Shown here: piece by piece, positions 1-64,000 of the stretch
Numbering within the stretch: position 1 is the first letter of the stretch
Layout of the letters: each line of letters starts with the position of its first letter
Assembly: GCF_002224645.1 (NCBI RefSeq)
Contig: NZ_CP022121.1
Span: 62,001 to 126,000 of the forward strand
DNA: 64,000 bases
Source: Dehalobacterium formicoaceticum
Lineage (GTDB): Bacteria; Bacillota; Dehalobacteriia; Dehalobacteriales; Dehalobacteriaceae
Direction: 5' to 3'
Notes under the pieces: generated by a model
Database searches by the model: none
Told to the model about the DNA's origin: nothing
What the model saw: the letters and a program-made list of their open reading frames with translations, nothing else
Program-made: the position numbers and the translations under genes

Positions 1-612
1 GGAAATCCCTCCTTCCGGACCGATCAGCAAGGCAAAGGGGCCGGTAATCTGAGGGTAACTGCGGAAATAATCCTTCAATCCCGACTGCCTTTCTTCTTCC
101 CAAGGCATGATCAAGGTGGTTTCCGGAGGCAATTGCCGTAGAGCTGCCACCAAATCAGAAATCGGAAGAATTGGAGGTACAACGGATCTCTGGCTTTGTT
201 TAGCTGCTTCTGCTGCCACCCGCTGCCATCTTTCCCGCCGTTTTTCTTCTTTTTCTGAAGAAAGTTTGACAATGGTTCGTTTCATTTGCACCGGGATCAA
301 TTTCTTGATGCCGATTTCCGTGCATTTCTGAATAATAAGTTCCATTTTTTCTCCCTTTGGTATCCCTTGTAGGAGAAAAACATCCACAGGAGGCTCTTGG
401 CTGGAGGAAACCCGTTCCAATATCTTTGCCTCCACTGATTGGGGGGAGGAGGAGATTATTTCCGCCAAATATTCGGTTCCTGCTCCATCGGTGACGATCA
501 TGCGGTCACCCGGATTCAAGCGCAGTACCCGATTGATATGATGCACATCACTCCCGGTGATGGTAATAAGTTCATCCATAATCTGAGTGGGAGAAACAAA
601 GAACCTATGCAT
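1..612 (-). CDS. rsmE: 16S rRNA (uracil-1498-N3) methyltransferase RsmE, 3' end cut by the window
   Basis: The open frame runs from an ATG at 612 to the window edge, so about 204 N-terminal residues are visible and the C-terminal end is missing. The N-terminus MHRFFV, the central KCTEIG motif and the late LLIGPEGG motif match RsmE, a SPOUT-class enzyme that methylates U1498 in 16S rRNA. It follows prmA after only 4 bases, so it is the last visible gene of the heat-shock operon, a common arrangement (dnaJ-prmA-rsmE) in Firmicutes. Confidence 0.9.
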   Translation of the reverse strand, partial: MHRFFVSPTQIMDELITITGSDVHHINRVLRLNPGDRMIVTDGAGTEYLAEIISSSPQSVEAKILERVSSSQEPPVDVFLLQGIPKGEKMELIIQKCTEIGIKKLIPVQMKRTIVKLSSEKEEKRRERWQRVAAEAAKQSQRSVVPPILPISDLVAALRQLPPETTLIMPWEEERQSGLKDYFRSYPQITGPFALLIGPEGGIS

Positions 613-616
613 AACA

Positions 617-1552
617 TCAACCTCGCCGGGCGATCACAACCACCCATTCTCCCTCATGCATCACTTTCTCAATTAAAAATGCATGTTCCTTTAAAACAGT
701 TTCTACATCTAATAATCGCTCTTTTATGATACCGGAAGCAATGAAAATTCCATTTTTCTCGAGTAAAGCAAGAGTCTGAGGAATCAGACGGATAATAACA
801 TCTGCGATAATATTGGCTACGATGATATCTGCTGTTCCCTTGATACCGGAAGCTAAATCCCCCTGAACAACAGAAACACGCGCATTCGCTCCATTCAAGG
901 TAATATTATCTCTGGTGGCATCAATGCTCACCGGATCATGGTCAATGGCCAACACCTTTCCTGCTCCTAATTTAGCAGCAGTCAGCGCCAGAATACCGGA
1001 ACCGGAACCAACGTCAATAACGCGGCAACCTGGGAAAACGTATTCTTCCAAGGCCCGGATACACATGGCTGTCGTAGGATGATTTCCTGTGCCAAAAGCC
1101 ATGCCCGGATCCATTTCAATGATGATTTCTCCTTCTTTGGCCTGGTATGATTCCCAGGAAGGTTTAATCACGACCCGATTACCAATTCTCTCCGGTTTGT
1201 AATAGGCTTTCCAGGAGGTAGCCCAGTCTTCAGTAGCAACCTCAGTTTCGGTAATTTGAAGCCTTCCTTCAGGAAAAAGAGATCTGATTTCCTCCGATTG
1301 CTTTTTAAAGGCTGCCATGGTTTCAACTAAACGATGATCAATGGGAAAATAGCCTTTAATGATCACATTTTCTGCATCTAAAAGCTCCGGAGAGATCTCC
1401 CAAGCATCCCAACTCTGATCATCAATATTTCGGCGCATGGCAAAAGGCTCTTCAATCACAACACCCCCGGCTCCTAATTCCCAAAACAAATTCGCCAGGG
1501 ATTCAGACATTTCTTCTGTTGTTGTAACGGTTACTTCTAAATAATTCAAATT
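617..1552 (-). CDS. prmA: Ribosomal protein L11 methyltransferase PrmA
   Basis: About 311 residues, normal for the family. The SAM-binding motif I appears as VIDVGSGSGILAL, followed by the acidic loop AIDHDP and the catalytic-region motif VANIIADV. The enzyme trimethylates L11. I prefer a TTG start at 1552 (protein beginning NYLEV, as in homologues) because GAGGTG sits just upstream; an ATG at 1576 would overlap dnaJ by 17 bases and add residues not typical of PrmA. Translationally close to dnaJ upstream and rsmE downstream. Confidence 0.9.
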   Translation of the reverse strand, partial: NLNYLEVTVTTTEEMSESLANLFWELGAGGVVIEEPFAMRRNIDDQSWDAWEISPELLDAENVIIKGYFPIDHRLVETMAAFKKQSEEIRSLFPEGRLQITETEVATEDWATSWKAYYKPERIGNRVVIKPSWESYQAKEGEIIIEMDPGMAFGTGNHPTTAMCIRALEEYVFPGCRVIDVGSGSGILALTAAKLGAGKVLAIDHDPVSIDATRDNITLNGANARVSVVQGDLASGIKGTADIIVANIIADVIIRLIPQTLALLEKNGIFIASGIIKERLLDVETVLKEHAFLIEKVMHEGEWVVVIARRG

Positions 1553-1559
1553 AAGCACC

Positions 1560-2711
1560 TCAACCTTTAAAAGCATCTTTTACCTTATTAAAAAAACCCT
1601 TTCCTTTATCAGCACGGTGACTATCAGATTCATGTTCTTCAGAAGGTAAATTCCCAAAATCACGCAGTATCTCCTTCTGCTCTTCGGTAAGATGGGTGGG
1701 GGTGACCACTTTAACACGTACATGATGATCCCCTCTCCCGTAGCCTCTCAGCTTGGTTATCCCCCGACCCCGCAAGCGAAAGGAAGTACCTGTTTGAGTT
1801 CCTTCCGGAATCGTTAGTTTAACCTTGCCATCCAGGGTCGGTATCTCTACCTCGCAGCCCAGGGCTGCCTGAACGAAGGATAAGGGAAATTCGCCAATGA
1901 CATCATCGTTTTCTCTCTTGAAGGTATCATGAGGACGTACCGACACATAAACGTAAAGATCACCGGGAGGACCCCCTAAGGTTCCTGCTTCACCTTCGTG
2001 GGCAATACGCAGGCGGGAATTACTGTCTACACCGGCGGGAATTTTCACATTGATCTTGCGATTTTTCTTTAATCGTCCGCTGCCGCCGCAATGCCGGCAC
2101 ATCTTTTCGATGATCGAGCCTGTGCCATGACAGTTGTTACATGTTTTTACAGTCTGAAATTGGCCAAAAGGCGTTGCCTGGGTACTTCTTACCTGTCCGC
2201 GGCCACCGCAGACATCACAGGTTTTGGGGCTGGTTCCCGGTTCTGCACCGGATCCGCCACAAACATCACAATTTTCCATGCGAGGGATTTCTACGTCTTT
2301 TTCCACGCCAAAGGCAGCTTCCTCAAAAGAAATGGAAAGATCCAGACGAAGATCCGCTCCCCTCTGGGCGGCCGGACGGCCGCCGCCGCCCCCACCAAAG
2401 CCGCCCCCGCCCCCACCAAAAAACATATCAAAGATGTCGCCAAAACCACCGAAATCACCCTGTCCGTTAAAATCACCAAAGTCATTGCCGGTTCCGGCAT
2501 GACCGTAACGATCATATCGGGCACGTTTTTCATTGTCCCCTAGAATTTCATAAGCTTCGTTAATTTCTTTGAATTTTTCTTCCGCAGTTTTACTGTCCGG
2601 ATTCAGATCCGGATGATATTTTTTCGCCAGTTTTTTATAAGCTTTTCTGACCTCATCTTCTGTTGCTGTCCGGGATACACCCAAAACGTCATAATAATCT
2701 CGCTTACTCAT
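1560..2711 (-). CDS. dnaJ: Chaperone DnaJ (Hsp40)
   Basis: A type I DnaJ of 383 residues with all domains in order: J domain at residues 4-68 with the HPD motif at 33-35, a Gly/Phe-rich linker (about 75-112), four CxxCxGxG zinc-binding repeats (about 148-215), and the C-terminal substrate-binding domain. It delivers clients to DnaK and stimulates its ATPase. It lies 21 bases downstream of dnaK in the CIRCE-controlled operon. The Gly-rich linker makes long meaningless proline-rich frames on the other strand. Confidence 0.97.
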
Positions 2712-2732
2712 TGGGCCACCTTCCTGGGCGGT

Positions 2733-4583
2733 TTATTTTTTGTCATCGTCCATTACTTCATAATCCGCATCCACCACATTGTCTTGGGGTTCCTGCCCTG
2801 CCCCGGCACCCTCCGCTCCTTGAGGTCCATCCTGAGGACCGGCCTCGGCACCTGCTTCTTTATATATACGTTCCGAAACCTTATGAAGTGACTGAGCCAA
2901 AGCTTCCGTTTTTTGTTTAATATCCTCGGTGTTATCCTTGGTCAAAGCTTCTTTCAAAGCATCCTTTTCCCGTTCGATTTCTGCCTTTTCAGTGGCATCC
3001 ACTTTATCTCCCAGGTCCTTTAAGGTTTTTTCTACTTGGTAAACCAGGGAATCCCCTTGATTTTTTGCTTCCACCGCTTCTTTTTTCTTCTCATCTTCGG
3101 CCTTGAATTGTTCCGCATTTTTCACCATCTGATCAATTTCCTGATCACTTAAACCACTGGACGCGGTGATGGTAATATCCTGTTGTTTACCGGTTCCCAG
3201 ATCTTTAGCCGTTACATGAACGATCCCGTTGGCATCTATATCGAATTTTACTTCAATCTGAGGAATCCCCCGCGGCGCCGGTGGAATATCGGTTAAGGTA
3301 AAGCGGCCCAAAGTCTTATTATCCGCCGCCATTTGCCGTTCGCCCTGGAGCACATGGATTTCTACAGATGTTTGGCTGTCTGCAGCTGTGGAGAAAATCT
3401 GGCTCTTGCTAGTAGGAATCGTAGTATTTCTTTCAATCAACCGGGTAGAGACACCGCCTAAGGTTTCGATTCCTAAAGATAAAGGCGTCACATCAAGGAG
3501 TAAAACATCCTTCACTTCACCGGCCAATACGCCGGCCTGAATGGCAGCACCAAGAGCGACACACTCATCCGGGTTAATCCCTTTATGGGGTTCTTTCCCT
3601 AAAATTTGTTTGATGGCGGTTTGTACGGAAGGCATCCGCGTGGAACCACCTACTAAAAGAATTTTATCGATTTTATCAGCAGTAAGACCGGAATCGGACA
3701 AGGCCTGTCGGGTAGGACCCATGGTTTTTTCTACCAGATCAGCCGTTAATTCATCAAATTTTGCTCTGGTCAAATTTACATCCAAATGTTTCGGTCCGTC
3801 AGCAGTTGCTGTAATAAAAGGCAAATTAATATTGGTGCTCATCACACCGGAAAGTTCATGTTTAGCTTTTTCTGCTGCTTCTTTCAAACGTTGTGCCGCC
3901 ATACGGTCTTTACTCAGATCAATCCCGTCTGATTTTTTAAATTCCGCTACCAAATAATCAATAATCCGCTGATCAAAATCATCTCCGCCTAACAGGTTAT
4001 TCCCGCTGGTAGCTTTAACTTCGAAAACTCCATCCCCTAATTCCAGAATAGAAACGTCAAAGGTTCCGCCCCCTAAGTCAAATACTAAAACTGTTTGGTC
4101 TTCTCCCTTATCCAAACCGTAAGCCAAAGCAGCTGCCGTAGGCTCATTGATAATTCTCAAAACCTCTAACCCGGCAATTTTACCCGCATCCTTGGTGGCT
4201 TGACGTTGACTGTCGGAGAAATAGGCCGGAACGGTAATAACCGCTTGGGTAACAGTCTCCCCTAAATAAGCCTCCGCATCTGTTTTTAATTTTTGCAGAA
4301 TCATGGCTGAAATCTCTTGGGGGGTATAGGTCTTATCACCGATTTTGACTTCAAATTTCTTACCCATCTGACGTTTAATAGAAGACACCGTACGATCCGG
4401 GTTGGTCACTGCCTGTCTTTTTGCCACCTGACCCACCAGACGTTCACCGGTGTTGGAAAAGGCTACCACAGATGCAGTCGTCCGGCCGCCTTCCGCATTG
4501 GGAATTACTACCGCCTCTCCCCCTTCCATCACTGCAACACAGGAGTTTGTTGTCCCCAGATCGATCCCAATTACTTTACCCAT
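2733..4583 (-). CDS. dnaK: Molecular chaperone DnaK (Hsp70)
   Basis: 616 residues, the normal bacterial length. It begins [15 protein letters not shown] (phosphate-1 loop), has the second phosphate motif [11 protein letters not shown] near residue 170 and the linker [10 protein letters not shown] near 365, followed by the beta-sandwich and helical lid. The tail [12 protein letters not shown] ends in acidic residues. DnaK is the ATP-driven folding chaperone that works with DnaJ and GrpE, both encoded beside it. A good AGGAGG site precedes the ATG. Confidence 0.98.
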
Positions 4584-4617
4584 ATAAAAATCCTCCTTAA
4601 AATTTATTAAAGTTTAT

Positions 4618-5187
4618 TTATTTAGCCACTTTTACCATACTGGGCCTGATTAGTTTTCCTTTCAAAAAATACCCTTTCTGTAATTCTTCCAGCACCGTAT
4701 CCTTAGGTGCCTCCCCACCGTCGATTTGCATCACGGCTTCATGACAATTGGGATCGAAGGCACATCCCACCGCATCCACCACTTCAAGACCTTCATTGGT
4801 CAAAACCTGAAGCAGTTGGCGATAAATCATTTCCACACCATCCAGGTAACCCTTTCCTTCCTCTCCATCCTTGGCCGCCATGATCGCCCGTTCGAAATTA
4901 TCTAATACAGGAAGTAATTGGGTAATAACACCTTCAGCAGCATACCTTATCAATTCTTCCTTTTCCCCTCTGGTACGTCGGCGAAAATTTTCAAAATCGG
5001 CCTGCAATCTCTGGGTCAGATTAACAAGTTCTCCTTTTTCCTCCTCCAGCTTCTGAACCAGATTCCGTAACTCCTCTTCCTGGTTAACTGATTCGGAAGA
5101 GGTTTTTTCCTGGTCATTCTGTGCCAGATCAGCATCGTCCAGGATTTGATCTTCCGTGATAACATCTTTTTCCTTTGCATCATGCAT
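4618..5187 (-). CDS. grpE: Nucleotide exchange factor GrpE
   Basis: About 189 residues from the ATG at 5187; a GTG at 5202 could also be used (AGGTGG lies just upstream). The acidic, low-complexity N-terminus leads into a long coiled coil (about residues 35-80) with LQADFENFRRRT, and the C-terminal beta domain has the GrpE signature VDAVGCAFDPNCHEAV. GrpE releases ADP from DnaK. It sits between the chaperonin gene and dnaK. Confidence 0.95.
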   Translation of the reverse strand: MHDAKEKDVITEDQILDDADLAQNDQEKTSSESVNQEEELRNLVQKLEEEKGELVNLTQRLQADFENFRRRTRGEKEELIRYAAEGVITQLLPVLDNFERAIMAAKDGEEGKGYLDGVEMIYRQLLQVLTNEGLEVVDAVGCAFDPNCHEAVMQIDGGEAPKDTVLEELQKGYFLKGKLIRPSMVKVAK

Positions 5188-5221
5188 GGTCACTCTAACC
5201 ACCTACCTTTGCAAAATTTTA

Positions 5222-6769
5222 TCATATCTCAATATTTTCCTCGGTTTTCATTTTTATGATCGTATCAATGCGTAATATGGCCTCGGCAACCTCTCTTGCT
5301 GCCTGAAAAGCATGTATTTTAACCAAAGCGGGATCAATTACCCCCAAGGCAAACATATCCTCCACCCCTCCGGTGTCACAGTTTATCGCCAAAGAGGAGG
5401 TATTTCCCTCCGTTTGCGCCGCTACCACATCCCCCAGCTTTTCCAGAGGATTAAAGCCGGCATTAGCTACAATCTGGCTGAAAGGTTTTTTCAGAGCCTC
5501 CGCCACGCAATCCATACCATAAGCGGCCATACCCCTTACCTGAGAGCGCTTGCCCTCAACTTCCCGTAAAGCAGCCAATTCAATCGCTCCCCCACCGGGA
5601 AGCACGCCGCCTTGTACCGCAACCTGTACGGCAGCTGCTGCATCCTTGGCAATACGCTCCCTCTCACCGACCACTTCTTCTGTGGATGCTCCCACCTGGA
5701 TCGTGGCCATAGATTTTCCCCTGCCATTTTTAATAAAAATTTGACCTAATTTTTCATCTTCCTGCACTTGCCCGGCCCAGCCCAAATAATTTTTCAACTC
5801 GGAGCTTTCCTTTTTCAGTCCGCTTCTTTTGATCATCCTGGCTCCTGTATGCTCGGCCACCCGACGCAGCTCTTTATGAGAAACTCTTTCTACTGCCATA
5901 ATGCCCAGATCCAAAAAGATTTCTTCCGCCAGGTCATTGATGCCCCGGTCTGTCAGCACCAGGTTTACGCCTAAAGCGCCGATTTTACGCACATGGTCTT
6001 CAAATTCCTGACGCAGGGTTAAATAACGATTAAAGCCCGCTTCCGTACTCAGAGCCTCATCCTCTAATTCTTCCGGTTCTAAAGCATCATCAATGATCAA
6101 AATTCCCACTTGATCCAACCGGGTAATCATCTGCCGGTTCATACGCTCCTTATTGAGGATAACACCGGAAAAAACCTGATTTTCTGCGCCTAAAGTGGAA
6201 CAAATGGTATCCGCCAGTTTAAAACCGGGCTCCAATAACTTTTCCTTGCCAATGAGAACGGCGGCCTGGACAACTAATTGGGCAATATCCTCATGTTCCC
6301 GTCCGGCCACCAAGGCAACCTGTTTCAACACGGGATCATGCACATCTGTAATATTCTTGCTCTGATGATGAAAAACCTGCAAAACCTCTTGGGCAGCAAT
6401 GCGCATCCCTTCAATAATTCGGGCGACAGGCACTCCTTTCATCACCTGTTCCACTCCCTGGGTAATTAAGGCACCTGCCATTAAGGTAGCGGTGGTGGTT
6501 CCGTCACCAATCTCCTGATGCTGGGCCTTGGCAACATTAATGAGCATTTTTGCGGCAGGGTGACTGACCTCCATTAAATCCAGGATGGTAACCCCGGCAT
6601 TGGTAATGACCACATTGCCATACTTATCCACCAGCATGGTATCCAGGCCCTTGGGTCCTATGGTTCCTTCCACCGCCGTGGAAATAGCACGCACTGCACC
6701 GGCATTATTGATCAAAGCAGCCAATCTTTCATCTACTTCTGAGTTTTCACTTACTTGCTTTAAAGACAA
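5222..6769 (-). CDS. Group III (archaeal-type, TCP-1/thermosome-like) chaperonin inside the dnaK operon
   Basis: 515 residues that resemble archaeal thermosomes rather than GroEL: GPKGLDTMLVDKYGN near residue 40, then HPAAKMLINVAKAQ, the ATP-site motif GDGTTTATL, PGGGAIELAA in the second equatorial segment and VEDMFALGVIDP near the end. Proteins of this kind (group III, with a built-in lid) are known in some Firmicutes such as Carboxydothermus, where they also sit in the dnaK operon. The start is a TTG at 6769 with GGTGGAG six bases upstream. One oddity: the position that is Asp in the usual TNDGATIL/TKDGVT motif reads TNAGVTIL, while a second Asp (KDAAAAV) is kept. Confidence 0.92.
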   Translation of the reverse strand: MSLKQVSENSEVDERLAALINNAGAVRAISTAVEGTIGPKGLDTMLVDKYGNVVITNAGVTILDLMEVSHPAAKMLINVAKAQHQEIGDGTTTATLMAGALITQGVEQVMKGVPVARIIEGMRIAAQEVLQVFHHQSKNITDVHDPVLKQVALVAGREHEDIAQLVVQAAVLIGKEKLLEPGFKLADTICSTLGAENQVFSGVILNKERMNRQMITRLDQVGILIIDDALEPEELEDEALSTEAGFNRYLTLRQEFEDHVRKIGALGVNLVLTDRGINDLAEEIFLDLGIMAVERVSHKELRRVAEHTGARMIKRSGLKKESSELKNYLGWAGQVQEDEKLGQIFIKNGRGKSMATIQVGASTEEVVGERERIAKDAAAAVQVAVQGGVLPGGGAIELAALREVEGKRSQVRGMAAYGMDCVAEALKKPFSQIVANAGFNPLEKLGDVVAAQTEGNTSSLAINCDTGGVEDMFALGVIDPALVKIHAFQAAREVAEAILRIDTIIKMKTEENIEI

Positions 6770-6789
6770 GATAACTCCACCCTATTTCC

Positions 6790-7808
6790 TTAGTATTTTT
6801 CTAAAAGCCAGGACAATTGATCCGTCACATACTCCAAGACGGTGACTGCCTTGGAATAATTCATGCGCGTAGGCCCTAAAACCCCAATCGACCCGATGAT
6901 TTTCCCATTGATTTTATAATCGGTGGTAATCACACTGCACTGATTAATACCTTGAATGGAATTTTCTTCCCCGATAGTGATATCAGTACCGTCTTTTCTC
7001 TTCCTCATTAAAATACTTTTCACTATTTGGTCTTCTTCCAAACTGGTGAAGAGGGCTTTCAGTTTTTCCAGGTCCCGAAATTCCGGTTGGTTCAACATAT
7101 TCAGTATACCGTTCAAAAAACCCGATCATCCTTCGACTTGGTTAGCACTTGCTCCAATAGTTCTAAGGTCAGATTTTTAAAGTCGCCATGATTGCTGAAT
7201 TGATGAGATATTTCTTTTAATAGGGTACCATTAACTTTTTCCATATTAAGGCCAAATAGTTTTTTTTGCAAGAAATCACTGATTTCTTGCAGTCTTTGCG
7301 GCTCTATCGGATGAGGCAAATCTAAAACCCGATGATTAATAAAGCCTGTATCGGATACAATCACCACCATCACCCGATATAAGCTCACCGGGATTAATTG
7401 AATCCGTTCTAAAGAACCGTCTCCCCGCTTGGGCACCAAAATAATAGCCGTATAATTAGTCAGCTGTGACAAAAGATGACAGGTGGCTTGAACAATTTGT
7501 TCCAAATCCGTGTTTTTTTGGGCAAAAAAATTTTCTACCTGTTTTATTTCCGTCGGTGTTAATTTTTCTTTTTCCATCAGACAATCCACATAATAACGAT
7601 AGCCTTTATCGGAAGGAATTCTGCCCGCTGAAGTATGAGGCTGCTCTATATAGCCTAATTCCTCCAGATCGGACATCTCATTCCTGATCGTTGCCGAACT
7701 AACCCCTAAACCATATTTCTTGGAGATTGTACGGGAACCAACAGGTTCTGCGGTCGTAACATAATCGTTCACAATAGCTTGCAATATTTGCTTTTTCCGC
7801 TCATCCAA
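6790..7808 (-). CDS. hrcA: Heat-inducible transcription repressor HrcA, with a -1 frameshift
   Basis: HrcA binds CIRCE operators and represses heat-shock genes. The winged-helix N-terminal part (DERKKQILQAIVNDYV; GVSSATIRNEMSDLEELG) starts at a TTG at 7808 with AAGGGAGGGG upstream. The frame stops at 7113 after KDDRVF, and the rest (NGILNMLNQPEF... to the end) continues in another frame. The two parts together make about 339 residues, the usual HrcA length. The break falls in a run of six T (minus strand, about 7115-7120): seven T would restore the frame. So it is a base-call error, a recent mutation or a slippage site. Confidence 0.9.
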
Positions 7809-7825
7809 ATTAATCCCCTCCCTTG

Positions 7826-7852
7826 TTAGCACTCTAGCTTGTTGAGTGCTAA
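7826..7852. promoter_or_regulatory. CIRCE operator (HrcA binding site)
   Basis: A perfect CIRCE inverted repeat, TTAGCACTC-N9-GAGTGCTAA, placed between the hrcA promoter and its ribosome binding site. This predicts HrcA autoregulation and heat induction of the operon from hrcA to prmA/rsmE, including the group III chaperonin. Confidence 0.97.
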
Positions 7853-7856
7853 TTAA

Positions 7857-7885
7857 AAAATACCATTAAATATTTTATTTGTCAA
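7857..7885 (-). promoter_or_regulatory. Sigma-A type promoter of the heat-shock operon
   Basis: On the minus strand: -35 TTGACA (7885-7880), a 17-base spacer, then TATTTT (7862-7857) as -10, right before the CIRCE operator. This is the normal geometry for HrcA-repressed operons. Confidence 0.7.
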
Positions 7886-7888
7886 CCC

Positions 7889-9082
7889 TTATGGCAGGAA
7901 TTCCATAAACACCTCATTGGCAAGAAAGATACCTTGCTTCGTTAAACTGACCCGGCTCTCGGACTGTTTTATCAGTCCTAAACGGCTTAACTTAATCACT
8001 TGAGGCTGATACTTCTCCATAAAATCCACACCAAAATGTTTTTTAAAAGAAAGGGTATCAAAACCGTACAGTAGTCTTAATCCTAAAAAAACCGTTTCTG
8101 CCATTATGGTCTCCCGATCAAGTCTTTCCCAGTCTTTAACGGGGAATTTTCCTGCTTGAACCTTGCTCATATATCCCGCCAAAGAAGAAGTGTTGGTTTG
8201 CCGGATATCAGCCCAATGAGAGGCGGCGGCAAGGCCCACACCCAAATAGTTTCCATTGTTCCAGTATACCCTATTATGGACAGAAAAAAACTTGGGTAAA
8301 GCATAATTGGATATCTCGTAATGATCAAACCCTTTTGTTTCCAAATAGTCCATTGCCATCTCCTGCAAGTCCGCAGAGTCGTCCTCCGAGGGCAGGGTTA
8401 ATGAGCCGTCTTCAAATCCTTTCCCCCATGGGGATAAAGAGGATAAATGCAGTCCATACACAGATAAATGGGTGACGGGAAGGGCGGTTGCCTTTTTTAA
8501 CGTATCGTCCCATTGTTCTTTGGTCTGGCCGGGCAGTCCATAAATCAGGTCCAGACTGATGTTTGTGAAGCCTGCCGCCCGGGCATCCTCTACGGTTTTA
8601 ATGATATCTCTTACGCCATGGCTACGCCCCATCTCTTTCAGGAGCTTCTCATCAAATGACTGGGCGCCGATGGACAAACGATTGACACCGGCCTCTTTCA
8701 GCGTTGTCAAATATTCCTGATTTACCGTCAGAGGATTACATTCCACGGTAATTTCTCCATTTGCAGCCACAGGAAAGAGATTTTGCACTTCACTTAACAG
8801 AAAGATCAGCGCGAATACGGGAAGACAGGTGGGCGTACCTCCGCCAAAATAGATGGATTTGATTTTTTTCTGGCGGGGAGAAAGATGTTTATGATACAGC
8901 TTTATTTCTTGAACCAGAGCCTGACAATATTCCTGCCCCGATAAAATCTCTAAAGGATATGAAACAAAATCACAATAATTGCACTTTCTCAGGCAAAAGG
9001 GAATATGGACATAGAGAGCTTCGATCTGGGGCAAGACAGCTCCTGTCATACCCAATGGTTCTTTAACTTCGCTTAAACTCAT
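7889..9082 (-). CDS. hemW: Radical SAM heme chaperone HemW
   Basis: 397 residues. The N-terminal radical SAM cluster motif appears as CLRKCNYCDF (CxxxCxxC), followed by YFGGGTPTCLP and the HemW-type SIGAQSFDEKLLKEMGR. These proteins resemble oxygen-independent coproporphyrinogen oxidase (HemN) but act as heme-binding chaperones; the CxxxCxxC pattern followed by F rather than HemN's extra cysteine favours HemW. It is upstream of and close to the heat-shock promoter but belongs to the lepA side. GGAGACC lies before the ATG. Confidence 0.88.
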   Translation of the reverse strand: MSLSEVKEPLGMTGAVLPQIEALYVHIPFCLRKCNYCDFVSYPLEILSGQEYCQALVQEIKLYHKHLSPRQKKIKSIYFGGGTPTCLPVFALIFLLSEVQNLFPVAANGEITVECNPLTVNQEYLTTLKEAGVNRLSIGAQSFDEKLLKEMGRSHGVRDIIKTVEDARAAGFTNISLDLIYGLPGQTKEQWDDTLKKATALPVTHLSVYGLHLSSLSPWGKGFEDGSLTLPSEDDSADLQEMAMDYLETKGFDHYEISNYALPKFFSVHNRVYWNNGNYLGVGLAAASHWADIRQTNTSSLAGYMSKVQAGKFPVKDWERLDRETIMAETVFLGLRLLYGFDTLSFKKHFGVDFMEKYQPQVIKLSRLGLIKQSESRVSLTKQGIFLANEVFMEFLP

Positions 9083-9133
9083 CTTGGTCTCCTTTTCCTT
9101 TTGTGGTCAAATATAAGAATCATCAGCAGCATT

Positions 9134-9173
9134 TAAAAAATTCAGATGGAGTAAAATCATTTCCATCTGAATT
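9134..9173 (-). terminator. Intrinsic terminator after lepA
   Basis: Reading the minus strand, AATTCAGATGGA pairs with TCCATCTGAATT across a short loop and is followed by a run of six T. It lies just past the lepA stop codon, so hemW needs its own promoter or read-through. Confidence 0.85.
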
Positions 9174-9182
9174 AGAAGTTGT

Positions 9183-10985
9183 TTAATCTATTTGCAAAAC
9201 AGCCATAAATGCTTCCTGGGGTATCTCTACACTACCGATCTGTTTCATTCGTTTTTTACCCTCTTTTTGCTTCTCTAAAAGCTTTCTTTTCCGGGTAATA
9301 TCTCCCCCGTAACATTTTTCTAAAACATTTTTTCTCAAAGCTTTCACCGATTCCCGGGCAATAATCTTGTTCCCGATGGTCGCTTGGATTGGTATTTCAA
9401 ACATTTGCCGGGGAATAAGACTCCTAAGCTTTTCTGTCAAGGCCCGCCCGCGATGATAGGATTTGTCCTTGTGAACAATACAGGATAAGGCATCCACAAC
9501 GTCGCCATTCACTAAGATATCCAACTTTACCAGATCAGACTCCTTGTAGCCGTTAAATTCATAGTCCAAGGAAGCATAACCCTTGGTGCGGGATTTCAGC
9601 TGGTCAAAAAAATCAAAAATGATTTCCGATAAGGGCAGCTCATAAGTGAGCATCACCCGGGTTTCCGTAATATATTCCATATGGGTAAATTGACCCCTTC
9701 TTTCCTGGCCAATTTCCATAATGCTGCCCACAAATTCCGTAGGTACCATAATGGTCGCTTTGACATAGGGCTCTTCCATAATCGCAATTTCCTGAGGCGT
9801 TGGCATATTGGACGGGTTATCAATCTGAAGCACCGTACCATCCGTTTTTGTGATGCGATAGTTTACGCTGGGGGCAGTAGTAATTAGTTCCAATCCGTAT
9901 TCCCGTTCCAAGCGTTCCTTAATAATTTCCATATGCAAAAGGCCTAGAAAGCCGCAGCGAAAACCAAAGCCCAAGGCTACCGAGGTCTCCGGTTCATAGA
10001 TTAAAGAGGCATCATTCAACTGCAGTTTTTCCAAAGCATCTTTCAATTCCCCATAGTCATTATTCTCAATGGGGTACAAGCCGCAGTAAACCATGGGTGT
10101 TGCCTTGCGATATCCCGGCAAAGGCTTATCCGTCGGTCGATCCTGATCTGTTACCGTGTCCCCCACCTGGGTTTCTTTCACATTCTTGATGCTGGCGGCC
10201 AGGAATCCTACATCCCCCGCCGCCAGGGTATCCACAGTTTTAACGGCTGGAGTGAAAATCCCCACTTCCTTTACTTCCGCGGTTTTTCCTGTGCCCATCA
10301 TTTTTATATTTGTTCCTTTTTCAATTTTGCCGTCCATCACCCGGATATAAGGAATAGCCCCTTTATAAGCATCAAAATGGGAATCAAAAATCAGAGCCCT
10401 TAAAGGCGCCTCCCGGTCTCCTCCCGGGGGTTTGATTCGATGAACGATGGCTTCTAAAATATCTTCCGTACCAAGTCCGCTTTTCGCCGAGCAAAGAATC
10501 GCCTCACTGGCATCTAGTCCTAAAACATCTTCAATCTGATTTCGTACCCCTTCCGGATCGGCACTGGGTAAATCAATTTTATTGATCACCGGAATGATTT
10601 CCAAATCGTTTTCCAAAGCAATATAAGCATTAGCCAGGGTTTGGGCTTCAATGCCCTGGGCGGCATCCACCACTAAAAGAGCCCCCTCGCAGGCGGCCAT
10701 GCTTCGGGAAACTTCATAAGTAAAATCTACATGCCCCGGAGTATCAATCAAATTCAAGGTATATTCCTTGCCATCCCTGGCTTGATATTGAATACGCACC
10801 GCCTTCATTTTAATTGTAATCCCGCGTTCTCTTTCCAGATCCATGTGATCCAATACCTGAGCTTCCATCTCCCGAGCAGATAAAGCGCCTGTATATTCTA
10901 AAATCCGGTCTGCCAAAGTAGACTTCCCGTGATCTATATGTGCAATAATACAAAAATTCCGGGTAGTTTCCCGGTTTGTCATCAT
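9183..10985 (-). CDS. lepA: Translation elongation factor 4 (LepA)
   Basis: About 600 residues. G1 motif [10 protein letters not shown]2-region RERGITIK, G3 DTPGHVDF and G4 NKIDLPSA are all present, followed by the LepA-specific C-terminal domain ending with [13 protein letters not shown] and [10 protein letters not shown]. LepA is a ribosome-associated GTPase involved in translation fidelity or ribosome assembly. Several start codons lie together (GTG 10991, ATG 10985, ATG 10982); I chose 10985. Confidence 0.97.
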
Positions 10986-11084
10986 TACCACCCCTCAGCC
11001 TCCTGTTTCCGTAACAAATTTTATCATATTAATACATTATATCATTTATTTTTCTTTCCTGACAGCCCCTTGAAAAGTTGTTCC

Positions 11085-12677
11085 TCAGGCACTTTTCCTG
11101 CGCAATTTGCGGCGGAGAATACCTAAAACCAACTCTGACTCCTCCATACGGAAAACAATTGCAAAGACGGCAAAAACAACGATCCCTACGCCGATACTAA
11201 GAGACAGCTGCAACAATTGAGCTAATTTTGTTTCCACACCCCAGATCATCACGCAAAACCGAGCTGTATAAAAACAAGCGATACCCATAATGGAGGATGC
11301 CAGCAAAGTCTGGCCAAAGGAACGGATCATTTGCCGGCCGTTCATGGCACCGATTTTTTTGCGCAGCATCCAAAGAAGGATGAGCATATTTAAAATTCCC
11401 GCCAGGGAATAAGCCAGAGCTAATCCTCCCTGGGCCATGGGACCTACCAATAAAATACTTAAGGTGATATTGGCCGCAATGGCCAAAGCGCCTACAAATA
11501 CGGGAATCATGGTATTTTGCAGTGCATAGAAGGCTCGGCTCACCACGTGAATGGCAGAATAGGCAAAAAGACCGATACAATAATAAAGCAGTGCGTAGGC
11601 AGTAGCCAAAGTATCCTGATGGGTAAACTTGCCGTTATCAAATTCAAACATGAAGCGGATGATCGGCACTCTCAAAACAGCCAAACCCACGGCACATGGC
11701 AGGGTAATAAAAATAACGGACCTTAAGCCTAAAGAAAATGTTTTTTTAAATGCTTCCCTTTCCCTTTTGGCAGCTTGCTCCGTTAGGGTAGGAAAGACCG
11801 CCACGGCAATGGCAATAGCAAAAATCCCCACCGGGAGCTGCATTAACCTTTGTGCGGTATTCAGAGCAGCGATGCCTCCGGCGGGCAGAGAGGAGGCCAG
11901 ATTTTGGTTGACAAAAAGATTGATTTGGCTGATGGATAACCCAATCAAAACAGGTACCATTAATTTTACCAGGCGGACGACACCGGGGTGAAAAATATTA
12001 AAATTCGGCTTAAATCTGAAGCCGATTCTTAAGAGGGCCGGAACCTGAACGGCAAAATTGGCCATCGCACCCAGCACCACGCCAATAGAGAAACCGGCAA
12101 TGCCATACCCCGGCCAAATGGATTCAATCCACTTTCCAAATAAGACCCCGCAAACAATAATCCCTAAATTATACAATACGGAGCCGATGGCGGAAGGTGT
12201 GAAAATCTTGTAGGAATTCAAGATTCCCATGGATATCCCAGATAAGGCCATAAAAATAACCTGAAGCAGTATAATTCTGGTCAAGGTCACGGTTAATTCC
12301 ATGGCTGCCGGATCAAAACCAGGCACCAATAACAAGATTAATTCCGGTGTAAAAATAAAGCCCAGAAAAATCCCGATTCCTAAGAGCATCATAATTAGGG
12401 TGATAACGACGCTGGCGACCTGCCATCCTTCCTCTTCACGCTGGGTCGCGATATAACCGGAAAATACCGGGATAAAGGAAGAGCTTAAAGCCCCGCCCAC
12501 TAATAACATATATAGAAAATCCGGGATGGAAAAGGCGGCATTATAGGCATCTGTAATTCTGTTTTGTCCATATTGAGCGTAAATAATAATATCCCGCAGA
12601 TAGCCCAGGATACGGGAAACGACCATGGTAACCATCAGAAAGCCTGCCGCTTTTACTACTCTATTATTTTGTGACAT
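11085..12677 (-). CDS. murJ: Lipid II flippase MurJ (MviN family)
   Basis: 530 residues, very hydrophobic, with about 14 predicted membrane segments. It begins NNRVVKAAGFLMVTMVVSRILGY, the typical MurJ/MviN start (the first helix with the conserved SRILG), and ends with a short basic tail (RRKLRRKSA). MurJ moves lipid II across the membrane for peptidoglycan synthesis. It stands as a single gene between lepA and a small secreted-protein gene. Confidence 0.93.
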   Translation of the reverse strand: MSQNNRVVKAAGFLMVTMVVSRILGYLRDIIIYAQYGQNRITDAYNAAFSIPDFLYMLLVGGALSSSFIPVFSGYIATQREEEGWQVASVVITLIMMLLGIGIFLGFIFTPELILLLVPGFDPAAMELTVTLTRIILLQVIFMALSGISMGILNSYKIFTPSAIGSVLYNLGIIVCGVLFGKWIESIWPGYGIAGFSIGVVLGAMANFAVQVPALLRIGFRFKPNFNIFHPGVVRLVKLMVPVLIGLSISQINLFVNQNLASSLPAGGIAALNTAQRLMQLPVGIFAIAIAVAVFPTLTEQAAKREREAFKKTFSLGLRSVIFITLPCAVGLAVLRVPIIRFMFEFDNGKFTHQDTLATAYALLYYCIGLFAYSAIHVVSRAFYALQNTMIPVFVGALAIAANITLSILLVGPMAQGGLALAYSLAGILNMLILLWMLRKKIGAMNGRQMIRSFGQTLLASSIMGIACFYTARFCVMIWGVETKLAQLLQLSLSIGVGIVVFAVFAIVFRMEESELVLGILRRKLRRKSA

Positions 12678-12743
12678 TCACTTTGCTCCTTGCATTTCAC
12701 TGATCCAACAAGAAAGAAAATTCATCTTTCAGCGAATTAAGAA

Positions 12744-12766
12744 TCCCGCCTATAAAGGCGGGAGGA
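12744..12766 (-). terminator. Weak hairpin after the small exported protein gene
   Basis: CCCGCC and GGCGGG pair around a loop of TATAAA between the small gene and murJ. The T-run that normally follows a terminator is poor, so it may be an attenuator or only an mRNA-stabilising stem. Confidence 0.35.
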
Positions 12767-12782
12767 GATACTGATTTATTCA

Positions 12783-13103
12783 TTATAACTCAAGATAATC
12801 ATTGTGACCAGTGTTCAACAACTTTTTTCCCCAAAAAAATACAATTTTTTTGGCTTGGAAATAAAGTTCCCGACCCTGATCCTTTATCATTTGGATCCTG
12901 CTTAGAGCTATCCCTGAATCCCATTGATATTCCCGTCCTAAAGCCGATACATGGACGATTTGATTTTCTGTCGTTAGCCGAAAGATCACCTGGGAAATTT
13001 CAGGGGACATTTTTTCCACACCTTGAGCAGCCATATTCAAACCTAAAAAAACGAAACATCCGGTTATGATCAGAACCTTTGCGAATTTGGAACCGCTTTT
13101 CAC
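12783..13103 (-). CDS. Small exported protein of unknown function
   Basis: 106 residues, not recognised. The N-terminus (basic KSGSKFAK, then a hydrophobic stretch VLIITGCFVFLGLNMAAQG) looks like a signal peptide or membrane anchor. The rest (about 75 residues) has no cysteine pair or catalytic motif I can name. It sits 25 bases downstream of spoIIP in the same direction, so it may be co-transcribed and have a sporulation-linked role; that is inference only. A small GC-rich hairpin (12746-12763) lies after its stop. Confidence 0.55.
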   Translation of the reverse strand: MKSGSKFAKVLIITGCFVFLGLNMAAQGVEKMSPEISQVIFRLTTENQIVHVSALGREYQWDSGIALSRIQMIKDQGRELYFQAKKIVFFWGKKLLNTGHNDYLEL

Positions 13104-13128
13104 AAAGAGTCACCTCCGGATTTTATTA

Positions 13129-14202
13129 TTACCTCCTCTTGGCCATTTTATTTATCACACCGGCAAACATCTCGGCAGATCTTTTTGTTTCTTCCAGAGT
13201 ATTTTCCGTTCCACCCATTTCCAGTAAAATCGCCCGGGAAGAAACGTGCTGATTATACCGTCCGTCTTGGATCCGAACCCCTTTCAGCAAACCGGGATAT
13301 AAATCTTCCATTTGTGCCGCGACATTCTGAGCAAAATCCCGATTCTTTTTCCAGGCAGGGTGGGGCAAACGATGATCGCTGCCTACGATAAGCATAATCT
13401 TACTGGTTTTTTGACCGTCAATTTTAACGGTGGTGCTATCTTTTGGCGTATTAGCATCCCGATGCACATCAATAAATAATTGGATGGAAGGATAATTTCT
13501 TTTCATATTTTCTATGGTTTTTAAAGAATTAGCGTAGGATTTACTCCAATCAGGATAATCATGAACCGTATCGCTTAATACCGCTTTTATGCCATATTCT
13601 TGCTCCAGAGTTTCTTTTAAATGACTAGCCACCATAAAAACACCCCCGTTTTTACCTTCCAGCTTCTCTGCTCCCTGAGAAGGAAGATAACTTTCCGCAC
13701 TGTGGGTACAGTATATACCTACTAAAGGTTGTGTCCCATCGGGAATGATTCCTTTATCCGGTTCTAATTTTGCATCCGGCTCGATGGCAGGGGGCTCCGC
13801 TTCACTTCCTGGTTCCGGAATAAACTCAGGTTCTGCATTCACCGCCCGGGCATCAAAATAAGCAATCTGGTTTTTTATAAAGCTGACCGGGTTGTTTAAA
13901 TCCGAGGCAGTAATGTCCTTCATTGCGGTAATTATGATTCCTGCCGATTCATCTTCCACATAATCAGGCATATAGGAAGCCATAGGCAGCACCTGGCTGA
14001 TCATCTTCTGCCAATCCCCTTCCTGAAAACCAACCAAACGCCAGGCAGACGTTTTCTCTGTTTCGGCAGCTTTCACCCGGCTCCCCGCTTCAAAACCTAA
14101 AAAAAGCATGCCAAAAAGAATCCCGGCAATCACAAAAATTCTGATGATCTTAAGATCATAAAAGTAGGTTCTGCGTCTGCTCCGACAAATCTTCCATGCC
14201 AT
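13129..14202 (-). CDS. spoIIP: Stage II sporulation protein P (SpoIIP)
   Basis: About 357 residues: an N-terminal membrane anchor (IFVIAGILFGMLFLGF, about residues 22-38), a variable acidic/proline-rich linker (PEFIPEPGSEAEPPAIEPD) and the C-terminal amidase/endopeptidase domain. Motifs include IYCTHSAESYLPS, FIDVHRDA and LLEMGGTENTLEE, which carry the metal-ligand His and Glu residues of the family. SpoIIP degrades septal peptidoglycan during engulfment, so the organism is probably a spore former. I chose the ATG at 14202 because AAGGAGG lies eight bases upstream; an ATG at 14220 would add six residues. Confidence 0.93.
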   Translation of the reverse strand: MAWKICRSRRRTYFYDLKIIRIFVIAGILFGMLFLGFEAGSRVKAAETEKTSAWRLVGFQEGDWQKMISQVLPMASYMPDYVEDESAGIIITAMKDITASDLNNPVSFIKNQIAYFDARAVNAEPEFIPEPGSEAEPPAIEPDAKLEPDKGIIPDGTQPLVGIYCTHSAESYLPSQGAEKLEGKNGGVFMVASHLKETLEQEYGIKAVLSDTVHDYPDWSKSYANSLKTIENMKRNYPSIQLFIDVHRDANTPKDSTTVKIDGQKTSKIMLIVGSDHRLPHPAWKKNRDFAQNVAAQMEDLYPGLLKGVRIQDGRYNQHVSSRAILLEMGGTENTLEETKRSAEMFAGVINKMAKRR

Positions 14203-14302
14203 TTTGTCTGCCTCCTTCATTAGATTTTATCTGCTTTCATTTCTTGTCCAGACCTTTCAATCATACTATTCATATGCATGACGCAAGGGAAATAGAACAA
14301 AT

Positions 14303-14371
14303 AAAAAGCAAAGGACGGTTTCTTTTGCTTCCTGGTTCAGGAGTGCAAAAGAAACCGTCCTTTGCTTTACT
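14303..14371 (-). terminator. Long-stem terminator between the YvlD-like gene and spoIIP
   Basis: About 24 perfectly complementary bases per arm (AAAGCAAAGGACGG... with its complement) enclose a loop of about 18 bases; the minus-strand side ends in CTTTTTATTT. It terminates the YvlD-like gene, and it leaves spoIIP with its own promoter downstream. The unusually long, perfect stem is notable. Confidence 0.8.
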
Positions 14372-14383
14372 TTACACGACAGC

Positions 14384-14713
14384 TTATCTTAATGCTGTCG
14401 GAACAAAAGCATCCACGATGCCGATGACTAAAGCAGCCAATAGTGATCCGATTAAGCTGACGGACAGATAATTGGGGATAATATACTGGGCTAAGTAAAT
14501 GACAATCGCAGAAACAATAAAACCTACAAAACCCCGGCTATAGGGAGAAATGTTTTTTCCCATTAGTTTTTCTACCACATAACCTAACACCGCGATGACC
14601 ACTGCCGCTAAAAGAGCGCCAACAAAACCGTTTACTGAGATGCCGGGCAAAAGCCAGCTAATCACCATTAACACCAATGCGGAAACAACAAATCTTATAA
14701 TTAGGCCAATCAA
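14384..14713 (-). CDS. Four-helix membrane protein of the YvlD / phage holin IV family
   Basis: 109 residues with four hydrophobic segments (roughly 3-21, 29-49, 58-80 and 87-105). The pattern LLPGISVNGFVGALLAAVVI is characteristic of YvlD-type proteins. Function is not known; homologues in Bacillus are linked to envelope stress. It is a single-gene unit closed by the strong hairpin downstream. Confidence 0.75.
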   Translation of the reverse strand: MIGLIIRFVVSALVLMVISWLLPGISVNGFVGALLAAVVIAVLGYVVEKLMGKNISPYSRGFVGFIVSAIVIYLAQYIIPNYLSVSLIGSLLAALVIGIVDAFVPTALR

Positions 14714-14831
14714 GCATACTCAACTCCTTCGTTTATTTTTTACTGCTGAACTTATGGTAACCAAAAATTATGAACCTATACATCAAGGAAAAATTTTTCC
14801 TGATAATTGGACAAAGGATTCATCTGACTCC

Positions 14832-14860
14832 TTGCATTTTGTGAGTTTACATGATAAGAT
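14832..14860 (+). promoter_or_regulatory. Probable promoter of rpsT
   Basis: TTGCAT (14832-14837), a 17-base spacer and TAAGAT (14855-14860) precede the 80-base leader of rpsT. The spacing is right but both hexamers are imperfect. Confidence 0.4.
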
Positions 14861-14939
14861 ATATCCTGTTTGAGATGTCTATAATTAAGCGTATACATCT
14901 GTGCTTATGATAGAGGTTATCTAAGGAGGTGACATTGCA

Positions 14940-15203
14940 ATGCCTAATATTAAATCAGCAAAAAAACGTGTTCAAATCGCGGAAAGCCGCAGAATGAAAA
15001 ATGCTTCCGTAAAATCCAGCGTAAAAACTGCCATTAAAAAGTTTGTTGAAGTTGATCCTTCCACCGACAAGGATAATGCTCAATCCCTATTAACCCAGGC
15101 GATTCGGAAAATGGATAAAGCTGCGGGTAAAGGTATTCTTCATAAGAAAGCTGTAGCGCGTAAAAAATCCAAATTGCAAAGGGCTTTTAATAAGGCCAAC
15201 TAA
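14940..15203 (+). CDS. rpsT: 30S ribosomal protein S20
   Basis: 87 residues, highly basic, starting PNIKSAKKRVQIAE and ending NKAN; matches S20 across its length. AAGGAGGTGACATTGCA precedes the ATG, an ideal ribosome binding site. It is transcribed alone on the plus strand between two minus-strand blocks and is followed by a strong terminator. Confidence 0.97.
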   Translation: MPNIKSAKKRVQIAESRRMKNASVKSSVKTAIKKFVEVDPSTDKDNAQSLLTQAIRKMDKAAGKGILHKKAVARKKSKLQRAFNKAN

Positions 15204-15240
15204 CATAAACAGATCGGGAAATTTATTGCTTTTGGTCTAA

Positions 15241-15270
15241 GAGGACGGTTATTTAACCGTCCTTTTTTAA
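15241..15270 (+). terminator. Intrinsic terminator of rpsT
   Basis: AGGACGGTT and AACCGTCCT pair around a four-base loop and are followed by TTTTTT. The arms share the GGACGGTT core with the long terminator near 14.3 kb. Confidence 0.9.
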
Positions 15271-15318
15271 TTCTGCCTTCCAAAAGAAAGACCGATGCTC
15301 AGCTTTAGCTGAATGAGT

Positions 15319-16359
15319 TCATTTGTCAGTTAATTTTACACACATGCGCATAATTGCCCCTTCAATTAAAGCCAGAGAATCACCTCTGCCCGTCTTAACT
15401 TTCTCATCCACGTCCCGTAAAATCTCTAAAGCTTGAATGAGTTCCTGGGGCGTAAAATTTCGACTCTGCTCCACACCTTTTTTGGCTACATAAGGATGCA
15501 AACCCAATTCAGATGCAATTTGAGCTTCCGTAACTCCCCTTTTTTTTAAGGGAATAATTTGCAGTAAAATTCGCATCTGGCGTACCAGTAAATAAAAAAT
15601 CTTTCGATCGGATTCTCCTGTTCGTAACAATTCCCTCAACTGCAAAATTGCTGCGGAACCATCTTTCTTACTCACGGCGTCTATTAAATTAAATACATTC
15701 AAGGTACTGTTCACACTGGCTGTTTCCTTAACATCCTGCATCGTAATTTCCTCCGCCGACCCCACAAACAAGGAAACCTTCTCCAGCTCCTGCTCTAAAG
15801 CGGACATATTGTTGCCCACAGCCAGGGTGAGATAATCAAATACACCGGACTGAGCTTTTTTTCCCCTTTGGCGTAAGCTCTTATCCAGCCATTTGTTAAG
15901 ATCCATGCCGCGCAGGGAGGTAAATTCCACCACCTGGCCGACTTTTTTTATCCCTTTGACCGCCTTGCTTCTTCCATCCACCTTTTCCCCAGCTACCAGA
16001 ACCAAACAGGTTGAAGGGGAAGGGTTTCCGATATACTCAATCAGGGGATCCAAATAGAGATGTTTTTGGCTTCCTTCTTCCTCTCCTTTCTCAGAACTAA
16101 ACCAGGGAGCATCGGTAACTATCACCAATCTTTTTTCGGCAAAAACCGGCAGCATATTGGCCGCATTGACTACTTGAGCAGGAGTTGATGTTTTTCCGTC
16201 AAACTTTTCATAATTAAAGTCTCCCGTACCACCGGGGGTTAAAAGTTGAGTCAGAGCTGTCACTGCTTCTTCCAGCAATAAACGTTCTTGTCCATAAAAA
16301 AGATAGATCAGTGAAACAACTCCTCTTTTAACGTCCTTCAAAATCGATGTTCCATCCAT
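15319..16359 (-). CDS. holA: DNA polymerase III subunit delta (HolA)
   Basis: About 346 residues. The family pattern is present: an early IYLFYGQERLLLEEAV segment, LVIVTDAPWF, CLVLVAGEKVDGRSKAVK and a C-terminal helical domain ending IMRMCVKL. The delta subunit opens the sliding clamp in the clamp-loader complex. The gene follows comEC as in many Firmicutes (comEA-comEC-holA, with rpsT next). ATG 16359 is preferred over 16374 since GAGGAG lies just before it. Confidence 0.93.
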   Translation of the reverse strand: MDGTSILKDVKRGVVSLIYLFYGQERLLLEEAVTALTQLLTPGGTGDFNYEKFDGKTSTPAQVVNAANMLPVFAEKRLVIVTDAPWFSSEKGEEEGSQKHLYLDPLIEYIGNPSPSTCLVLVAGEKVDGRSKAVKGIKKVGQVVEFTSLRGMDLNKWLDKSLRQRGKKAQSGVFDYLTLAVGNNMSALEQELEKVSLFVGSAEEITMQDVKETASVNSTLNVFNLIDAVSKKDGSAAILQLRELLRTGESDRKIFYLLVRQMRILLQIIPLKKRGVTEAQIASELGLHPYVAKKGVEQSRNFTPQELIQALEILRDVDEKVKTGRGDSLALIEGAIMRMCVKLTDK

Positions 16360-16411
16360 TAGTATGCTCCTCATACAAAAAATTTGACCACATTTAAATG
16401 ATCTCCTCCAT

Positions 16412-18760
16412 TTAAAAGTTATCCTGCTTTAAATTGTCTTCATCCTCAAGAGCTTTGTCAAGAAAAGTTTCCACCCATAATTCTTGACCATCTGTGGTAA
16501 AGGTGATAGCGCCATGATGATCCGTGCGATAAATCGGAATCCCCTTATCCTCCCAATAAGCCAGGAACTCCCGGTTGGGATGGCCAAAGGAATTTTTGCC
16601 CACGGTAATCACCGCTGCCCGGGGATCAACCTGATCATAGAATGATGGCAAGAGGCCGGTCTTACTGCCATGATGGGGTAATTTAATGACCTGGGCACTT
16701 ACATCCTCCCGGGGAGATATTCTTGCCAGCCTTTCTTTTTCCACATCCCCTGTCAGCAGAAAAGACACATCTTGATAGTTCAGCATTAAAACGACGGACT
16801 CGTTATTCATCTCATCTTCCTCCAGAACCTTTCCGGCATCCCCCCTAGGGGGATTTAACACCGTAAGAGTAATCTCACCGTCAAGACCTATTTCCTGCCC
16901 TTCTTTAACAGGAATAATAGGTACTTGATCCTCTTCTGCCACCGTTAATAAAGGCTGGATTGCTTCATTCGTTAAAAAAATTTCTCCTACCACCAAATGA
17001 TCTACCCGGAGCTCCTTTAAAACAGTTTCCATACCTCTCATATGGTCATCGTGGGGATGGGTGAGTATGGCCAAATCTAATTTGCCCAAACCAAGATGCC
17101 TGAGAAAAGGTACCACCACCTGTTCCCCTACGCGATCCTCCTGTTGGGCTGTTTTGCCACCGCCATCAATTAAGCAGGTGCGTCCGGAAGGGCTTTGAAT
17201 AAAAATGCAGTCACCTTGTCCCACATCTAAAAAGGTAACCTGCAGCTGATTGCTGGAGGGTAAAGGCACCAGCAGATAAAAGGCCAGAACCAGGATCCCC
17301 AGGATTCCATAGATGCGCCTATTTTGTTTTTGAACAATATAAGGCAGAGCAATTAAAAATATATAAATTAGTGCAAGCCCACCCGATCCCGGTGTTTTAA
17401 CAGTAAGATAAGCACCGGGAATTTGAGCAATCAGCTGAGCCCCATGCCAAATTCCTGCCACCACCAGACCTGCTCCATAAGCAGGTAGTACAGCAAGATT
17501 AATGCTTATCACACTTAAAAACACTGAAAAGAGACCCAGTAAAACCACCAGCCCAACTAAGCCGGTGGCCAAAATACCCACCAAAAAACCGGAAATAGTA
17601 ACTAGATTAAAATAGTAAGCGATGAGAGGCGTAATAGCCAAATGGGCAGCAATGGTAGATGCCAGGACATCCCAAACTTTCCCTTTGGGAAGCCAATTCC
17701 CTACTGTTGGTGTCAAATAAACAACACCCCAAGCAGCAACAAAGGACAGTTGAAAACCGGCATCATAAAGCATTTGAGGCTGCCAGATCAAAAGAAGCAT
17801 TGCCGCCAAAGCTAAACCTGTAAAAAAGTCTTTCCTCTCTCCTAAGGAATAGGCTGCAAGACCCAATAAAGCCATGAAACCGGAACGAAGTACCGAAGGA
17901 GTAAACTCTGATAGGGCAGCATAAAAAAGCATCGCTGCACCGACAAGCAACAACCTGCCCCATTTACCCAAGTGCAGGAGCTGAGCAAAATAAAGGGTAA
18001 ATAAAATAACATAGCCCACATGAACTCCGGATACGGCAAAGGCATCCATTAGCCCTGTTTGTGACAGGACATTACGTTCAGCAAAAGTCAGATCTCCTTT
18101 ATTGCCAAAGAGCATCCCGCCAATAAAATTAGACTGCTGAACAGGCAAATAAGACAATACCAAGTCCATTCTATCCTTAATTTTATAAACTCCATGAAGA
18201 AAGAGATTTCCCCTGTTGACTCCGGTTGCTTCGATTTGACCACCATAAAGGGTACTGACTGTAGCCCCAATACCATGTCTTTTTAAGTAAGCATCATAAT
18301 CAAATTGCCCCGGATTGGATGCCCGGGACCCAGGCAGCACTTTTCCGGAAAGCACCAGCTGATCCCCGTATGATACCTTATCTTCTGAGGAGCAAAGCAC
18401 CTGCAGCTTAATGGATGATACGGGCAGATGATTCACTTCTTCCGGTTTAAAGGTAAAAATCTGTCCCGTAGCCGTAGGCCTGGGGTCACTGATTACTAGG
18501 CCCGCTCCATGAAAGTCATCTTCGCCTTTGAACAAATCAGGTTGAAATTCAGGATGATGAACCTGCCCCCAAAACAACCCCGCAAAAAGGGTAAAGACCA
18601 GAAGTAATTTCGGATCTCTTCGCTTTCCCATCACAAACAAAGCAAATAAAAGAGCAGCCAATGATAATGCAAAAGCTGCTCCTAAAGGAACATGAAAGAA
18701 ATCCCCCAGGAAAATGCCCAGCATAAATCCCAAGGTATGATAAACCAGGATTCTTGTCAT
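16412..18760 (-). CDS. comEC: DNA uptake channel protein ComEC/Rec2
   Basis: 782 residues with three parts: N-terminal membrane helices and a DUF4131-type region (about 1-190), the Competence core with many transmembrane segments (about 210-490), and a cytosolic or extracellular metallo-beta-lactamase-like domain (about 505-765) with HPHDDHMRG, LLTGDVEKE and PHHGSKTG. ComEC forms the channel for single-stranded DNA in natural transformation. comEA lies directly upstream. The locus looks intact, so competence is possible, but genes for the uptake pilus are not in this window. Confidence 0.95.
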   Translation of the reverse strand: MTRILVYHTLGFMLGIFLGDFFHVPLGAAFALSLAALLFALFVMGKRRDPKLLLVFTLFAGLFWGQVHHPEFQPDLFKGEDDFHGAGLVISDPRPTATGQIFTFKPEEVNHLPVSSIKLQVLCSSEDKVSYGDQLVLSGKVLPGSRASNPGQFDYDAYLKRHGIGATVSTLYGGQIEATGVNRGNLFLHGVYKIKDRMDLVLSYLPVQQSNFIGGMLFGNKGDLTFAERNVLSQTGLMDAFAVSGVHVGYVILFTLYFAQLLHLGKWGRLLLVGAAMLFYAALSEFTPSVLRSGFMALLGLAAYSLGERKDFFTGLALAAMLLLIWQPQMLYDAGFQLSFVAAWGVVYLTPTVGNWLPKGKVWDVLASTIAAHLAITPLIAYYFNLVTISGFLVGILATGLVGLVVLLGLFSVFLSVISINLAVLPAYGAGLVVAGIWHGAQLIAQIPGAYLTVKTPGSGGLALIYIFLIALPYIVQKQNRRIYGILGILVLAFYLLVPLPSSNQLQVTFLDVGQGDCIFIQSPSGRTCLIDGGGKTAQQEDRVGEQVVVPFLRHLGLGKLDLAILTHPHDDHMRGMETVLKELRVDHLVVGEIFLTNEAIQPLLTVAEEDQVPIIPVKEGQEIGLDGEITLTVLNPPRGDAGKVLEEDEMNNESVVLMLNYQDVSFLLTGDVEKERLARISPREDVSAQVIKLPHHGSKTGLLPSFYDQVDPRAAVITVGKNSFGHPNREFLAYWEDKGIPIYRTDHHGAITFTTDGQELWVETFLDKALEDEDNLKQDNF

Positions 18761-18795
18761 CTCTTCCCTCCGCCAACGAAAGGGTCTTTTTCCTT

Positions 18796-19440
18796 TTAAA
18801 TCGTGATCTGATCTTTTAATTTATTATAAGTTGCCGGTCCAATTCCGGAAACATTTTGAATATCTTCCTGGGATTTAAAGGAACCCGCTTCTTCCCGATA
18901 TTGAATAATGGCGGCAGCCTTAGCAGGTCCTATTCCAGGCAAGGTTTCCAGCTGCCCTTGATCCGCCGTATTGATATTGATAAGCCCTCCCATTTGGGAA
19001 TTTGCTGCCGGAATGTTGCTATTCCCGACAGACCCTTGAGCGCCGCCGATGATTTCAGAGCTGCTATCCTCTCCGGGAACCTGAATCATTTCCTGGTCTG
19101 TGATTTTTTTCGCTAAGTTAATCTGATCTAAATTGGCATCTTGATCTAATCCGGCTAACTGCACTGCATCAATAACACGGCTGCCCTCAGGCAAGGTATA
19201 GACTCCCGGTTTCAAAACCGCACCCGTGACATGAATCATCAGATCCTGGGATGGTTTTTCCTTTGCATCCGGCATCTCTTGCTCCGCATCTTCGGAATCA
19301 ATCTTTGACGCCACACTAATTGCGACGGGCGGAGGAGTTTTCTGTTCCAAATATTGTCCGTATTTAACGCCTCCGCCAAAAATAAGTGACAGCATAAGAG
19401 CAAAAATAATCAGATACTGCTTATTAACTTGGGAAAACAT
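18796..19440 (-). CDS. comEA: Competence protein ComEA (helix-hairpin-helix DNA receptor)
   Basis: About 214 residues: a membrane anchor near the N-terminus (YLIIFALMLSLIFGGGV), a SLBB-like segment (VTGAVLKPGVYTLPEGSRV) and two C-terminal helix-hairpin-helix motifs (LETLPGIGPAKAAAII and IQNVSGIGPATYNKL). ComEA binds double-stranded DNA on the cell surface. The ATG at 19440 is preferred over 19461 since GGGAGG precedes it; that site is the 3' arm of the leuS terminator. Confidence 0.93.
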   Translation of the reverse strand: MFSQVNKQYLIIFALMLSLIFGGGVKYGQYLEQKTPPPVAISVASKIDSEDAEQEMPDAKEKPSQDLMIHVTGAVLKPGVYTLPEGSRVIDAVQLAGLDQDANLDQINLAKKITDQEMIQVPGEDSSSEIIGGAQGSVGNSNIPAANSQMGGLININTADQGQLETLPGIGPAKAAAIIQYREEAGSFKSQEDIQNVSGIGPATYNKLKDQITI

Positions 19441-19445
19441 AAAAA

Positions 19446-19510
19446 AACAGCCTCCCGTCATACGTTATTAACAGAGTAATATACGTAATATACGGCAAGA
19501 GGCTGTCAAA
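19446..19510 (-). terminator. Terminator after leuS that overlaps the comEA ribosome binding site
   Basis: On the minus strand GACAGCCTCTTGCCGTAT... folds back on ...GGGAGGCTGTC-type sequence and ends in seven T directly against the comEA ATG. The downstream arm contains GGGAGG, the Shine-Dalgarno of comEA. Confidence 0.7.
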
Positions 19511-19525
19511 TTCCTGCAAATTTTG

Positions 19526-22008
19526 CTATTTGATTACAATGTTTACCAACTTTTTCGGAACAGTAATAATTTTTGCAATATTTTTCTCCCCAATCCATTG
19601 GCTTAGTTTTGGATGGGCTAAGATTAATGATTTCATCCCTTCCCCATCCAACTCTGGAGAAAGATCAATATGGTCACGAATTTTCCCATTTACCTGAACG
19701 GCAATATCCACCACATCCTGCTTTAAAGCTTCTGCTTCAAATTGAGGCCAGTCTGCCTGATGAACGCTCCCCTCTTTGCCCAGCAGGTGCCATAATTCCT
19801 CCGCAATATGAGGTGCCAAAGGGGCCAAAAGGAGCAACAGCTTCTCGCCGACTTCCCGGAAAACAGCCGGGTTTCCTCCACTGCCCACCTTTTCCTGATA
19901 GGTATACATGGCGTTCACCATTTCCATAATGGCACTGATGGCCGTATTGAAATTGAATCTTTGGGAGATATCCTCCGTCACCTTTTTCACCGTTTGGTGC
20001 ACCGCTCTTCTTAAATCCCGATCCTCCGGAGTAAGCATTGCGAGATCAATCTGATCTGCCCCTTTTTGCAGCTGCTCCATATGGGTTGTCATCAAGCGCC
20101 AGACTCTGTTCAGGAATCGATAACAACCTTCCACAGCGGAATCATTCCATTCCAAATCCCTGTCCGGCGGTGCTGCAAAGAGAATAAACATACGGGCCGT
20201 GTCTGCCCCATACTTAGTGATGATATCCTCGGGGCTAACCACATTGCCTTTGGACTTGGACATCTTGCCGCCATCCTTTAATACCATGCCCTGAGTGAGA
20301 AGATTTTCAAAAGGTTCTTCCGCTGTGACAAGATTCAAATCATGCAGGACCTTGGTGAAGAAACGGGCATACATCAAATGCAAAATAGCATGCTCCACCC
20401 CGCCGATATATTGGTCCACATTCATCCAGTAATCTGTCTTATCTTTGGCAAAAGCCTGCTCCTCATTCTTAGGATCGCAATAGCGCAGATAATAAAAAGA
20501 AGAACAAACGAAGGTGTCCATGGTATCCAGTTCCCGTTCCCCTTCCCCCCACACTTAGGGCAAGTGGTCCTCCGAAAGGTAGGACTGGTTTTCAAGGGAG
20601 ATTCCCCGTTGGGTTTAAATTCCACATCCGTAGGCAAAATCACCGGCAGCTGATCCTCCGGTACAGGTACCACGCCGCATTTTTCACAATAAACGATGGG
20701 AATAGGTGCCCCCCAATATCTCTGACGGGAAATCAGCCAGTCTCGCAGGCGGTAATTGATCACCCGTTTTCCGATGCCCTTTTCTTCCATCATATCAGCT
20801 ATGGCTGCCATGGCCTTTGTATTTTCCATACCATCGAAGCTCAAAGAGTTGATCATCACACCCGGGTCTATATAGGCCTCCGTCATGGTTTCCCCGGAAA
20901 GGTCCTCTCCCGGAGGACAAATCACCGCTTTAATAGGCAAACAGTATTTTTGAGCAAATTCAAAGTCCCGCTCATCATGAGCCGGTACCCCCATCACAGC
21001 CCCGGTACCGTAGTCCATAATCACATAGTTGGTGATCCAGATGGGTACTTCCGTTCCATTCACAGGGTTGACGGCATAAGCTCCGATAAACATGCCTTCC
21101 TTTTCCAGTTCGTTGGAGGTGCGGTCCACATTACTCAGCTGCTGCACCCTTTTAATAAAGGCTTTTACATCCTGCTCGTATTCCGTTCCGGTAATCAACT
21201 CTGCCACCATGGGATGTTCCGGCGCCAAAACCATATAGGTTACGCCAAAGATGGTATCTTGCCGGGTCGTAAAGACCGGTAAGTGAGCCCCTGATTTTGC
21301 CGCTTTAAACTCCACTTCCACCCCTTCACTCCGGCCAATCCAGTTTCTCTGCATGGTTTTTACTTTTTCCGGCCAGCCCGGTAATTTTTCCAGATCATCC
21401 AAGAGACGCTGGGCATAATCGGTAATCTTAAAAAACCATTGCTCCAAATCCTTTTTATCAACTGAAGCACCGCATCGTTCACAAGCACCTTCAACCACCT
21501 GTTCATTGGCTAAAACGGTGGCACAGGAAGGGCACCAGTTGACAAATGCTTTCTTTTTATAGGCTAAGCCATTATTATATAATTGAAGAAAGAGCCATTG
21601 GGTCCATTTATAATAGTCCGGCAGGCAGGTGGCAACTTCCCGGTCCCAATCATAGCTGATGCCCATGGATTTAAGCTGCTCCCTCATTTTATCAATATTG
21701 TCTGCCGTCCACTTGGCAGGATGAATACCCCGTTGAATTGCTGCATTTTCCGCGGGCAATCCAAAAGAGTCCCAGCCCATGGGATGAAGGACATTATATC
21801 CTTCCATAGTCTTAAAACGGGCGATCACGTCCCCAATGGAATAATTACGTACATGTCCCATATGCAAATTTCCCGAAGGATAGGGGAACATTTCCAGGCA
21901 ATAGTATTTGGGCCGTTCCGAGTTTTCGGAAACATGATAAAGCCCGTTTTCATCCCAATATTGCTGCCATTTAGGCTCTAAGGATTTAAAATCATATTTC
22001 ATATCCAT
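19526..22008 (-). CDS. leuS: Leucyl-tRNA synthetase, with an apparent one-base deletion
   Basis: LeuRS charges tRNA-Leu. The N-terminal part (from ATG 22008, GGAGGTTG upstream) has the class I HIGH-type motif as HMGH near residue 50, the editing domain, and zinc-ribbon cysteines; the C-terminal part has KMSKS as GKMSKSKGN. The frame breaks at a run of six G (20545-20550): the upstream frame reads [12 protein letters not shown], the downstream frame [13 protein letters not shown]. Seven G would restore the family sequence [15 protein letters not shown] and a normal protein of about 827 residues. As LeuRS is essential, a base-call error or slippage is more likely than a real null allele. Confidence 0.93.
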
Positions 22009-22140
22009 TAAACAACCTCCTTGCATTACATGCAACTAAAAAAATTAGAAAACTTGGCTTGCGCCAAGCCGAAGGCAAAGCGAAAGCCTTAGTTGCACTT
22101 ATACTTTCAACCTTTAAATTTTTTACTTCCTGAAAGCATA

Positions 22141-22380
22141 AAAAAACTCCCGTCCATTGGGACGAGAGAATCTCCCGCGGTACCACCCAGATTGATAAGG
22201 TATTCCACCAAATTATCCGCTTCGCCATTGATAACGGGCTTTGCCCGATGAGAGTTAATCCATTCACCCTCATAACTTATGGACGAGTTCAACGAAAAAA
22301 GCTATTGCCTCGCACCTGCCGGCAATTCTCTGAAAACCTTTTGGCGTCTACTGCTTCCAATCATTGCTTTATATTTGTTC
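22141..22380 (-). promoter_or_regulatory. T-box leader (leucine) of leuS
   Basis: The minus strand contains the conserved T-box GGGTGGTACCGCG (about 22180-22194), then a terminator made of CTCTCGTCC and GGACGGGAG with a run of seven T (22140-22165). Upstream lies a stem I region with a purine-rich bulge; a CTC codon (GAACTCGTCC, near 22283) is the likely specifier, fitting leucine. Uncharged tRNA-Leu should favour the antiterminator and allow leuS transcription. Specifier assignment is by eye. Confidence 0.92.
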
Positions 22381-22390
22381 AATTAGCCAA

Positions 22391-22419
22391 ATTATATTAA
22401 ATATTCTTTCCTCTGTCAA
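22391..22419 (-). promoter_or_regulatory. Promoter of the T-box-leuS transcript
   Basis: Minus strand: TTGACA (22419-22414), 17 bases, TATAAT (22396-22391). Both hexamers are perfect consensus and lie immediately before the T-box leader. Confidence 0.9.
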
Positions 22420-22634
22420 CTTTACTCTGTTTTTTTAGTTTTTTTCTTCCCATTTATCCTGTAATTTGCCAATTATCTCCGGAGACCATTTCCAGTACCC
22501 CCTCAATTAAATTTAAAAAGAGATGGATAAACAAAAGAAAACCTTTTATAATAGACATTAATATGTTTTTTGACATCAGCCAGAAGAAGCATTCCATATA
22601 TTTAAATTAATAAAATTAGGGGAGGCGACATTCC

Positions 22635-23945
22635 TTGTTTTATCAACTGTTATTTTTATTGATTCTCGTGTTGCTCAATGCTTTTTTTGCCGCTTCAGAA
22701 ATAGCCATAATTTCCCTTAATGATAATAAAATCAAAAAAATGGGTGAGGAAGGTCATAAAAAAGCTTTATTGATCTTGAAATTTCTCAAGGACCCCAGCA
22801 AATTTTTGGCCACGATACAAATTGGCATCACCTTAGCCGGTTTTTTAGCCAGCGCCTTCGCCTCCCAAAGCTTCGCCGGAAAGCTGGTTGCTCTGATCAA
22901 ACTATTGGGTTTACCTATCGGCGAGGGAGTATTAAATACCCTTTCCATCACCTTGATCACCCTGATTTTATCCTATGTAACCCTGGTTTTCGGTGAACTG
23001 GTACCTAAGAGAATTGCCATGCAAAAAGCAGAATCCATCGCCATGTTTGCTGCGCTGCCGCTTACATATCTCTTTAGGTTTACCCGCCCCTTTGTAGCCT
23101 TTCTTTCCCTGTCCACCAACTTTTTTATGCGCCTTTTAGGCGCCAACCCTGCTGTCAACGAGGAAAAAATCACCGAAGAAGAAATTCGTTTGATGGTGGA
23201 TGCAGGACAAGAAAAAGGCGTCATTCCTTTGATTGAAAAAGAAATGATCCACAACATTTTCGAATTTGACAATACAGATGCCGCTCAGATCATGACTCAT
23301 CGCACAGATATTGTAGGCATCTCCTTGGATGAAGATTTTGACAGCATCATGAATCTTTTTAATGAAAAGAAATTTTCCCGCATACCGGTGTATGAAGGAA
23401 CAATAGATCATATCATAGGCATACTTTATTTAAAAGATGTCTTCCCCTATCTGAATACAAACACCAAAAATGATTTTTCCCTGGAAAAAATCATGCGCAA
23501 GCCCTATTTCATCCCTGAATCCATCAAAAATGACGATTTGTTTTTAGAAATGCAAAAAAATCGTATCCAGATGGCGGTGGTCATTGATGATTTTGGCGGC
23601 ACCGCAGGAATTGTCACCATCGAAGACCTGCTGGAGGAAATCGTGGGCAACCTTTTTGATGAGTATGATACCCCATGGCAAGAAATTGAGCAAATTGATG
23701 AAAATACCTATTTATTTGCCGGCGAGATCAGTCTGGATGAAGTAGAGGAAACTCTGGATCTGGAGTTGCCTACAGATGAATATGACACTTTAAGCGGCTT
23801 TATTCTTGGCCAACTGGGACGCATCCCCGGTCACACGGAAAACCCGTCCATCCAATACGGCCCCTTCGTCTTTAGTGTTGAAAAAATCAGCGGTAAAAGA
23901 ATCCTCAAGGTGCAGGCAACTCGGAATCAAGGGTCTGTTAAGTAA
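22635..23945 (+). CDS. CNNM/CorC-family membrane protein (hemolysin-type, HlyC/CorC)
   Basis: 436 residues starting at TTG 22635 with GGGGAGGCGACA upstream. Order: an N-terminal DUF21/CNNM membrane domain with about four helices (residues 1-190; ASEIAIISLND, GITLAGFLASAFAS), two CBS domains (about 205-330; MTHRTDIVGI, FSRIPVYEG, VVIDDFGGTAGIVTIEDLLEEIVG) and a C-terminal CorC/HlyC domain (350-430). The family is linked to magnesium or other divalent-cation export. It is a single gene facing the serine dehydratase gene tail-to-tail. Confidence 0.9.
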   Translation: MFYQLLFLLILVLLNAFFAASEIAIISLNDNKIKKMGEEGHKKALLILKFLKDPSKFLATIQIGITLAGFLASAFASQSFAGKLVALIKLLGLPIGEGVLNTLSITLITLILSYVTLVFGELVPKRIAMQKAESIAMFAALPLTYLFRFTRPFVAFLSLSTNFFMRLLGANPAVNEEKITEEEIRLMVDAGQEKGVIPLIEKEMIHNIFEFDNTDAAQIMTHRTDIVGISLDEDFDSIMNLFNEKKFSRIPVYEGTIDHIIGILYLKDVFPYLNTNTKNDFSLEKIMRKPYFIPESIKNDDLFLEMQKNRIQMAVVIDDFGGTAGIVTIEDLLEEIVGNLFDEYDTPWQEIEQIDENTYLFAGEISLDEVEETLDLELPTDEYDTLSGFILGQLGRIPGHTENPSIQYGPFVFSVEKISGKRILKVQATRNQGSVK

Positions 23946-23973
23946 CAGGATTTTCCCTTAGAAGGTCTTCTGT

Positions 23974-25557
23974 TTACATGGATCTTAAATTTAATTTCTG
24001 CCAGATATCCTTACTGGTTTTTTGCTCAGATAGCCCGGCTTTGCCCGTGCAGCATAATTCCATGGGAATCATATCTCCCACCTGGGCCATGGCCTTAATT
24101 GTCTCATCTAATGGAATCACCTTATCAAATCCCGCTATGGAAAGCTGGGCCATGGCCAGTGCATTACAACCGCACATGATATTTTTCCCCAGGCAAGGTA
24201 CTTCCACCCGATCCGCCACAGGATCACAGACCATGCCTAACACATTTTGCAGAGCCATTGAGGCTGCATCCAGTGCCTGTTCTACTGTGCCCCCCATTAA
24301 CTGTACTATACCGGCGGCAGCCATACCGGACGCGGAGCCGCATTCAGCCTGGCACCCGCCCATTTCCCCGGCGAAGGTAGCATGTTCGGCGATAATGATG
24401 CCAATGAGCCCGGCAGCGAGCATTGCCTTAACTAATTCTTCTTCCCCAGCTTTTAGAACAACGGCCGCACCCCAAAGGGTTCCGGGTACTATGCCGCAGG
24501 ATCCGGCCGTTGGTGCCGCCACAATTACTTTCATGGAGCTTTTTGCTTCCATCATCAGCGTGATACCCTTGATCACCTCATTCATGACGGATCCTGACAA
24601 AAGTTTTGCCGCCTTTAATTTATAAGCCTGGCGGCCCAGGATGCGATCATGATATTCCTTCTCTTCCTGTTCCGAGAGCTCCATCGTACGCCGAATAATC
24701 CGTACAATTTCCCTCATTTGATCAAAAACTTCCTGATGAGAAATACCTCCCCGCAGGCTCTCATATTTTACCGCTAATTCCCAGGGGGCAAGCTTCTCTT
24801 TTTCGGCAATAGCCAGCATTTCCTCGGCAGTATTAAACAGTCCCTGATAATTTTTATGAGAAAACACAGGGAGCACCGGGAGAATATCTAAACGCCTCCC
24901 TTGGGAAATCAATCCTCCCACCTGTTCCCCCAAATCTGCCTGGGACTTGATATTTAAAAGATAATCATCTTTTGTATTATGGCTAAGTAAAATTTCATCA
25001 TAAGAAAATTCCGTTGATGCTAAAGCAGTTACCATATCTTCATAGACCATCCTTGCTTCCATTGCAGGTAAATTACCCAAAAGGAAGACAGTTTCATAAT
25101 ATCCACCGTCCATATGCACGGGAATTTCCCCAATCTTTCTCACCTGAATCATGCCGCCGCCTATTGATACCATCTCTGCTGTAAGACTGTTACCGTTACG
25201 GTCCCACATGACAGCCTTATAGAGATTGGGATGGTCACAAGGCTCATCGGTAATGAGAAAATCAATTATTATGTCGGCGGATTCGGCTATTTCCAAGGCA
25301 TCTGCCACCCGGGGATCATCCGCTGCAAATCCCATGATTCCGGCAGCAAGACCAAACGCGGATCCTTGGCCGGAAAAGGTGGTAGCTAGGGATCCCTGAG
25401 AGGAAAATTGAAAAACCACTTTGCTCACTTCTCCGCCCATCATGCTGCGGATGATCTGTCCAATGCGCACAGAGGCAGCTGTATGGGAGCTAGAAGGCCC
25501 TATCATGATCGGCCCAATGACATCATTAAAAATACTTGCCGGCTGATGCATTTTCAT
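23974..25557 (-). CDS. L-serine ammonia-lyase, iron-sulfur type, single chain (beta-alpha fusion)
   Basis: 527 residues. The beta domain comes first (PIMIGPSSSHTAASVRIGQ, near residue 20; an SSSHT motif typical of SdaAB) and the alpha domain follows (APTAGSCGIVPGTLWG, near 350; MGGCQAECGSASGMAAAG; MCGCNALAMAQ). The alpha-domain cysteines are the ligands of the 4Fe-4S cluster that activates serine. The enzyme makes pyruvate and ammonia from L-serine. In many Clostridia the two domains are separate genes. It lies 37 bases downstream of the ocd-like gene, so both probably form an amino-acid breakdown operon. Confidence 0.93.
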   Translation of the reverse strand: MKMHQPASIFNDVIGPIMIGPSSSHTAASVRIGQIIRSMMGGEVSKVVFQFSSQGSLATTFSGQGSAFGLAAGIMGFAADDPRVADALEIAESADIIIDFLITDEPCDHPNLYKAVMWDRNGNSLTAEMVSIGGGMIQVRKIGEIPVHMDGGYYETVFLLGNLPAMEARMVYEDMVTALASTEFSYDEILLSHNTKDDYLLNIKSQADLGEQVGGLISQGRRLDILPVLPVFSHKNYQGLFNTAEEMLAIAEKEKLAPWELAVKYESLRGGISHQEVFDQMREIVRIIRRTMELSEQEEKEYHDRILGRQAYKLKAAKLLSGSVMNEVIKGITLMMEAKSSMKVIVAAPTAGSCGIVPGTLWGAAVVLKAGEEELVKAMLAAGLIGIIIAEHATFAGEMGGCQAECGSASGMAAAGIVQLMGGTVEQALDAASMALQNVLGMVCDPVADRVEVPCLGKNIMCGCNALAMAQLSIAGFDKVIPLDETIKAMAQVGDMIPMELCCTGKAGLSEQKTSKDIWQKLNLRSM

Positions 25558-25594
25558 TGACCTCCTTTATTAAATAATCCAAATCGTGAGAGTA

Positions 25595-26572
25595 CTATAG
25601 ATTAATCTTTTGTCCTATCCCTTTTGTCAAAGCCTTTTTGTAAATGAGGTCGGCTGTCGTGAGATCAAACAATCCCATACCTACCGATTTAAAATATCTG
25701 GTTTTCCCCAGCTGAATAGTTTCCCCGGCCGACTTTTTTGCCAGATAATCTCCCATGTATTTCACCCGATCCATGGTCAGAATGCCGTCCGCCAGCGGTT
25801 GACTCAGATCACCGCTCTCCTCGCAGGCATAAGGAAGTTCTGTATAGACCTGATCCACCACTTGCCAGATGGCATCTGGTAATTCCCGCATATTAGGCTT
25901 CCAGGAACCAACAGCGATGAAGCACTTTCCTTCCAAAAGCTCCGGCCGATTGGGCAGCACCGGTTCAGTCGCCGGACTCGTGGTGATAACAATTTGACTT
26001 TTGTTTAATAATTCTACAGTATCATTACAAATGGTGATTTCCGGATTTTTTGGGGCCAGTGCTTGGTTAAGCCTTTTGATATAATCCGCAAGATCCTTAT
26101 TAAAAGCATCAAATAAGTAGATATGTTTAATTGGTCTTAGGTCGCAGGCATAAAGAATCTGATGGAATCCCTGGACTCCGCAGCCGACAACACCTACCCT
26201 CTCGCTGTCAGGATAAGCAAAATGCCGCATGCCTACCCCGCCAACAGCCCCGGTACGTAAGGCAGTTAATGTCTGGGCATCAAGGATCGCCAAAGGATGC
26301 CCGGTTTCATAATCATTTAACATCATCAATCCGTATATGAGGGGTAATTTTTTTTCTTGATTCTCAGGAAATAGTGAAAGAATTTTAGTGCCAATCATAT
26401 CTTTGGTAAAACAAGGCATATAAAGCATATTCTTGTTTTTGTGTTCCACATTAATACGCTCCGGCATATAAAACTCACCGCTTCTGAAAGTATCAAAGGC
26501 TTCTTCAATGGTATCCATCATTTCTTTAAGAGTTACTGCCGACTTAATTTCTTTTTCATTTAAAAATATCAT
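25595..26572 (-). CDS. Ornithine cyclodeaminase / mu-crystallin family NAD(P)-dependent enzyme
   Basis: 325 residues. The Rossmann fold is visible at RVGVVGCGVQGFHQIL (about residue 120), and the family's substrate-side motifs MPERINV, MLYMPCF, ILDAQTLTALRTGAVGGVG are present. Members include ornithine cyclodeaminase, archaeal alanine dehydrogenase and imine reductases, so the substrate cannot be told from sequence. It is divergent from the riboswitch-controlled reductase operon and probably co-transcribed with serine dehydratase. AGGAGC lies before the ATG. Confidence 0.82.
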   Translation of the reverse strand: MIFLNEKEIKSAVTLKEMMDTIEEAFDTFRSGEFYMPERINVEHKNKNMLYMPCFTKDMIGTKILSLFPENQEKKLPLIYGLMMLNDYETGHPLAILDAQTLTALRTGAVGGVGMRHFAYPDSERVGVVGCGVQGFHQILYACDLRPIKHIYLFDAFNKDLADYIKRLNQALAPKNPEITICNDTVELLNKSQIVITTSPATEPVLPNRPELLEGKCFIAVGSWKPNMRELPDAIWQVVDQVYTELPYACEESGDLSQPLADGILTMDRVKYMGDYLAKKSAGETIQLGKTRYFKSVGMGLFDLTTADLIYKKALTKGIGQKINL

Positions 26573-26719
26573 TATTTATTGCTCCTCATTAACAAATATT
26601 CCTAAGGATTGTGCTAATAATAGAATTTTCATTTTGCGCTATAATAATATGCAACTTCATGTTAATAGTCAACAGATAATTAGCGCTTGATAATAATCAA
26701 CCTTTGGTATTCTTTACTA

Positions 26720-26748
26720 TTGACTTTATCCTGGGGGCATAATATAAT
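26720..26748 (+). promoter_or_regulatory. Promoter of the riboswitch-symporter-Grd operon
   Basis: TTGACT (26720-26725), a 17-base spacer and TATAAT (26743-26748). Transcription would start near 26755, about 55 bases before the riboswitch core. Confidence 0.8.
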
Positions 26749-26809
26749 TACGCCCATAATACAAACCGCTTTCTTATTTAATTTACATAAGAAAAACCTA
26801 TATAACATT

Positions 26810-26992
26810 GTAACAAGGTGCCCCAACTGGGGATAATAGGGAATCCGGATCATTCCACAGAATTTTTGGTAATGAAGAACGGAGCGGACCCACCACTGTA
26901 ATTGGTGAGCTTGAAGATGAACCACTGGTTTCGAACTGGGAAGGTTCTTTTCGATGAATGCGATGACCCATGAGCCAGGAGACCTGCCTTAT
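26810..26992 (+). promoter_or_regulatory. Adenosylcobalamin (B12) riboswitch
   Basis: The hallmarks appear in order: GGTGCC at the start, AATAGGGAA, ACGGAGCGGACCC, CCACTGTAATTGGTGAGC, CCACTGG, GGGAAGG, GATGA and the B12 box AGCCAGGAGACCTGCC (26973-26988). The fit to the cobalamin riboswitch consensus is close to complete. A strong terminator follows at 27020, so I infer repression of the downstream symporter and reductase genes when cobalamin is plentiful. Confidence 0.95.
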
Positions 26993-27019
26993 TAACATTA
27001 AGTATGAGGATGAAGGTAA

Positions 27020-27061
27020 AGTCCTACGACAATTTTTAATTGTCGTAGGACTTTTTTTATT
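27020..27061 (+). terminator. Riboswitch expression-platform terminator
   Basis: AGTCCTACGACAATT pairs with AATTGTCGTAGGACT across a short loop and is followed by a T-run. It lies between the B12 riboswitch and the first gene, the expected place for a ligand-dependent terminator. Confidence 0.9.
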
Positions 27062-27083
27062 CTATTCCAAAGGAGGTGAGCTC

Positions 27084-27188
27084 ATGTTTGGTTCAAGTGC
27101 AGGGACGTTTTTAACCGCCGTGATTCTATGTCTCCTGGTGGCGTCTATTGGGATTTCCCTGTTTTGCAAAGATTTATTTAAATTATAA
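27084..27188 (+). CDS. 34-residue membrane peptide upstream of the symporter (symporter small accessory protein type)
   Basis: Begins at ATG 27084 after an ideal AGGAGGTGAG site. The protein is one hydrophobic helix (about residues 8-27: TFLTAVILCLLVASIGISLF) with a short basic tail. Single-helix peptides in front of sodium:solute symporter genes are annotated as small accessory proteins in several Clostridia; I infer the same here from size and position. It is the first gene after the riboswitch terminator. Confidence 0.7.
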   Translation: MFGSSAGTFLTAVILCLLVASIGISLFCKDLFKL

Positions 27189-27224
27189 AAAATTTCATGA
27201 AACATGAAGAGAAGGGTGATTTTT

Positions 27225-28685
27225 ATGAGCTTGGAAATGATCATCGGTACAATTCTTTTCTTTGCCAGTATTATCGTGGTAACTTTTCTGGCAAAAAAAC
27301 ATACCGGCAATCTGAAAAATTATTTAATTGGTAACAGCAACGTAGGCGGTGCGGTTTCAGCTTTTACCTGGACTGCTTCTGCTGCCAGTGCGGGACTCTT
27401 TTTAGGTGCAGCCGGTTTGGCCTATCAATATGGATGGGCGGGGTTAATGTATTTGATCGGTGTATTTGGCAGCATGTTTATCAGCTGGGTTTTTGTCATT
27501 CCCAAACTAAGACGGGTAGCTGTCAGCCGTTCGATCTTAACAACGCCGGACTACTTAGTTATGCGTTACGGTGAAAAAAGAATAAAAATAATCTCCGCTT
27601 TTTGGACCTTGGTTTTTATTGTTCCCATGATTATTGTGCAATTCGTGGGCGCCGGCTATTTAATCGAATCCACACTGGGCTTGAACTATTTTTGGGGTAT
27701 GATTATTATCGGTTTGACAGTAGCCATCTCCACACAACTAAGCGGTTATATGGGAGTTGCTTGGTTGGATACCCTGCAAGGATCTATTATGACCATAGGA
27801 ACCATTGTCATGGTTTATCTTTCTCTGCAAATGATGGGGGGATTTACTAATTTAAACCTTAAGCTTGCCGCCATTGATCCGAGTCTGGTTCAGTTTACCG
27901 GTAACATGCCCCTTTCTTTGCAAATCGGACTGATTGTTTCTTACCTGGTGGCCTTTTGGGGACAACCCCATCTTACTGCCCGGGTATGGGGCTTAAAAGA
28001 TAGCAATGCACTGCGTTCGGCTTTGCCTATTTCCATGATTCTTGGTGTGATCTGGTCCTTCGGCGCCGGATTGGTGGGCTTATCTGCCCGGGTGCTGCAC
28101 CCCGGTCTTGCATCGCCTGATATGGCTATGCCCAGCGTAATCAACGGCTTGCCGGTATTCTATACCGCTCTGTTGTTTTTTACCCTTATTGCCGCCATGA
28201 TGACCACAGCAAATTCCTTGCTTTTAACAGCTGCCGGTTCGGTAAGCAATGATATTCTGCCTTTATTTATTAAAGATCAAGACGATCCCCGGGTACTTTA
28301 TGGGGCAAAACTGATGGTTCTGGTGATCGGTGTGCTTTCCTTCGTTTTGGCTCTTAAGCCACCGGACCTAATTCTAAAAATCAACGCTTTTGCCTTCGGC
28401 GGATATGCCCTTATTTTCGGCATCCCTTTATTTCTAGGCGTGATGTGGAAAAAGGCCAATCTATCCGGTGCCATGATCGCTTTGACAGCAAGTCCTATCA
28501 TCTATATTGCTTGGAAAATGTTTTTATCCCGGCCGACGGGGATTCATGAAATGATCGCTGCCCTGGCGATAACGATTGTTTTGATTCTTTTGGCCACCTT
28601 ATTTGGTAAAAAACCTACAGAGCAAATGCTGGAGATTTATTCACTGGGGCAAATACCCAAAAATGATCAGGAGGGTCATCAATGA
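27225..28685 (+). CDS. Sodium:solute symporter family transporter
   Basis: About 486 residues with 12-13 hydrophobic segments; the start is ATG 27225 (GAAGGGTGA upstream). The family is indicated by SAFTWTASAASAGLFLGAAGLAYQYGW-type sequence in helix 2 and the overall SSS layout. Members import solutes such as proline, pantothenate or carboxylates with sodium. The substrate is unknown; since the gene overlaps the GrdB-type gene by four bases (ATGA), it most likely imports the substrate of that reductase. Confidence 0.88.
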   Translation: MSLEMIIGTILFFASIIVVTFLAKKHTGNLKNYLIGNSNVGGAVSAFTWTASAASAGLFLGAAGLAYQYGWAGLMYLIGVFGSMFISWVFVIPKLRRVAVSRSILTTPDYLVMRYGEKRIKIISAFWTLVFIVPMIIVQFVGAGYLIESTLGLNYFWGMIIIGLTVAISTQLSGYMGVAWLDTLQGSIMTIGTIVMVYLSLQMMGGFTNLNLKLAAIDPSLVQFTGNMPLSLQIGLIVSYLVAFWGQPHLTARVWGLKDSNALRSALPISMILGVIWSFGAGLVGLSARVLHPGLASPDMAMPSVINGLPVFYTALLFFTLIAAMMTTANSLLLTAAGSVSNDILPLFIKDQDDPRVLYGAKLMVLVIGVLSFVLALKPPDLILKINAFAFGGYALIFGIPLFLGVMWKKANLSGAMIALTASPIIYIAWKMFLSRPTGIHEMIAALAITIVLILLATLFGKKPTEQMLEIYSLGQIPKNDQEGHQ

Positions 28686-29995
28686 AAAAGCAAATAAATG
28701 TCCTGCACTATTTGAATCAATTTTATGGAGGGATTGGGGGTGAAGAAAAAGGCGATGCCCCTCTGGAGTTCCGTGCAGGGGCCATCGGCATCGGCGAGGA
28801 TCTTGCCCGGTTGCTGGGGCCGGATTTTGTTATGAGCAGCACAGCTATTTGCGGTGATAACTATTTTCAGGAAAATCAGGAAGAGGTTCTGGGGGAGTTA
28901 AGAGAGAAGCTGCAAAATTCCGATGTGGATTTAATTGTGGCCGGACCGGCCTTTGGCGCAGGCCGTTATGGCATCGCCTGCGGTGCTGTTTGTGATCATC
29001 TTACCAACTCTTTGGATATTTTTGCCTTGATGGGGATTTCCCCGGACAACCCTGGAGTGGAGATGTATCGGCAAAATGAACGCATCTATATGCTGCCCAC
29101 AACGAAAACCATGCGGGGCATGAAGGATGCTCTCATCAAAATGGCTGCTTTTGCCCAAAGGATCAGTTCGGGGGAAGAAATAGGACCGGCCAAAAAAGAA
29201 GGCTATCTTCCCCGGGGCATCCGCAAGGTAATTTTTCGTGAGGAAACAGGGGCTAAAAGGGCTGTAGAAATGCTGGAAGCCAGACTTCAGGGCAGAACAT
29301 ATGAGAGTGAATTGGTTTTGCCTGTTTTTGAAAAAGTCACCCCTCCGGCACCAATTAGTGATATCTCAAAGGCAAAAATTGCTCTTGTAACAACGGCTGG
29401 TGTTGTTCCCAAAGGTAATCCGGATCAAATTAAAGCCTTAAATGCAGAAAACTGGGCCAAATATCCTCTGGATTTGCTCTTATCCCGGGACTACGAATGT
29501 ATTCATGGAGGAATTAACCCCGACTATATTAATGCCCGGGCAGAATTCGTTGTCCCTGTGCAAACAGCATACAAGCAGCAAGAGCAGGGACAAATCGGTG
29601 CCCTTTTTGATCAGTATTTTGTCACAGCCGGCTGCGGCGGTGTCATTCATGTTTTTCAAAGAATGGGTCATGAGATGGCGGAAGCTTTGGCAGATATGGG
29701 AGCAGATGGTGTGATCCTGACCAGCACCTGAGGTACGGATACGCGCGGCGGAGCTGTGCTGGCTAAAGAAATTGAAAAACAGGGTATCCCGGTGGTATTG
29801 TTTACGGCAATGATCCCTCTGGCAAAACAAGTGGGGGCACACCGAATTGTCAAAGGAGTAAAAATTCCCCATCCATGGGGCGATCCCTCCTTAAGCCCTG
29901 AGAATAATCAACGCATTGAGGAAAAGATTTTCCAGGCTGCTTTGGATTTACTGCAAAGAGAAGTTCAAGAGCCTGTTGTGTTTCAGCCTGTTTAA
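28682..29995 (+). CDS. GrdB-family selenoprotein (component B of a glycine-reductase-like complex), Sec at codon 350
   Basis: 437 residues if UGA at 29729-29731 is read as selenocysteine. The sequence matches the glycine/sarcosine/betaine reductase component B selenoprotein throughout: VLHYLNQFYGGIGGEEK at the start, AGPAFGAGRYGIACGAVC near 95, and ADGVILTST-U-GT around the UGA; after it the frame continues AVLAKEIEKQGIPVVLFTA to a TAA at 29993. In characterised GrdB the selenocysteine sits in UxxCxxC; here it reads U-GTD-TRG, with both cysteines replaced. So the family is clear but the substrate and redox chemistry may differ. Confidence 0.92.
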
Positions 29996-30023
29996 GAATC
30001 AATTTAAGAAAGGGGGTTATCCC

Positions 30024-31319
30024 ATGTCCCTTGAAATGGGTACCTTTCATGTTGAAAAAGTTATCTTAGATAATAAAACATTTTTAGAGCAAAGAACATT
30101 ATATATCAATCCCCGGGAGCTGGAGGAATTGCTTTTAAAAGATCCGGCCCTGGCAAAGGTTAAGATAGAAATCGTCGGCCCCGGAGAGAATGCCCGTATT
30201 ATCCATATCATGGATGCAGTGGAGCCCAGAATAAAAATTAAGGGCGGCGACGTGGTTTATCCGGGCATTGAAGCTCCTGTTTACCGCGGGGGTTCCGGCA
30301 CCACATACCGCCTGGATGGGGTTGCTGTGATCACCTCCTGCCTGATTCCTTTGAGGAAAGCCGGCGGCCTTTACATTGCCCGGGAAGGAATTTTAGATAT
30401 GGCCGGGCCGAATGCACCATTAACCCCTTTTTCCGAAACCTGGAATGTGGTTCCTGTGATTACGGTACAGTCCGGCTTGGATGAAGAAACATATGAAAAG
30501 GCGCTGCGCAATGCCGGGGTCATTGCCGCCCGTTATTTAGGTGAGGTTATGCGGGAATTAACACCGGATTCCCTTCAGCTTTACTCCACTGACGAAAAAA
30601 ACCCGGATTTACCCAATGTGATCTACATTAACCAATTGGAATCCTGTGGTCTTTATGGACGCAATTATCTTTATGGCATGAGTTTTGATGATCTGCTGCC
30701 TACCATGATTCATCCCAATGAACTGATGGATGGAGCCATCGTCAATGCCCTCCATTCCCATACGGCGGTTCAGACCCCCACTTATTATCAGACCAACAAC
30801 CCCATTGTGGAAGAGTTATACAAAAGGCACGGCAAAAGCTGGAACTTTAACGGAGTGATTGTGTGCCGGGGTCATTTTGAAGACATTGACAGCAAGTACC
30901 GCTGTGCCAACTTGGTGGCAGGTATGGCGCAAATGATGCAGGCGCAAGGGGTGATTGCCACCTGGGAATGCGGGGGCAACACCTTTATGGAAACCATGCT
31001 TTACTTAAAGGAATGTGAACAGATGGGCATAAAAACCGTTCTGGTTACCTATGAACACGGGGGAGCTGATGGCAGGGACAATCCTCTGTTTTATTTTGAA
31101 CCGGAGGTGAACAGCATCGTGAGCACCGGCAGTCTTGATCGGGCGATCCACTATCCGCCGGTGGATCGGGTGGTAGGGGGAGATATGATCCGCCTTTATC
31201 CGGAAGAAGGGGGTGTGCTCTATCCTGCTCACCAAGCTCTGGACCTTAATTATCGCTTGGAATCCTGGTGCTCCTGCAACAATGTGGGCATAGTCAATAC
31301 CAGCTGCGACGAGTTTTAA
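30024..31319 (+). CDS. GrdE-family subunit (component B proprotein-like), apparently without the pyruvoyl cysteine
   Basis: 431 residues from ATG 30024 (AAAGGGGG upstream). It matches GrdE/GrdG/GrdI proproteins: GGDVVYPGIEAPVYR near 75, FSETWNVVPVITV near 137, and NNPIVEELYKRHGK near 260. In known members a cysteine just before the NNPVIEELYKRHG segment becomes an N-terminal pyruvoyl group after self-cleavage. Here that region (about residues 239-259) is NALHSHTAVQTPTYYQ with no cysteine. It may be unprocessed or use another residue. Lies between grdB-type and grdA-type genes. Confidence 0.85.
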   Translation: MSLEMGTFHVEKVILDNKTFLEQRTLYINPRELEELLLKDPALAKVKIEIVGPGENARIIHIMDAVEPRIKIKGGDVVYPGIEAPVYRGGSGTTYRLDGVAVITSCLIPLRKAGGLYIAREGILDMAGPNAPLTPFSETWNVVPVITVQSGLDEETYEKALRNAGVIAARYLGEVMRELTPDSLQLYSTDEKNPDLPNVIYINQLESCGLYGRNYLYGMSFDDLLPTMIHPNELMDGAIVNALHSHTAVQTPTYYQTNNPIVEELYKRHGKSWNFNGVIVCRGHFEDIDSKYRCANLVAGMAQMMQAQGVIATWECGGNTFMETMLYLKECEQMGIKTVLVTYEHGGADGRDNPLFYFEPEVNSIVSTGSLDRAIHYPPVDRVVGGDMIRLYPEEGGVLYPAHQALDLNYRLESWCSCNNVGIVNTSCDEF

Positions 31320-31388
31320 AAATATCAAAGATAATAAAGGAAGGGAACTTGAAATAAAGCTTTAAATAGCGAAGGAAGGAGCAGCTTA

Positions 31389-31883
31389 ATGCTAAAGGGA
31401 AACAAAGTGATGGTGATCGGTGACCGGGACGGAGTCCCCGCCCAGGCTCTGGAAGAGATGGTTGTCAGCGCCGGGGGTGAAGTGATTTTTGCTGCCACCT
31501 ATTGTTATGTGTGAACTTCCGCCGGAGCAATGGACCAGGAAAACCAAGCTCAGATCAAGGCTTTGTCGGCCAAATACCCCCGGGAAGAAATCGTGGTGGT
31601 ATTAGGCAGCGGAGAGCCGGAAATGTCCGCCCTTTTGGCGGAAACTGTAGCCATGGGAGATTTTAGCCGTATAGGTCCATTAGCAGGAGTCCAGTTAGGA
31701 CTCCCCGCCTATCATATTGTGGAAGATGTCATAAAAACAGAAGTTCCACCTGAGGTATACGCCGGTCATATGGCCATGATGGAAATGGTGCTTGATGTTA
31801 CGGGGATCAGTCGAGATGTTTCTGCGGTAAGAAATCAACTGAATAATAACCATCGGCAAGAGCAAAGGAGCAAAAAACCATGA
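31389..31883 (+). CDS. grdA: Glycine-reductase selenoprotein A (GrdA), Sec at codon 42
   Basis: 164 residues with UGA at 31512-31514 read as selenocysteine. GrdA features are clear: VIGDRDGVPAQALEE near residue 9, the catalytic CYV-U followed by TSAGAMDQENQ, GPLAGVQLGLPAYH and MMEMVLDVTGIS. The C-x-x-U motif is intact, unlike that of the GrdB-type partner. GrdA takes up the carboxymethyl group as a selenoether and passes it to component C, which makes acetyl phosphate. GGAAGGAGCAG lies upstream of the ATG; the stop overlaps the grdC start (ATGA). Confidence 0.95.
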
Positions 31884-33304
31884 GCTTTCCGATTATCAAA
31901 AGCACCGCCTATGCTTTAATCCATACACCGGGACTGATGTTAGAGGAAATGCGCCATAAAGGCATCCCTTTAGCATCAACTCAAAAGTCATCTGTGAGAA
32001 ATTTTGAAGAAGTCCTCGCCTATCTGCCCAATCAGGTATTTATCGGAAACATGGCCCCTGAGGAATTAACAAAGCTCCCTCGCCCCTGGTTTAGACAGCT
32101 TTTAGCGCAAGCTAAGCGCAAGGGGAAATTTGGTGAAATATTGCCTGAAGAAGAATTCCTCGCCCTGATGAAGGCAGTAGATGTTTATGGTCTTGTCTGT
32201 CTGGAAAAATCCTTCCAGGAAAGAACTATTAAAAAAATTGCCGCCCACCCGGCACTTCAAAGCTTAAAAGGTGTCCAGGTGCCCCAAGATACGGGATATG
32301 AAATGCAGGAAATTAAAAGAATGATTCAAGAAGAGGCCTGTGTGCCCCTAACCTGTGAAGGCACCATTCAAGGCTGCGTCAAAAAGGGCCATACCACAGA
32401 TAATGCCCTGACCGCCCGGCACATCAGGGAAAACTTGGCCGCCAAGGCTTCCGGGGTGCTTGCCCTGCAGCTTCTTTTGCAGCAATCAGGCTTAAAACGG
32501 TCAGAAGTGGATTATGTCCTGGAAGTATCCGAAGAATCCTGCGGCGATGACGGTCAAAAAGGGGGCGGTGGTTTTGCGAAATCCATTGCTGAAGCCTGTT
32601 CCTGCACGAATGCCACCGGATCCGATATTCGCGCTTTTTGTGCCGCTCCGGTACACGGGATGATGCAGGGTGCCGCCTTGGTTCAGGCAGGAATATTTCA
32701 AAACGTGGTGGTGGTCGGAGGAGGATGCACTGCCAAGCTGGGCATGAATGGGGTTGTGCATCTCAAGAACCAAATGCCCTTGCTGGAGGATATGCTGGGT
32801 TCTTTTGCCTGTCTGATCAGCACCAATGATCATATTCATCCTGTGATACGCACCGATCTGATTGGCCGTATGAAAGTATCCTGCGGGGATTCTCCCCAAA
32901 ATGTCTTCAAAGAATTGGTGCGTGAACCCCTGGCTCGGGGCGGTTATAAAATATCCCAAATTGACCGCTTTGCTGCCGAACTGGTGAACCCTGAGATTAT
33001 TGAACCTACCGGCTGCGGTGATGTGACGAAGCGAAATTATCAAATGATTGCCTCTTTAGGGGTGCTCCAGGGTGAATATGGCCCGGATCAGATCAGCAAA
33101 GAAATAAACCGTTTCGGGGTACCGGGTTATGCTCCCAATCAAGGGCACATCCCTTCAGGAATCCCTTTTATCGGTCATGCCTGTCAGAGGATATTAGACG
33201 GAGAAATGAAGCAAGCAATGATTATCGGGAAAGGCAGTCTCTTTTTAGGAAAATTAACCCGTCTTTATGATGCCCTTTCCCTGATCATCCAGAAGAATAC
33301 GTAA
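31880..33304 (+). CDS. grdC: Glycine-reductase component C, beta subunit (GrdC)
   Basis: 474 residues, related to thiolases/ketoacyl-ACP synthases as GrdC is. Features: VYGLVCLEKSFQERT, the conserved SEESCGDDGQKGGGGFAKSIAEACSC region near 215, and CAAPVHGMMQGAALVQAG near 252. With GrdD, component C converts the acetyl-selenide from GrdA into acetyl phosphate. No grdD follows in this window: the next frames are a terminator and an unrelated small gene. So C may be incomplete or grdD may be elsewhere. Confidence 0.88.
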   Translation: MSFPIIKSTAYALIHTPGLMLEEMRHKGIPLASTQKSSVRNFEEVLAYLPNQVFIGNMAPEELTKLPRPWFRQLLAQAKRKGKFGEILPEEEFLALMKAVDVYGLVCLEKSFQERTIKKIAAHPALQSLKGVQVPQDTGYEMQEIKRMIQEEACVPLTCEGTIQGCVKKGHTTDNALTARHIRENLAAKASGVLALQLLLQQSGLKRSEVDYVLEVSEESCGDDGQKGGGGFAKSIAEACSCTNATGSDIRAFCAAPVHGMMQGAALVQAGIFQNVVVVGGGCTAKLGMNGVVHLKNQMPLLEDMLGSFACLISTNDHIHPVIRTDLIGRMKVSCGDSPQNVFKELVREPLARGGYKISQIDRFAAELVNPEIIEPTGCGDVTKRNYQMIASLGVLQGEYGPDQISKEINRFGVPGYAPNQGHIPSGIPFIGHACQRILDGEMKQAMIIGKGSLFLGKLTRLYDALSLIIQKNT

Positions 33305-33323
33305 AAGGTAAGATTCATCAAAA

Positions 33324-33366
33324 AGAAAAGTATGTCCTTTCCGGAAAGGGCATACTTTTCCTTTTA
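33324..33366 (+). terminator. Terminator of the Grd-like operon
   Basis: AAAAGTATG(T)CCTTT and AAAGG(G)CATACTTTT pair around CCGG and are followed by CCTTTT. It closes the riboswitch-controlled operon about 20 bases after grdC. Confidence 0.85.
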
Positions 33367-33567
33367 GATCTGTGACTAATTGATAAGATATTAATTGACG
33401 AGCTGAAGGGAAAGGTTTTATAATTATCAAAAACAGGTGCAACACTTTGTTCTTCTTATAGGATTGCGGTTATTTGGCAGATAACTTAGCTAACCATTTT
33501 TGCGTTAAACCTTAGTGCTTCATTATAGTGTAGATAGTGTAGGTTTAAATAATAGGAGTTGATATTG

Positions 33568-33858
33568 ATGCAAAAATTAAACGTTGAGATATTTGTAAAC
33601 GGCAACTGAGTGCGCGGGGCTTTAATGGCCGATTCGGTAAGGTCTTTACCGATTGAAATTACAGATCGTATTACCTTGCAAATGAGAAACTGCTTTACGC
33701 GGGAAGGCTTAGACCGTAAAAAGGAGCTGAACGTTCTTGTCATTCCTTCAATAACCATTAATGAAATGCTGGCTTTTGAGACACAAGTTCCGGACGAGGA
33801 AGAACTAATTGAAGCTATGGATGAGTTTCTCCAAGATTGTGATAAAAACACAAATTAG
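33568..33858 (+). CDS. Probable small thioredoxin-fold selenoprotein, UGA at codon 14
   Basis: With UGA (33607-33609) read as selenocysteine the frame gives 96 residues: QKLNVEIFVNGN-U-VRGALMADSV at the start. AATAGGAGTTG provides a ribosome binding site only for the ATG at 33568; nothing similar serves the GTG right after the UGA. The first beta strand followed by U at a turn and a helix, then VLVIPSITINEM (a cis-proline-like step) and VPDEEELIEAMDEFL, look like a small thioredoxin fold with U in the place of the first active-site cysteine. The genome clearly uses selenocysteine (grdA, grdB-type). It may instead be a nonsense allele. Own transcript, after the Grd terminator. Confidence 0.6.
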
Positions 33859-33895
33859 GCGGCAGCATCTATTTTAGAAATACTGTTGGGAAAGG

Positions 33896-35806
33896 ATGAT
33901 GGTCATGACAGTACTGGCACTGCCAGTAGATCAACGGGTAATTGACATTGATTCCAGACGTTTCGCCTCGATAGAAAAAGCCCTGGTGGAACTGATTACC
34001 AACTGCGATGACAGCTATGTGCGGCTGGAACGCAAGGGGTTCATGGTGGCCGGAAAAATTGGCATCAGTTACAAACGCTATAAAAATGGCTCTGTTCTCA
34101 CCGTCAGTGATCAGGCTGAAGGCATGTCCTTTGACCGCATACGTTCTGTGCTTTCTTATGGCGGAGCACATAGTCTTATGTCCCAAGGAGTATCCGGGGG
34201 CCGGGGGTTTTTCGGCCGAGGCATGAAACAGGCTATTTTCGGTTTGGGTCACGGTTGGATTGAATCCATTTTTGAAGGCAGATACAGCCGGGTAGATCTT
34301 TTCCGGGGCGAGGACGGCCGCTATCTTTTTGACGACGGAGATACTGATCGGCCGGCGGAAGAAAAAGACTACCATCGCCTTCATCTTACCCCCGGAGACA
34401 CAGGCAGCATGGTAACCATTGTGGTGGACAATCCTCAGACCAATATCCCTTATTTTTCCTCCCTTTCCGCTACCATCAGCAACAATATCTATTTGCGGGA
34501 CATTTTATTCCGACGCTCTGTAGAAATAACCAACCGCAACCTGAAGGGCAGAAAGAGAATCTCCCTGACTCTGGCTTTTGAGGAACCGGAAGCAGAAGTG
34601 CTGGTGGGACCGGACTTCCTCGGATCCTTCATTTACGAGGAAAAAGCCTTTCCTTTTTACCTCACCTTGAAAAAATCCTTGGACGAAGAGCTGGTTTTGA
34701 AGGGGGACGAACGCACCAATGGATTATTAATTATTTCCGGTACCGCCGTCTTTGACTGCCAGTTTCTTAATTTTGAAAATCAACTGGGTACGGAATTCCT
34801 TTTTGGCACGGTGCGCTGCCCCGGGCTCAGCGAGATGATGGCAGAAGGCGTCCCTATTATCAGCGATGAACGGGAAGGTCTGAACCTCAAGGATCCTTTT
34901 GTGCTTGCTTTTTCCGATGGGGTCAGTGAATTGATCCGGGATCCTGTCAACAGGGAAAGACAGCGTCTCAGTCATATTGAGCGGGCCACAACATCCCGTC
35001 GCACTCAAAATCTCATTGGACAGGTTTTACAGAAGATGAACCAGGTTGCCATTGAGGATTTAAATATCATGATTTCACCCGGTCCGGGTTCCGGCAAACC
35101 GGGTCCCTTTGATACAGGCCGTCCGGCTGTGCTGCGCTTCAGCACCCCCTTTTATTACCGCAAGGTAGCAAAAGCTTTTCATGTATCCCTGCTGGTGAAT
35201 CAAGATGCTCTTCCGGAAGGAGAGGAAATCACAGTTGAATACAACTTGCCGCCAAGCATTCTGGTACAGCCTGATCCAACAGTTTTAAGCGCCAGGGATA
35301 TACCTGAAGACGGACGCTTTCAGTGGAAGGTTATCGGAGACGAAGTGGATGCCCGGGGAAGAATCACCGTCAGCTGCGGTCCTTATTCCGCAACAGGAGA
35401 AATTGTTATAGCAGAAAATGCCCAGGGCAAAGGTTATGAGCATCCTGCCGAAAACCCCGCCCTCCCCTGGCATATGGATAACGCTTCGGTTCTGTTCCGG
35501 GGTTACGAGCTGCGCAATTTAAACAACGAAGTGGACCGGGCTGTTTACAGCCCGGAAGACAGGCTGATTATTATTAATACGGAGGCACCCACGGTACGCC
35601 TCTATGTGGATGGACAGGGTCGTTTTAAAGACGGGGCCCGGCTTTTACTGGCGGAACTTCTCCTGGATGTGATTACCGATGAACTGGCCCGCCTGTATGT
35701 GGACCGGACCACCAAAAAGGGTCAGAGGGAAGCCTACCGGCAAGCCAAGCAGGATATGGTTCGACGCTATGGTGTGGATGTCCATTCTATTCTTTCCGGT
35801 GTCTGA
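33896..35806 (+). CDS. GHKL-type ATPase protein of unknown function (HSP90/MutL/MORC-like fold)
   Basis: 636 residues from ATG 33896, though ATG 33905 is better placed after GGGAAAGG. The N-terminal 120 residues hold a GHKL ATP site: VELITNCDDS (N box, residues 31-40), VSDQAEGMS (G1-like, near 71) and GGRGFFGRGMKQ (lid, near 101), then GDTGSMVTI. The following 500 residues are not recognised and end in a helical domain with many charged residues. No kinase DHp domain or response regulator is near. It may be a chaperone-like, DNA-linked or stress ATPase; neighbours are TPM and PspA genes. Confidence 0.7.
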   Translation: MMVMTVLALPVDQRVIDIDSRRFASIEKALVELITNCDDSYVRLERKGFMVAGKIGISYKRYKNGSVLTVSDQAEGMSFDRIRSVLSYGGAHSLMSQGVSGGRGFFGRGMKQAIFGLGHGWIESIFEGRYSRVDLFRGEDGRYLFDDGDTDRPAEEKDYHRLHLTPGDTGSMVTIVVDNPQTNIPYFSSLSATISNNIYLRDILFRRSVEITNRNLKGRKRISLTLAFEEPEAEVLVGPDFLGSFIYEEKAFPFYLTLKKSLDEELVLKGDERTNGLLIISGTAVFDCQFLNFENQLGTEFLFGTVRCPGLSEMMAEGVPIISDEREGLNLKDPFVLAFSDGVSELIRDPVNRERQRLSHIERATTSRRTQNLIGQVLQKMNQVAIEDLNIMISPGPGSGKPGPFDTGRPAVLRFSTPFYYRKVAKAFHVSLLVNQDALPEGEEITVEYNLPPSILVQPDPTVLSARDIPEDGRFQWKVIGDEVDARGRITVSCGPYSATGEIVIAENAQGKGYEHPAENPALPWHMDNASVLFRGYELRNLNNEVDRAVYSPEDRLIIINTEAPTVRLYVDGQGRFKDGARLLLAELLLDVITDELARLYVDRTTKKGQREAYRQAKQDMVRRYGVDVHSILSGV

Positions 35807-35950
35807 TCTTTTCCCCTAACTCCAGAAACGAAGGAATTTTGCGGAAAAATAATATCAACCAGTGGGTGGTTATGATATAATTTAACTGAAGAATAACAAG
35901 AATAAAATGGAACATGTTTTCTGACCAAACCTAAATAAGGAGGGTGTGAC

Positions 35951-37027
35951 ATGGGCAGAAGCGGTGGTTCAGGGGGTCGCAGCGGCGGCGGATCCTTTGG
36001 CGGCAACAGAAGCAGCGGCGGTCGCAGCAGTTCACCGGGTCGGGGCGGATGGGGCCGCAGTTCCGGATCCTCAAGGGGTGGTTTTCCTGGCAGCGGCTTT
36101 CCCGGTGGGGGCATATTTGGCGGCGGTAGAAAAAGCGGCAGTTCCTTTCCGCGCATGCCCGGAAACCGTATACCAGGTCCTCTCGGTGGGGGCGGTTTTT
36201 CCGGCGGTCCAGCCAGGGGCAGAAATGGCGGTATGCCCGGTTGCCTAACTATTATATTCATTTTGCTGGCCATCTTCCTGCTGGTTTTTATCTTGTCATC
36301 CGTAACCGGTATTTTTTACAGTGACTCCGGCCAAGGAGGAAGCCCAGGAGTCTCTGAAGTCACCAAATCCACGGTTGCCAGAGAACCCCTGCCTGCCGGT
36401 TCGGTGAACGAAACCGCTTATTATACCGATGAATTGGGTTGGATTAAAAATGAAACCAAGCTTCTGGCAGGACTGAAAAACTTCTACCAAAAAACCGGGG
36501 TTCAGCCCTATCTATACATTACAGACAATGTTAATGGGTCCCATAACCCTTCTGCGGAAGAACTGGATGCATACACCCGTACCCTTTATGACAAGCTATT
36601 TACCGATGAGGCTCATCTCCTGTTTGTCTTTTTTGAATATAACAATGAGTATATGGATCGTTATGTGCTAGGCACTCAGGCAAAAACCGTTATCGACCGG
36701 GAAGCAGCGGACATTCTGCTGGATTATGTGGATCGCTATTATTACCAAGAAGGTTTGTCCGATGAAGAATTTTTTAGCAAATCATTCAGCGATGCGGCAG
36801 ATCGAATTATGACCGTTACCCGCTCCCCTTGGATTTCTGTTTGGATCATTTTGGGCATCCTGGCTCTGATCCTAATCCTTTTCGTCTGGTGGAGAAATGC
36901 CCAGAAACAAAAAATACTGAAAGCGGAAAAGGCTAAGGAAATATTGGAAACCCCCCTGGAGAAATTCGGTAATACAGAAGCGGAAGATCTGGCAAAAAAA
37001 TATCAGGATCCTGATGATAAATCATAG
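35951..37027 (+). CDS. Membrane protein with Gly/Ser/Arg-rich N-terminus and TPM-like domain
   Basis: 358 residues. Residues 1-97 are low-complexity Gly/Ser/Arg, like intrinsically disordered RGG tails. Then come a membrane helix (TIIFILLAIFLLVFILSS, about 100-120), a TPM/YgcG-type domain (about 155-285; LNNFYQKTGVQPYLYITD-like beta strands), a second helix (WIILGILALILILFVWW, about 300-316) and a basic tail. TPM proteins are associated with phosphatase or repair roles and often occur with PspA. AAGGAGG precedes the ATG. Follows the GHKL gene by 144 bases. Confidence 0.72.
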   Translation: MGRSGGSGGRSGGGSFGGNRSSGGRSSSPGRGGWGRSSGSSRGGFPGSGFPGGGIFGGGRKSGSSFPRMPGNRIPGPLGGGGFSGGPARGRNGGMPGCLTIIFILLAIFLLVFILSSVTGIFYSDSGQGGSPGVSEVTKSTVAREPLPAGSVNETAYYTDELGWIKNETKLLAGLKNFYQKTGVQPYLYITDNVNGSHNPSAEELDAYTRTLYDKLFTDEAHLLFVFFEYNNEYMDRYVLGTQAKTVIDREAADILLDYVDRYYYQEGLSDEEFFSKSFSDAADRIMTVTRSPWISVWIILGILALILILFVWWRNAQKQKILKAEKAKEILETPLEKFGNTEAEDLAKKYQDPDDKS

Positions 37028-37093
37028 GTTTCATTGAGCCCCGGCCTTTGTGAAAAAGGCGATAAATAATCATGATGAGGAGGAGGAGATTTT

Positions 37094-37771
37094 ATGGCGA
37101 TTCTGGATAGGTTTGGAGACATTATCAAAGCAAACATCAATGTATTATTGGATAAGATGGAAGACCCTGCAAAAATGATTGATCAGTATATGAACAACAT
37201 GATGGAAGACCTGGCGGAAGTCAAACGCAGCACCGCCGGGGTTATGGCTGAGGAAACTCGCACAAAACGCATGGTGGACGAAAACCAGGCTGAGATTGAC
37301 AAATACGCTGCTTTAGCGAAAAAAGCCCTGTCGGCCAATAATGAAGGTGATGCCCGGGTGTTTATTGCCAAAAAACAGGAATTAGAAAGCTTAGCTGTAG
37401 GCCTTCAGACAGCCTATGATGCTGCTCGACTAAATGCAGAGAAAATGCGTCAGATGCATGATAAGCTTGTTACCGACATCGAAACCCTCAAATCGAGACG
37501 GGAAATGATTAAGGCTAAAGTAGCCGTGGCCAAAACCCAGGAAAAAATGAATGAGTTAAGCAGTGCAACAGAAAGAACCCAGGGTACCATACAAGCCTTC
37601 GAACGCATGGAAGATAAGGCCGATAGAATGCTGGATAAGGCCAATGCCATGGCCGACCTGAACGAAGGGCCGGTTGATGATGCCAAAGCCTTGGAGGAAA
37701 AATATGCTTCTTCCAGTTCTGCTTCGGTAGATGAGGAACTGAACAGAATGAAAAAGGAACTTGGCCAATAA
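37094..37771 (+). CDS. pspA: PspA/IM30 family membrane-stress protein
   Basis: 225 residues, almost entirely helical coiled coil, starting AILDRFGDIIKANINVLLDKMEDPAKMIDQY with the typical amphipathic N-terminal helix. PspA-type proteins bind stressed membranes and polymerise to protect the proton barrier. AGGAGGAGGAG lies before the ATG. Together with the upstream TPM and GHKL genes it forms a plus-strand group that ends at a hairpin. Confidence 0.93.
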   Translation: MAILDRFGDIIKANINVLLDKMEDPAKMIDQYMNNMMEDLAEVKRSTAGVMAEETRTKRMVDENQAEIDKYAALAKKALSANNEGDARVFIAKKQELESLAVGLQTAYDAARLNAEKMRQMHDKLVTDIETLKSRREMIKAKVAVAKTQEKMNELSSATERTQGTIQAFERMEDKADRMLDKANAMADLNEGPVDDAKALEEKYASSSSASVDEELNRMKKELGQ

Positions 37772-37810
37772 ACCGTAAACCCGTGTCCCTTTTACTTTTT
37801 GTCCTATTAA

Positions 37811-37866
37811 AAAAGAGTCTCGCAAGTTGCTTTTCTAAAAGTAGCGGGCGGGACTCCTTTTGTCAA
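37811..37866 (+). terminator. Terminator after pspA
   Basis: GAGTCTCGC... and GCGGGACTC pair over a loop of about 25 bases with TTTTG after them. It closes the GHKL-TPM-PspA group. Confidence 0.6.
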
Positions 37867-37895
37867 TAAAACTTTTCCAGATTTGCTAAGCTTCC

Positions 37896-38141
37896 TTAAA
37901 ATTCAATCATTTTTGCCTGGACACCATCTATCAGCGCCAATTCATTAAACATGGATTGTATTTCATTTTCAAGTCTTGTTAATTGAAGTATAATAATTCC
38001 ATCCATTGAACAATGATCTTCATTTGCTTCATGAAATCCAATTCGTGTCTTGATGTTGCATCCATATCTTGTTAATATCTCTTGAACAAGTGGAGCATTT
38101 GCAGTTCTTCCATTGACTTTAATTGCCATTAACCTACCCAA
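37896..38141 (-). CDS. Small ACT/ferredoxin-like-fold protein with possible metal motif, copy 1
   Basis: 81 residues from TTG 38141 (AGGGGGAATT upstream). A beta-alpha-beta pattern (MAIKVNGRTANAPLVQEILTR; GIIILQLTRLENEI; VQAKMIEF) resembles small ACT-like regulators such as the hydrogenase-linked TM1266 family. The central HEANEDHC holds His and Cys residues spaced a little like the metal site of NikR; this is inference. A near-identical gene lies at 40.4 kb. It directly follows the tail of a broken ABC ATPase gene. Confidence 0.6.
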   Translation of the reverse strand: MGRLMAIKVNGRTANAPLVQEILTRYGCNIKTRIGFHEANEDHCSMDGIIILQLTRLENEIQSMFNELALIDGVQAKMIEF

Positions 38142-38232
38142 TTTAATTCCCCCTAAATTTATTTTAATAATTGCTTCCCAAGGCAAGTGCCCAACGTAAC
38201 CTACATTTCCTCAACAAAGCAATAACCAAGAA

Positions 38233-38322
38233 TTAAAAGAGAGACAGTTCAGCAATCAGCTTGCCATGACTACCTCTTTCAATTATGCGCCCTCGCTTCA
38301 GCACCATAACTACATCGGAGTT
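38233..38322 (-). pseudogene. C-terminal remnant of an ABC-transporter ATPase (Nik/Opp type)
   Basis: A 29-codon minus-strand tail reads VVMVLKRGRIIERGSHGKLI and then stops, the usual C-terminal end of Dpp/Nik-type ATP-binding subunits. A stop lies right upstream, so the rest of the gene is gone. It sits 90 bases upstream of the ACT-like gene copy 1. Confidence 0.6.
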
Positions 38323-38359
38323 CTATTTTTTCTTTTTTCTCTTGCTGTTCGTGCAAAAA

Positions 38360-38410
38360 AAATCATTTTGTCAGTATGCTACCATACTAATGAAGTCTTG
38401 TGAAACAACG
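38360..38410. repeat. Short repeat (copy A) shared with 41228-41281
   Basis: The segment TCAGTATGCTACC...ACT(A/G)ATGA(A/G)GTCTT...AAACAA occurs in both places at roughly 80 percent identity by eye. The second copy has the better hairpin. Copy A lies upstream of the ABC ATPase tail. Confidence 0.45.
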
Positions 38411-38448
38411 AACTATCCCCCGTTCCCCGTCCCATGTAGATGTATAAG

Positions 38449-38477
38449 TTGACAAATTGATTGACCTTGCATATAGT
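38449..38477 (+). promoter_or_regulatory. Promoter of toxin-antitoxin locus 1
   Basis: TTGACA (38449-38454), 17 bases, TATAGT (38472-38477), about 45 bases before the antitoxin start. Confidence 0.75.
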
Positions 38478-38523
38478 AGTAGTATGAACAGCATATACTT
38501 TTATAGAAACGAGGTGTGTATTG

Positions 38524-38853
38524 ATGAACGAGCGAAATACTTCCATCAGAAAGACGATGGATGCCATCGTCCCCATCTCCCGGTTTAACCGCGGCGAGGC
38601 AAATAAAATTTTTGATGAGGTCAACGCGCGTGGCGTAAAGGTCGTACTTAAAAACAACGCTGCGGTCTGCGTGCTGGTGAACCCCGAACGCTATGATGAA
38701 ATGGTGGCAGCGCTGGAGGATTACGCCCTATTTTTCGAGGCTGAGCAGCGCGTGAAGGCCTCCGGTGCCGAAACGCTTTCCCACGCCGAAATTAAGAGGG
38801 AATTTGGTATCCAAGATCAAGATCTTGAAGATGCCGAGGTGGAAATTGAATGA
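38524..38853 (+). CDS. Type II antitoxin, Phd/YefM-RelB-like
   Basis: 109 residues from ATG 38524 (GAGGTGTG upstream). MDAIVPISRFNRGEANKIFDEV and AVCVLVNPERYDEMV are the Phd/YefM beta-hairpin DNA-binding pattern; the C-terminal part is acidic (DQDLEDAEVEIE), suiting toxin binding. Stop overlaps the toxin start (ATGA). Confidence 0.85.
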   Translation: MNERNTSIRKTMDAIVPISRFNRGEANKIFDEVNARGVKVVLKNNAAVCVLVNPERYDEMVAALEDYALFFEAEQRVKASGAETLSHAEIKREFGIQDQDLEDAEVEIE

Positions 38854-39170
38854 GCGAATGGCGTATCTGATACCTCTCTGCGGCGCGAAACGACCTGCGA
38901 ACTTTGGATAACACCCAGCGTGTTCAGGTGCTCAAGGCCATTGAGAAAGTCTCCACCAATCCTTTACCCGCCAACGAGGGTGGCCTCGGTAAGCCCTTGG
39001 GCAGCCACAGTGGCAACAATCTGACCGGTTACCTGAAGATCAAGCTCCTGAAGCTGGGCCTGCGGGTGATTTACAAGGTTGTGCGCGAAGGCAATATCAT
39101 GAGAATTATCGTAATCTCGGTGCGCGACGATGAAACCGTCTACAATATGGCGAGGGAGCGCATGAAATAG
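38850..39170 (+). pseudogene. RelE/ParE-type toxin with a stop at codon 7
   Basis: The frame from ATG 38850 reads MSEWRI, then TGA (38868-38870), then YLSAARNDLRTLDNTQR and on to NMARERMK. Read through, it is a 106-residue ParE/RelE toxin (LSAARNDL, LLKLGLRVIYKVV, VISVRDDETVY). A CGA-to-TGA change at an Arg codon explains the break. A restart at TTG 38904 would lose the first strand, so the toxin is likely dead. Confidence 0.75.
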
Positions 39171-39266
39171 CCCCTGGAGGGAGGAAATTCCTTGCCTCTC
39201 TTGATTAATCTGGTACAAGATGTTTAGAGCATTTCCCAATAGTAAATAGCATAGGAGTTGGTTATA

Positions 39267-39620
39267 ATGGAAAAAAGATTGTTTGATTTAACGAAGATGG
39301 CAAAGTTTGATACCAATGAACCTCAAAAGGTTATGGTCTACAAATCTGAACACACCATTGCTGGTATGTGGTGCTTAGAACCTGGACAAGAGGTATTCCT
39401 ACATGTGCATCCCAATGCCGATGATGTGTGGGTTTGCTTGGAAGGTGAGTCTGGATCGTATTTTGTAGGGGAAGGCAAGGAGGTGCCCATTTCCAAAGGT
39501 ATGGTCGTTCTCGCTGAACCTGGACAACCTCATGGCATGAGAAATACAGGAAATGACCGCTTTGTCTTTATCGGCTTTGCTGCACCTATTTCCATTGAGA
39601 CTGAAAGATTAGATAAGTAG
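39267..39620 (+). CDS. Small cupin-domain protein
   Basis: 117 residues from ATG 39267. One cupin barrel: EPGQEVFLHVHPNADDVWVCLEG (metal-ligand His residues) and GMVVLAEPGQPHGMRN. The function is unknown; single-cupin proteins can be isomerases, dioxygenases or sensors. It stands between the broken toxin and a repeat region. Confidence 0.85.
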   Translation: MEKRLFDLTKMAKFDTNEPQKVMVYKSEHTIAGMWCLEPGQEVFLHVHPNADDVWVCLEGESGSYFVGEGKEVPISKGMVVLAEPGQPHGMRNTGNDRFVFIGFAAPISIETERLDK

Positions 39621-39642
39621 AAGATGACCGATTCTTATCCAC

Positions 39643-39720
39643 CCATTCATCTACTTCTAACCACTCTTGAACAAACATTATATAAATATACAATGCGAAT
39701 ATGCGTTTGTGAGGATATGG
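39643..39720 (+). repeat. Direct repeat (left copy), matches 48975-49052
   Basis: About 78 bases, roughly 80 percent identical to the other copy, including CCACTCTTG(A/G)ACAAACA and ATACAATGCGAATATG(C/T)GTTTGTGA(G/A)GATATGG. Both encode the same start MRICVCEDM, reminiscent of a response-regulator N-terminus cut short. The two copies bracket the region with the second riboswitch, the second toxin-antitoxin and the type I RM system. Confidence 0.65.
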
Positions 39721-39896
39721 ACACAAATGTGTATTTATCCACATCCGGGAACAATATGAGCAGATACCGCCAAAAGTGGAATACGCCCTGGCTGATAAGG
39801 GGAAATCTGTGTTGCCAATTTTGCAGAGCATCTGCAAACCCCTATGGAGCGCAGATCCCGATGTGAGAATCTATAACGTGGCGTAAGCAATCAATG

Positions 39897-39932
39897 CAAG
39901 GTGGTAAGCACATAATCGTGCTTACCACCTTG
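39897..39932. repeat. Perfect inverted repeat at the break in the permease gene
   Basis: CAAGGTGGTAAGCAC and GTGCTTACCACCTTG flank ATAATC; the arms are 15 bases. It marks where the permease remnant on the minus strand loses its family sequence. It may be a terminator or the end of a small insertion. Confidence 0.7.
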
Positions 39933-40042
39933 TTCTTTGTATCACCAGGCGCAATATATGTGGGCAGAAAACTTAAAAAGCTGACACCGAACAAAACAAT
40001 AAGGATTTGGATGAACCGATTAGTGAACTGCCGTTTTATCAT
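39933..40042 (-). pseudogene. 5' remnant of an ABC permease gene (NikB/DppB type) after a B12 riboswitch
   Basis: From ATG 40042 the minus strand reads MIKRQFTNRFIQILIVLFG and then VSFLSFLPTYIAPGD, the typical first helix and APGD motif of DppB/NikB permeases. After that the match ends at the inverted repeat. AAAGGAG lies 12 bases before the ATG. So the transporter operon controlled by the riboswitch is cut off after about 35 codons. Confidence 0.6.
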
Positions 40043-40075
40043 ATCAATCACCGACTCCTTTAAGTGGATAGGGGC

Positions 40076-40126
40076 AAAAAACGGGTATGTTAATTTCCGA
40101 TTTGGAAATTAACATACCCGTTTTTG
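40076..40126 (-). terminator. Strong terminator between riboswitch and permease remnant
   Basis: AACGGGTATGTTAATTTCC and GGAAATTAACATACCCGTT pair around GATTT; on the minus strand it is followed by TTTTT. It is placed as the expression platform of the riboswitch upstream, and could work in both directions. Confidence 0.85.
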
Positions 40127-40149
40127 TATGCATACAATTGCACTTCAAC

Positions 40150-40345
40150 ACTAAATGCAAAAGCTAAGAAAGTGTAAGTCTCCTGACTTGCGTTCAGGAA
40201 GCTGATACTCCCTGTAGCTGTAACCTACCTTCCCATGATGTCGCATCACAGTGGCGGACTTTCGTCCAGACAGCGGTTTCCCGTGTTTTATTGCTTGTCA
40301 AGCGAAATTGCAACAATATTTGCACGGGTTCGTGCTATTGGTAAC
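40150..40345 (-). promoter_or_regulatory. Second cobalamin riboswitch
   Basis: Minus strand: ACACGGGAAACCGCTG, CTGGACGAAAGTCCGCCACTG, ATGGGAAGG and the B12 box AAGTCAGGAGACTTAC (near 40170-40185, TT in place of CT/CC positions). The order and spacing fit the cobalamin riboswitch class, although the B12 box is less typical than in the copy at 26.9 kb. A terminator and a truncated NikB/DppB-type gene lie downstream. Confidence 0.85.
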
Positions 40346-40361
40346 CATTCATCGGGACATT

Positions 40362-40607
40362 TTAAAATTCAATCATTTTTGTCTGGACGCCATCTATCTG
40401 TGCCAATTCATTAAACATGGATTGTATTTCATTTTCAAGTCCTGTTAATTGAAGTATAATAATCCCATCCATTGAACAATGATCTTCATTTACTTCATGA
40501 AATCCAATTCGTGTCTTGATGTTGCATCCATATCTTGTTAATATTTCTTGAACAAGTGGAGCATTTGCAGTTCTTCCATTGACCTTAATTGCCATTAACC
40601 TACCCAA
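40362..40607 (-). CDS. Small ACT/ferredoxin-like-fold protein, copy 2
   Basis: 81 residues from TTG 40607, differing from copy 1 at only about four to five residues (HEVNEDHC instead of HEANEDHC, for example); the DNA match extends about 265 bases, including the ribosome binding site. Located between a toxin gene and the second riboswitch. The two copies point to a duplicated operon. Confidence 0.6.
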   Translation of the reverse strand: MGRLMAIKVNGRTANAPLVQEILTRYGCNIKTRIGFHEVNEDHCSMDGIIILQLTGLENEIQSMFNELAQIDGVQTKMIEF

Positions 40608-40625
40608 TTTAATTCCCCCTTAAAT

Positions 40626-40898
40626 TTATTTCGATACAATAACCAATCTATTGGGTTCATCAACCTTATAAACCAGTACATAGTTTTTAAAGGTTGCTTT
40701 TCGGTAGTTTTTCTCCCCCAAGTGAGCATCATTACACCGTTCATATAAAAAAGGGTTATTTTTTAAATAACTATAGCATTTTTCAACCTCATTAAGTAAA
40801 TTTGCAGCAGCTAAGGGGTTTGCAAGATCGACAGCAATGTACCCTACGATATCTTCCAAATCCTCATGAGCAAGTTCCGATACAACTAACTTATACAT
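40626..40898 (-). CDS. RelE/ParE-type toxin
   Basis: 90 residues: VSELAHEDLEDIVGYIAVDLANP at the N-terminus, FLYERCNDAHLGEKNYRK and YVLVYKVDE near the end fit the ParE/RelE fold. RelE-family members cut mRNA on ribosomes and ParE members poison gyrase; which applies cannot be told. Overlaps the antitoxin gene by 8 bases. Its end abuts the duplicated ACT-like gene. Confidence 0.85.
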   Translation of the reverse strand: MYKLVVSELAHEDLEDIVGYIAVDLANPLAAANLLNEVEKCYSYLKNNPFLYERCNDAHLGEKNYRKATFKNYVLVYKVDEPNRLVIVSK

Positions 40899-41151
40899 CG
40901 TATTTTTCTCTTATGCTTTTCAAGGAAAAATCTCCTTCAAGTGTTTTTCCTTCGGCTATTTGCACTTCAGCTGCAGCCATTTTATTATATATATCCAGCA
41001 TAAACAATTTTTCTTCGTACATTTTTACGCTCATGATCACCATATCACCATAACCATTTTTAGTAATATATATTGGTTCAGATGCCTCCCGACACATTTG
41101 AGAGATTTCGCTTGTATTTTTCAAGTCACGAATAGGGATTATTTTTGGCAT
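40891..41151 (-). CDS. Phd/YefM-type antitoxin
   Basis: About 86 residues from ATG 41151 (AAGGAGTTG upstream). MPKIIPIRDLKNTSEISQMC and PIYITKNGYGDMVIMS are Phd/YefM hallmarks. It precedes and overlaps the toxin gene, the usual order for an autoregulated pair. Confidence 0.88.
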   Translation of the reverse strand: MPKIIPIRDLKNTSEISQMCREASEPIYITKNGYGDMVIMSVKMYEEKLFMLDIYNKMAAAEVQIAEGKTLEGDFSLKSIREKYDV

Positions 41152-41227
41152 AAATATCAACTCCTTCCCGTACCATTATTATGTCATAATTATACCATAT
41201 GGTCAAGAATATTATTCCCTATTCCAT

Positions 41228-41281
41228 AAAAAATCACCTCATCAGTATGCTACCTAACTGATGAGGTCTTATCAAACAAGA
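41228..41281. repeat. Short repeat (copy B) with hairpin, shared with 38360-38410
   Basis: CACCTCATCAGT and ACTGATGAGGT pair around ATGCTACCTA, so this copy can fold. It lies upstream of antitoxin 2, the same side of the duplicated module as copy A. Confidence 0.45.
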
Positions 41282-41306
41282 GCCGTCCCTAAAGCGTGTA
41301 TCATAT

Positions 41307-41569
41307 GCAAATTATGTGCTGGCTGTTCTTCGATCCGTGCTATGCCGATATGTGCCTAGACGCCAATGTGGCGTACACCGCTTGACATCCTTGCGAATTT
41401 TCTCAAAACAAACCTCGTCCACAGTACCCGATTCACGGAAAGTTGCCACAGCCTGTGCCATTACTGTGTATTTCAATTGCGTTCCCTCTGAATTGGCGAG
41501 ATAGTCAACCGCTCTCTCAGGTGCAATCCCAAATCGTCCGGCATTTTGAACCTGCCTTCTCGTAGCCTC
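41307..41569 (-). pseudogene. Unidentified coding remnant
   Basis: The minus strand is open for about 87 codons (RRQVQNAGRFGIAPERAV... to RRTAST, stop at 41307) but no start with a ribosome binding site is visible, and a stop lies directly upstream. I do not recognise the family. Codon use looks coding-like, so it may be the tail of a deleted gene. Confidence 0.3.
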
Positions 41570-41631
41570 CTAAGAATTATTTGATGATCTTAGGATACTC
41601 TGTTTGTCTCTGATCTCATGTTCCAACCGCT

Positions 41632-42663
41632 TCACCCACCCAACAACGGCTGATCGTATTCGAACAGCACTTCATTTATCTCGAAAACGTCATATTTGCC
41701 GTTTGTGATGAAATATTCTACGATAACATCAAACTTGACGGCGTGGGAGAGAGCATACCCCGCCCGCTCCAAAAGGTCGTCGGTTTCGTCGAGGGACAAT
41801 TCCAGTGCCACGGCAAGAGCAATCGCCGTGCGTTTACCCGGCATATAGCCTTTGCCCGTCCTAATCTTAGAGAACAACTTGCGGTCGAGGTTGGCACGTT
41901 TATAAACCTCAACATCCGTCATTCCCTTAACATCAATAATACGCAGGAGCATCTGGGAGAATGGTTCGTCAAGTTTCCCGACTAAATCATCAAGCGGGGC
42001 AGGCACACCGACGGACGGAGCGAGCATCTCTTCGAAAATAGTCTCGTTAAATTTGCTAACAGTCTCATCGGCTTCGTCTAAGGCTTCCCGCTCTACATCA
42101 AGCAGTTGCCGCCGCTTTAATTGGTGCGTGTCAACATAATGCTCATCAATGTAGCTTTCGACTGCTCCGAGTAGTTCGCGGCTGATGGTGAATGCTGATT
42201 TATCAAACACCACAAGTGTCACATCAAGGTCGTGGTCAGCAAGGAAATCTTGAATGGCTGAGGTTGCAACTTGAAGCGCCTCATTTTTCGGATAACCATA
42301 GATACCGCTCGAAATCAACGGAAATGCTATGCTATCACACTTGTTTTCCACGGCTCTTTTCAGCGAGTTCGTATAGGCGGCGCGGAGATGCTGCTCATTC
42401 TGTTCCTTGTTCCAATGCCGATAGACGGGACCAGCCGCATGGATGACGAACTTAGCGGGTAGGGAGAAGCCCGGTGTAATAACCGCCTCACCCGTCTTAA
42501 TTGGGGCAAGTTTATCACAGGCAGCTTGAAGTTGAGCCGCTCCCGCCGCTTTGAATATAGCTCCGCAAACCCCACCGCCTTTTTGCAGGCCGGTGTTAGC
42601 GGCGTTGACGATGGCATCAACTTTCATTTTTGTGATGTCCTGCCGGACGATGTTAAAGGGCAT
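41632..42663 (-). CDS. Macro-domain protein with C-terminal helix-turn-helix-like region
   Basis: 343 residues. Residues 1-165 are a macro domain: VDAIVNAANTGLQKGGGVCG, LPAKFVIHAAGPVYRH and PLISSGIYGYPKNEAL, the ADP-ribose-binding loops. The C-terminal third (about 245-320: MTDVEVYKRANLDRKLFSKI, GKRTAIALAVALELSLDET) looks like a small helix-turn-helix DNA-binding domain. Such proteins remove ADP-ribose or bind its derivatives. It is the last gene of the type I RM block, 170 bases after hsdR, perhaps an added defence module. Confidence 0.85.
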   Translation of the reverse strand: MPFNIVRQDITKMKVDAIVNAANTGLQKGGGVCGAIFKAAGAAQLQAACDKLAPIKTGEAVITPGFSLPAKFVIHAAGPVYRHWNKEQNEQHLRAAYTNSLKRAVENKCDSIAFPLISSGIYGYPKNEALQVATSAIQDFLADHDLDVTLVVFDKSAFTISRELLGAVESYIDEHYVDTHQLKRRQLLDVEREALDEADETVSKFNETIFEEMLAPSVGVPAPLDDLVGKLDEPFSQMLLRIIDVKGMTDVEVYKRANLDRKLFSKIRTGKGYMPGKRTAIALAVALELSLDETDDLLERAGYALSHAVKFDVIVEYFITNGKYDVFEINEVLFEYDQPLLGG

Positions 42664-42830
42664 AGCTTAATCCCCCCTTTCTATGCAGTCTCACTTTCTA
42701 GCTGAAGTACACACCTTTAAACCTTTTAAAGACTTTCTGCGGGCACGAGTTGAGGCAGAAGGCTTTGCTTCTCTCAGCGTTTTATTCAAAATGCCACGTC
42801 GCAAGCACCTCCGTTGCTTTCGTCCAATGC

Positions 42831-45800
42831 TTAAACCAGCCCTAAATATTTCTCAAAGAATCCGAACAGCTTCGCAATCACACCCTGCTTCTTTTCCTGC
42901 CTGTTGCCGCCACCGAAGCGTGACACCGGGGGCAGGATTTTATCAATATCCGTGCCGGTTGTTTTTAGCGCACCGTCGCGGAAGGAATTACCGATAAATC
43001 GCCGTGTTTCCTCTTCCTTTAGTTTCTCATCAGTAATGAGGGCAGCGAGGTCGGATTCCTTTTGTTCCTCCACGAACTTACGCCAATCGTTGTCCACTTG
43101 CGTGGATGTATTGACTCGGGAGATAAAGCCCTCGATGAGTTCCTTTTTGCTCCGCAGTTCGATGCTCGAACTAACAGCCTTATCGATGGCGGCAAGAATT
43201 TCTTTATCGGTGCAGTTGCTTTCGTGATATTTTGCCACAAGCATAAGGATGTAGTCGATGTTGACTTCTATCTGTTTGATGAGTTCAATCTCGAATATGA
43301 TATCGTCATTGATGTTTTCCTTATCGCTGTCGTCCTTAGGGCGGAACTCCTGATAGATGTCGATGTACAGACTTTGGTAATCCTGAAGATCAAGCTCAGA
43401 TAGAATTTCGTTACCCGCGAATTCGTCAAATGCTGTAAGGATATTACGCAGTCGCAGGATCGCACCAAAGAGGGCAATGAATGCCTTTTTTGCCGTTTCT
43501 CCGAGTATGGCGATACCGAGAGGGTATTCCGCAAGGAGTTGCTCGATTAACTCTTTGTAACCTGCTTTATGTTTGCCGTCCTGCCCTGCCTCGCCCTGCC
43601 CGTCCGGCAAGCGGGCGGCAGGCAGGTCATATCCGTTATAATAGTCGTCATATGTTTTTAAAAGGACAATGCCGCCCGCTTCACGGTCGCCGAACAGGGC
43701 GATTGCGTCGTCGGTGGCTTTTTTTAAATTACGGAAGCAGATGATATTACCGAACGTCTTGACGCTGTTAAGGATTCGATTGGTGCGGGAGAATGCCTGA
43801 ATCAGTCCATGGTGTTTCAGGTTCTTATCTACCCACAGAGTATTAAGGGTGGTGGCGTCAAAGCCTGTCAGGAACATATTAACTACGATAAGCAAATCCA
43901 CCTCACGGTTCTTTACCCGAAGGGAGAGGTCTTTGTAGTAGTTTTGGAACTTATCGCTTGATGTATTAAAGTTGGTTGCGAATGTCACGTTATAGTCGGC
44001 GATAGCTGCTTCTAAAAACTCTCGTGAGGTTTTATCCAACTTATCGTTGTCAAATTCTTCATCCGGCTCTTCCTCGTTGACCGAGAAACTGTAAATCGTG
44101 GCAATGTTGAGATTGCGTCCGCTCTCTTCAAGCTGACGTTTGAATTCGGCGTAATATTGACACGCCAATGGGATAGAAGAGGCAGCGAAAATGGAGTTGA
44201 ATCCCGCTACATGCCGCCCCCTGTGGGAATAAAAACTCTGCCGCTTGGTTTTTTGGTCAAAATGTTCAAGGACATAGGATACCACTTCAGTGATACGCCC
44301 CGGCGCCGCCATCGCCTTTTCAGTGTCGATCGCCCGAACCTGCGCGTCCTGAATGTTATCGGTCATTTTGATGGTGTTGACGTAGTCGATGCGGAAGGGC
44401 AGTACATTACCATCATTGATGGCGTCAACAATGGTGTAGGTGTGCAGTTTATCGCCAAAAGCCTGCTTAGTTGTGCGTAAAAGCGGATTGCCGCCGGTCC
44501 CTGCGTTCACGGAGAATATTGGTGTGCCCGTAAAGCCGAAGAGGTGGTATTTCTTGAACGCTTTTGTTATCCCTTGGTGCATATCGCCAAACTGGGAACG
44601 ATGGCATTCATCGAAAATAAGGACGATACGCTTGGCGAAAATTGCGTGATTCTTATACTTGCCGATAAACACGCCGAGTTTCTGAATCGTTGTGATAATG
44701 ATTTTGGCGGTCGGGTCTTCCAACTGCCGCTTTAATACTGCCGTGGACGTGTTGGAGTTTGCCGCACCTTTCTCAAAGCGATCGTATTCCCTCATCGTCT
44801 GGTAGTCGAGATCTTTGCGGTCAACAACAAACAGCACCTTATCTATGTACGTGAGAGCCGTCGCAAGCTGCGCGGTCTTAAAACTGGTCAAAGTCTTACC
44901 ACTGCCGGTAGTGTGCCAGATATAGCCGCCGCCTGCCAAACTGCCATATTTCTTATAATTGTTCGCCACCTCAATGCGGTTCAAAATCCGCTCGGTCGCG
45001 GCAATTTGATATGGACGCATGACAAGCAGAAGTTCCTCAGCGGTAAACACGCAGTAGCGCGTGAGGATGTTCAAAATCGTGTGCTTTGCGAAAAAAGTTT
45101 TTGTAAAATCCAAAAGGTCGGCGATGACTTTGTTTGTGCTGTCCGCCCAATAGGATGTGAATTCAAAACTATTGCTCGTTTTCTTTTTGCTCCTTCGGGT
45201 ATCGCCGCCGGATTCTTTGATATGCTGAAAGCGGGTGGTATTGCTATAATATTTCGTATGCGTCCCGTTGCTGATGACAAATAGCTGCACATACTCAAAC
45301 AGTCCGCTTGATGCCCAGAAGCTCTCGCGCTGATAGCGATTAATCTGATTGAACGCCTCGCGGATTGCCACGCCGCGCCGCTTTAATTCGATATGCACAA
45401 GGGGCAGACCGTTCACAAGAACAGTAACGTCGTAACGGTTAGCGCGGATACCGTCTGCTGTTTCGTACTGGTTCAGCACCTGCAGACGGTTATTGTGGAT
45501 ATTCTTTTTATCAATGAGTATGATGTTTTTTGTGGTGTTATCGTCCCGTTTGAGAATTTGCACATAGTCGTCCTGAATTTTGCGGGTCTTTTCTACGATA
45601 CCTTCGTTTTTGTTGGCAATAGCATTGGCAAAGAACTGTGTCCATTCGGAATCAGTGAATATATATCCATTAAGAGTTTCAAGCTGATGGCGCAGATTTA
45701 AGACCAGCCCCGCCTCATCGGTGACGCTGATGTATTCGTAGCCTTGCTCCCCAAGCTGCTTGATAAAATCCCGCTCCAACTGTGCCTCGGACTGGTAATC

Positions 45801-45881
45801 CTTCCCGGTGCGGTACTCTGCGGCATATTCAGCAACGACGGTTGAGTCGTTGTCACTTGAAACGATATTATAGGTACTCAT
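42831..45881 (-). CDS. hsdR: Type I restriction enzyme R subunit (HsdR)
   Basis: About 1016 residues from ATG 45881 (GGGAGAAGG upstream). N-terminal nuclease region with HIELKRRGV, then the DEAD-box motor: HTTGSGKTLTSF (Walker A), IFDECHRSQFG (DECH box), LFGFTGTP and a C-terminal helical part. HsdR cuts DNA after translocation when the target is unmethylated. A GC-rich palindromic insert (LPDGQGEAGQDG) lies in frame near residue 760. The longer frame from 45941 would include a second palindrome and the overlap with the GIY-YIG gene. Confidence 0.95.
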   Translation of the reverse strand: MSTYNIVSSDNDSTVVAEYAAEYRTGKDYQSEAQLERDFIKQLGEQGYEYISVTDEAGLVLNLRHQLETLNGYIFTDSEWTQFFANAIANKNEGIVEKTRKIQDDYVQILKRDDNTTKNIILIDKKNIHNNRLQVLNQYETADGIRANRYDVTVLVNGLPLVHIELKRRGVAIREAFNQINRYQRESFWASSGLFEYVQLFVISNGTHTKYYSNTTRFQHIKESGGDTRRSKKKTSNSFEFTSYWADSTNKVIADLLDFTKTFFAKHTILNILTRYCVFTAEELLLVMRPYQIAATERILNRIEVANNYKKYGSLAGGGYIWHTTGSGKTLTSFKTAQLATALTYIDKVLFVVDRKDLDYQTMREYDRFEKGAANSNTSTAVLKRQLEDPTAKIIITTIQKLGVFIGKYKNHAIFAKRIVLIFDECHRSQFGDMHQGITKAFKKYHLFGFTGTPIFSVNAGTGGNPLLRTTKQAFGDKLHTYTIVDAINDGNVLPFRIDYVNTIKMTDNIQDAQVRAIDTEKAMAAPGRITEVVSYVLEHFDQKTKRQSFYSHRGRHVAGFNSIFAASSIPLACQYYAEFKRQLEESGRNLNIATIYSFSVNEEEPDEEFDNDKLDKTSREFLEAAIADYNVTFATNFNTSSDKFQNYYKDLSLRVKNREVDLLIVVNMFLTGFDATTLNTLWVDKNLKHHGLIQAFSRTNRILNSVKTFGNIICFRNLKKATDDAIALFGDREAGGIVLLKTYDDYYNGYDLPAARLPDGQGEAGQDGKHKAGYKELIEQLLAEYPLGIAILGETAKKAFIALFGAILRLRNILTAFDEFAGNEILSELDLQDYQSLYIDIYQEFRPKDDSDKENINDDIIFEIELIKQIEVNIDYILMLVAKYHESNCTDKEILAAIDKAVSSSIELRSKKELIEGFISRVNTSTQVDNDWRKFVEEQKESDLAALITDEKLKEEETRRFIGNSFRDGALKTTGTDIDKILPPVSRFGGGNRQEKKQGVIAKLFGFFEKYLGLV
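43583..43630. repeat. GC-rich palindromic element inside hsdR
   Basis: CCTGCCTCGCCCTGCCCG... with ...GCGGGCGGCAGGCAGG forms an imperfect hairpin and encodes LPDGQGEAGQ-type residues in frame. A related perfect palindrome lies just upstream of hsdR at 45892. Confidence 0.55.
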
Positions 45882-45891
45882 GAAACCTTCT

Positions 45892-45912
45892 CCCTGCCTG
45901 CCGGCAGGCAGG
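45892..45912. repeat. Perfect GC-rich palindrome between the GIY-YIG gene and hsdR
   Basis: CCTGCCTGCCGGCAGGCAGG is a perfect 20-base palindrome. If translated in the extended hsdR frame it encodes LPAGRQGE. Small palindromes that read LPAGRQ occur in many bacterial genomes as dispersed elements; this is from memory and needs a search. Confidence 0.6.
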
Positions 45913-45927
45913 CTTAAACGTGATTTT

Positions 45928-46179
45928 TTATCCATTGGCAAATTTGGCTTTTAGCCATTTCCTCCCTGAACCTGATTTCAAGTATTTCTCTCTATCTATT
46001 GCTTCTTGTTCTGTGGAAAACTCCTCTATCAGAACAATTTTTATGGGTTTATGCTCTCTTGTATGCTTTGCCCCGTATCCCGCACAATGACGTTTGTATC
46101 TTTCTTCTATATCGCTGCAATGCCCCTTGTAGAGAGATCCATCATCGCAAAGCAATACATAAGCAATATACTTTTTCAT
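45928..46179 (-). CDS. GIY-YIG endonuclease-domain protein
   Basis: 83 residues. YIAYVLLCDDGSLYKGHCSD is the GIY-YIG core, in which the second element is varied (GHCSD in place of YVG-type sequence); KAHTREHKPIKIV-like sequence and ERYKRH follow. This size is typical of small UvrC-like nuclease-domain proteins of the YhbQ kind. It is translationally linked to hsdS (overlapping stop and start) and to hsdR, an odd place for this family. Confidence 0.85.
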   Translation of the reverse strand: MKKYIAYVLLCDDGSLYKGHCSDIEERYKRHCAGYGAKHTREHKPIKIVLIEEFSTEQEAIDREKYLKSGSGRKWLKAKFANG

Positions 46180-47336
46180 TAAGCTACTTTCTCCTTGAAA
46201 GTCAGTAATTTATCGCGGTAGTATTCATATTGCTTTTGCCGCGCCGCGATTTCAGCAGGAAGTCCGGCGGTGATATCGGTGGTCAGGGCATCAAACTTAT
46301 CGAGGATTTCGGCGATGCGGGCTTGCTCTTCGAGGGACGGGATGGGGATTTCGATATTCTCCAGTTTTCTTGGAGTTACCTCTATTACCTTTGTCCCGTG
46401 AGCTATCCTGCGTTTTTGTCCAAAAAACTCCATCGTTTGTAACCAGTAAGCTATGTATTTCGGATTCTGATTGTGCTTGACGATGGCCGTATGTCCGCCT
46501 GTTACGATGTCCTCATCACCAAGCCACGCTACGCACTTACAAACGTCCTCAATATTTTCGCTCGTCACGGCAATGATAATATCACCGTTGCTAACTTTTT
46601 TCAAACCCATAGCTAGTTGTGGAGAAACAAACGATTTCGTCTTTTTGGTGAATGTGCTGTAATAAGTGTAAATTTGCCCATAGTGGATGCACGGCACACC
46701 GCTTTCGGTAAAGTCGCATTTCTGTAAACCGTTACCTCTCGTTATCGTTGCTACCTCACCCAACATTATCCTCGGCACATTAGGCAAAGAAAGCAGAAGA
46801 TCCCGATAATATTCATATTGTTTTTTTCTCGCTGTAAGCTCTGCTGTAAGCTCTGCTGTAAGCTCTGCGAAATTGTCCAGAATACGGACAATTTCGCTCT
46901 GGATTGGGAGTGGGGGGACGGGGATTTTTAAACCCTCTATAACAGAACGCGCCAATCTCGGAACGCTCGCCCTGCGAACTCTTGAAAGCAAATACTCTCG
47001 CTGACACATCAAAGCATAATACAGGAAACGACTTTGTAGATTTTCTGGGCAAACAAAGTAGAAGCAATCGTCAGCCGCCCAAAAATCCGCAGAGCTATAA
47101 CCAATTTCGCCCGCCGCTCCTGCACTGATGACGAAAGCTGTATTTGCGGGGCAGTTACTTTCCCCATAATACCCTAACGGGGTCATACTGTTTTGATAAA
47201 CAGGGTATTCACCATCTAATGCAAGTTGGCTTCTGATGACGCGCACACCTCTGGTTGGTGGGGCGATATCGCCCAACTTCACATACTCCACCCCATCGGG
47301 ACAAAGTTCTGCCAACAATTGCTCCAACTTGCTCAT
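46179..47336 (-). CDS. hsdS: Type I restriction specificity subunit (HsdS)
   Basis: 385 residues with two target recognition domains (about 1-150 and 185-340), each followed by a conserved helical region ending ARKKQYEYYRD or IAARQKQYEYYRD. The two halves recognise the two parts of a split DNA target. Between the domains lies a run of AELT units (see repeat). HsdS is needed by both HsdM and HsdR. Starts overlap with hsdM by 4 bases (ATGA). Confidence 0.95.
   Translation of the reverse strand: MSKLEQLLAELCPDGVEYVKLGDIAPPTRGVRVIRSQLALDGEYPVYQNSMTPLGYYGESNCPANTAFVISAGAAGEIGYSSADFWAADDCFYFVCPENLQSRFLYYALMCQREYLLSRVRRASVPRLARSVIEGLKIPVPPLPIQSEIVRILDNFAELTAELTAELTARKKQYEYYRDLLLSLPNVPRIMLGEVATITRGNGLQKCDFTESGVPCIHYGQIYTYYSTFTKKTKSFVSPQLAMGLKKVSNGDIIIAVTSENIEDVCKCVAWLGDEDIVTGGHTAIVKHNQNPKYIAYWLQTMEFFGQKRRIAHGTKVIEVTPRKLENIEIPIPSLEEQARIAEILDKFDALTTDITAGLPAEIAARQKQYEYYRDKLLTFKEKVA
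46831..46866 (-). repeat. 12-bp tandem repeat in hsdS encoding AELT units
   Basis: GCTGTAAGCTCT occurs three times perfectly (46831-46842, 46843-46854, 46855-46866). In the reading frame the repeats give AELTAELTAELTA between the two recognition domains. In EcoR124I/EcoR124II the same TAEL repeat varies between two and three copies and shifts the spacer of the target. Confidence 0.95.
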
Positions 47337-48919
47337 TGCGGCGCCCCCTCAATCTCCGCAATAATCGCGTTTATCTCTTTCCGTAAAACATCTTCGCGGG
47401 CAACGATGCGCTCAACCTCGGCGTTCAACACTTTAATATCTATGACCTCACGGGTGTCCTCCTGTTCAACGTATGTAGAAACCGAAAGATTATAGTCCTG
47501 TTCGGCGATCACGCCATTTGGCACTACTTTGGCAGTATAGTCCACGTCGGCGCGCTCGGTATAAATCTTGACGATTTTCTCAATGTTCTCCTGAGTCAGC
47601 TTGTTGCTGTTAGTGACCTTTATAAACTCGCGGGATGCGTCGATGAAAAGCGTGGAGTTTTCGCTCTTGCTTTTTTTTAGCACCATAATGCAGGTGGCTA
47701 TGGAAGTACCGTAAAACAATTTGTCCGGCAACTGAATCACGCAGTCCACAAAGTTGTTATCAATTAAATATTGGCGAATTTTCTGTTCTGCTCCGCCGCG
47801 ATAGAAGATGCCGGGGAAGCAGACAATCGCTGCCGTTCCGCTGGTGGCAAGCCAGGAAAGGGAGTGCATGATAAAGGCAAGATCAGCCTTGGACTTTGGT
47901 GCAAGCACCCCGGCAGGAGAAAAGCGTGGGTCATTTATCAAAAGCGAATCAGAGTCGCCCGCCCACTTAATTGAGTAAGGCGGATTTGAAACAATCGCCT
48001 CAAATGGCTCATCATCCCAATGAAGCGGTTCAGTGAGGGTGTCGCCGTGTCCAATGTCAAATTCATCATAATCAATGTCGTGCAAAAACATATTGATACG
48101 GCAAAGGTTGTAAGTGGTAATGTTAATTTCCTGCCCGTAAAAACCGTTGCGAACGTTTTCTTTACCCAGTATTTTGGCAAACTTCAACAAAAGTGACCCG
48201 CTGCCGCAAGCAGGATCGTACACCTTATTGACATCGGTTTTACCGACTATTGTCAGGCGGGTCAGCAGCTCCGAAACCTCCTGCGGTGTATAATATTCTC
48301 CGCCGGATTTTCCGGCGTTGCCTGCATACATACCCATCAGGAATTCGTAAGCGTCGCCGAAAGCGTCAATGGTGTTTTCCCGGTAATCACCTAACTTCAT
48401 ATTACCCACGCCATTCAGTAGCTTGACGAGCCGCTCATTACGCTTCGCTACCGTGCCGCCCAGTTTGTTGCTGTTAACGTCGATATCGTCAAACAGCCCT
48501 TTGAAGTTATCTTCGGAAGGTGTTCCCTGCGCGGACGCTTCTATATCCTTGAATACCGCCTCCAACGTCTCGTTAAGGTGGTCTTTTGCCCATTCGTTGT
48601 CTCGTTCCGCTCTGATACGGATATTCTCAAACAACTCACTCGGTAGGACGAAAAATCCTTTTGTCGAGACCATGTCCTCGCGGGCTTGCTCGGCATCCTT
48701 GTCCGATAATTTGGCATAGTCAAAAGAGGCGTTGCCCGCCTCGCGTTCGCCTTCATTTATATAAGCCGTTATATTCTCGGAAATGTAGCGGTAAAACAAG
48801 ATGCCGAGGACATACTGCTTGAAATCCCAACCGTCCACACTTCCGCGCAGGTCGTTGGCGATACCCCATATAGTACGGTGGAGTTCAGCCCGTTCCTGCT
48901 CTTTCCGATGATCAGCCAT
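47333..48919 (-). CDS. hsdM: Type I restriction methyltransferase subunit (HsdM)
   Basis: 528 residues from ATG 48919 (AGGAGG eight bases upstream; an ATG at 48961 lacks that). N-terminal HsdM_N domain (AELHRTIWGIANDLRGSVDG), methylase motifs DPACGSGSLLLKFAK (SAM binding, near 238), SNPPYSIKW (N6-adenine catalytic motif NPPY, near 315) and GGEYYTPQEVSELL. HsdM2S methylates adenine in the target. Confidence 0.96.
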   Translation of the reverse strand: MADHRKEQERAELHRTIWGIANDLRGSVDGWDFKQYVLGILFYRYISENITAYINEGEREAGNASFDYAKLSDKDAEQAREDMVSTKGFFVLPSELFENIRIRAERDNEWAKDHLNETLEAVFKDIEASAQGTPSEDNFKGLFDDIDVNSNKLGGTVAKRNERLVKLLNGVGNMKLGDYRENTIDAFGDAYEFLMGMYAGNAGKSGGEYYTPQEVSELLTRLTIVGKTDVNKVYDPACGSGSLLLKFAKILGKENVRNGFYGQEINITTYNLCRINMFLHDIDYDEFDIGHGDTLTEPLHWDDEPFEAIVSNPPYSIKWAGDSDSLLINDPRFSPAGVLAPKSKADLAFIMHSLSWLATSGTAAIVCFPGIFYRGGAEQKIRQYLIDNNFVDCVIQLPDKLFYGTSIATCIMVLKKSKSENSTLFIDASREFIKVTNSNKLTQENIEKIVKIYTERADVDYTAKVVPNGVIAEQDYNLSVSTYVEQEDTREVIDIKVLNAEVERIVAREDVLRKEINAIIAEIEGAPQ

Positions 48920-48974
48920 TGTCAGTATCCTCCTGTTTCTTCGTGGGTTCGTCAGACGCATCCCCCGGCCTTAT

Positions 48975-49052
48975 CCATTTATCTGCTTCTAGCCACTCTT
49001 GGACAAACACACTATAATTATACAATGCGAATATGTGTTTGTGAAGATATGG
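48975..49052 (+). repeat. Direct repeat (right copy), matches 39643-39720
   Basis: Same orientation as the left copy, about 9.3 kb apart, with 80 percent identity by eye. It lies immediately upstream of hsdM's start region and right at the end of the type I locus. Confidence 0.65.
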
Positions 49053-49118
49053 TCGCAAAAAGTGGCATTAAGACACGTTAATACATAAACCAAACGAAGT
49101 GAAAAAGGAGGATATCAC

Positions 49119-49184
49119 ATGAGTGAAGTAAGAACCCCAAAAGGTAAAAAACAGTTTGGTTCAAGTCCCTACTTCATCAAATAG
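49119..49184 (+). pseudogene. Very short frame, possibly the 5' end of a lost gene
   Basis: ATG 49119 after AAAAAGGAGGATATCAC gives MSEVRTPKGKKQFGSSPYFI and stops at 49184. The ribosome binding site is excellent but the protein is only 21 residues. I read it as a truncated gene; a functional small peptide is possible. Confidence 0.35.
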
Positions 49185-49624
49185 ACATACTTGAAGCAAT
49201 CAAGAAATGAAACAATTACAAGATAAAAACCCAAACGCAGAAAAGTCCGCAAACAGCAGATTTTCGGGCAAACAAAAAACCACCTGCCGATAAATTTCTT
49301 TATCGATAGATGGTATTTGATTTGTGAAAACCGTGGAAAAAAGATTTTTTCGAACCCCCGTAAAAATGGCTGTTCGTTAAAAATCAAGTAGCAGTTTTAC
49401 TTCTGAGTATAAAACTGTGAATCCTTTCCAGTAAAGACTTTTAATATTATATCAGGAAGATCTAATATAAGCAACTCACGGCCTTATCTAAAATTATTGG
49501 TAGTTGTTCAGCAGTTATGCCGAAGGAGAACCTGTTGACATTTTTTTGCAAACTATATATGCTTGTGGTGTCGAATGCAGAGAGGCGCTTTGTATTCGGT
49601 GAGCCTCGATCCTGGCTCTGCGGA
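49185..49624. other. Gene-free stretch at the border of the recombinase element
   Basis: No convincing gene. A/T-rich sequence to about 49.5 kb, then a sharp rise in GC near 49.57 kb where the DUF1016 gene begins. A short hairpin (CGATAAATTTCTTTATCG) lies near 49.29 kb. No att site was identified. Confidence 0.4.
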
Positions 49625-50515
49625 TTATAATAATGTGCAAAGACACAAGTTGTTCTGGCACAAAACTGCCCTCGTCAATTTGGCGGGGGCGTTTTGTTTT
49701 ATTGTGGTTATAAAAAGCTCCCGGAGATTTTCCATTCGAGGTCGCATACCGGGCGGAAAGTTTTGCAGCGGTTTCAGCTTGTCAACCCATAACACAAGAG
49801 GCGGAGGAGCAGGTGGATGGTAATTGATGAAACTGAGCAGAGACGGATCGTTATCTGCTTTGCGTTTGGTCTGCCAATTGCTTTCTCTCCATGCGGAAAC
49901 CGCAGTAGATAACCTGTCCGTGCTGCTGGGCATATCAATCCCTTGGCGGAGCGGTTCACACGCGGGTACAAACGGCGCACACGCCGTTTCAATGGTTGCC
50001 GTGGTGTCTACGCCCGTATCGGGTGAAATATTGCGTACAGGGGGGATACCGGGTTCAGCAGGACTTTCTTCATTAGATAAAGCATCAAAGGTGTTTTCCT
50101 CAATGGCTTTCATCAATGCCAGCTTGGAAAGATTCTGCGTTGCCGCAAGTCTGATATAAAAAGAACGCTGCTCATCGCTTTCACAGCACTCCAGTATAAC
50201 GGCGTTTTGCGTCCAGCTCAGAGACTGCGCTTTTTCCATGAGAGCCGGGTCGTTTGCGTAGGTGCGATAAAAGTTACGCATCCTGCGGAGATTGCGAAGG
50301 GAGAAGCCTTTCAGCAATGGTAACCGGATGGCAAGGGTTTCGGCCAAGTGAGGGACAAAGGCTTTTTCCCCCTGGCGGCAGATGCATCGGCCGATTAGGG
50401 TATAAAGCTCCATCAGAGATTGGTTGGATGGCTTGTCATTGCTTTCGTAGCAATCGGTTATGGTAGATGCGATCTGCTCCATATAGAGGGAGCTTTCATT
50501 TTTCAGTGCTTTCAC
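49625..50515 (-). CDS. DUF1016 N-terminal domain protein (mobile-element associated)
   Basis: 296 residues. The N-terminal 130 residues are helical (LMELYTLIGRCIC, FSLRNLRRMRNFYRTY, LSWTQNAVILECC), matching the DUF1016/YhcG N-terminal domain. The C-terminal PD-(D/E)xK nuclease domain of YhcG is absent; the rest is a linker and an unidentified tail. Its job in mobile elements is not known. The gene is more GC-rich than region 1 by eye. Confidence 0.65.
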   Translation of the reverse strand: MKALKNESSLYMEQIASTITDCYESNDKPSNQSLMELYTLIGRCICRQGEKAFVPHLAETLAIRLPLLKGFSLRNLRRMRNFYRTYANDPALMEKAQSLSWTQNAVILECCESDEQRSFYIRLAATQNLSKLALMKAIEENTFDALSNEESPAEPGIPPVRNISPDTGVDTTATIETACAPFVPACEPLRQGIDMPSSTDRLSTAVSAWRESNWQTKRKADNDPSLLSFINYHPPAPPPLVLWVDKLKPLQNFPPGMRPRMENLRELFITTIKQNAPAKLTRAVLCQNNLCLCTLL

Positions 50516-50601
50516 GGGCTTCTCCTTTCCGGCTCATTGTGAGCCTGTTTTATTATGTACCCGGCAGAGTCGGTCCTGCCGGTGAAAATCTAAAGGGAAT
50601 A

Positions 50602-51180
50602 TCAGTAGCTTTGCTCCATTTCAAAGCCGCAGTCCTGCTCCTGGGCATCTTCGGCAGAGGTGATGTTGACATATTCTCCGATGATGCAGAGTGCTTTGTC
50701 ATAGCTGCCGCTGGTGGTGATCCGCTCCCGCATCTCTTTTGCCTGATCGCCAAGTCCGTTTTCCTTCAGTGTTCGGGCGGCGATGCCCATCAGGTTGAAA
50801 ATGTTTCCGTCCTGCCCGATGAGGGCGCAGTCGGGCTTTTCCCTTTGAACAGGCGGCCCGTTCATGTCGACACCCAGCCGGTTAGGGAGATAATCACTCA
50901 GCCAGGTGCCGCCAAAGGTTGCATGGCTCTGCAGCCGCCACATGGCGAGCTTTCCTATGTCCAGATCCACATTTTCCATTGAAAACAGCAGATTGGTGCA
51001 GCCGTTATGCTCAAAGACCGAAACATCCTTGAACGTATCGCCGTTTTGCAGGATACCCTCCTGCGTCAGCAGTTCATTGATGCCGTTTACCCATTCCGAG
51101 AGGTTACCGCCACATCCTTGGATAACAAGCCCTTCACGGTCTGTCATGGTGCGGAGTTCGTCTATTTTAATACGCTTCAT
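50602..51180 (-). CDS. Mobile-element hypothetical protein, DUF6329-like
   Basis: 192 residues, acidic, no membrane helix. The motif LVIQGCGGNLSEWVNGIN and LLFSMENVDLDIGKLAMWRL recur in plasmid and conjugative-element proteins of Clostridia; the function is unknown. A MKRIKIDEL start follows GGAGGAACG. It is the most distal in a run of small element genes. Confidence 0.55.
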   Translation of the reverse strand: MKRIKIDELRTMTDREGLVIQGCGGNLSEWVNGINELLTQEGILQNGDTFKDVSVFEHNGCTNLLFSMENVDLDIGKLAMWRLQSHATFGGTWLSDYLPNRLGVDMNGPPVQREKPDCALIGQDGNIFNLMGIAARTLKENGLGDQAKEMRERITTSGSYDKALCIIGEYVNITSAEDAQEQDCGFEMEQSY

Positions 51181-51238
51181 ATCGTTCCTCCATTTGTTCC
51201 CTTGCAGGTTAAGAAATTAATCGTGGAAAAGTACGGCG

Positions 51239-51802
51239 CTAATTCATAGTCGGCCCGTTTTGCTGACTTGCATTGAGGTCATTGGCCTGTTGGCTGTCCT
51301 GTTCCATTTCCGGTTGTTCCGGAGAGCAATGGTTCAGAAGATCCTGCACCCTCCACGGGACATTGTCGAAATCCACATGAATATCCCCCTCGACAGGGAT
51401 GGTGTACCAGTATTCGTAAGGAATATATACCGTTGACAGGTACTTGGACTCTGTGGCCGAGATGGTTTCGCCACCTTGTTCAATGACACCCTTCGGCGTC
51501 AAAAAGAAGGTTCCCCAATGCTCGCCGGAGGACTCCAGATCAAGGGTTACGATGCCCAACCCTATATGGCCGGTGTTGCTACCTCGAATGACGGCGGGAA
51601 GATCAACGATTTCATAGGTGTAGTCGTCGAAATAGTCCGTGCCATATACCTCAATGCAAAGGTCATGCATCCGTTTCAGTATCTCTTTGGCATAGCTGAA
51701 ATCGTCCGAATTGCAGGAGTGGTCCAGCTTTGCGAACTCCACTGTCGGAAGCATAGCGTTCAGGCGGTCTATATAGACCGCCCGCAAATCTTTTTCTTCC
51801 AT
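51239..51802 (-). CDS. Mobile-element hypothetical protein
   Basis: 187 residues, acidic, ending in a Gln/Asn-rich tail (QQANDLNASQQNG). I do not recognise a domain. It follows the DUF4314 gene by 12 bases in the same direction and is followed by the DUF6329-like gene. Confidence 0.5.
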   Translation of the reverse strand: MEEKDLRAVYIDRLNAMLPTVEFAKLDHSCNSDDFSYAKEILKRMHDLCIEVYGTDYFDDYTYEIVDLPAVIRGSNTGHIGLGIVTLDLESSGEHWGTFFLTPKGVIEQGGETISATESKYLSTVYIPYEYWYTIPVEGDIHVDFDNVPWRVQDLLNHCSPEQPEMEQDSQQANDLNASQQNGPTMN

Positions 51803-51814
51803 TCTATTTCACCC

Positions 51815-52096
51815 TCATTCCATCTTCATGCCGAACTGCTCGGATTCGCTTTCCTGCAATTCAGGCTGCTCCGGACGCGAGATCACGGAAAAGCTGTCCT
51901 CGCCTGGAATGACGCCGAGAGTGCGCCCGTTGTCAAATGTACAGTGAAGCGTTCCAATGTCATCCACAACATTCACCGTTCCCTCCGTACCGGGCAGAAT
52001 GGGGGCATAGGGGTCATCCATTCCAATCAAACGGATGCGGGTTCCCTGCGGGTATTGGTCCTTGATACGTTGTACCTGCTTGTGGTCCATAAACAT
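51815..52096 (-). CDS. DUF4314-type small protein
   Basis: About 93 residues. KDQYPQGTRIRLIGMDDPYAP and GTEGTVNVVDDIGTLHCTF match the short SH3-like DUF4314 domain found in conjugative elements. AGGAGGAATC lies before ATG 52096. Function unknown. Confidence 0.7.
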   Translation of the reverse strand: MFMDHKQVQRIKDQYPQGTRIRLIGMDDPYAPILPGTEGTVNVVDDIGTLHCTFDNGRTLGVIPGEDSFSVISRPEQPELQESESEQFGMKME

Positions 52097-52110
52097 CACG
52101 ATTCCTCCTA

Positions 52111-52368
52111 TCAGGCCATCTCATGGCTCTGTTTTGATTGGCTGCCGTCCGCAGCCTTGATAGCCTCATATTCGGCTATCAGCTTTTCAGGCTCTTTGTA
52201 TTCATGGGTGAACACGGGCCGGCCCAGCACTTTCGCCACCGCTTCCTGATAAAGCTCCAGAGGCATGCACAGCCGATCTTCATATAATTGAAACTCCACA
52301 ATTTCCTGTGGGGATTTCCCCTCGTACCAGCGGCTTTCAGCCTTGGCAATCGTTTCTTCCTTTGTCAT
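52111..52368 (-). CDS. Small mobile-element protein of unknown function
   Basis: 85 residues from ATG 52368 (TATGGAGGAAAAG upstream). TIAKAESRWYEGKSPQEIVEFQL and RLCMPLELYQEAVAKVLGRPV recur in small helical proteins of clostridial integrative elements, by my memory. The function is not known. The gene follows the metallophosphoesterase gene closely. Confidence 0.55.
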   Translation of the reverse strand: MTKEETIAKAESRWYEGKSPQEIVEFQLYEDRLCMPLELYQEAVAKVLGRPVFTHEYKEPEKLIAEYEAIKAADGSQSKQSHEMA

Positions 52369-52391
52369 ACTCTTTTCCTCCATATGTTTCC

Positions 52392-53132
52392 TCATTGTAT
52401 TTCCACCATCTGCTCCCATTGCAGAATGAATCGTCCCTCAATAGTGCGGTTATCATGGTGGTGCCCGAAAAACCAGTAGTCGAAGCTGCATCGGCGCTTG
52501 ACTGTTTCCAAAAAGCCGGTCAGACGGTCCGGCTTGTAGGGATGGCATACCTGTGCCGCAATGCTATCGGGAGCGCAGTGAGTCAGGATGCAATCCACAC
52601 GCCAGCCGGCGCTCTCCAGATTCTTCAGGGCCGTTTCATATTCCTCATCGCAGGGCAGTTCCTCTTTCCACCATGAAATATGGTTGATACGGTACAGCGC
52701 CCTGTGCCTGTCTAGCACCTGCTTGCGATACAGGAAGTCGGGTTCATCCGGCTCCAGTATGCCTGCGCTGATATCGTGGGAGGCGGCGCCGCCCATTGTA
52801 AGAAAGGTCATCCCGCCGATCTCAAAGACCTGCCCGCGCATCAGGTGCAGGATATGCTCCCGCACCTGATGGACATCGCCGCCTCTCCATTTCATGGCCG
52901 GAAAACGGTTCAGCAGGTCAAAGTTTTCGTGGTTGCCGTCTATAAACAGCGTGGTGAACGGCTGGTCATTCAGCCAGTCCAGATCCCGGTTCGATTGGGG
53001 TGTTTCATCCCATATCCCAAAATCGCCGCAGACAATAATATAATCCTCCCGGCACAGGCTCTGTCCTGCGGGAAAGTATTCCTTTTCAAACCTGCGGAAA
53101 TTACCGTGGGTATCTCCTGTAATATAAATCAT
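52392..53132 (-). CDS. Metallophosphoesterase
   Basis: 246 residues. The calcineurin-like motifs are complete: GDTHGN at the N-terminus, GDFGIWDE near 35, DGNHENFD near 62, LTHCAPD near 180 and GHHHDNR near 225. Such enzymes hydrolyse phosphodiesters or phosphomonoesters, here with no clear substrate. It lies directly after the recombinase genes. Confidence 0.88.
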   Translation of the reverse strand: MIYITGDTHGNFRRFEKEYFPAGQSLCREDYIIVCGDFGIWDETPQSNRDLDWLNDQPFTTLFIDGNHENFDLLNRFPAMKWRGGDVHQVREHILHLMRGQVFEIGGMTFLTMGGAASHDISAGILEPDEPDFLYRKQVLDRHRALYRINHISWWKEELPCDEEYETALKNLESAGWRVDCILTHCAPDSIAAQVCHPYKPDRLTGFLETVKRRCSFDYWFFGHHHDNRTIEGRFILQWEQMVEIQ

Positions 53133-53146
53133 GGTCGGTTCCTCCG

Positions 53147-54766
53147 TTACATGAGCTGCTCGATTTCCGTTCCATCCTTGAAACGGATAAGCAGTTTATC
53201 TTCACCCAGCACCTTGATGGCGCCGACGAGCTGCCGCACCGTCAATTCGTCAAAGCAGGTGATTCCCGTGTCCATTTTGTCCAGCTCGGCGGCGATCTGC
53301 TCGGCTCGTTGGTCTGCCTGTGCGATGCCCTGCTGGTTCTTTTCCAGCTCACTGCGCTTTGAGACCAGTGCGGAAAATTCCATGCTGACTTCGTTTAAAT
53401 CCTCATCGTATTGGGTGGAGTTTGCGCCCACAGACGCGGCAAATTGGAGGAGCTCATATTGCCGTGCCCGCAGCTCTGACAGTCTACTGTCGATGGCTGC
53501 GATGCTTGTTTCTCCGCTGTTCCCCGAAAGGGCGGACAGGATGCTGTCCTGCAGCAGAGATTTCATGGTTTTCAGGCTGAACATCTCGTTCATGGCGGAG
53601 ACCACGGCGGTGTGGATTCGGCCTTCTTCCAGCGTAGGGGAATCCTTGCAGAACTTTTTGCCGTTCTCCAGCCGGTTGATGCACCGCCAGACGATTTTCT
53701 TGCCCTCCGGCCTCGTCCATGTGACACGGCGGTAGGGGCTTCCGCAGTTCCCGCAGGATAAAAGCTCGGTCAACACATACTTGCCGCTGTATTTGGCAAG
53801 CTCGGTTTTAGCGTTTGCGCTGACCTTTCTCAGGCTGGAACGGCGGGCCATTTCCTCCTGCACCCGCTGAAAGGTCAACTTGTCGATGATGGCGGGATGG
53901 CAGTTCTCGACATAATATTGGGGAAGCTCTCCGTTGTTTTTCTTGGACTGGCGGGTGAAGAGGTCTGCGATGAAGGTCTTTTGTAGCAAGGCGTCCCCGA
54001 TGTATTTCTCGTTTTTAAGCATGCCGCGGATGACGCCGTCATTCCATTTTTCCTTGCCCCGCACCGTTTTGATGCCGTCCGCCTCAAGGTCAGCGATGAT
54101 TTTAGCGACGCTGTGCCCGACCAGATACCGGGAGAAAACCCTGCGGACGATTTCCGCTTCCTCCGGGTCAATTTCCGGCAGATCGTCCTCGCCCTTGCGG
54201 TAGCCAAGGAAGCCTGCATAGTGGTAGTAGACCTTGCCGTCCTTGAAGTTCTTGCGGTGCCCCCAGCGGATATTGCCGCTCATGGACTCACTCTCGGCCT
54301 GCGCCTGGCTCATCATGAAGGTGAGGATCATCTCATTGTCCATATAGAGGGTGTTGACATTCTCCTTTTCGAAGAAAACCCCAACGCCCATTCGCTTGAG
54401 CTTGCGGACATAGTCGAGGCCGTCCAGCGTATTCCGGCAGAACCGGGATACCGATTTGGTGATGACCAGATCCACCTTACCTTTTTCACAGGCTTTGATC
54501 ATCCGCAGGAAATCCTTGCGCTTTTTGGTGGAGGTGGCGGTTTTGCCCTCGTCCGCGAACATATCCACCATGGTCCATTCGGGCTGGGCGGCGATTCTTT
54601 CCGTGTAGTATTCAATCTGCGCCTGATAGCTGTCAAGCTGTTCCTCGGAGTTGGTGGAAACCCGGCAGTAAGGCGCCACACGCAGGGCTTTTTTGCGGAT
54701 ATCCTTTTGGGCGTATATCGGATCGGCAGGGATAACCGTTACTTTCCTTGTTGCTGTCGCAGGCAT
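53147..54766 (-). CDS. Large serine recombinase (third of three)
   Basis: 539 residues. The resolvase domain begins RVAPYCRVSTNSEEQLDS with the catalytic Ser in YCRVST, then FADEGKTATSTKKR and TKSVSRFCRNTLD. The recombinase domain and zinc ribbon (CGNCGSPYRRVTW) follow, then a coiled coil. Such enzymes cut and join att sites of integrative elements. It overlaps the preceding short recombinase by 28 bases. Together the three genes form a typical triplet of Clostridia elements. Confidence 0.95.
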   Translation of the reverse strand: MPATATRKVTVIPADPIYAQKDIRKKALRVAPYCRVSTNSEEQLDSYQAQIEYYTERIAAQPEWTMVDMFADEGKTATSTKKRKDFLRMIKACEKGKVDLVITKSVSRFCRNTLDGLDYVRKLKRMGVGVFFEKENVNTLYMDNEMILTFMMSQAQAESESMSGNIRWGHRKNFKDGKVYYHYAGFLGYRKGEDDLPEIDPEEAEIVRRVFSRYLVGHSVAKIIADLEADGIKTVRGKEKWNDGVIRGMLKNEKYIGDALLQKTFIADLFTRQSKKNNGELPQYYVENCHPAIIDKLTFQRVQEEMARRSSLRKVSANAKTELAKYSGKYVLTELLSCGNCGSPYRRVTWTRPEGKKIVWRCINRLENGKKFCKDSPTLEEGRIHTAVVSAMNEMFSLKTMKSLLQDSILSALSGNSGETSIAAIDSRLSELRARQYELLQFAASVGANSTQYDEDLNEVSMEFSALVSKRSELEKNQQGIAQADQRAEQIAAELDKMDTGITCFDELTVRQLVGAIKVLGEDKLLIRFKDGTEIEQLM

Positions 54767-55632
54767 CGTCCAATCTCCTTTCCATTCGCTTCAAGGGTTT
54801 TTCCGTTGATGAGCCGTAGCTCCAAGCCGCCGCCTGTAAACCGTATTTCCTGTACGGCGGTTCTGAGGATTTCATTGCGGAGCTCATCGTCCATCGGGCG
54901 CTCTGTGATTCTATCCCTCAGTATCTGCATTTGGTGATAAGGGGTATAATCGGGCACTCCGCTGTATTTTTCGGCGGCGCAGGCCAGTATCAGCATTTTG
55001 GTGTATTCTACACCCGGCTCCGCTTTGTTCAGCTCTCGGATTACCTCATTCTGGATGCGGGCCACCTCCAGCGTCAGCTCTCCAGCCTGCTGTGGGAGGG
55101 GCCAGAGGAAGAGGTCGGGGTTCTGAGCCAGTGCGTTCAGCCGTCCTGTCAGGGCGGTGTGGATGTCCTCGTCCTCTATGTATCGGCGGTTGGTACAACC
55201 TTCCGTCTGGCAGTACCAGCGAACCTTGCTTGATGCTCTTGTGTCCCTGATCATCTTCCCGCCGCACACACCGCAGACCGCCTTTTCACGGATGGGCCTG
55301 ATGTACTCCGGGCAAGGGGTATAGGTATTTTTATCTCCCCTGATAAGCTGGATACGCATAAAGGTTTCCGATTCGATGATCGGCGGGTACTCTTTTTCTC
55401 CGAGGTAGCGTTCATTTTCGAGGATGCGCTTGACCATGTGCTTATTCCACTGGTCGGTGTGCTTGTGATAGACGATGCCCCGGAGCACCATCTCATCGGC
55501 AATCTTGCTGTAGGCCATTCCATCCGAGTAAAGCCTGAAAATCTCTTTGACGGCTGCCGACTCCGTGGGGCAGCACAGGATTTCGCCGTTTTTCATCATA
55601 TAGCCGAAGGGGATATTTCTCTGCCATGCCAT
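54739..55632 (-). CDS. Recombinase-family protein without the catalytic domain (second of three)
   Basis: 297 residues. It starts MAWQRNIPFGYMMKNGEI in the middle of the recombinase domain, followed by the zinc ribbon (AVCGVCGGKMIRDTR) and a helical tail. The N-terminal resolvase domain with the nucleophilic Ser is missing, so it cannot cut DNA alone. Such short partners are known in recombinase triplets and may help to bind att sites or control direction. ATG sits right after the stop of the first recombinase. Confidence 0.85.
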   Translation of the reverse strand: MAWQRNIPFGYMMKNGEILCCPTESAAVKEIFRLYSDGMAYSKIADEMVLRGIVYHKHTDQWNKHMVKRILENERYLGEKEYPPIIESETFMRIQLIRGDKNTYTPCPEYIRPIREKAVCGVCGGKMIRDTRASSKVRWYCQTEGCTNRRYIEDEDIHTALTGRLNALAQNPDLFLWPLPQQAGELTLEVARIQNEVIRELNKAEPGVEYTKMLILACAAEKYSGVPDYTPYHQMQILRDRITERPMDDELRNEILRTAVQEIRFTGGGLELRLINGKTLEANGKEIGRCLRQQQGK

Positions 55633-55633
55633 G

Positions 55634-57214
55634 CTACCGCACCGTCCTTTCTATGGTTTCCTTCAGGGTGAGCCCGTTGTAAAGGGTGAGGTTCATCTCG
55701 GTTTCCGAGGAGATGGTGATTTTCTCTACCAGCGTTTCAAACAGTTCCTCGGTGAGCTCCCCTAAGTGCTCAGGGCTGGATTCCAGGTAATCCAGCATCG
55801 CTTCCGTGGCCTTGATCTGCCCGTCCTCGCCAGTGGTTTCCATGATGCGGCGGCGCAGACGGCGCAGTTCCCGCAGCTTGAAATCAATATCGCCGGTTTG
55901 GGATAAATAAAGAGCAGAATCTACGTATCCCTTCGACTTGAGTCGAACAAGAACGAGATTCTGCTCGGTTAACTGTGCTATTTCCTTGTCTATGTCATTT
56001 ATCTTGCGGTTGGAGCGGAGTTCCTTTTCCCTTAGCTCGGTGAGCTGACTTAGGAGCGGCGACAGGATTTGCTCACGGTGCCGTTTCAGCTTGTGGTACA
56101 TTCGGAGGATTGCCGTGATAATCTGTTCCTCCGGTACCTGAGAAATCGGGCAAAGGTCTTTGTGGCTGTCATGCCTCCGGCAAATCCAGTAGACCTTTTC
56201 ATTGACGATTTTCCTTCGGAACAGGGTACCGCAGTTTCCGCAGTGGAGTTTCTTTTTCAGCAGTGCGGAGGAAACCGTACCCGCTATCTGCGCTCTGCGA
56301 GTTTCCAGAAGTGCCTGCACTCGCTGGAATTCATCCTTGGAGACAATCGGCTCATGGCAGTTCTCCACGAAGTATTTGGGCTTTTCTCCTTTATTCCGCA
56401 CCTGCCGGAATGGGATGTCGTTGGTGGCGAAGCTCTTTTGCCAGACCATATCCCCAGTGTAGGAGATATTGGTGAGGATATACCCTATTGTAGTTGAATA
56501 CCACATCTTTCGGTCTTTCGTGCGGGGGATGCACAGCCGGTTCAGCTCGTTTGCGATATCCTCCTTGCCCTGGCCGCTCAGATAGGCGGTGAAAATGCGG
56601 CGCACCACCTCGGCCTGCTCCGGGATGACCACCAGGGTACGTTCCTCCAGCTTGTAGCCATAGGGAGTTGCCGGTGAAACGTAGTCGCCCTTTTCCATTC
56701 GGATACGGATGCTGATCCGCATATTGTTCGAGTGGTTTTGCGATTCCATCTGTGAGAAGGCGCCGTAGATGGTGGCGATCTGCTCCGACGTCATCTTGCC
56801 GGTATCAATGTTTTCCTTTTCAAAGTGGATGGAGACGCCCAGCCGGAGGAGCTCCCTCACATACTGGATATATTCCTTGGTGTTCCTCGCAAATCGGGAT
56901 ATGGATTTAACGAGGACGCGGTCGATTTTCCCGTCCCGGCAGTCCTGTATCATGCGGTTGAAATCGTCCCGTTTGCTTGCCACAAGGCCGGTAATGCCTT
57001 CGTCAGCGTAGATGTCCGCCAGCTCCCAGCCCTCATGGGTGGCAATGTTTTTGGTGTAGTAGTCCACCTGTGCGATGTAGGAGTTCTGCTGGTCATCCGA
57101 GTCGCTGCTCACACGGGCGTATGCCGCCACGCGGAGCTTTGCAACCTCTTGCGATTTTGCTGATATGACAGTGATTTTCGGCGGTTCCACCGATGCTAAA
57201 TTGGGGTTATACAT
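55634..57214 (-). CDS. Large serine recombinase (first of three)
   Basis: 526 residues. AAYARVSSDSDDQQNSY carries the catalytic Ser, followed by YADEGITGLVASKRDDF, KSISRFARNTKEYI, the recombinase domain and zinc ribbon CGNCGTLFRRK. AAAGGAGGGAAAAAAG lies before the ATG. It starts the recombinase operon; probably needed for excision and integration of the element. Confidence 0.95.
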   Translation of the reverse strand: MYNPNLASVEPPKITVISAKSQEVAKLRVAAYARVSSDSDDQQNSYIAQVDYYTKNIATHEGWELADIYADEGITGLVASKRDDFNRMIQDCRDGKIDRVLVKSISRFARNTKEYIQYVRELLRLGVSIHFEKENIDTGKMTSEQIATIYGAFSQMESQNHSNNMRISIRIRMEKGDYVSPATPYGYKLEERTLVVIPEQAEVVRRIFTAYLSGQGKEDIANELNRLCIPRTKDRKMWYSTTIGYILTNISYTGDMVWQKSFATNDIPFRQVRNKGEKPKYFVENCHEPIVSKDEFQRVQALLETRRAQIAGTVSSALLKKKLHCGNCGTLFRRKIVNEKVYWICRRHDSHKDLCPISQVPEEQIITAILRMYHKLKRHREQILSPLLSQLTELREKELRSNRKINDIDKEIAQLTEQNLVLVRLKSKGYVDSALYLSQTGDIDFKLRELRRLRRRIMETTGEDGQIKATEAMLDYLESSPEHLGELTEELFETLVEKITISSETEMNLTLYNGLTLKETIERTVR

Positions 57215-57306
57215 CTTTTTTCCCTCCTTTCAACGACATACACTACCACACCTCCCTGCACATAGCTACTGAATAATTGATAACATTCAGAAAACAAGTC
57301 CAGGGG

Positions 57307-57465
57307 TCAGCAGGGGGCAATAATGGTGGGCCGCAGCCTGCGTTCCAAGTCCTTTTTGACCTTTTCGATTTCCGACTCCGACATGCCCTTGGCGGCCGCA
57401 AGCTGCACGAGCTGCTGCAGGGCGGCAACGAACATAAGGTTATCGGCTACCTGATTATTTGTCAT
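57307..57465 (-). CDS. 52-residue helical protein overlapping the MazF-type toxin gene
   Basis: Reads MTNNQVADNLMFVAALQQLV, then AAAKGMSESEIEKVKKDLER and stops at 57307. Its ATG overlaps the toxin stop by four bases (ATGA), so the two are translationally coupled. The C-terminal pattern SESEIEKVKKDLE is a typical short amphipathic helix. It may be an antitoxin in reverse order or an unrelated accessory; no database match was checked. Confidence 0.6.
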   Translation of the reverse strand: MTNNQVADNLMFVAALQQLVQLAAAKGMSESEIEKVKKDLERRLRPTIIAPC

Positions 57466-57848
57466 GGCGTTTCCCTCCCAAATAAAAAAAGTGTCGGGCT
57501 AAGTCCGATGCTGATAGAAAGTGCCTGGTCGATTTCTTCCATTTCATTCTCGTCCAGACGGCCAACCCATTCCCGAAGCCGGGCCCGGTCGATGGTGCGT
57601 ATCTGCTCCAAGAGTGCAAAGGACTCCCTGGACAATCTGCCCGCCCCGGCAATGGCCGTATGGGTGGGCAAGGGCTTTTTCGGTTTGCCGGTGATGGCGC
57701 AGACGATAGTGGTGGGGCTGTGGCGGTTGCCGATATCATTTTGCAGGATAAGTACGGGACGGATGCCCCCTTGCTCGCAGCCCACAACGGGGTTTAAATC
57801 GGCGTAGTAAATATCGCCTCGGCTGATCTCTTGCTTTGTCGTGTCCAA
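57462..57848 (-). CDS. MazF/PemK-type toxin (type II endoribonuclease family)
   Basis: 128 residues from TTG 57848 (AAGGAGG upstream). ISRGDIYYADLNPVVGCEQGGIRPVLILQND is the PemK/MazF core (GDIYYADLNPV... RPVLI), then TTIVCAITGK and LEQIRTIDRARL. MazF enzymes cut mRNA at short sites. No MazE-like gene precedes it; a 52-residue gene follows. Confidence 0.88.
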   Translation of the reverse strand: MDTTKQEISRGDIYYADLNPVVGCEQGGIRPVLILQNDIGNRHSPTTIVCAITGKPKKPLPTHTAIAGAGRLSRESFALLEQIRTIDRARLREWVGRLDENEMEEIDQALSISIGLSPTLFLFGRETP

Positions 57849-58429
57849 ACTTTGCACCTCCTTGATTCGATATCCTTCTGTTTTTTCTTAATGGCACAAA
57901 TATAGGGACCGCTCTGCTGTAAAGGCAGAGCGATCCCCATCGCTTCTGACATTAAGTCATTTTACTGTAATCAAGGCGCTTAATTCGACACTACTCCCCA
58001 AGCGCACTGTGCAAAGCAATGCCTTGCACAACAAAGGCGACGGCCTGAACTGCGGCTGGCTTCACCGCATCATGGGAATTCCACCCCCGCCAGGATCTCT
58101 GCCGGCTGCCCTCATTGCGTGATCCCCCGGTCAAGGGGGGCTGTGACTGGACAGAAGTATCAATATAGGCTGACGGAATCATTGCGAGACAGGCTGCCAC
58201 AGCCTGTTTTCCGGTCGGATGGGTACCGCTTTGCACCTTATTTGGCCGTCTTTGATAGGAGCAGAAAGAAACGAGCGAACAGAAAAATGAGTGATTTCGT
58301 TTTTCTTGCTGCCTGCCTACAGGTGGTCTTGGCGCATCCTCCGGGGTCGCTTTCCCTCATCGGGTCCGTCAGCTAACGTATTCAGGTCATCGGTTATGAA
58401 ATTTTCAATGAGCAGTGAGGGAGAATAGA
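57849..58429. other. Gene-poor stretch upstream of the toxin gene
   Basis: Contains an inverted repeat (CCGCTCTGC and GCAGAGCG, 57909-57935) close to the toxin start. Open frames on both strands across 57.99-58.38 kb lack good ribosome binding sites and look like degraded element sequence. No recognised gene. Confidence 0.4.
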
Positions 58430-58471
58430 AAAACCCCCTCACTACTAATCCGGTTTCGTGAGGGGGTTGGA
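58430..58471 (-). terminator. Terminator after the sigma-like gene
   Basis: CCAACCCCCTCAC and GTGAGGGGGTT pair around about 15 bases; the minus-strand side continues TTTTTC. It lies just after the stop of the sigma-like gene. Confidence 0.85.
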
Positions 58472-58482
58472 CGGAAAAAGTT

Positions 58483-58902
58483 TTACTTTTCCATAAGTTT
58501 TTTTAAAGTGCGTAGAATTTTCATCTTCCGATCATGAATTGTCATGCGCGGGATTCCTGTTTCCGCTGCCACTTGATGCTCACTTTTGTCCTGAAAAAAC
58601 AGGAGAAAAATTAGCTCCTGTTCCTTCGAAGTGAGTTGTGAGAGGCACTGATGGAGCTTTTCTGTCAACAGCTTGTCCACAGCGACATCCTCCACGCGGG
58701 GAGAGGTGAGGTCTGGGATCGCATCCACTCCATTGGTTTCCTCCGTGTCCATAGCACTGTAATAAAATACGCCATGCCTTGCATCCTTTTCCTCCAGATG
58801 CAATTCCCGACGTTTCATGCGGTAATAGGTCAAATAGACTTCTTCAGTGACAGGGACGAACTGACCCTGCACTTTGATTCGATATTCTTTTTTCTCTGCC
58901 AT
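58483..58902 (-). CDS. Sigma-70-like factor with region 4 (mobile-element regulator)
   Basis: 139 residues. The C-terminal 65 residues (LSQLTSKEQELIFLLFFQDKSEH, VAAETGIPRMTIHDRKMKIL) form a region-4 helix-turn-helix. A full region 2 is not seen, so it may be a partial or specialised sigma factor. Such proteins are common near recombinases in clostridial integrative elements. ACGGAGGACAAGCCAT precedes ATG 58902. Confidence 0.78.
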   Translation of the reverse strand: MAEKKEYRIKVQGQFVPVTEEVYLTYYRMKRRELHLEEKDARHGVFYYSAMDTEETNGVDAIPDLTSPRVEDVAVDKLLTEKLHQCLSQLTSKEQELIFLLFFQDKSEHQVAAETGIPRMTIHDRKMKILRTLKKLMEK

Positions 58903-59562
58903 ATGGCTTGTCCTCCGTTTTCTGAATTTTGATGGTGAATCAAAATGTCAGAAGCGGAGGAGAGCGGCAGCGCGGAATAACTTCGCCAATATAAAAAACA
59001 GCGAAAAACATCCCATTATTTGGAATATTTAGTCGCTGTATAGATTTTCTTGTCGAAAGAAAAAAGTCAACACTGCGCCCATGGCGAAATGCTGACTTTT
59101 TCAAAATTACAATATGAATTTGTATAGGTGGTGGGTAATATGTACGAGCTTTGTCTGCTCTATCTCCACCTCTTATGAATATAAATTTTCATAGGACATC
59201 CCTCTCACCAGAGCATGGCGAAATCCGGTATCCTGATATCCTGCTTATCCGTCAAAAACCGACAGATATAATAGGAGCCTGCCCTCATTTTAGAGGGCAG
59301 GCTCAGCATAGTTTTTGGCAACCAGGCTATCATAACGTGTGAAACGCCTTAGACCCTATGGCTTTGCGACCTTACCTTTCGATAAGTTTGCCCTCTTTAT
59401 TAAATTGGTGTTCCTGTTTGCTTTTCCGGCACCTGGAGTATATCTCCAAGGTAAATGATGGAAAATTGGCCTTTGCTGTTCAGCCACTCCTGCTCACTCA
59501 TGGTACAACCCAACTTATGGAAGCCTGTTGTTAGTAAAGGAGCTTTTGTATGGGAGCCGCTT
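58903..59562. other. Gene-free stretch with inverted repeat and a small coding fragment
   Basis: An inverted repeat GAGCCTGCCCTC/GAGGGCAGGCTC lies at 59275-59305. On the minus strand about 33 codons from ATG 59512 (SEQEWLNSKGQFSIIYLGDILQVPEKQ) resemble the end of a LysM-type domain and may be a gene remnant. No other gene was seen; this may be the right end of the integrated element. Confidence 0.4.
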
Positions 59563-59937
59563 TCATTTTTTCGTTATGTATAAAATCGCACGGCTTATTT
59601 GAGGGAAGAATAATGCAACAATACCGGACATGTCATGTAATATCGGTACAAGCAATATGACATATGCGATAGCGCCCATGAGAAATGTTCGGATTACTTT
59701 TGAGAGTATGACAATGCTGGAGGCCTGCTTTTGATCATGCTTTGCAGAAAATTTTGCAGTATATATATTTAGCATGAAATTCCCTATTGAGGCTGCACTG
59801 CCAACGGCTATACCTAATAAAACAGAAAGGCTGAACTTGTCCGTCAATACAAATACACCAATTAGTATAAAAGACAATCCAGCCACGCACAGGGTCATAC
59901 TCTTTATTTCTTGATTTATTTTTGCTTCAGGTATCAT
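59563..59937 (-). CDS. AtpI-like (ATP synthase subunit I family) membrane protein
   Basis: About 124 residues from ATG 59937 (GGAGGGGAAGC upstream), with four hydrophobic segments (about 15-32, 38-58, 72-98 and 103-118). The layout and the GIAVGSAASIGNFMLNIY segment suit the ATP synthase I family, but none of the atp genes that normally follow is here. It is cut off from any partner by the element to its left, or the family may be a different one. Confidence 0.55.
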   Translation of the reverse strand: MIPEAKINQEIKSMTLCVAGLSFILIGVFVLTDKFSLSVLLGIAVGSAASIGNFMLNIYTAKFSAKHDQKQASSIVILSKVIRTFLMGAIAYVILLVPILHDMSGIVALFFPQISRAILYITKK

Positions 59938-60204
59938 GCTTCCCCTCCAATCCATAACCATTTATTCTCTGAAGCTGAACAATCCCGCATCGCAGGACAG
60001 AAAGCCATGCCTTAAAGCATGGACAGGCCTTTCGCAGCAGAGGCGCTATAAGATCACCCTGATTGAGGACGGCATTTACAGAGTAATTTACTTTAAATTT
60101 ACCAGCTTTCACATTAGTATAGGATTAGGGTTTTCGCCGACGCATTAAGAAAACATTAAGGGCCTATTTTGTGAAGCGTGTTTCTAAGCAAAACATTGCC
60201 CCAT

Positions 60205-60243
60205 GCAAGAAGCTCCGTGTTGTAACAACACGGAGCTTCTATA
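60205..60243. terminator. Hairpin downstream of kdpE
   Basis: AGAAGCTCCGTGTTG and AACACGGAGCTTCT form a 14-base stem with a four-base loop. The T-run is short in both directions, so it is a weaker terminator or an RNA stabiliser. Confidence 0.6.
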
Positions 60244-60307
60244 ATGCTTAGATCAATTTACCGATCCGGTAAGTAGTTAATAACTACAGCACAGGACTAC
60301 AAGAAAT

Positions 60308-61024
60308 TCAACCGGATTTTTCGTCATCACCAACCCGAAGCATTCGGTAACCAACCCCGATATGCGTTTGAATATATTTGGGCTGTGATGTATTCTTCTC
60401 AATTTTTTTCCGTAGAGTTGCCATAAAAACACGCAGGGCGGGAATGTCATTGCTATAATTGCCCCATATTTCATGGAGGATGAAGTTGTGTGTCAGAACT
60501 TTTCCTACGTTTTTCGCCAGCAGACACAAGAGCTTATATTCGATAGGGGTTAAGTGTACTTCCTCTCCATCCAGCCATGTGCAGCCCGCCGCATAATCGA
60601 TCTTCAAATTTCCATTGGTAAAGATGGTTGCATCTCTTTGCAGTTTTTCACTGTCATATCGCACCCGGCGCAAGCTGACCCGGAGCCGCGCCAGAAGTTC
60701 CTCCACACTGAACGGTTTTGTCAGATAGTCATCCGCGCCGGCATCCAGCGCATCGATTTTATCGCGATCTTCACTGCGGGCGCTCACCACGATGATAGGC
60801 ATGTTGGACCAGGCCCTGACCTTTTTAATAATATCTACACCGTCCATATCGGGAAGCCCTAAATCAAGAATCATGATATCCGGCTGCTTGGAAACAGCCT
60901 CAAAGATCGAGCCTTCGCCGGTTCCGGCCACGTGATACTGATACCCTTGTGTTTCCAAAGTGGTAGTGATCAGCTTCTGAACGGCTTTATCGTCTTCCAC
61001 AACCAGAATCAAAGGTTTATTCAT
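60308..61024 (-). CDS. kdpE: KdpE-type response regulator
   Basis: 238 residues: receiver domain (LVVEDDKAVQKLI, phospho-acceptor in MILDLGLPDMDG, VVSARSEDRDKIDALDAGADDYLTKPF) and an OmpR/PhoB-type winged helix (HLTPIEYKLLCLLAKNVGKVL). KdpE activates kdpFABC at low potassium. Its start overlaps the kdpD stop by 8 bases. Confidence 0.93.
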   Translation of the reverse strand: MNKPLILVVEDDKAVQKLITTTLETQGYQYHVAGTGEGSIFEAVSKQPDIMILDLGLPDMDGVDIIKKVRAWSNMPIIVVSARSEDRDKIDALDAGADDYLTKPFSVEELLARLRVSLRRVRYDSEKLQRDATIFTNGNLKIDYAAGCTWLDGEEVHLTPIEYKLLCLLAKNVGKVLTHNFILHEIWGNYSNDIPALRVFMATLRKKIEKNTSQPKYIQTHIGVGYRMLRVGDDEKSG

Positions 61025-63719
61025 GAATATGCACCTCCTCCGCTTGCAAGGTAAAGCCGAATATCGTACCTTGGGGAATATTGTCTTTTACATAAATGCT
61101 GCCTCCATGCGCATTAATAATGGATTTACACAACGGCAGCCCCAACCCGAGGCCACGTCGGCTATCTGCACTGATATTTTCAGCCGTATAGAACATATCG
61201 AACAATTTTTCTTTTGCCGCATCCGGAATGCCGGGACCGTTATCGGCTATTTCAACACGGACAACCGATCCGTTCCGCTTTGCTGAGATCGTAATACGAG
61301 AGCCTTGCTGCGTGTATTTGATCGCATTGTCAAGAATATTGATAATGATCTGAATGATAAGACGGGAATCCATTTTTGCCATCAGGAACTCTTCCTTAAG
61401 ATTCGTTTCAATCGTATGCTCCACGCTTCTTCGATTGACATGAAGCAGTGCCTCCGCAATCACCTCATCCAAAAGCTCTGGCTGCATATTTAAATTCAAT
61501 GTCCCGTTATCGATCCGAGTAATAGAAAGCAGATTTTCTACCAAATTGATTAACCACATGGAATCGTCAAAAATATCGGTATAGAGGCCCTGCTTTTTCT
61601 CTTCGCTCAAAACATGGGAATTGCCTCTTAGAATAGCTGCGTTGCCGGAAATACTGGTGAGCGGTGTACGCAAGTCGTGAGAAATGGCCCGAAGGAGATT
61701 TGCTCGAAGTTGTTCCTGCTGCATCTGTATAGAAATCTCCTTCTGTGTTTCGTTCAGCCATTCCTTTTCCAGTGCCAGACCACACTCTCCCAACATAGCG
61801 ATCATGAGGCTTTTTTCAAAAGCCTCCAAAGGAGCCTCCCGATCCATAACAACGCCTGCAACAGCAAATACTACATTTTTGCTGCGTACCGCAAGATACA
61901 GGCATTTGGCGGCTGAAAGCGTGTTCGTAGTAGCACCCGCCCGTTTATTATTCTTGTACGCCCACTCAGCTACCGCACGCTCATCTGCCCCACAATAAGT
62001 CTGCTGGGGAACCTCTGATCCTTCTTTTAAGAAAACCATCGGTTCAGACAGAGTATTCTCCTGTATGGAATAGAAAATTACAGTTCTGTCCAACAGCTTG
62101 ATCATCTGCTGCGCCGTTTCGCTCAAGATTTCCGATTGATCCTTTGCCTGCTGCAATTTGCGGTTTGTTTCCAAAAGCACTTCCGTGCGGTAGGCTTTCT
62201 GCACGGCTTGGCGCGCCTGCTCCTTGACCCGCTTGGTCAGCGTGCTGGTGATGAGACCAGCTGTAAACATAACCAAAAAAGTAACCGGATAACCCGTACC
62301 AAAGGCTTGAAAAGAAAAATGCGGCTCAACAAAGGCAAAATTGAAGACAAGCACGCTCAAGACTGAGGCTACTGCACTGTATATCCGACCTTTTGTAATG
62401 ATGGAATTGAGCAGTACTCCTAAAATATAGACAGTAATGATATTCGCTTCGCTAAAGCCAAGAGAATTGAACCATAACCCAATCATCGTGCAGACAATCA
62501 AAATTCCTATCGTTTTGAAGAAATCCGCCAGAGAAAATTTTGTGTCCTTTGATATATATCTGGGCAGCCGAAAATGGAAGGAAGGCTGTGTATCCGGGAT
62601 GATATAAATATCGATATTTGGTGCGAGCGCAGATAGTCTGTCCACGAAATTACGCTTTGTGAGCCATTTTTTCGTATGATTGGAGCGCCCTATGACAATT
62701 TTAGAAACACGGCTTACCTTGGCGTATTCCGCGATTTGTCCGGGGACATCCTCTCCATACACGGTTGCAATTTGTGCACCGAGCTGTTCGGCAAGTCGTA
62801 AATGCTCCCTGAGCCGCGTTAAGTTCTTAGTTTCCAGCTCCGCTGTTTCCGGTGTCTCTACAAAAAGCGCTGTGAATGTACCATGGAATGCATCCGCCAT
62901 TCTTGCGGCTGTGCGAATTACCTTGGCATTAGAGGGGGCCGAGGATAGGCAAACTAATATGTGCTCACTAAAATAAGCATCGCTGCTTTTAAATGGGTCG
63001 CAGTTATGCGCCGCTATTCGGTTGACCTGATCGGCTGTACGCCGAAGCGCTATTTCACGCAGAGCGATCAGCTTTTCCTTGGTGAAAAAATTGGTAAGAG
63101 CCCTCTGCGCCTGTTCCTCACGATAGACTTTCCCTTTATTCAGGCGCTCTATCAGTTCCTCCGGCTCGATATCGACAACCTCAATCTGATCGGCGCTGTC
63201 GAATACGCTGTCCGGAATTCGCTCCCGCACAGTGATCCCTGTAATGGAAGCCACTACATCATTGAGGCTTTCGATATGCTGCACATTGATAGTAGTATAC
63301 ACATCGATGCCCGCCCGCAGCAGTTCTTCCACATCCTGATACCGTTTTATATGGCGGCAGCCTTCGGCGTTTGTGTGGGCCAGCTCATCTACCAAAATGA
63401 GCTCGGGCTTTCTGCGAAGGGCTCCGTCCAGATCAAACTCTTTTAGTAAGACGTCTTTATAGGTGATATTCAGAACGGGCAGGGCTTCTATCCCTTCCAG
63501 AAGGGCGGCTGTTTCCGGACGTGCATGGGGTTCAATGTATCCAGCAACCACGTCGATGCCGTTACTTTTCATTTCGTGAGCATCCTTGAGCATTGCGGAA
63601 GTTTTGCCAACTCCGGCTGCATAACCAAAGTAAATTTTCAGCCTTCCGCGCTTTTGTACAACCGGTATGGAGGAAAGCTGCTCCTGCAAAGGTTCGGAAT
63701 CGGTTTGATGAATTGTCAT
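61017..63719 (-). CDS. kdpD: KdpD osmosensitive potassium-sensing histidine kinase
   Basis: 900 residues from ATG 63719 (AAGGAGG upstream; an ATG at 63743 precedes that site). Order: KdpD domain with Walker A (YAAGVGKTSAML near 35) and LVDELAHTN, a Usp-like domain (about 245-370), four membrane helices (about 400-495), a GAF region, the phospho-acceptor SHDLRTPLTSISGN near 670, N-box NILDNAIKY, G1 DNGPGIPD and G2 GLGLGLPL. KdpD autophosphorylates at low potassium and passes the phosphate to KdpE. The kdpFABC genes are not visible in the window. Confidence 0.95.
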   Translation of the reverse strand: MTIHQTDSEPLQEQLSSIPVVQKRGRLKIYFGYAAGVGKTSAMLKDAHEMKSNGIDVVAGYIEPHARPETAALLEGIEALPVLNITYKDVLLKEFDLDGALRRKPELILVDELAHTNAEGCRHIKRYQDVEELLRAGIDVYTTINVQHIESLNDVVASITGITVRERIPDSVFDSADQIEVVDIEPEELIERLNKGKVYREEQAQRALTNFFTKEKLIALREIALRRTADQVNRIAAHNCDPFKSSDAYFSEHILVCLSSAPSNAKVIRTAARMADAFHGTFTALFVETPETAELETKNLTRLREHLRLAEQLGAQIATVYGEDVPGQIAEYAKVSRVSKIVIGRSNHTKKWLTKRNFVDRLSALAPNIDIYIIPDTQPSFHFRLPRYISKDTKFSLADFFKTIGILIVCTMIGLWFNSLGFSEANIITVYILGVLLNSIITKGRIYSAVASVLSVLVFNFAFVEPHFSFQAFGTGYPVTFLVMFTAGLITSTLTKRVKEQARQAVQKAYRTEVLLETNRKLQQAKDQSEILSETAQQMIKLLDRTVIFYSIQENTLSEPMVFLKEGSEVPQQTYCGADERAVAEWAYKNNKRAGATTNTLSAAKCLYLAVRSKNVVFAVAGVVMDREAPLEAFEKSLMIAMLGECGLALEKEWLNETQKEISIQMQQEQLRANLLRAISHDLRTPLTSISGNAAILRGNSHVLSEEKKQGLYTDIFDDSMWLINLVENLLSITRIDNGTLNLNMQPELLDEVIAEALLHVNRRSVEHTIETNLKEEFLMAKMDSRLIIQIIINILDNAIKYTQQGSRITISAKRNGSVVRVEIADNGPGIPDAAKEKLFDMFYTAENISADSRRGLGLGLPLCKSIINAHGGSIYVKDNIPQGTIFGFTLQAEEVHIHE

Positions 63720-64000
63720 CTCAAATATGCCTCCTTCCTTCAATAAATTACTTTCAAATTATTATAGCACAGGAGAAATTACCGTAGCATTATGATTTCC
63801 CGCACTACATTAAGATCATATAAAGATTCACTGGAAAAGTAAATCGGGATTGCATAGATTTCTTATATTTATTTTTAACAATCATCAAGCCCCCTATTTT
63901 AAGTTTGTCCTTCTGCCTCACATTTCAGTCGGTCTTAATGTCATTTTAATCCCCTCATGGAAACCCTAACCTCACATTTATGTTGAAAATGATACACTGA
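63720..64000. other. Region upstream of kdpD
   Basis: No gene of usable length on either strand. A/T-rich, so it probably holds the kdpD promoter and possibly regulatory sites; the transporter genes could begin just past the window edge. No site was identified with confidence. Confidence 0.4.

Follow-up and report, generated by a model that had tools for sequence, protein, structure and literature searches.

Evidence for a thioredoxin-fold selenoprotein gene of a UxxG type in Dehalobacterium formicoaceticum

A short gene of Dehalobacterium formicoaceticum, located in a window of 64,000 nt (the whole stretch of DNA analysed, positions 62,001 to 126,000 of contig NZ_CP022121.1), almost certainly encodes a selenoprotein, and its product is probably small, cytosolic and of the thioredoxin fold. 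As judged from its sequence, the product is a thioredoxin with a single selenol, lacking a resolving Cys in the active-site motif, and it very probably belongs to a clade with the motif UxxG, in which U is selenocysteine (Sec). The best explanation overall, which we hold with moderate confidence, is that of a one-selenol thioredoxin-fold selenoprotein that would be resolved by a partner and whose family would be linked to corrinoid methyl transfer. The features of the region are collected in Table 1.

Table 1. Features of the selenoprotein gene and its surroundings (positions in the window)
Feature	Position	Strand	Basis
Thioredoxin-fold selenoprotein gene (predicted), 96 codons, active site N-U-V-R-G	33568..33858	+	translation with TGA as U, UGA-sharing homologues, AlphaFold
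In-frame UGA (predicted Sec14), at the place of the first Cys of CxxC	33607..33609	+	alignment to 1nho/1fo5 and CAAC paralogues
Ribosome binding site AGGAG, 9 nt 5′ of the ATG	33554..33558	+	sequence
bSECIS hairpin UCGGUAA-GGUCU-UUACCGA	33634..33652	+	7 bp, 5-nt loop with GG first, 31 nt after the UGA
Intrinsic-terminator-like hairpin ending the grd operon	33325..33360	+	16-pair stem, then CTTTT
Promoter-like TTGACG-18-TATAAT for the selenoprotein gene	33395..33424	+	11/12 consensus match
GHKL-type ATPase (HATPase_c_3)	33896..35806	+	Pfam PF13589; 38 bp downstream of the selenoprotein gene
GrdA selenoprotein (CYVUTSAG), separate operon	31389..31883	+	NF040748, 195 bits against a cut-off of 130
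GrdB-type selenoprotein (U350), separate operon	28682..29995	+	TIGR01918/PF07355

The in-frame UGA and its decoding as selenocysteine

The preliminary description had proposed an ATG with its own ribosome binding site, whose frame meets a UGA at codon 14 and then runs on for 82 codons; all of these were recovered at exactly the same coordinates, the frame being closed by a TAG. Translated with TGA as Sec, it gives MQKLNVEIFVNGNUVRGALMADSVRSLPIEITDRITLQMRNCFTREGLDRKKELNVLVIPSITINEMLAFETQVPDEEELIEAMDEFLQDCDKNTN, with MQKLNVEIFVNGN at the N-terminal side of the UGA-encoded residue. Of 1,239 read-through frames in the window, this was the only one matched by a profile of UxxG proteins from which the window protein had been left out (E = 3.6e-24), and a profile from UxxC relatives alone hit it at E = 1e-19. 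By these sequence comparisons, homology of the frame is far beyond chance. With the window protein alone as query, homologues 43% and 40% identical over 84 residues were obtained from 399 genomes of the phylum, the former at E = 4e-15 in a single-sequence search, and both contain one in-frame TGA each, at the codon-14 site. The same single query against the genome contigs returned no relatives, which an alignment-led scan of these contigs did find, and the alignment of nine diverse family members was too variable to be used for a pattern scan of viral contigs. No second copy of the gene was found in the organism's own genome (one contig, 3,766,545 bases).

UGA occupies the identical site in at least eight homologues from other genomes, and it was present in every UxxG member found, these carrying UASG in Desulfofundulus, Desulfovirgula MAGs, Desulfotomaculum copahuensis and Bacillota MAGs, UAPG in an extra copy, and UVRG in the window protein. 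Homologues with Cys at codon 14, for which a search had been suggested, exist as CAAC and CAPC forms, some of them being paralogues within the gene clusters of the relatives. Trp, Arg or Gly, the residues named beforehand as contrary evidence, were absent from this place, and all of the aligned homologues have UGA or Cys there. Within the UxxG clade itself, the genomes searched gave no Cys form. The earlier statement that this genome reads UGA as Sec was borne out by a tRNA-Sec with anticodon UCA, by SelB, and by Sec codons in GrdA and GrdB-type genes.

A bacterial SECIS hairpin, the other check proposed at the outset, is present downstream of the UGA and covaries across the family. According to the published bSECIS criteria (PMC13188914), the loop should have 3–9 nt with a G in the first two positions, the stem 4–16 bp, the distance from the UGA 16–37 nt, and the minimum free energy (MFE) a value of −7.5 or lower; the window hairpin lies within all four (GGUCU loop, 7 bp, 31 nt, −7.6 kcal/mol), with a z of −3.2. 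In a gap-free alignment of the 60 nt after the UGA of 22 sequences (21 distinct), a hairpin of 7 bp, its small loop having G at position 1 or 2, stands 31 nt after the UGA and, through compensatory changes, is kept in Bacillota and as far as Desulfobacterota. In its stem 98.6% of the cells are paired and 14 cells are altered on both sides, pair 28-46 occurring as GC, UG, UA or CG and pair 29-45 as CG or UA, and the covariation score was 0.242, where shuffles gave 0.097 and slid versions no more than 0.087. The stem Leu is encoded by UUA in 21 of the 22 sequences, while UUA makes up about 2–11% of the Leu codons in genes around the homologue loci.

Among 13 Cys paralogues, 10 were without such a hairpin or had none that scored; two had hairpins that were weak or expected from the protein, and one had a hairpin that is placed elsewhere and appears fortuitous. 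Four UxxC relatives contain a shorter alternative candidate hairpin closer to the UGA, which by itself is not significant. Taken singly, the window hairpin is only moderately unlikely, with an equally good one in about 4% of synonymous recodings (P about 0.04), and the whole 60-nt fold after the window UGA is not unusual; the case for a SECIS element therefore rests on the family comparison. No Rfam match was found in the SECIS region, as expected because bacterial SECIS elements are diverse.

These data bear on two readings that do without Sec. The long branch of the window protein and the lack of a second gene copy would suit a Cys-type thioredoxin gene in decay, with the UGA as a nonsense mutation, but the same UGA in all UxxG relatives, the conserved SECIS, the frame that is otherwise open behind a ribosome binding site, and a genome that decodes Sec leave this reading a negligible chance. 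Equally slight is the chance that translation starts only at GTG 33610 or a later ATG, giving an N-terminally short protein and leaving the upstream part untranslated: such ORFs stand in the mechanical list and would be annotated by a Sec-blind pipeline, but residues 1-13, ahead of the UGA, align with those of all relatives and form the predicted strand 1, and the good ribosome binding site belongs to the upstream ATG. The core of the preliminary description, a thioredoxin-fold selenoprotein, thus stands on the conserved UGA, the Cys homologues, the SECIS hairpin and the predicted fold.

Predicted fold, active site and related families

An AlphaFold model made with 25 family members predicted a thioredoxin fold (pLDDT 88.8, pTM 0.79) with the topology beta-alpha-beta-alpha-beta-beta-alpha, consisting of strand 4-10, U14, helix 15-25, strand 35-41, helix 45-53, Pro60, strands 61-64 and 67-71, and helix 77-93. 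Foldseek with this model retrieved thioredoxins (TM about 0.6-0.7, E about 1e-4), and a sequence search led to two archaeal thioredoxins, 1nho and 1fo5, in which the first Cys of CxxC aligns with U. The arrangement predicted earlier, that is, U after the first strand, a cis-proline-like step and a final helix, recurs in the model, where U14 follows strand 4-10 and N-caps helix 1, Pro60 precedes strand 61-64, and helix 77-93 comes last. The comparison of U with the first active-site Cys of small thioredoxins likewise held, but a second Cys of the thioredoxin type does not follow: the motif is U-V-R-G in place of a CxxC or UxxC pair, and the entire clade is UxxG.

In a phylogenetic tree, the window protein fell within the UxxG clade with support of 98/93, and it stayed there when the active-site stretch was removed (92/84), although on a long branch of about 2 changes per site. 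In common with its UxxG relatives, the window protein has a deletion of two residues before U and a Gly at +3. The UxxC group, found in Bacillota and Desulfobacterota, has the motifs UAAC, UTAC, UIAC, ULAC, UVAC, UTPC, UMPC and UIPC. This sister family (FRQUxxC) shares the fold family and the SECIS hairpin with UxxG and is encoded directly upstream of UxxG in Desulfofundulus and allies; it differs in keeping the resolving Cys and in having two more residues before U. A CxxC group comprises CAAC and CAPC proteins, single or fused behind a UroD domain, and a further group, with HUIPC or HCIPC, is NCBIfam NF047660.

Comparison with curated families placed the window protein near several of them and inside none. 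It scored 17.7 bits against Pfam PF13192 (Thioredoxin_3), below the gathering cut-off of 24.8, and is thus of a related fold without being a formal member; against NF047660 (HUIPC_Trx_selen), the closest family that has a name, it scored 26.9 bits, far below the cut-off of 105, with N-U-V-R-G facing H-U-I-P-C. NF047660 proteins resemble the window family as small Thioredoxin_3-like selenoproteins with Sec at the first active-site position, and their genes occur in the same clusters as those of the UxxG and UxxC relatives, but they are UxxC proteins with His before U and form a separate clade. The archaeal small thioredoxins (MJ0307 = 1fo5; 1nho; TIGR00411/PF13192) agree with the window protein in fold, size and active-site position; they differ in having CxxC without Sec, and the window protein lies below the curated cut-offs of those families. 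The thioredoxin-like selenoproteins Sec.1 and Sec.2 (CxU and UxC; both PF13192) and SaoT (NF040730; UxxC), as given in PMC13188914, have motifs unlike UxxG, and in NCBIfam the window protein had no match to SaoT.

More broadly, neither the UxxG nor the UxxC group reached any NCBIfam 2026 model, a UxxG thioredoxin-fold family was absent from the consulted parts of the 2026 inventory of 119 prokaryotic families (PMC13188914), and the main text of the deep-Sep paper mentions neither thioredoxin nor UxxG. No described family was found for the window protein in these sources; the source paper of HUIPC (Haft and Tolstoy 2025) may still contain a mention of the UxxC/UxxG forms.

Corrinoid methyl-transfer clusters and the chemistry proposed

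Genes around the U-thioredoxins of the relatives encode MtaA-like UroD methyltransferases, RACo-like activases, MtrH, B12-binding proteins, CobW GTPases and GcvH-like proteins. One UroD/corrinoid cluster type has been linked to the metabolism of methyl-sulfur and methyl-selenide (PMC10418091); the Type 1 mlp clusters of that study, for which a role in methyl-S/methyl-Se metabolism is proposed, likewise contain a corrinoid protein, an activase and UroD-family methyltransferases, which makes the clusters of the relatives candidates for that type, and the window gene lies outside any such cluster. In Desulfofundulus, UxxG has the UxxC gene immediately upstream and an SMC-like ATPase gene after it; short SMC-like ATPases after the U-thioredoxin gene were seen in Bacillota and Desulfobacterota (L091:8429-9397, L030:10566-11537, L097:344-1333). 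The Desulfobacterales clusters include thioredoxin-reductase-like flavoprotein genes (L095:14199-15125, L098:11867-12793), whose product is a possible electron donor. In the organism's own genome, a UroD-CAAC fusion adjoins CobW, another UroD protein and a corrinoid protein, and the window gene has neither a UxxC partner nor a methyltransferase cluster next door.

Three further loci were recorded. A corrinoid methyltransferase cluster of Desulfofundulus australicus (L030:7076-10587, same as L086) contains, within about 3.5 kb, a tandem row of eight thioredoxin-like genes with the motifs CAAC, DHNLSC, CRKC, CPSC, CTGM, HCIPC, UAAC and UASG, six being clear matches and two weak. A second UxxG gene (NUAPG) of a D. 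copahuensis-type genome (L137:8477-8780 = L136:1501-1790) is placed apart from the methyltransferase cluster, near a LysR gene and one that by eye is selD-like, and its frame is broken in the second half. In a third case (L138, genome G483, 1875-13000), the UxxG-bearing cluster stands beside genes that by eye are sulfoacetaldehyde acetyltransferase-, ETF-, acetate kinase- and phosphonatase-like, hinting at C2-sulfonate metabolism.

Since paralogues lie inside corrinoid methyl-transfer clusters, the most likely role of the family, as far as sequence context can tell, is that of a reductant which during methyl transfer acts on thiol or selenol groups, or on the corrinoid/zinc methyltransferase, and keeps them in the reduced state. 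In the mechanism proposed, Sec14 would cap helix 1 at the place of the nucleophilic Cys, near the Pro60 loop, and its acidic selenolate would attack a partner at a disulfide, selenenylsulfide or comparable electrophilic S/Se bond. As position +3 is Gly, not Cys, the mixed Se-S bond could not be resolved within the active-site motif, and a second thiol, most likely that of another thioredoxin-like protein, would have to release it. In monothiol glutaredoxins, the mixed bond is likewise released by a second thiol. For the relatives, the UxxC paralogue encoded upstream would be the obvious resolving partner, together with CxxC paralogues in corrinoid methyl-transfer clusters, while in the organism's own genome the likeliest partner of known type would be the UroD-CAAC fusion, encoded elsewhere, or a general thioredoxin. 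We regard one-selenol redox chemistry of the window protein itself as rather probable, and a service of this copy to corrinoid methyl transfer as doubtful, because its long branch and the lack of a UxxC partner or methyltransferase cluster nearby suggest that its role may have shifted.

A single selenol without a resolving Cys in the motif would also suit a carrier or binder of selenide, a metal or a methyl group, in place of a redox enzyme. The second UxxG copy near the selD-like gene and the tie of related corrinoid clusters to methyl-selenide metabolism (PMC10418091) point the same way, but that copy has a broken frame, the thioredoxin fold with the Pro60 loop is retained in the AlphaFold model, and the sister forms UxxC and CxxC are typical of redox proteins; we consider such a carrier unlikely.

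Less probable still is a role as the electron carrier dedicated to the neighbouring Grd system (glycine/sarcosine/betaine reductase-like), replacing the thioredoxin that reduces GrdA. In its favour, the gene follows a GrdC-type gene by 264 bp, and thioredoxin is the established reductant of Grd systems (see also PMC13188914). The preliminary description had placed the gene next to a Grd-like operon, which is correct for its position, but a functional link did not hold: terminator-like and promoter-like sites separate the two; the genomes G239, G256 and G280, of which the last two hold the closest relatives, have UGA-containing relatives and no grdA; and G001, G002 and G003, genomes of the same family with 2-5 grdA genes, gave no UGA-containing homologue. 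Without consistent co-occurrence and with these separating sites, proximity to grd is no functional evidence, and the selenoprotein gene probably forms a separate unit, as far as can be read from the DNA. The promoter-like site is a consensus match only, as 2 matches of such quality were found against 2.1 expected in shuffles. The downstream GHKL ATPase gene is possibly co-transcribed; as a conserved partner it was rejected, one distant relative having been found in 399 genomes.

The Grd-like operon itself (28682-33304) is divergent, its GrdA being the lowest-scoring of four copies in the genome, its B-type proteins falling far short of the equivalog cut-offs set for known substrates, and GrdC not being followed by GrdD. 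Elsewhere in the window, two near-identical ORFs of about 80 aa (GRLMAIKVNGRTANAPLVQEILTRYGC...; 37896-38186 and 40362-40607, minus strand), 2.2 kb apart, represent a local duplication.

Returning to the one-selenol reading, we tentatively propose an undescribed, Sec-only UxxG subfamily of the thioredoxin fold, with up to eight thioredoxin-like paralogues in one cluster, which would perform one-selenol chemistry for corrinoid methyl transfer, possibly of methyl-S or methyl-Se. A thioredoxin that keeps the selenol only and has dropped the resolving Cys raises the question of why Sec is indispensable there, and the occurrence of UxxC and UxxG in tandem, next to MtaA-like methyltransferases and corrinoid activases, suggests that corrinoid methyl transfer has a thiol/selenol step as yet unexplored. 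Because Sec-blind gene callers would stop or restart such genes at the UGA, this small and scattered selenoprotein family has likely been missed in sulfate reducers and dehalogenating anaerobes.
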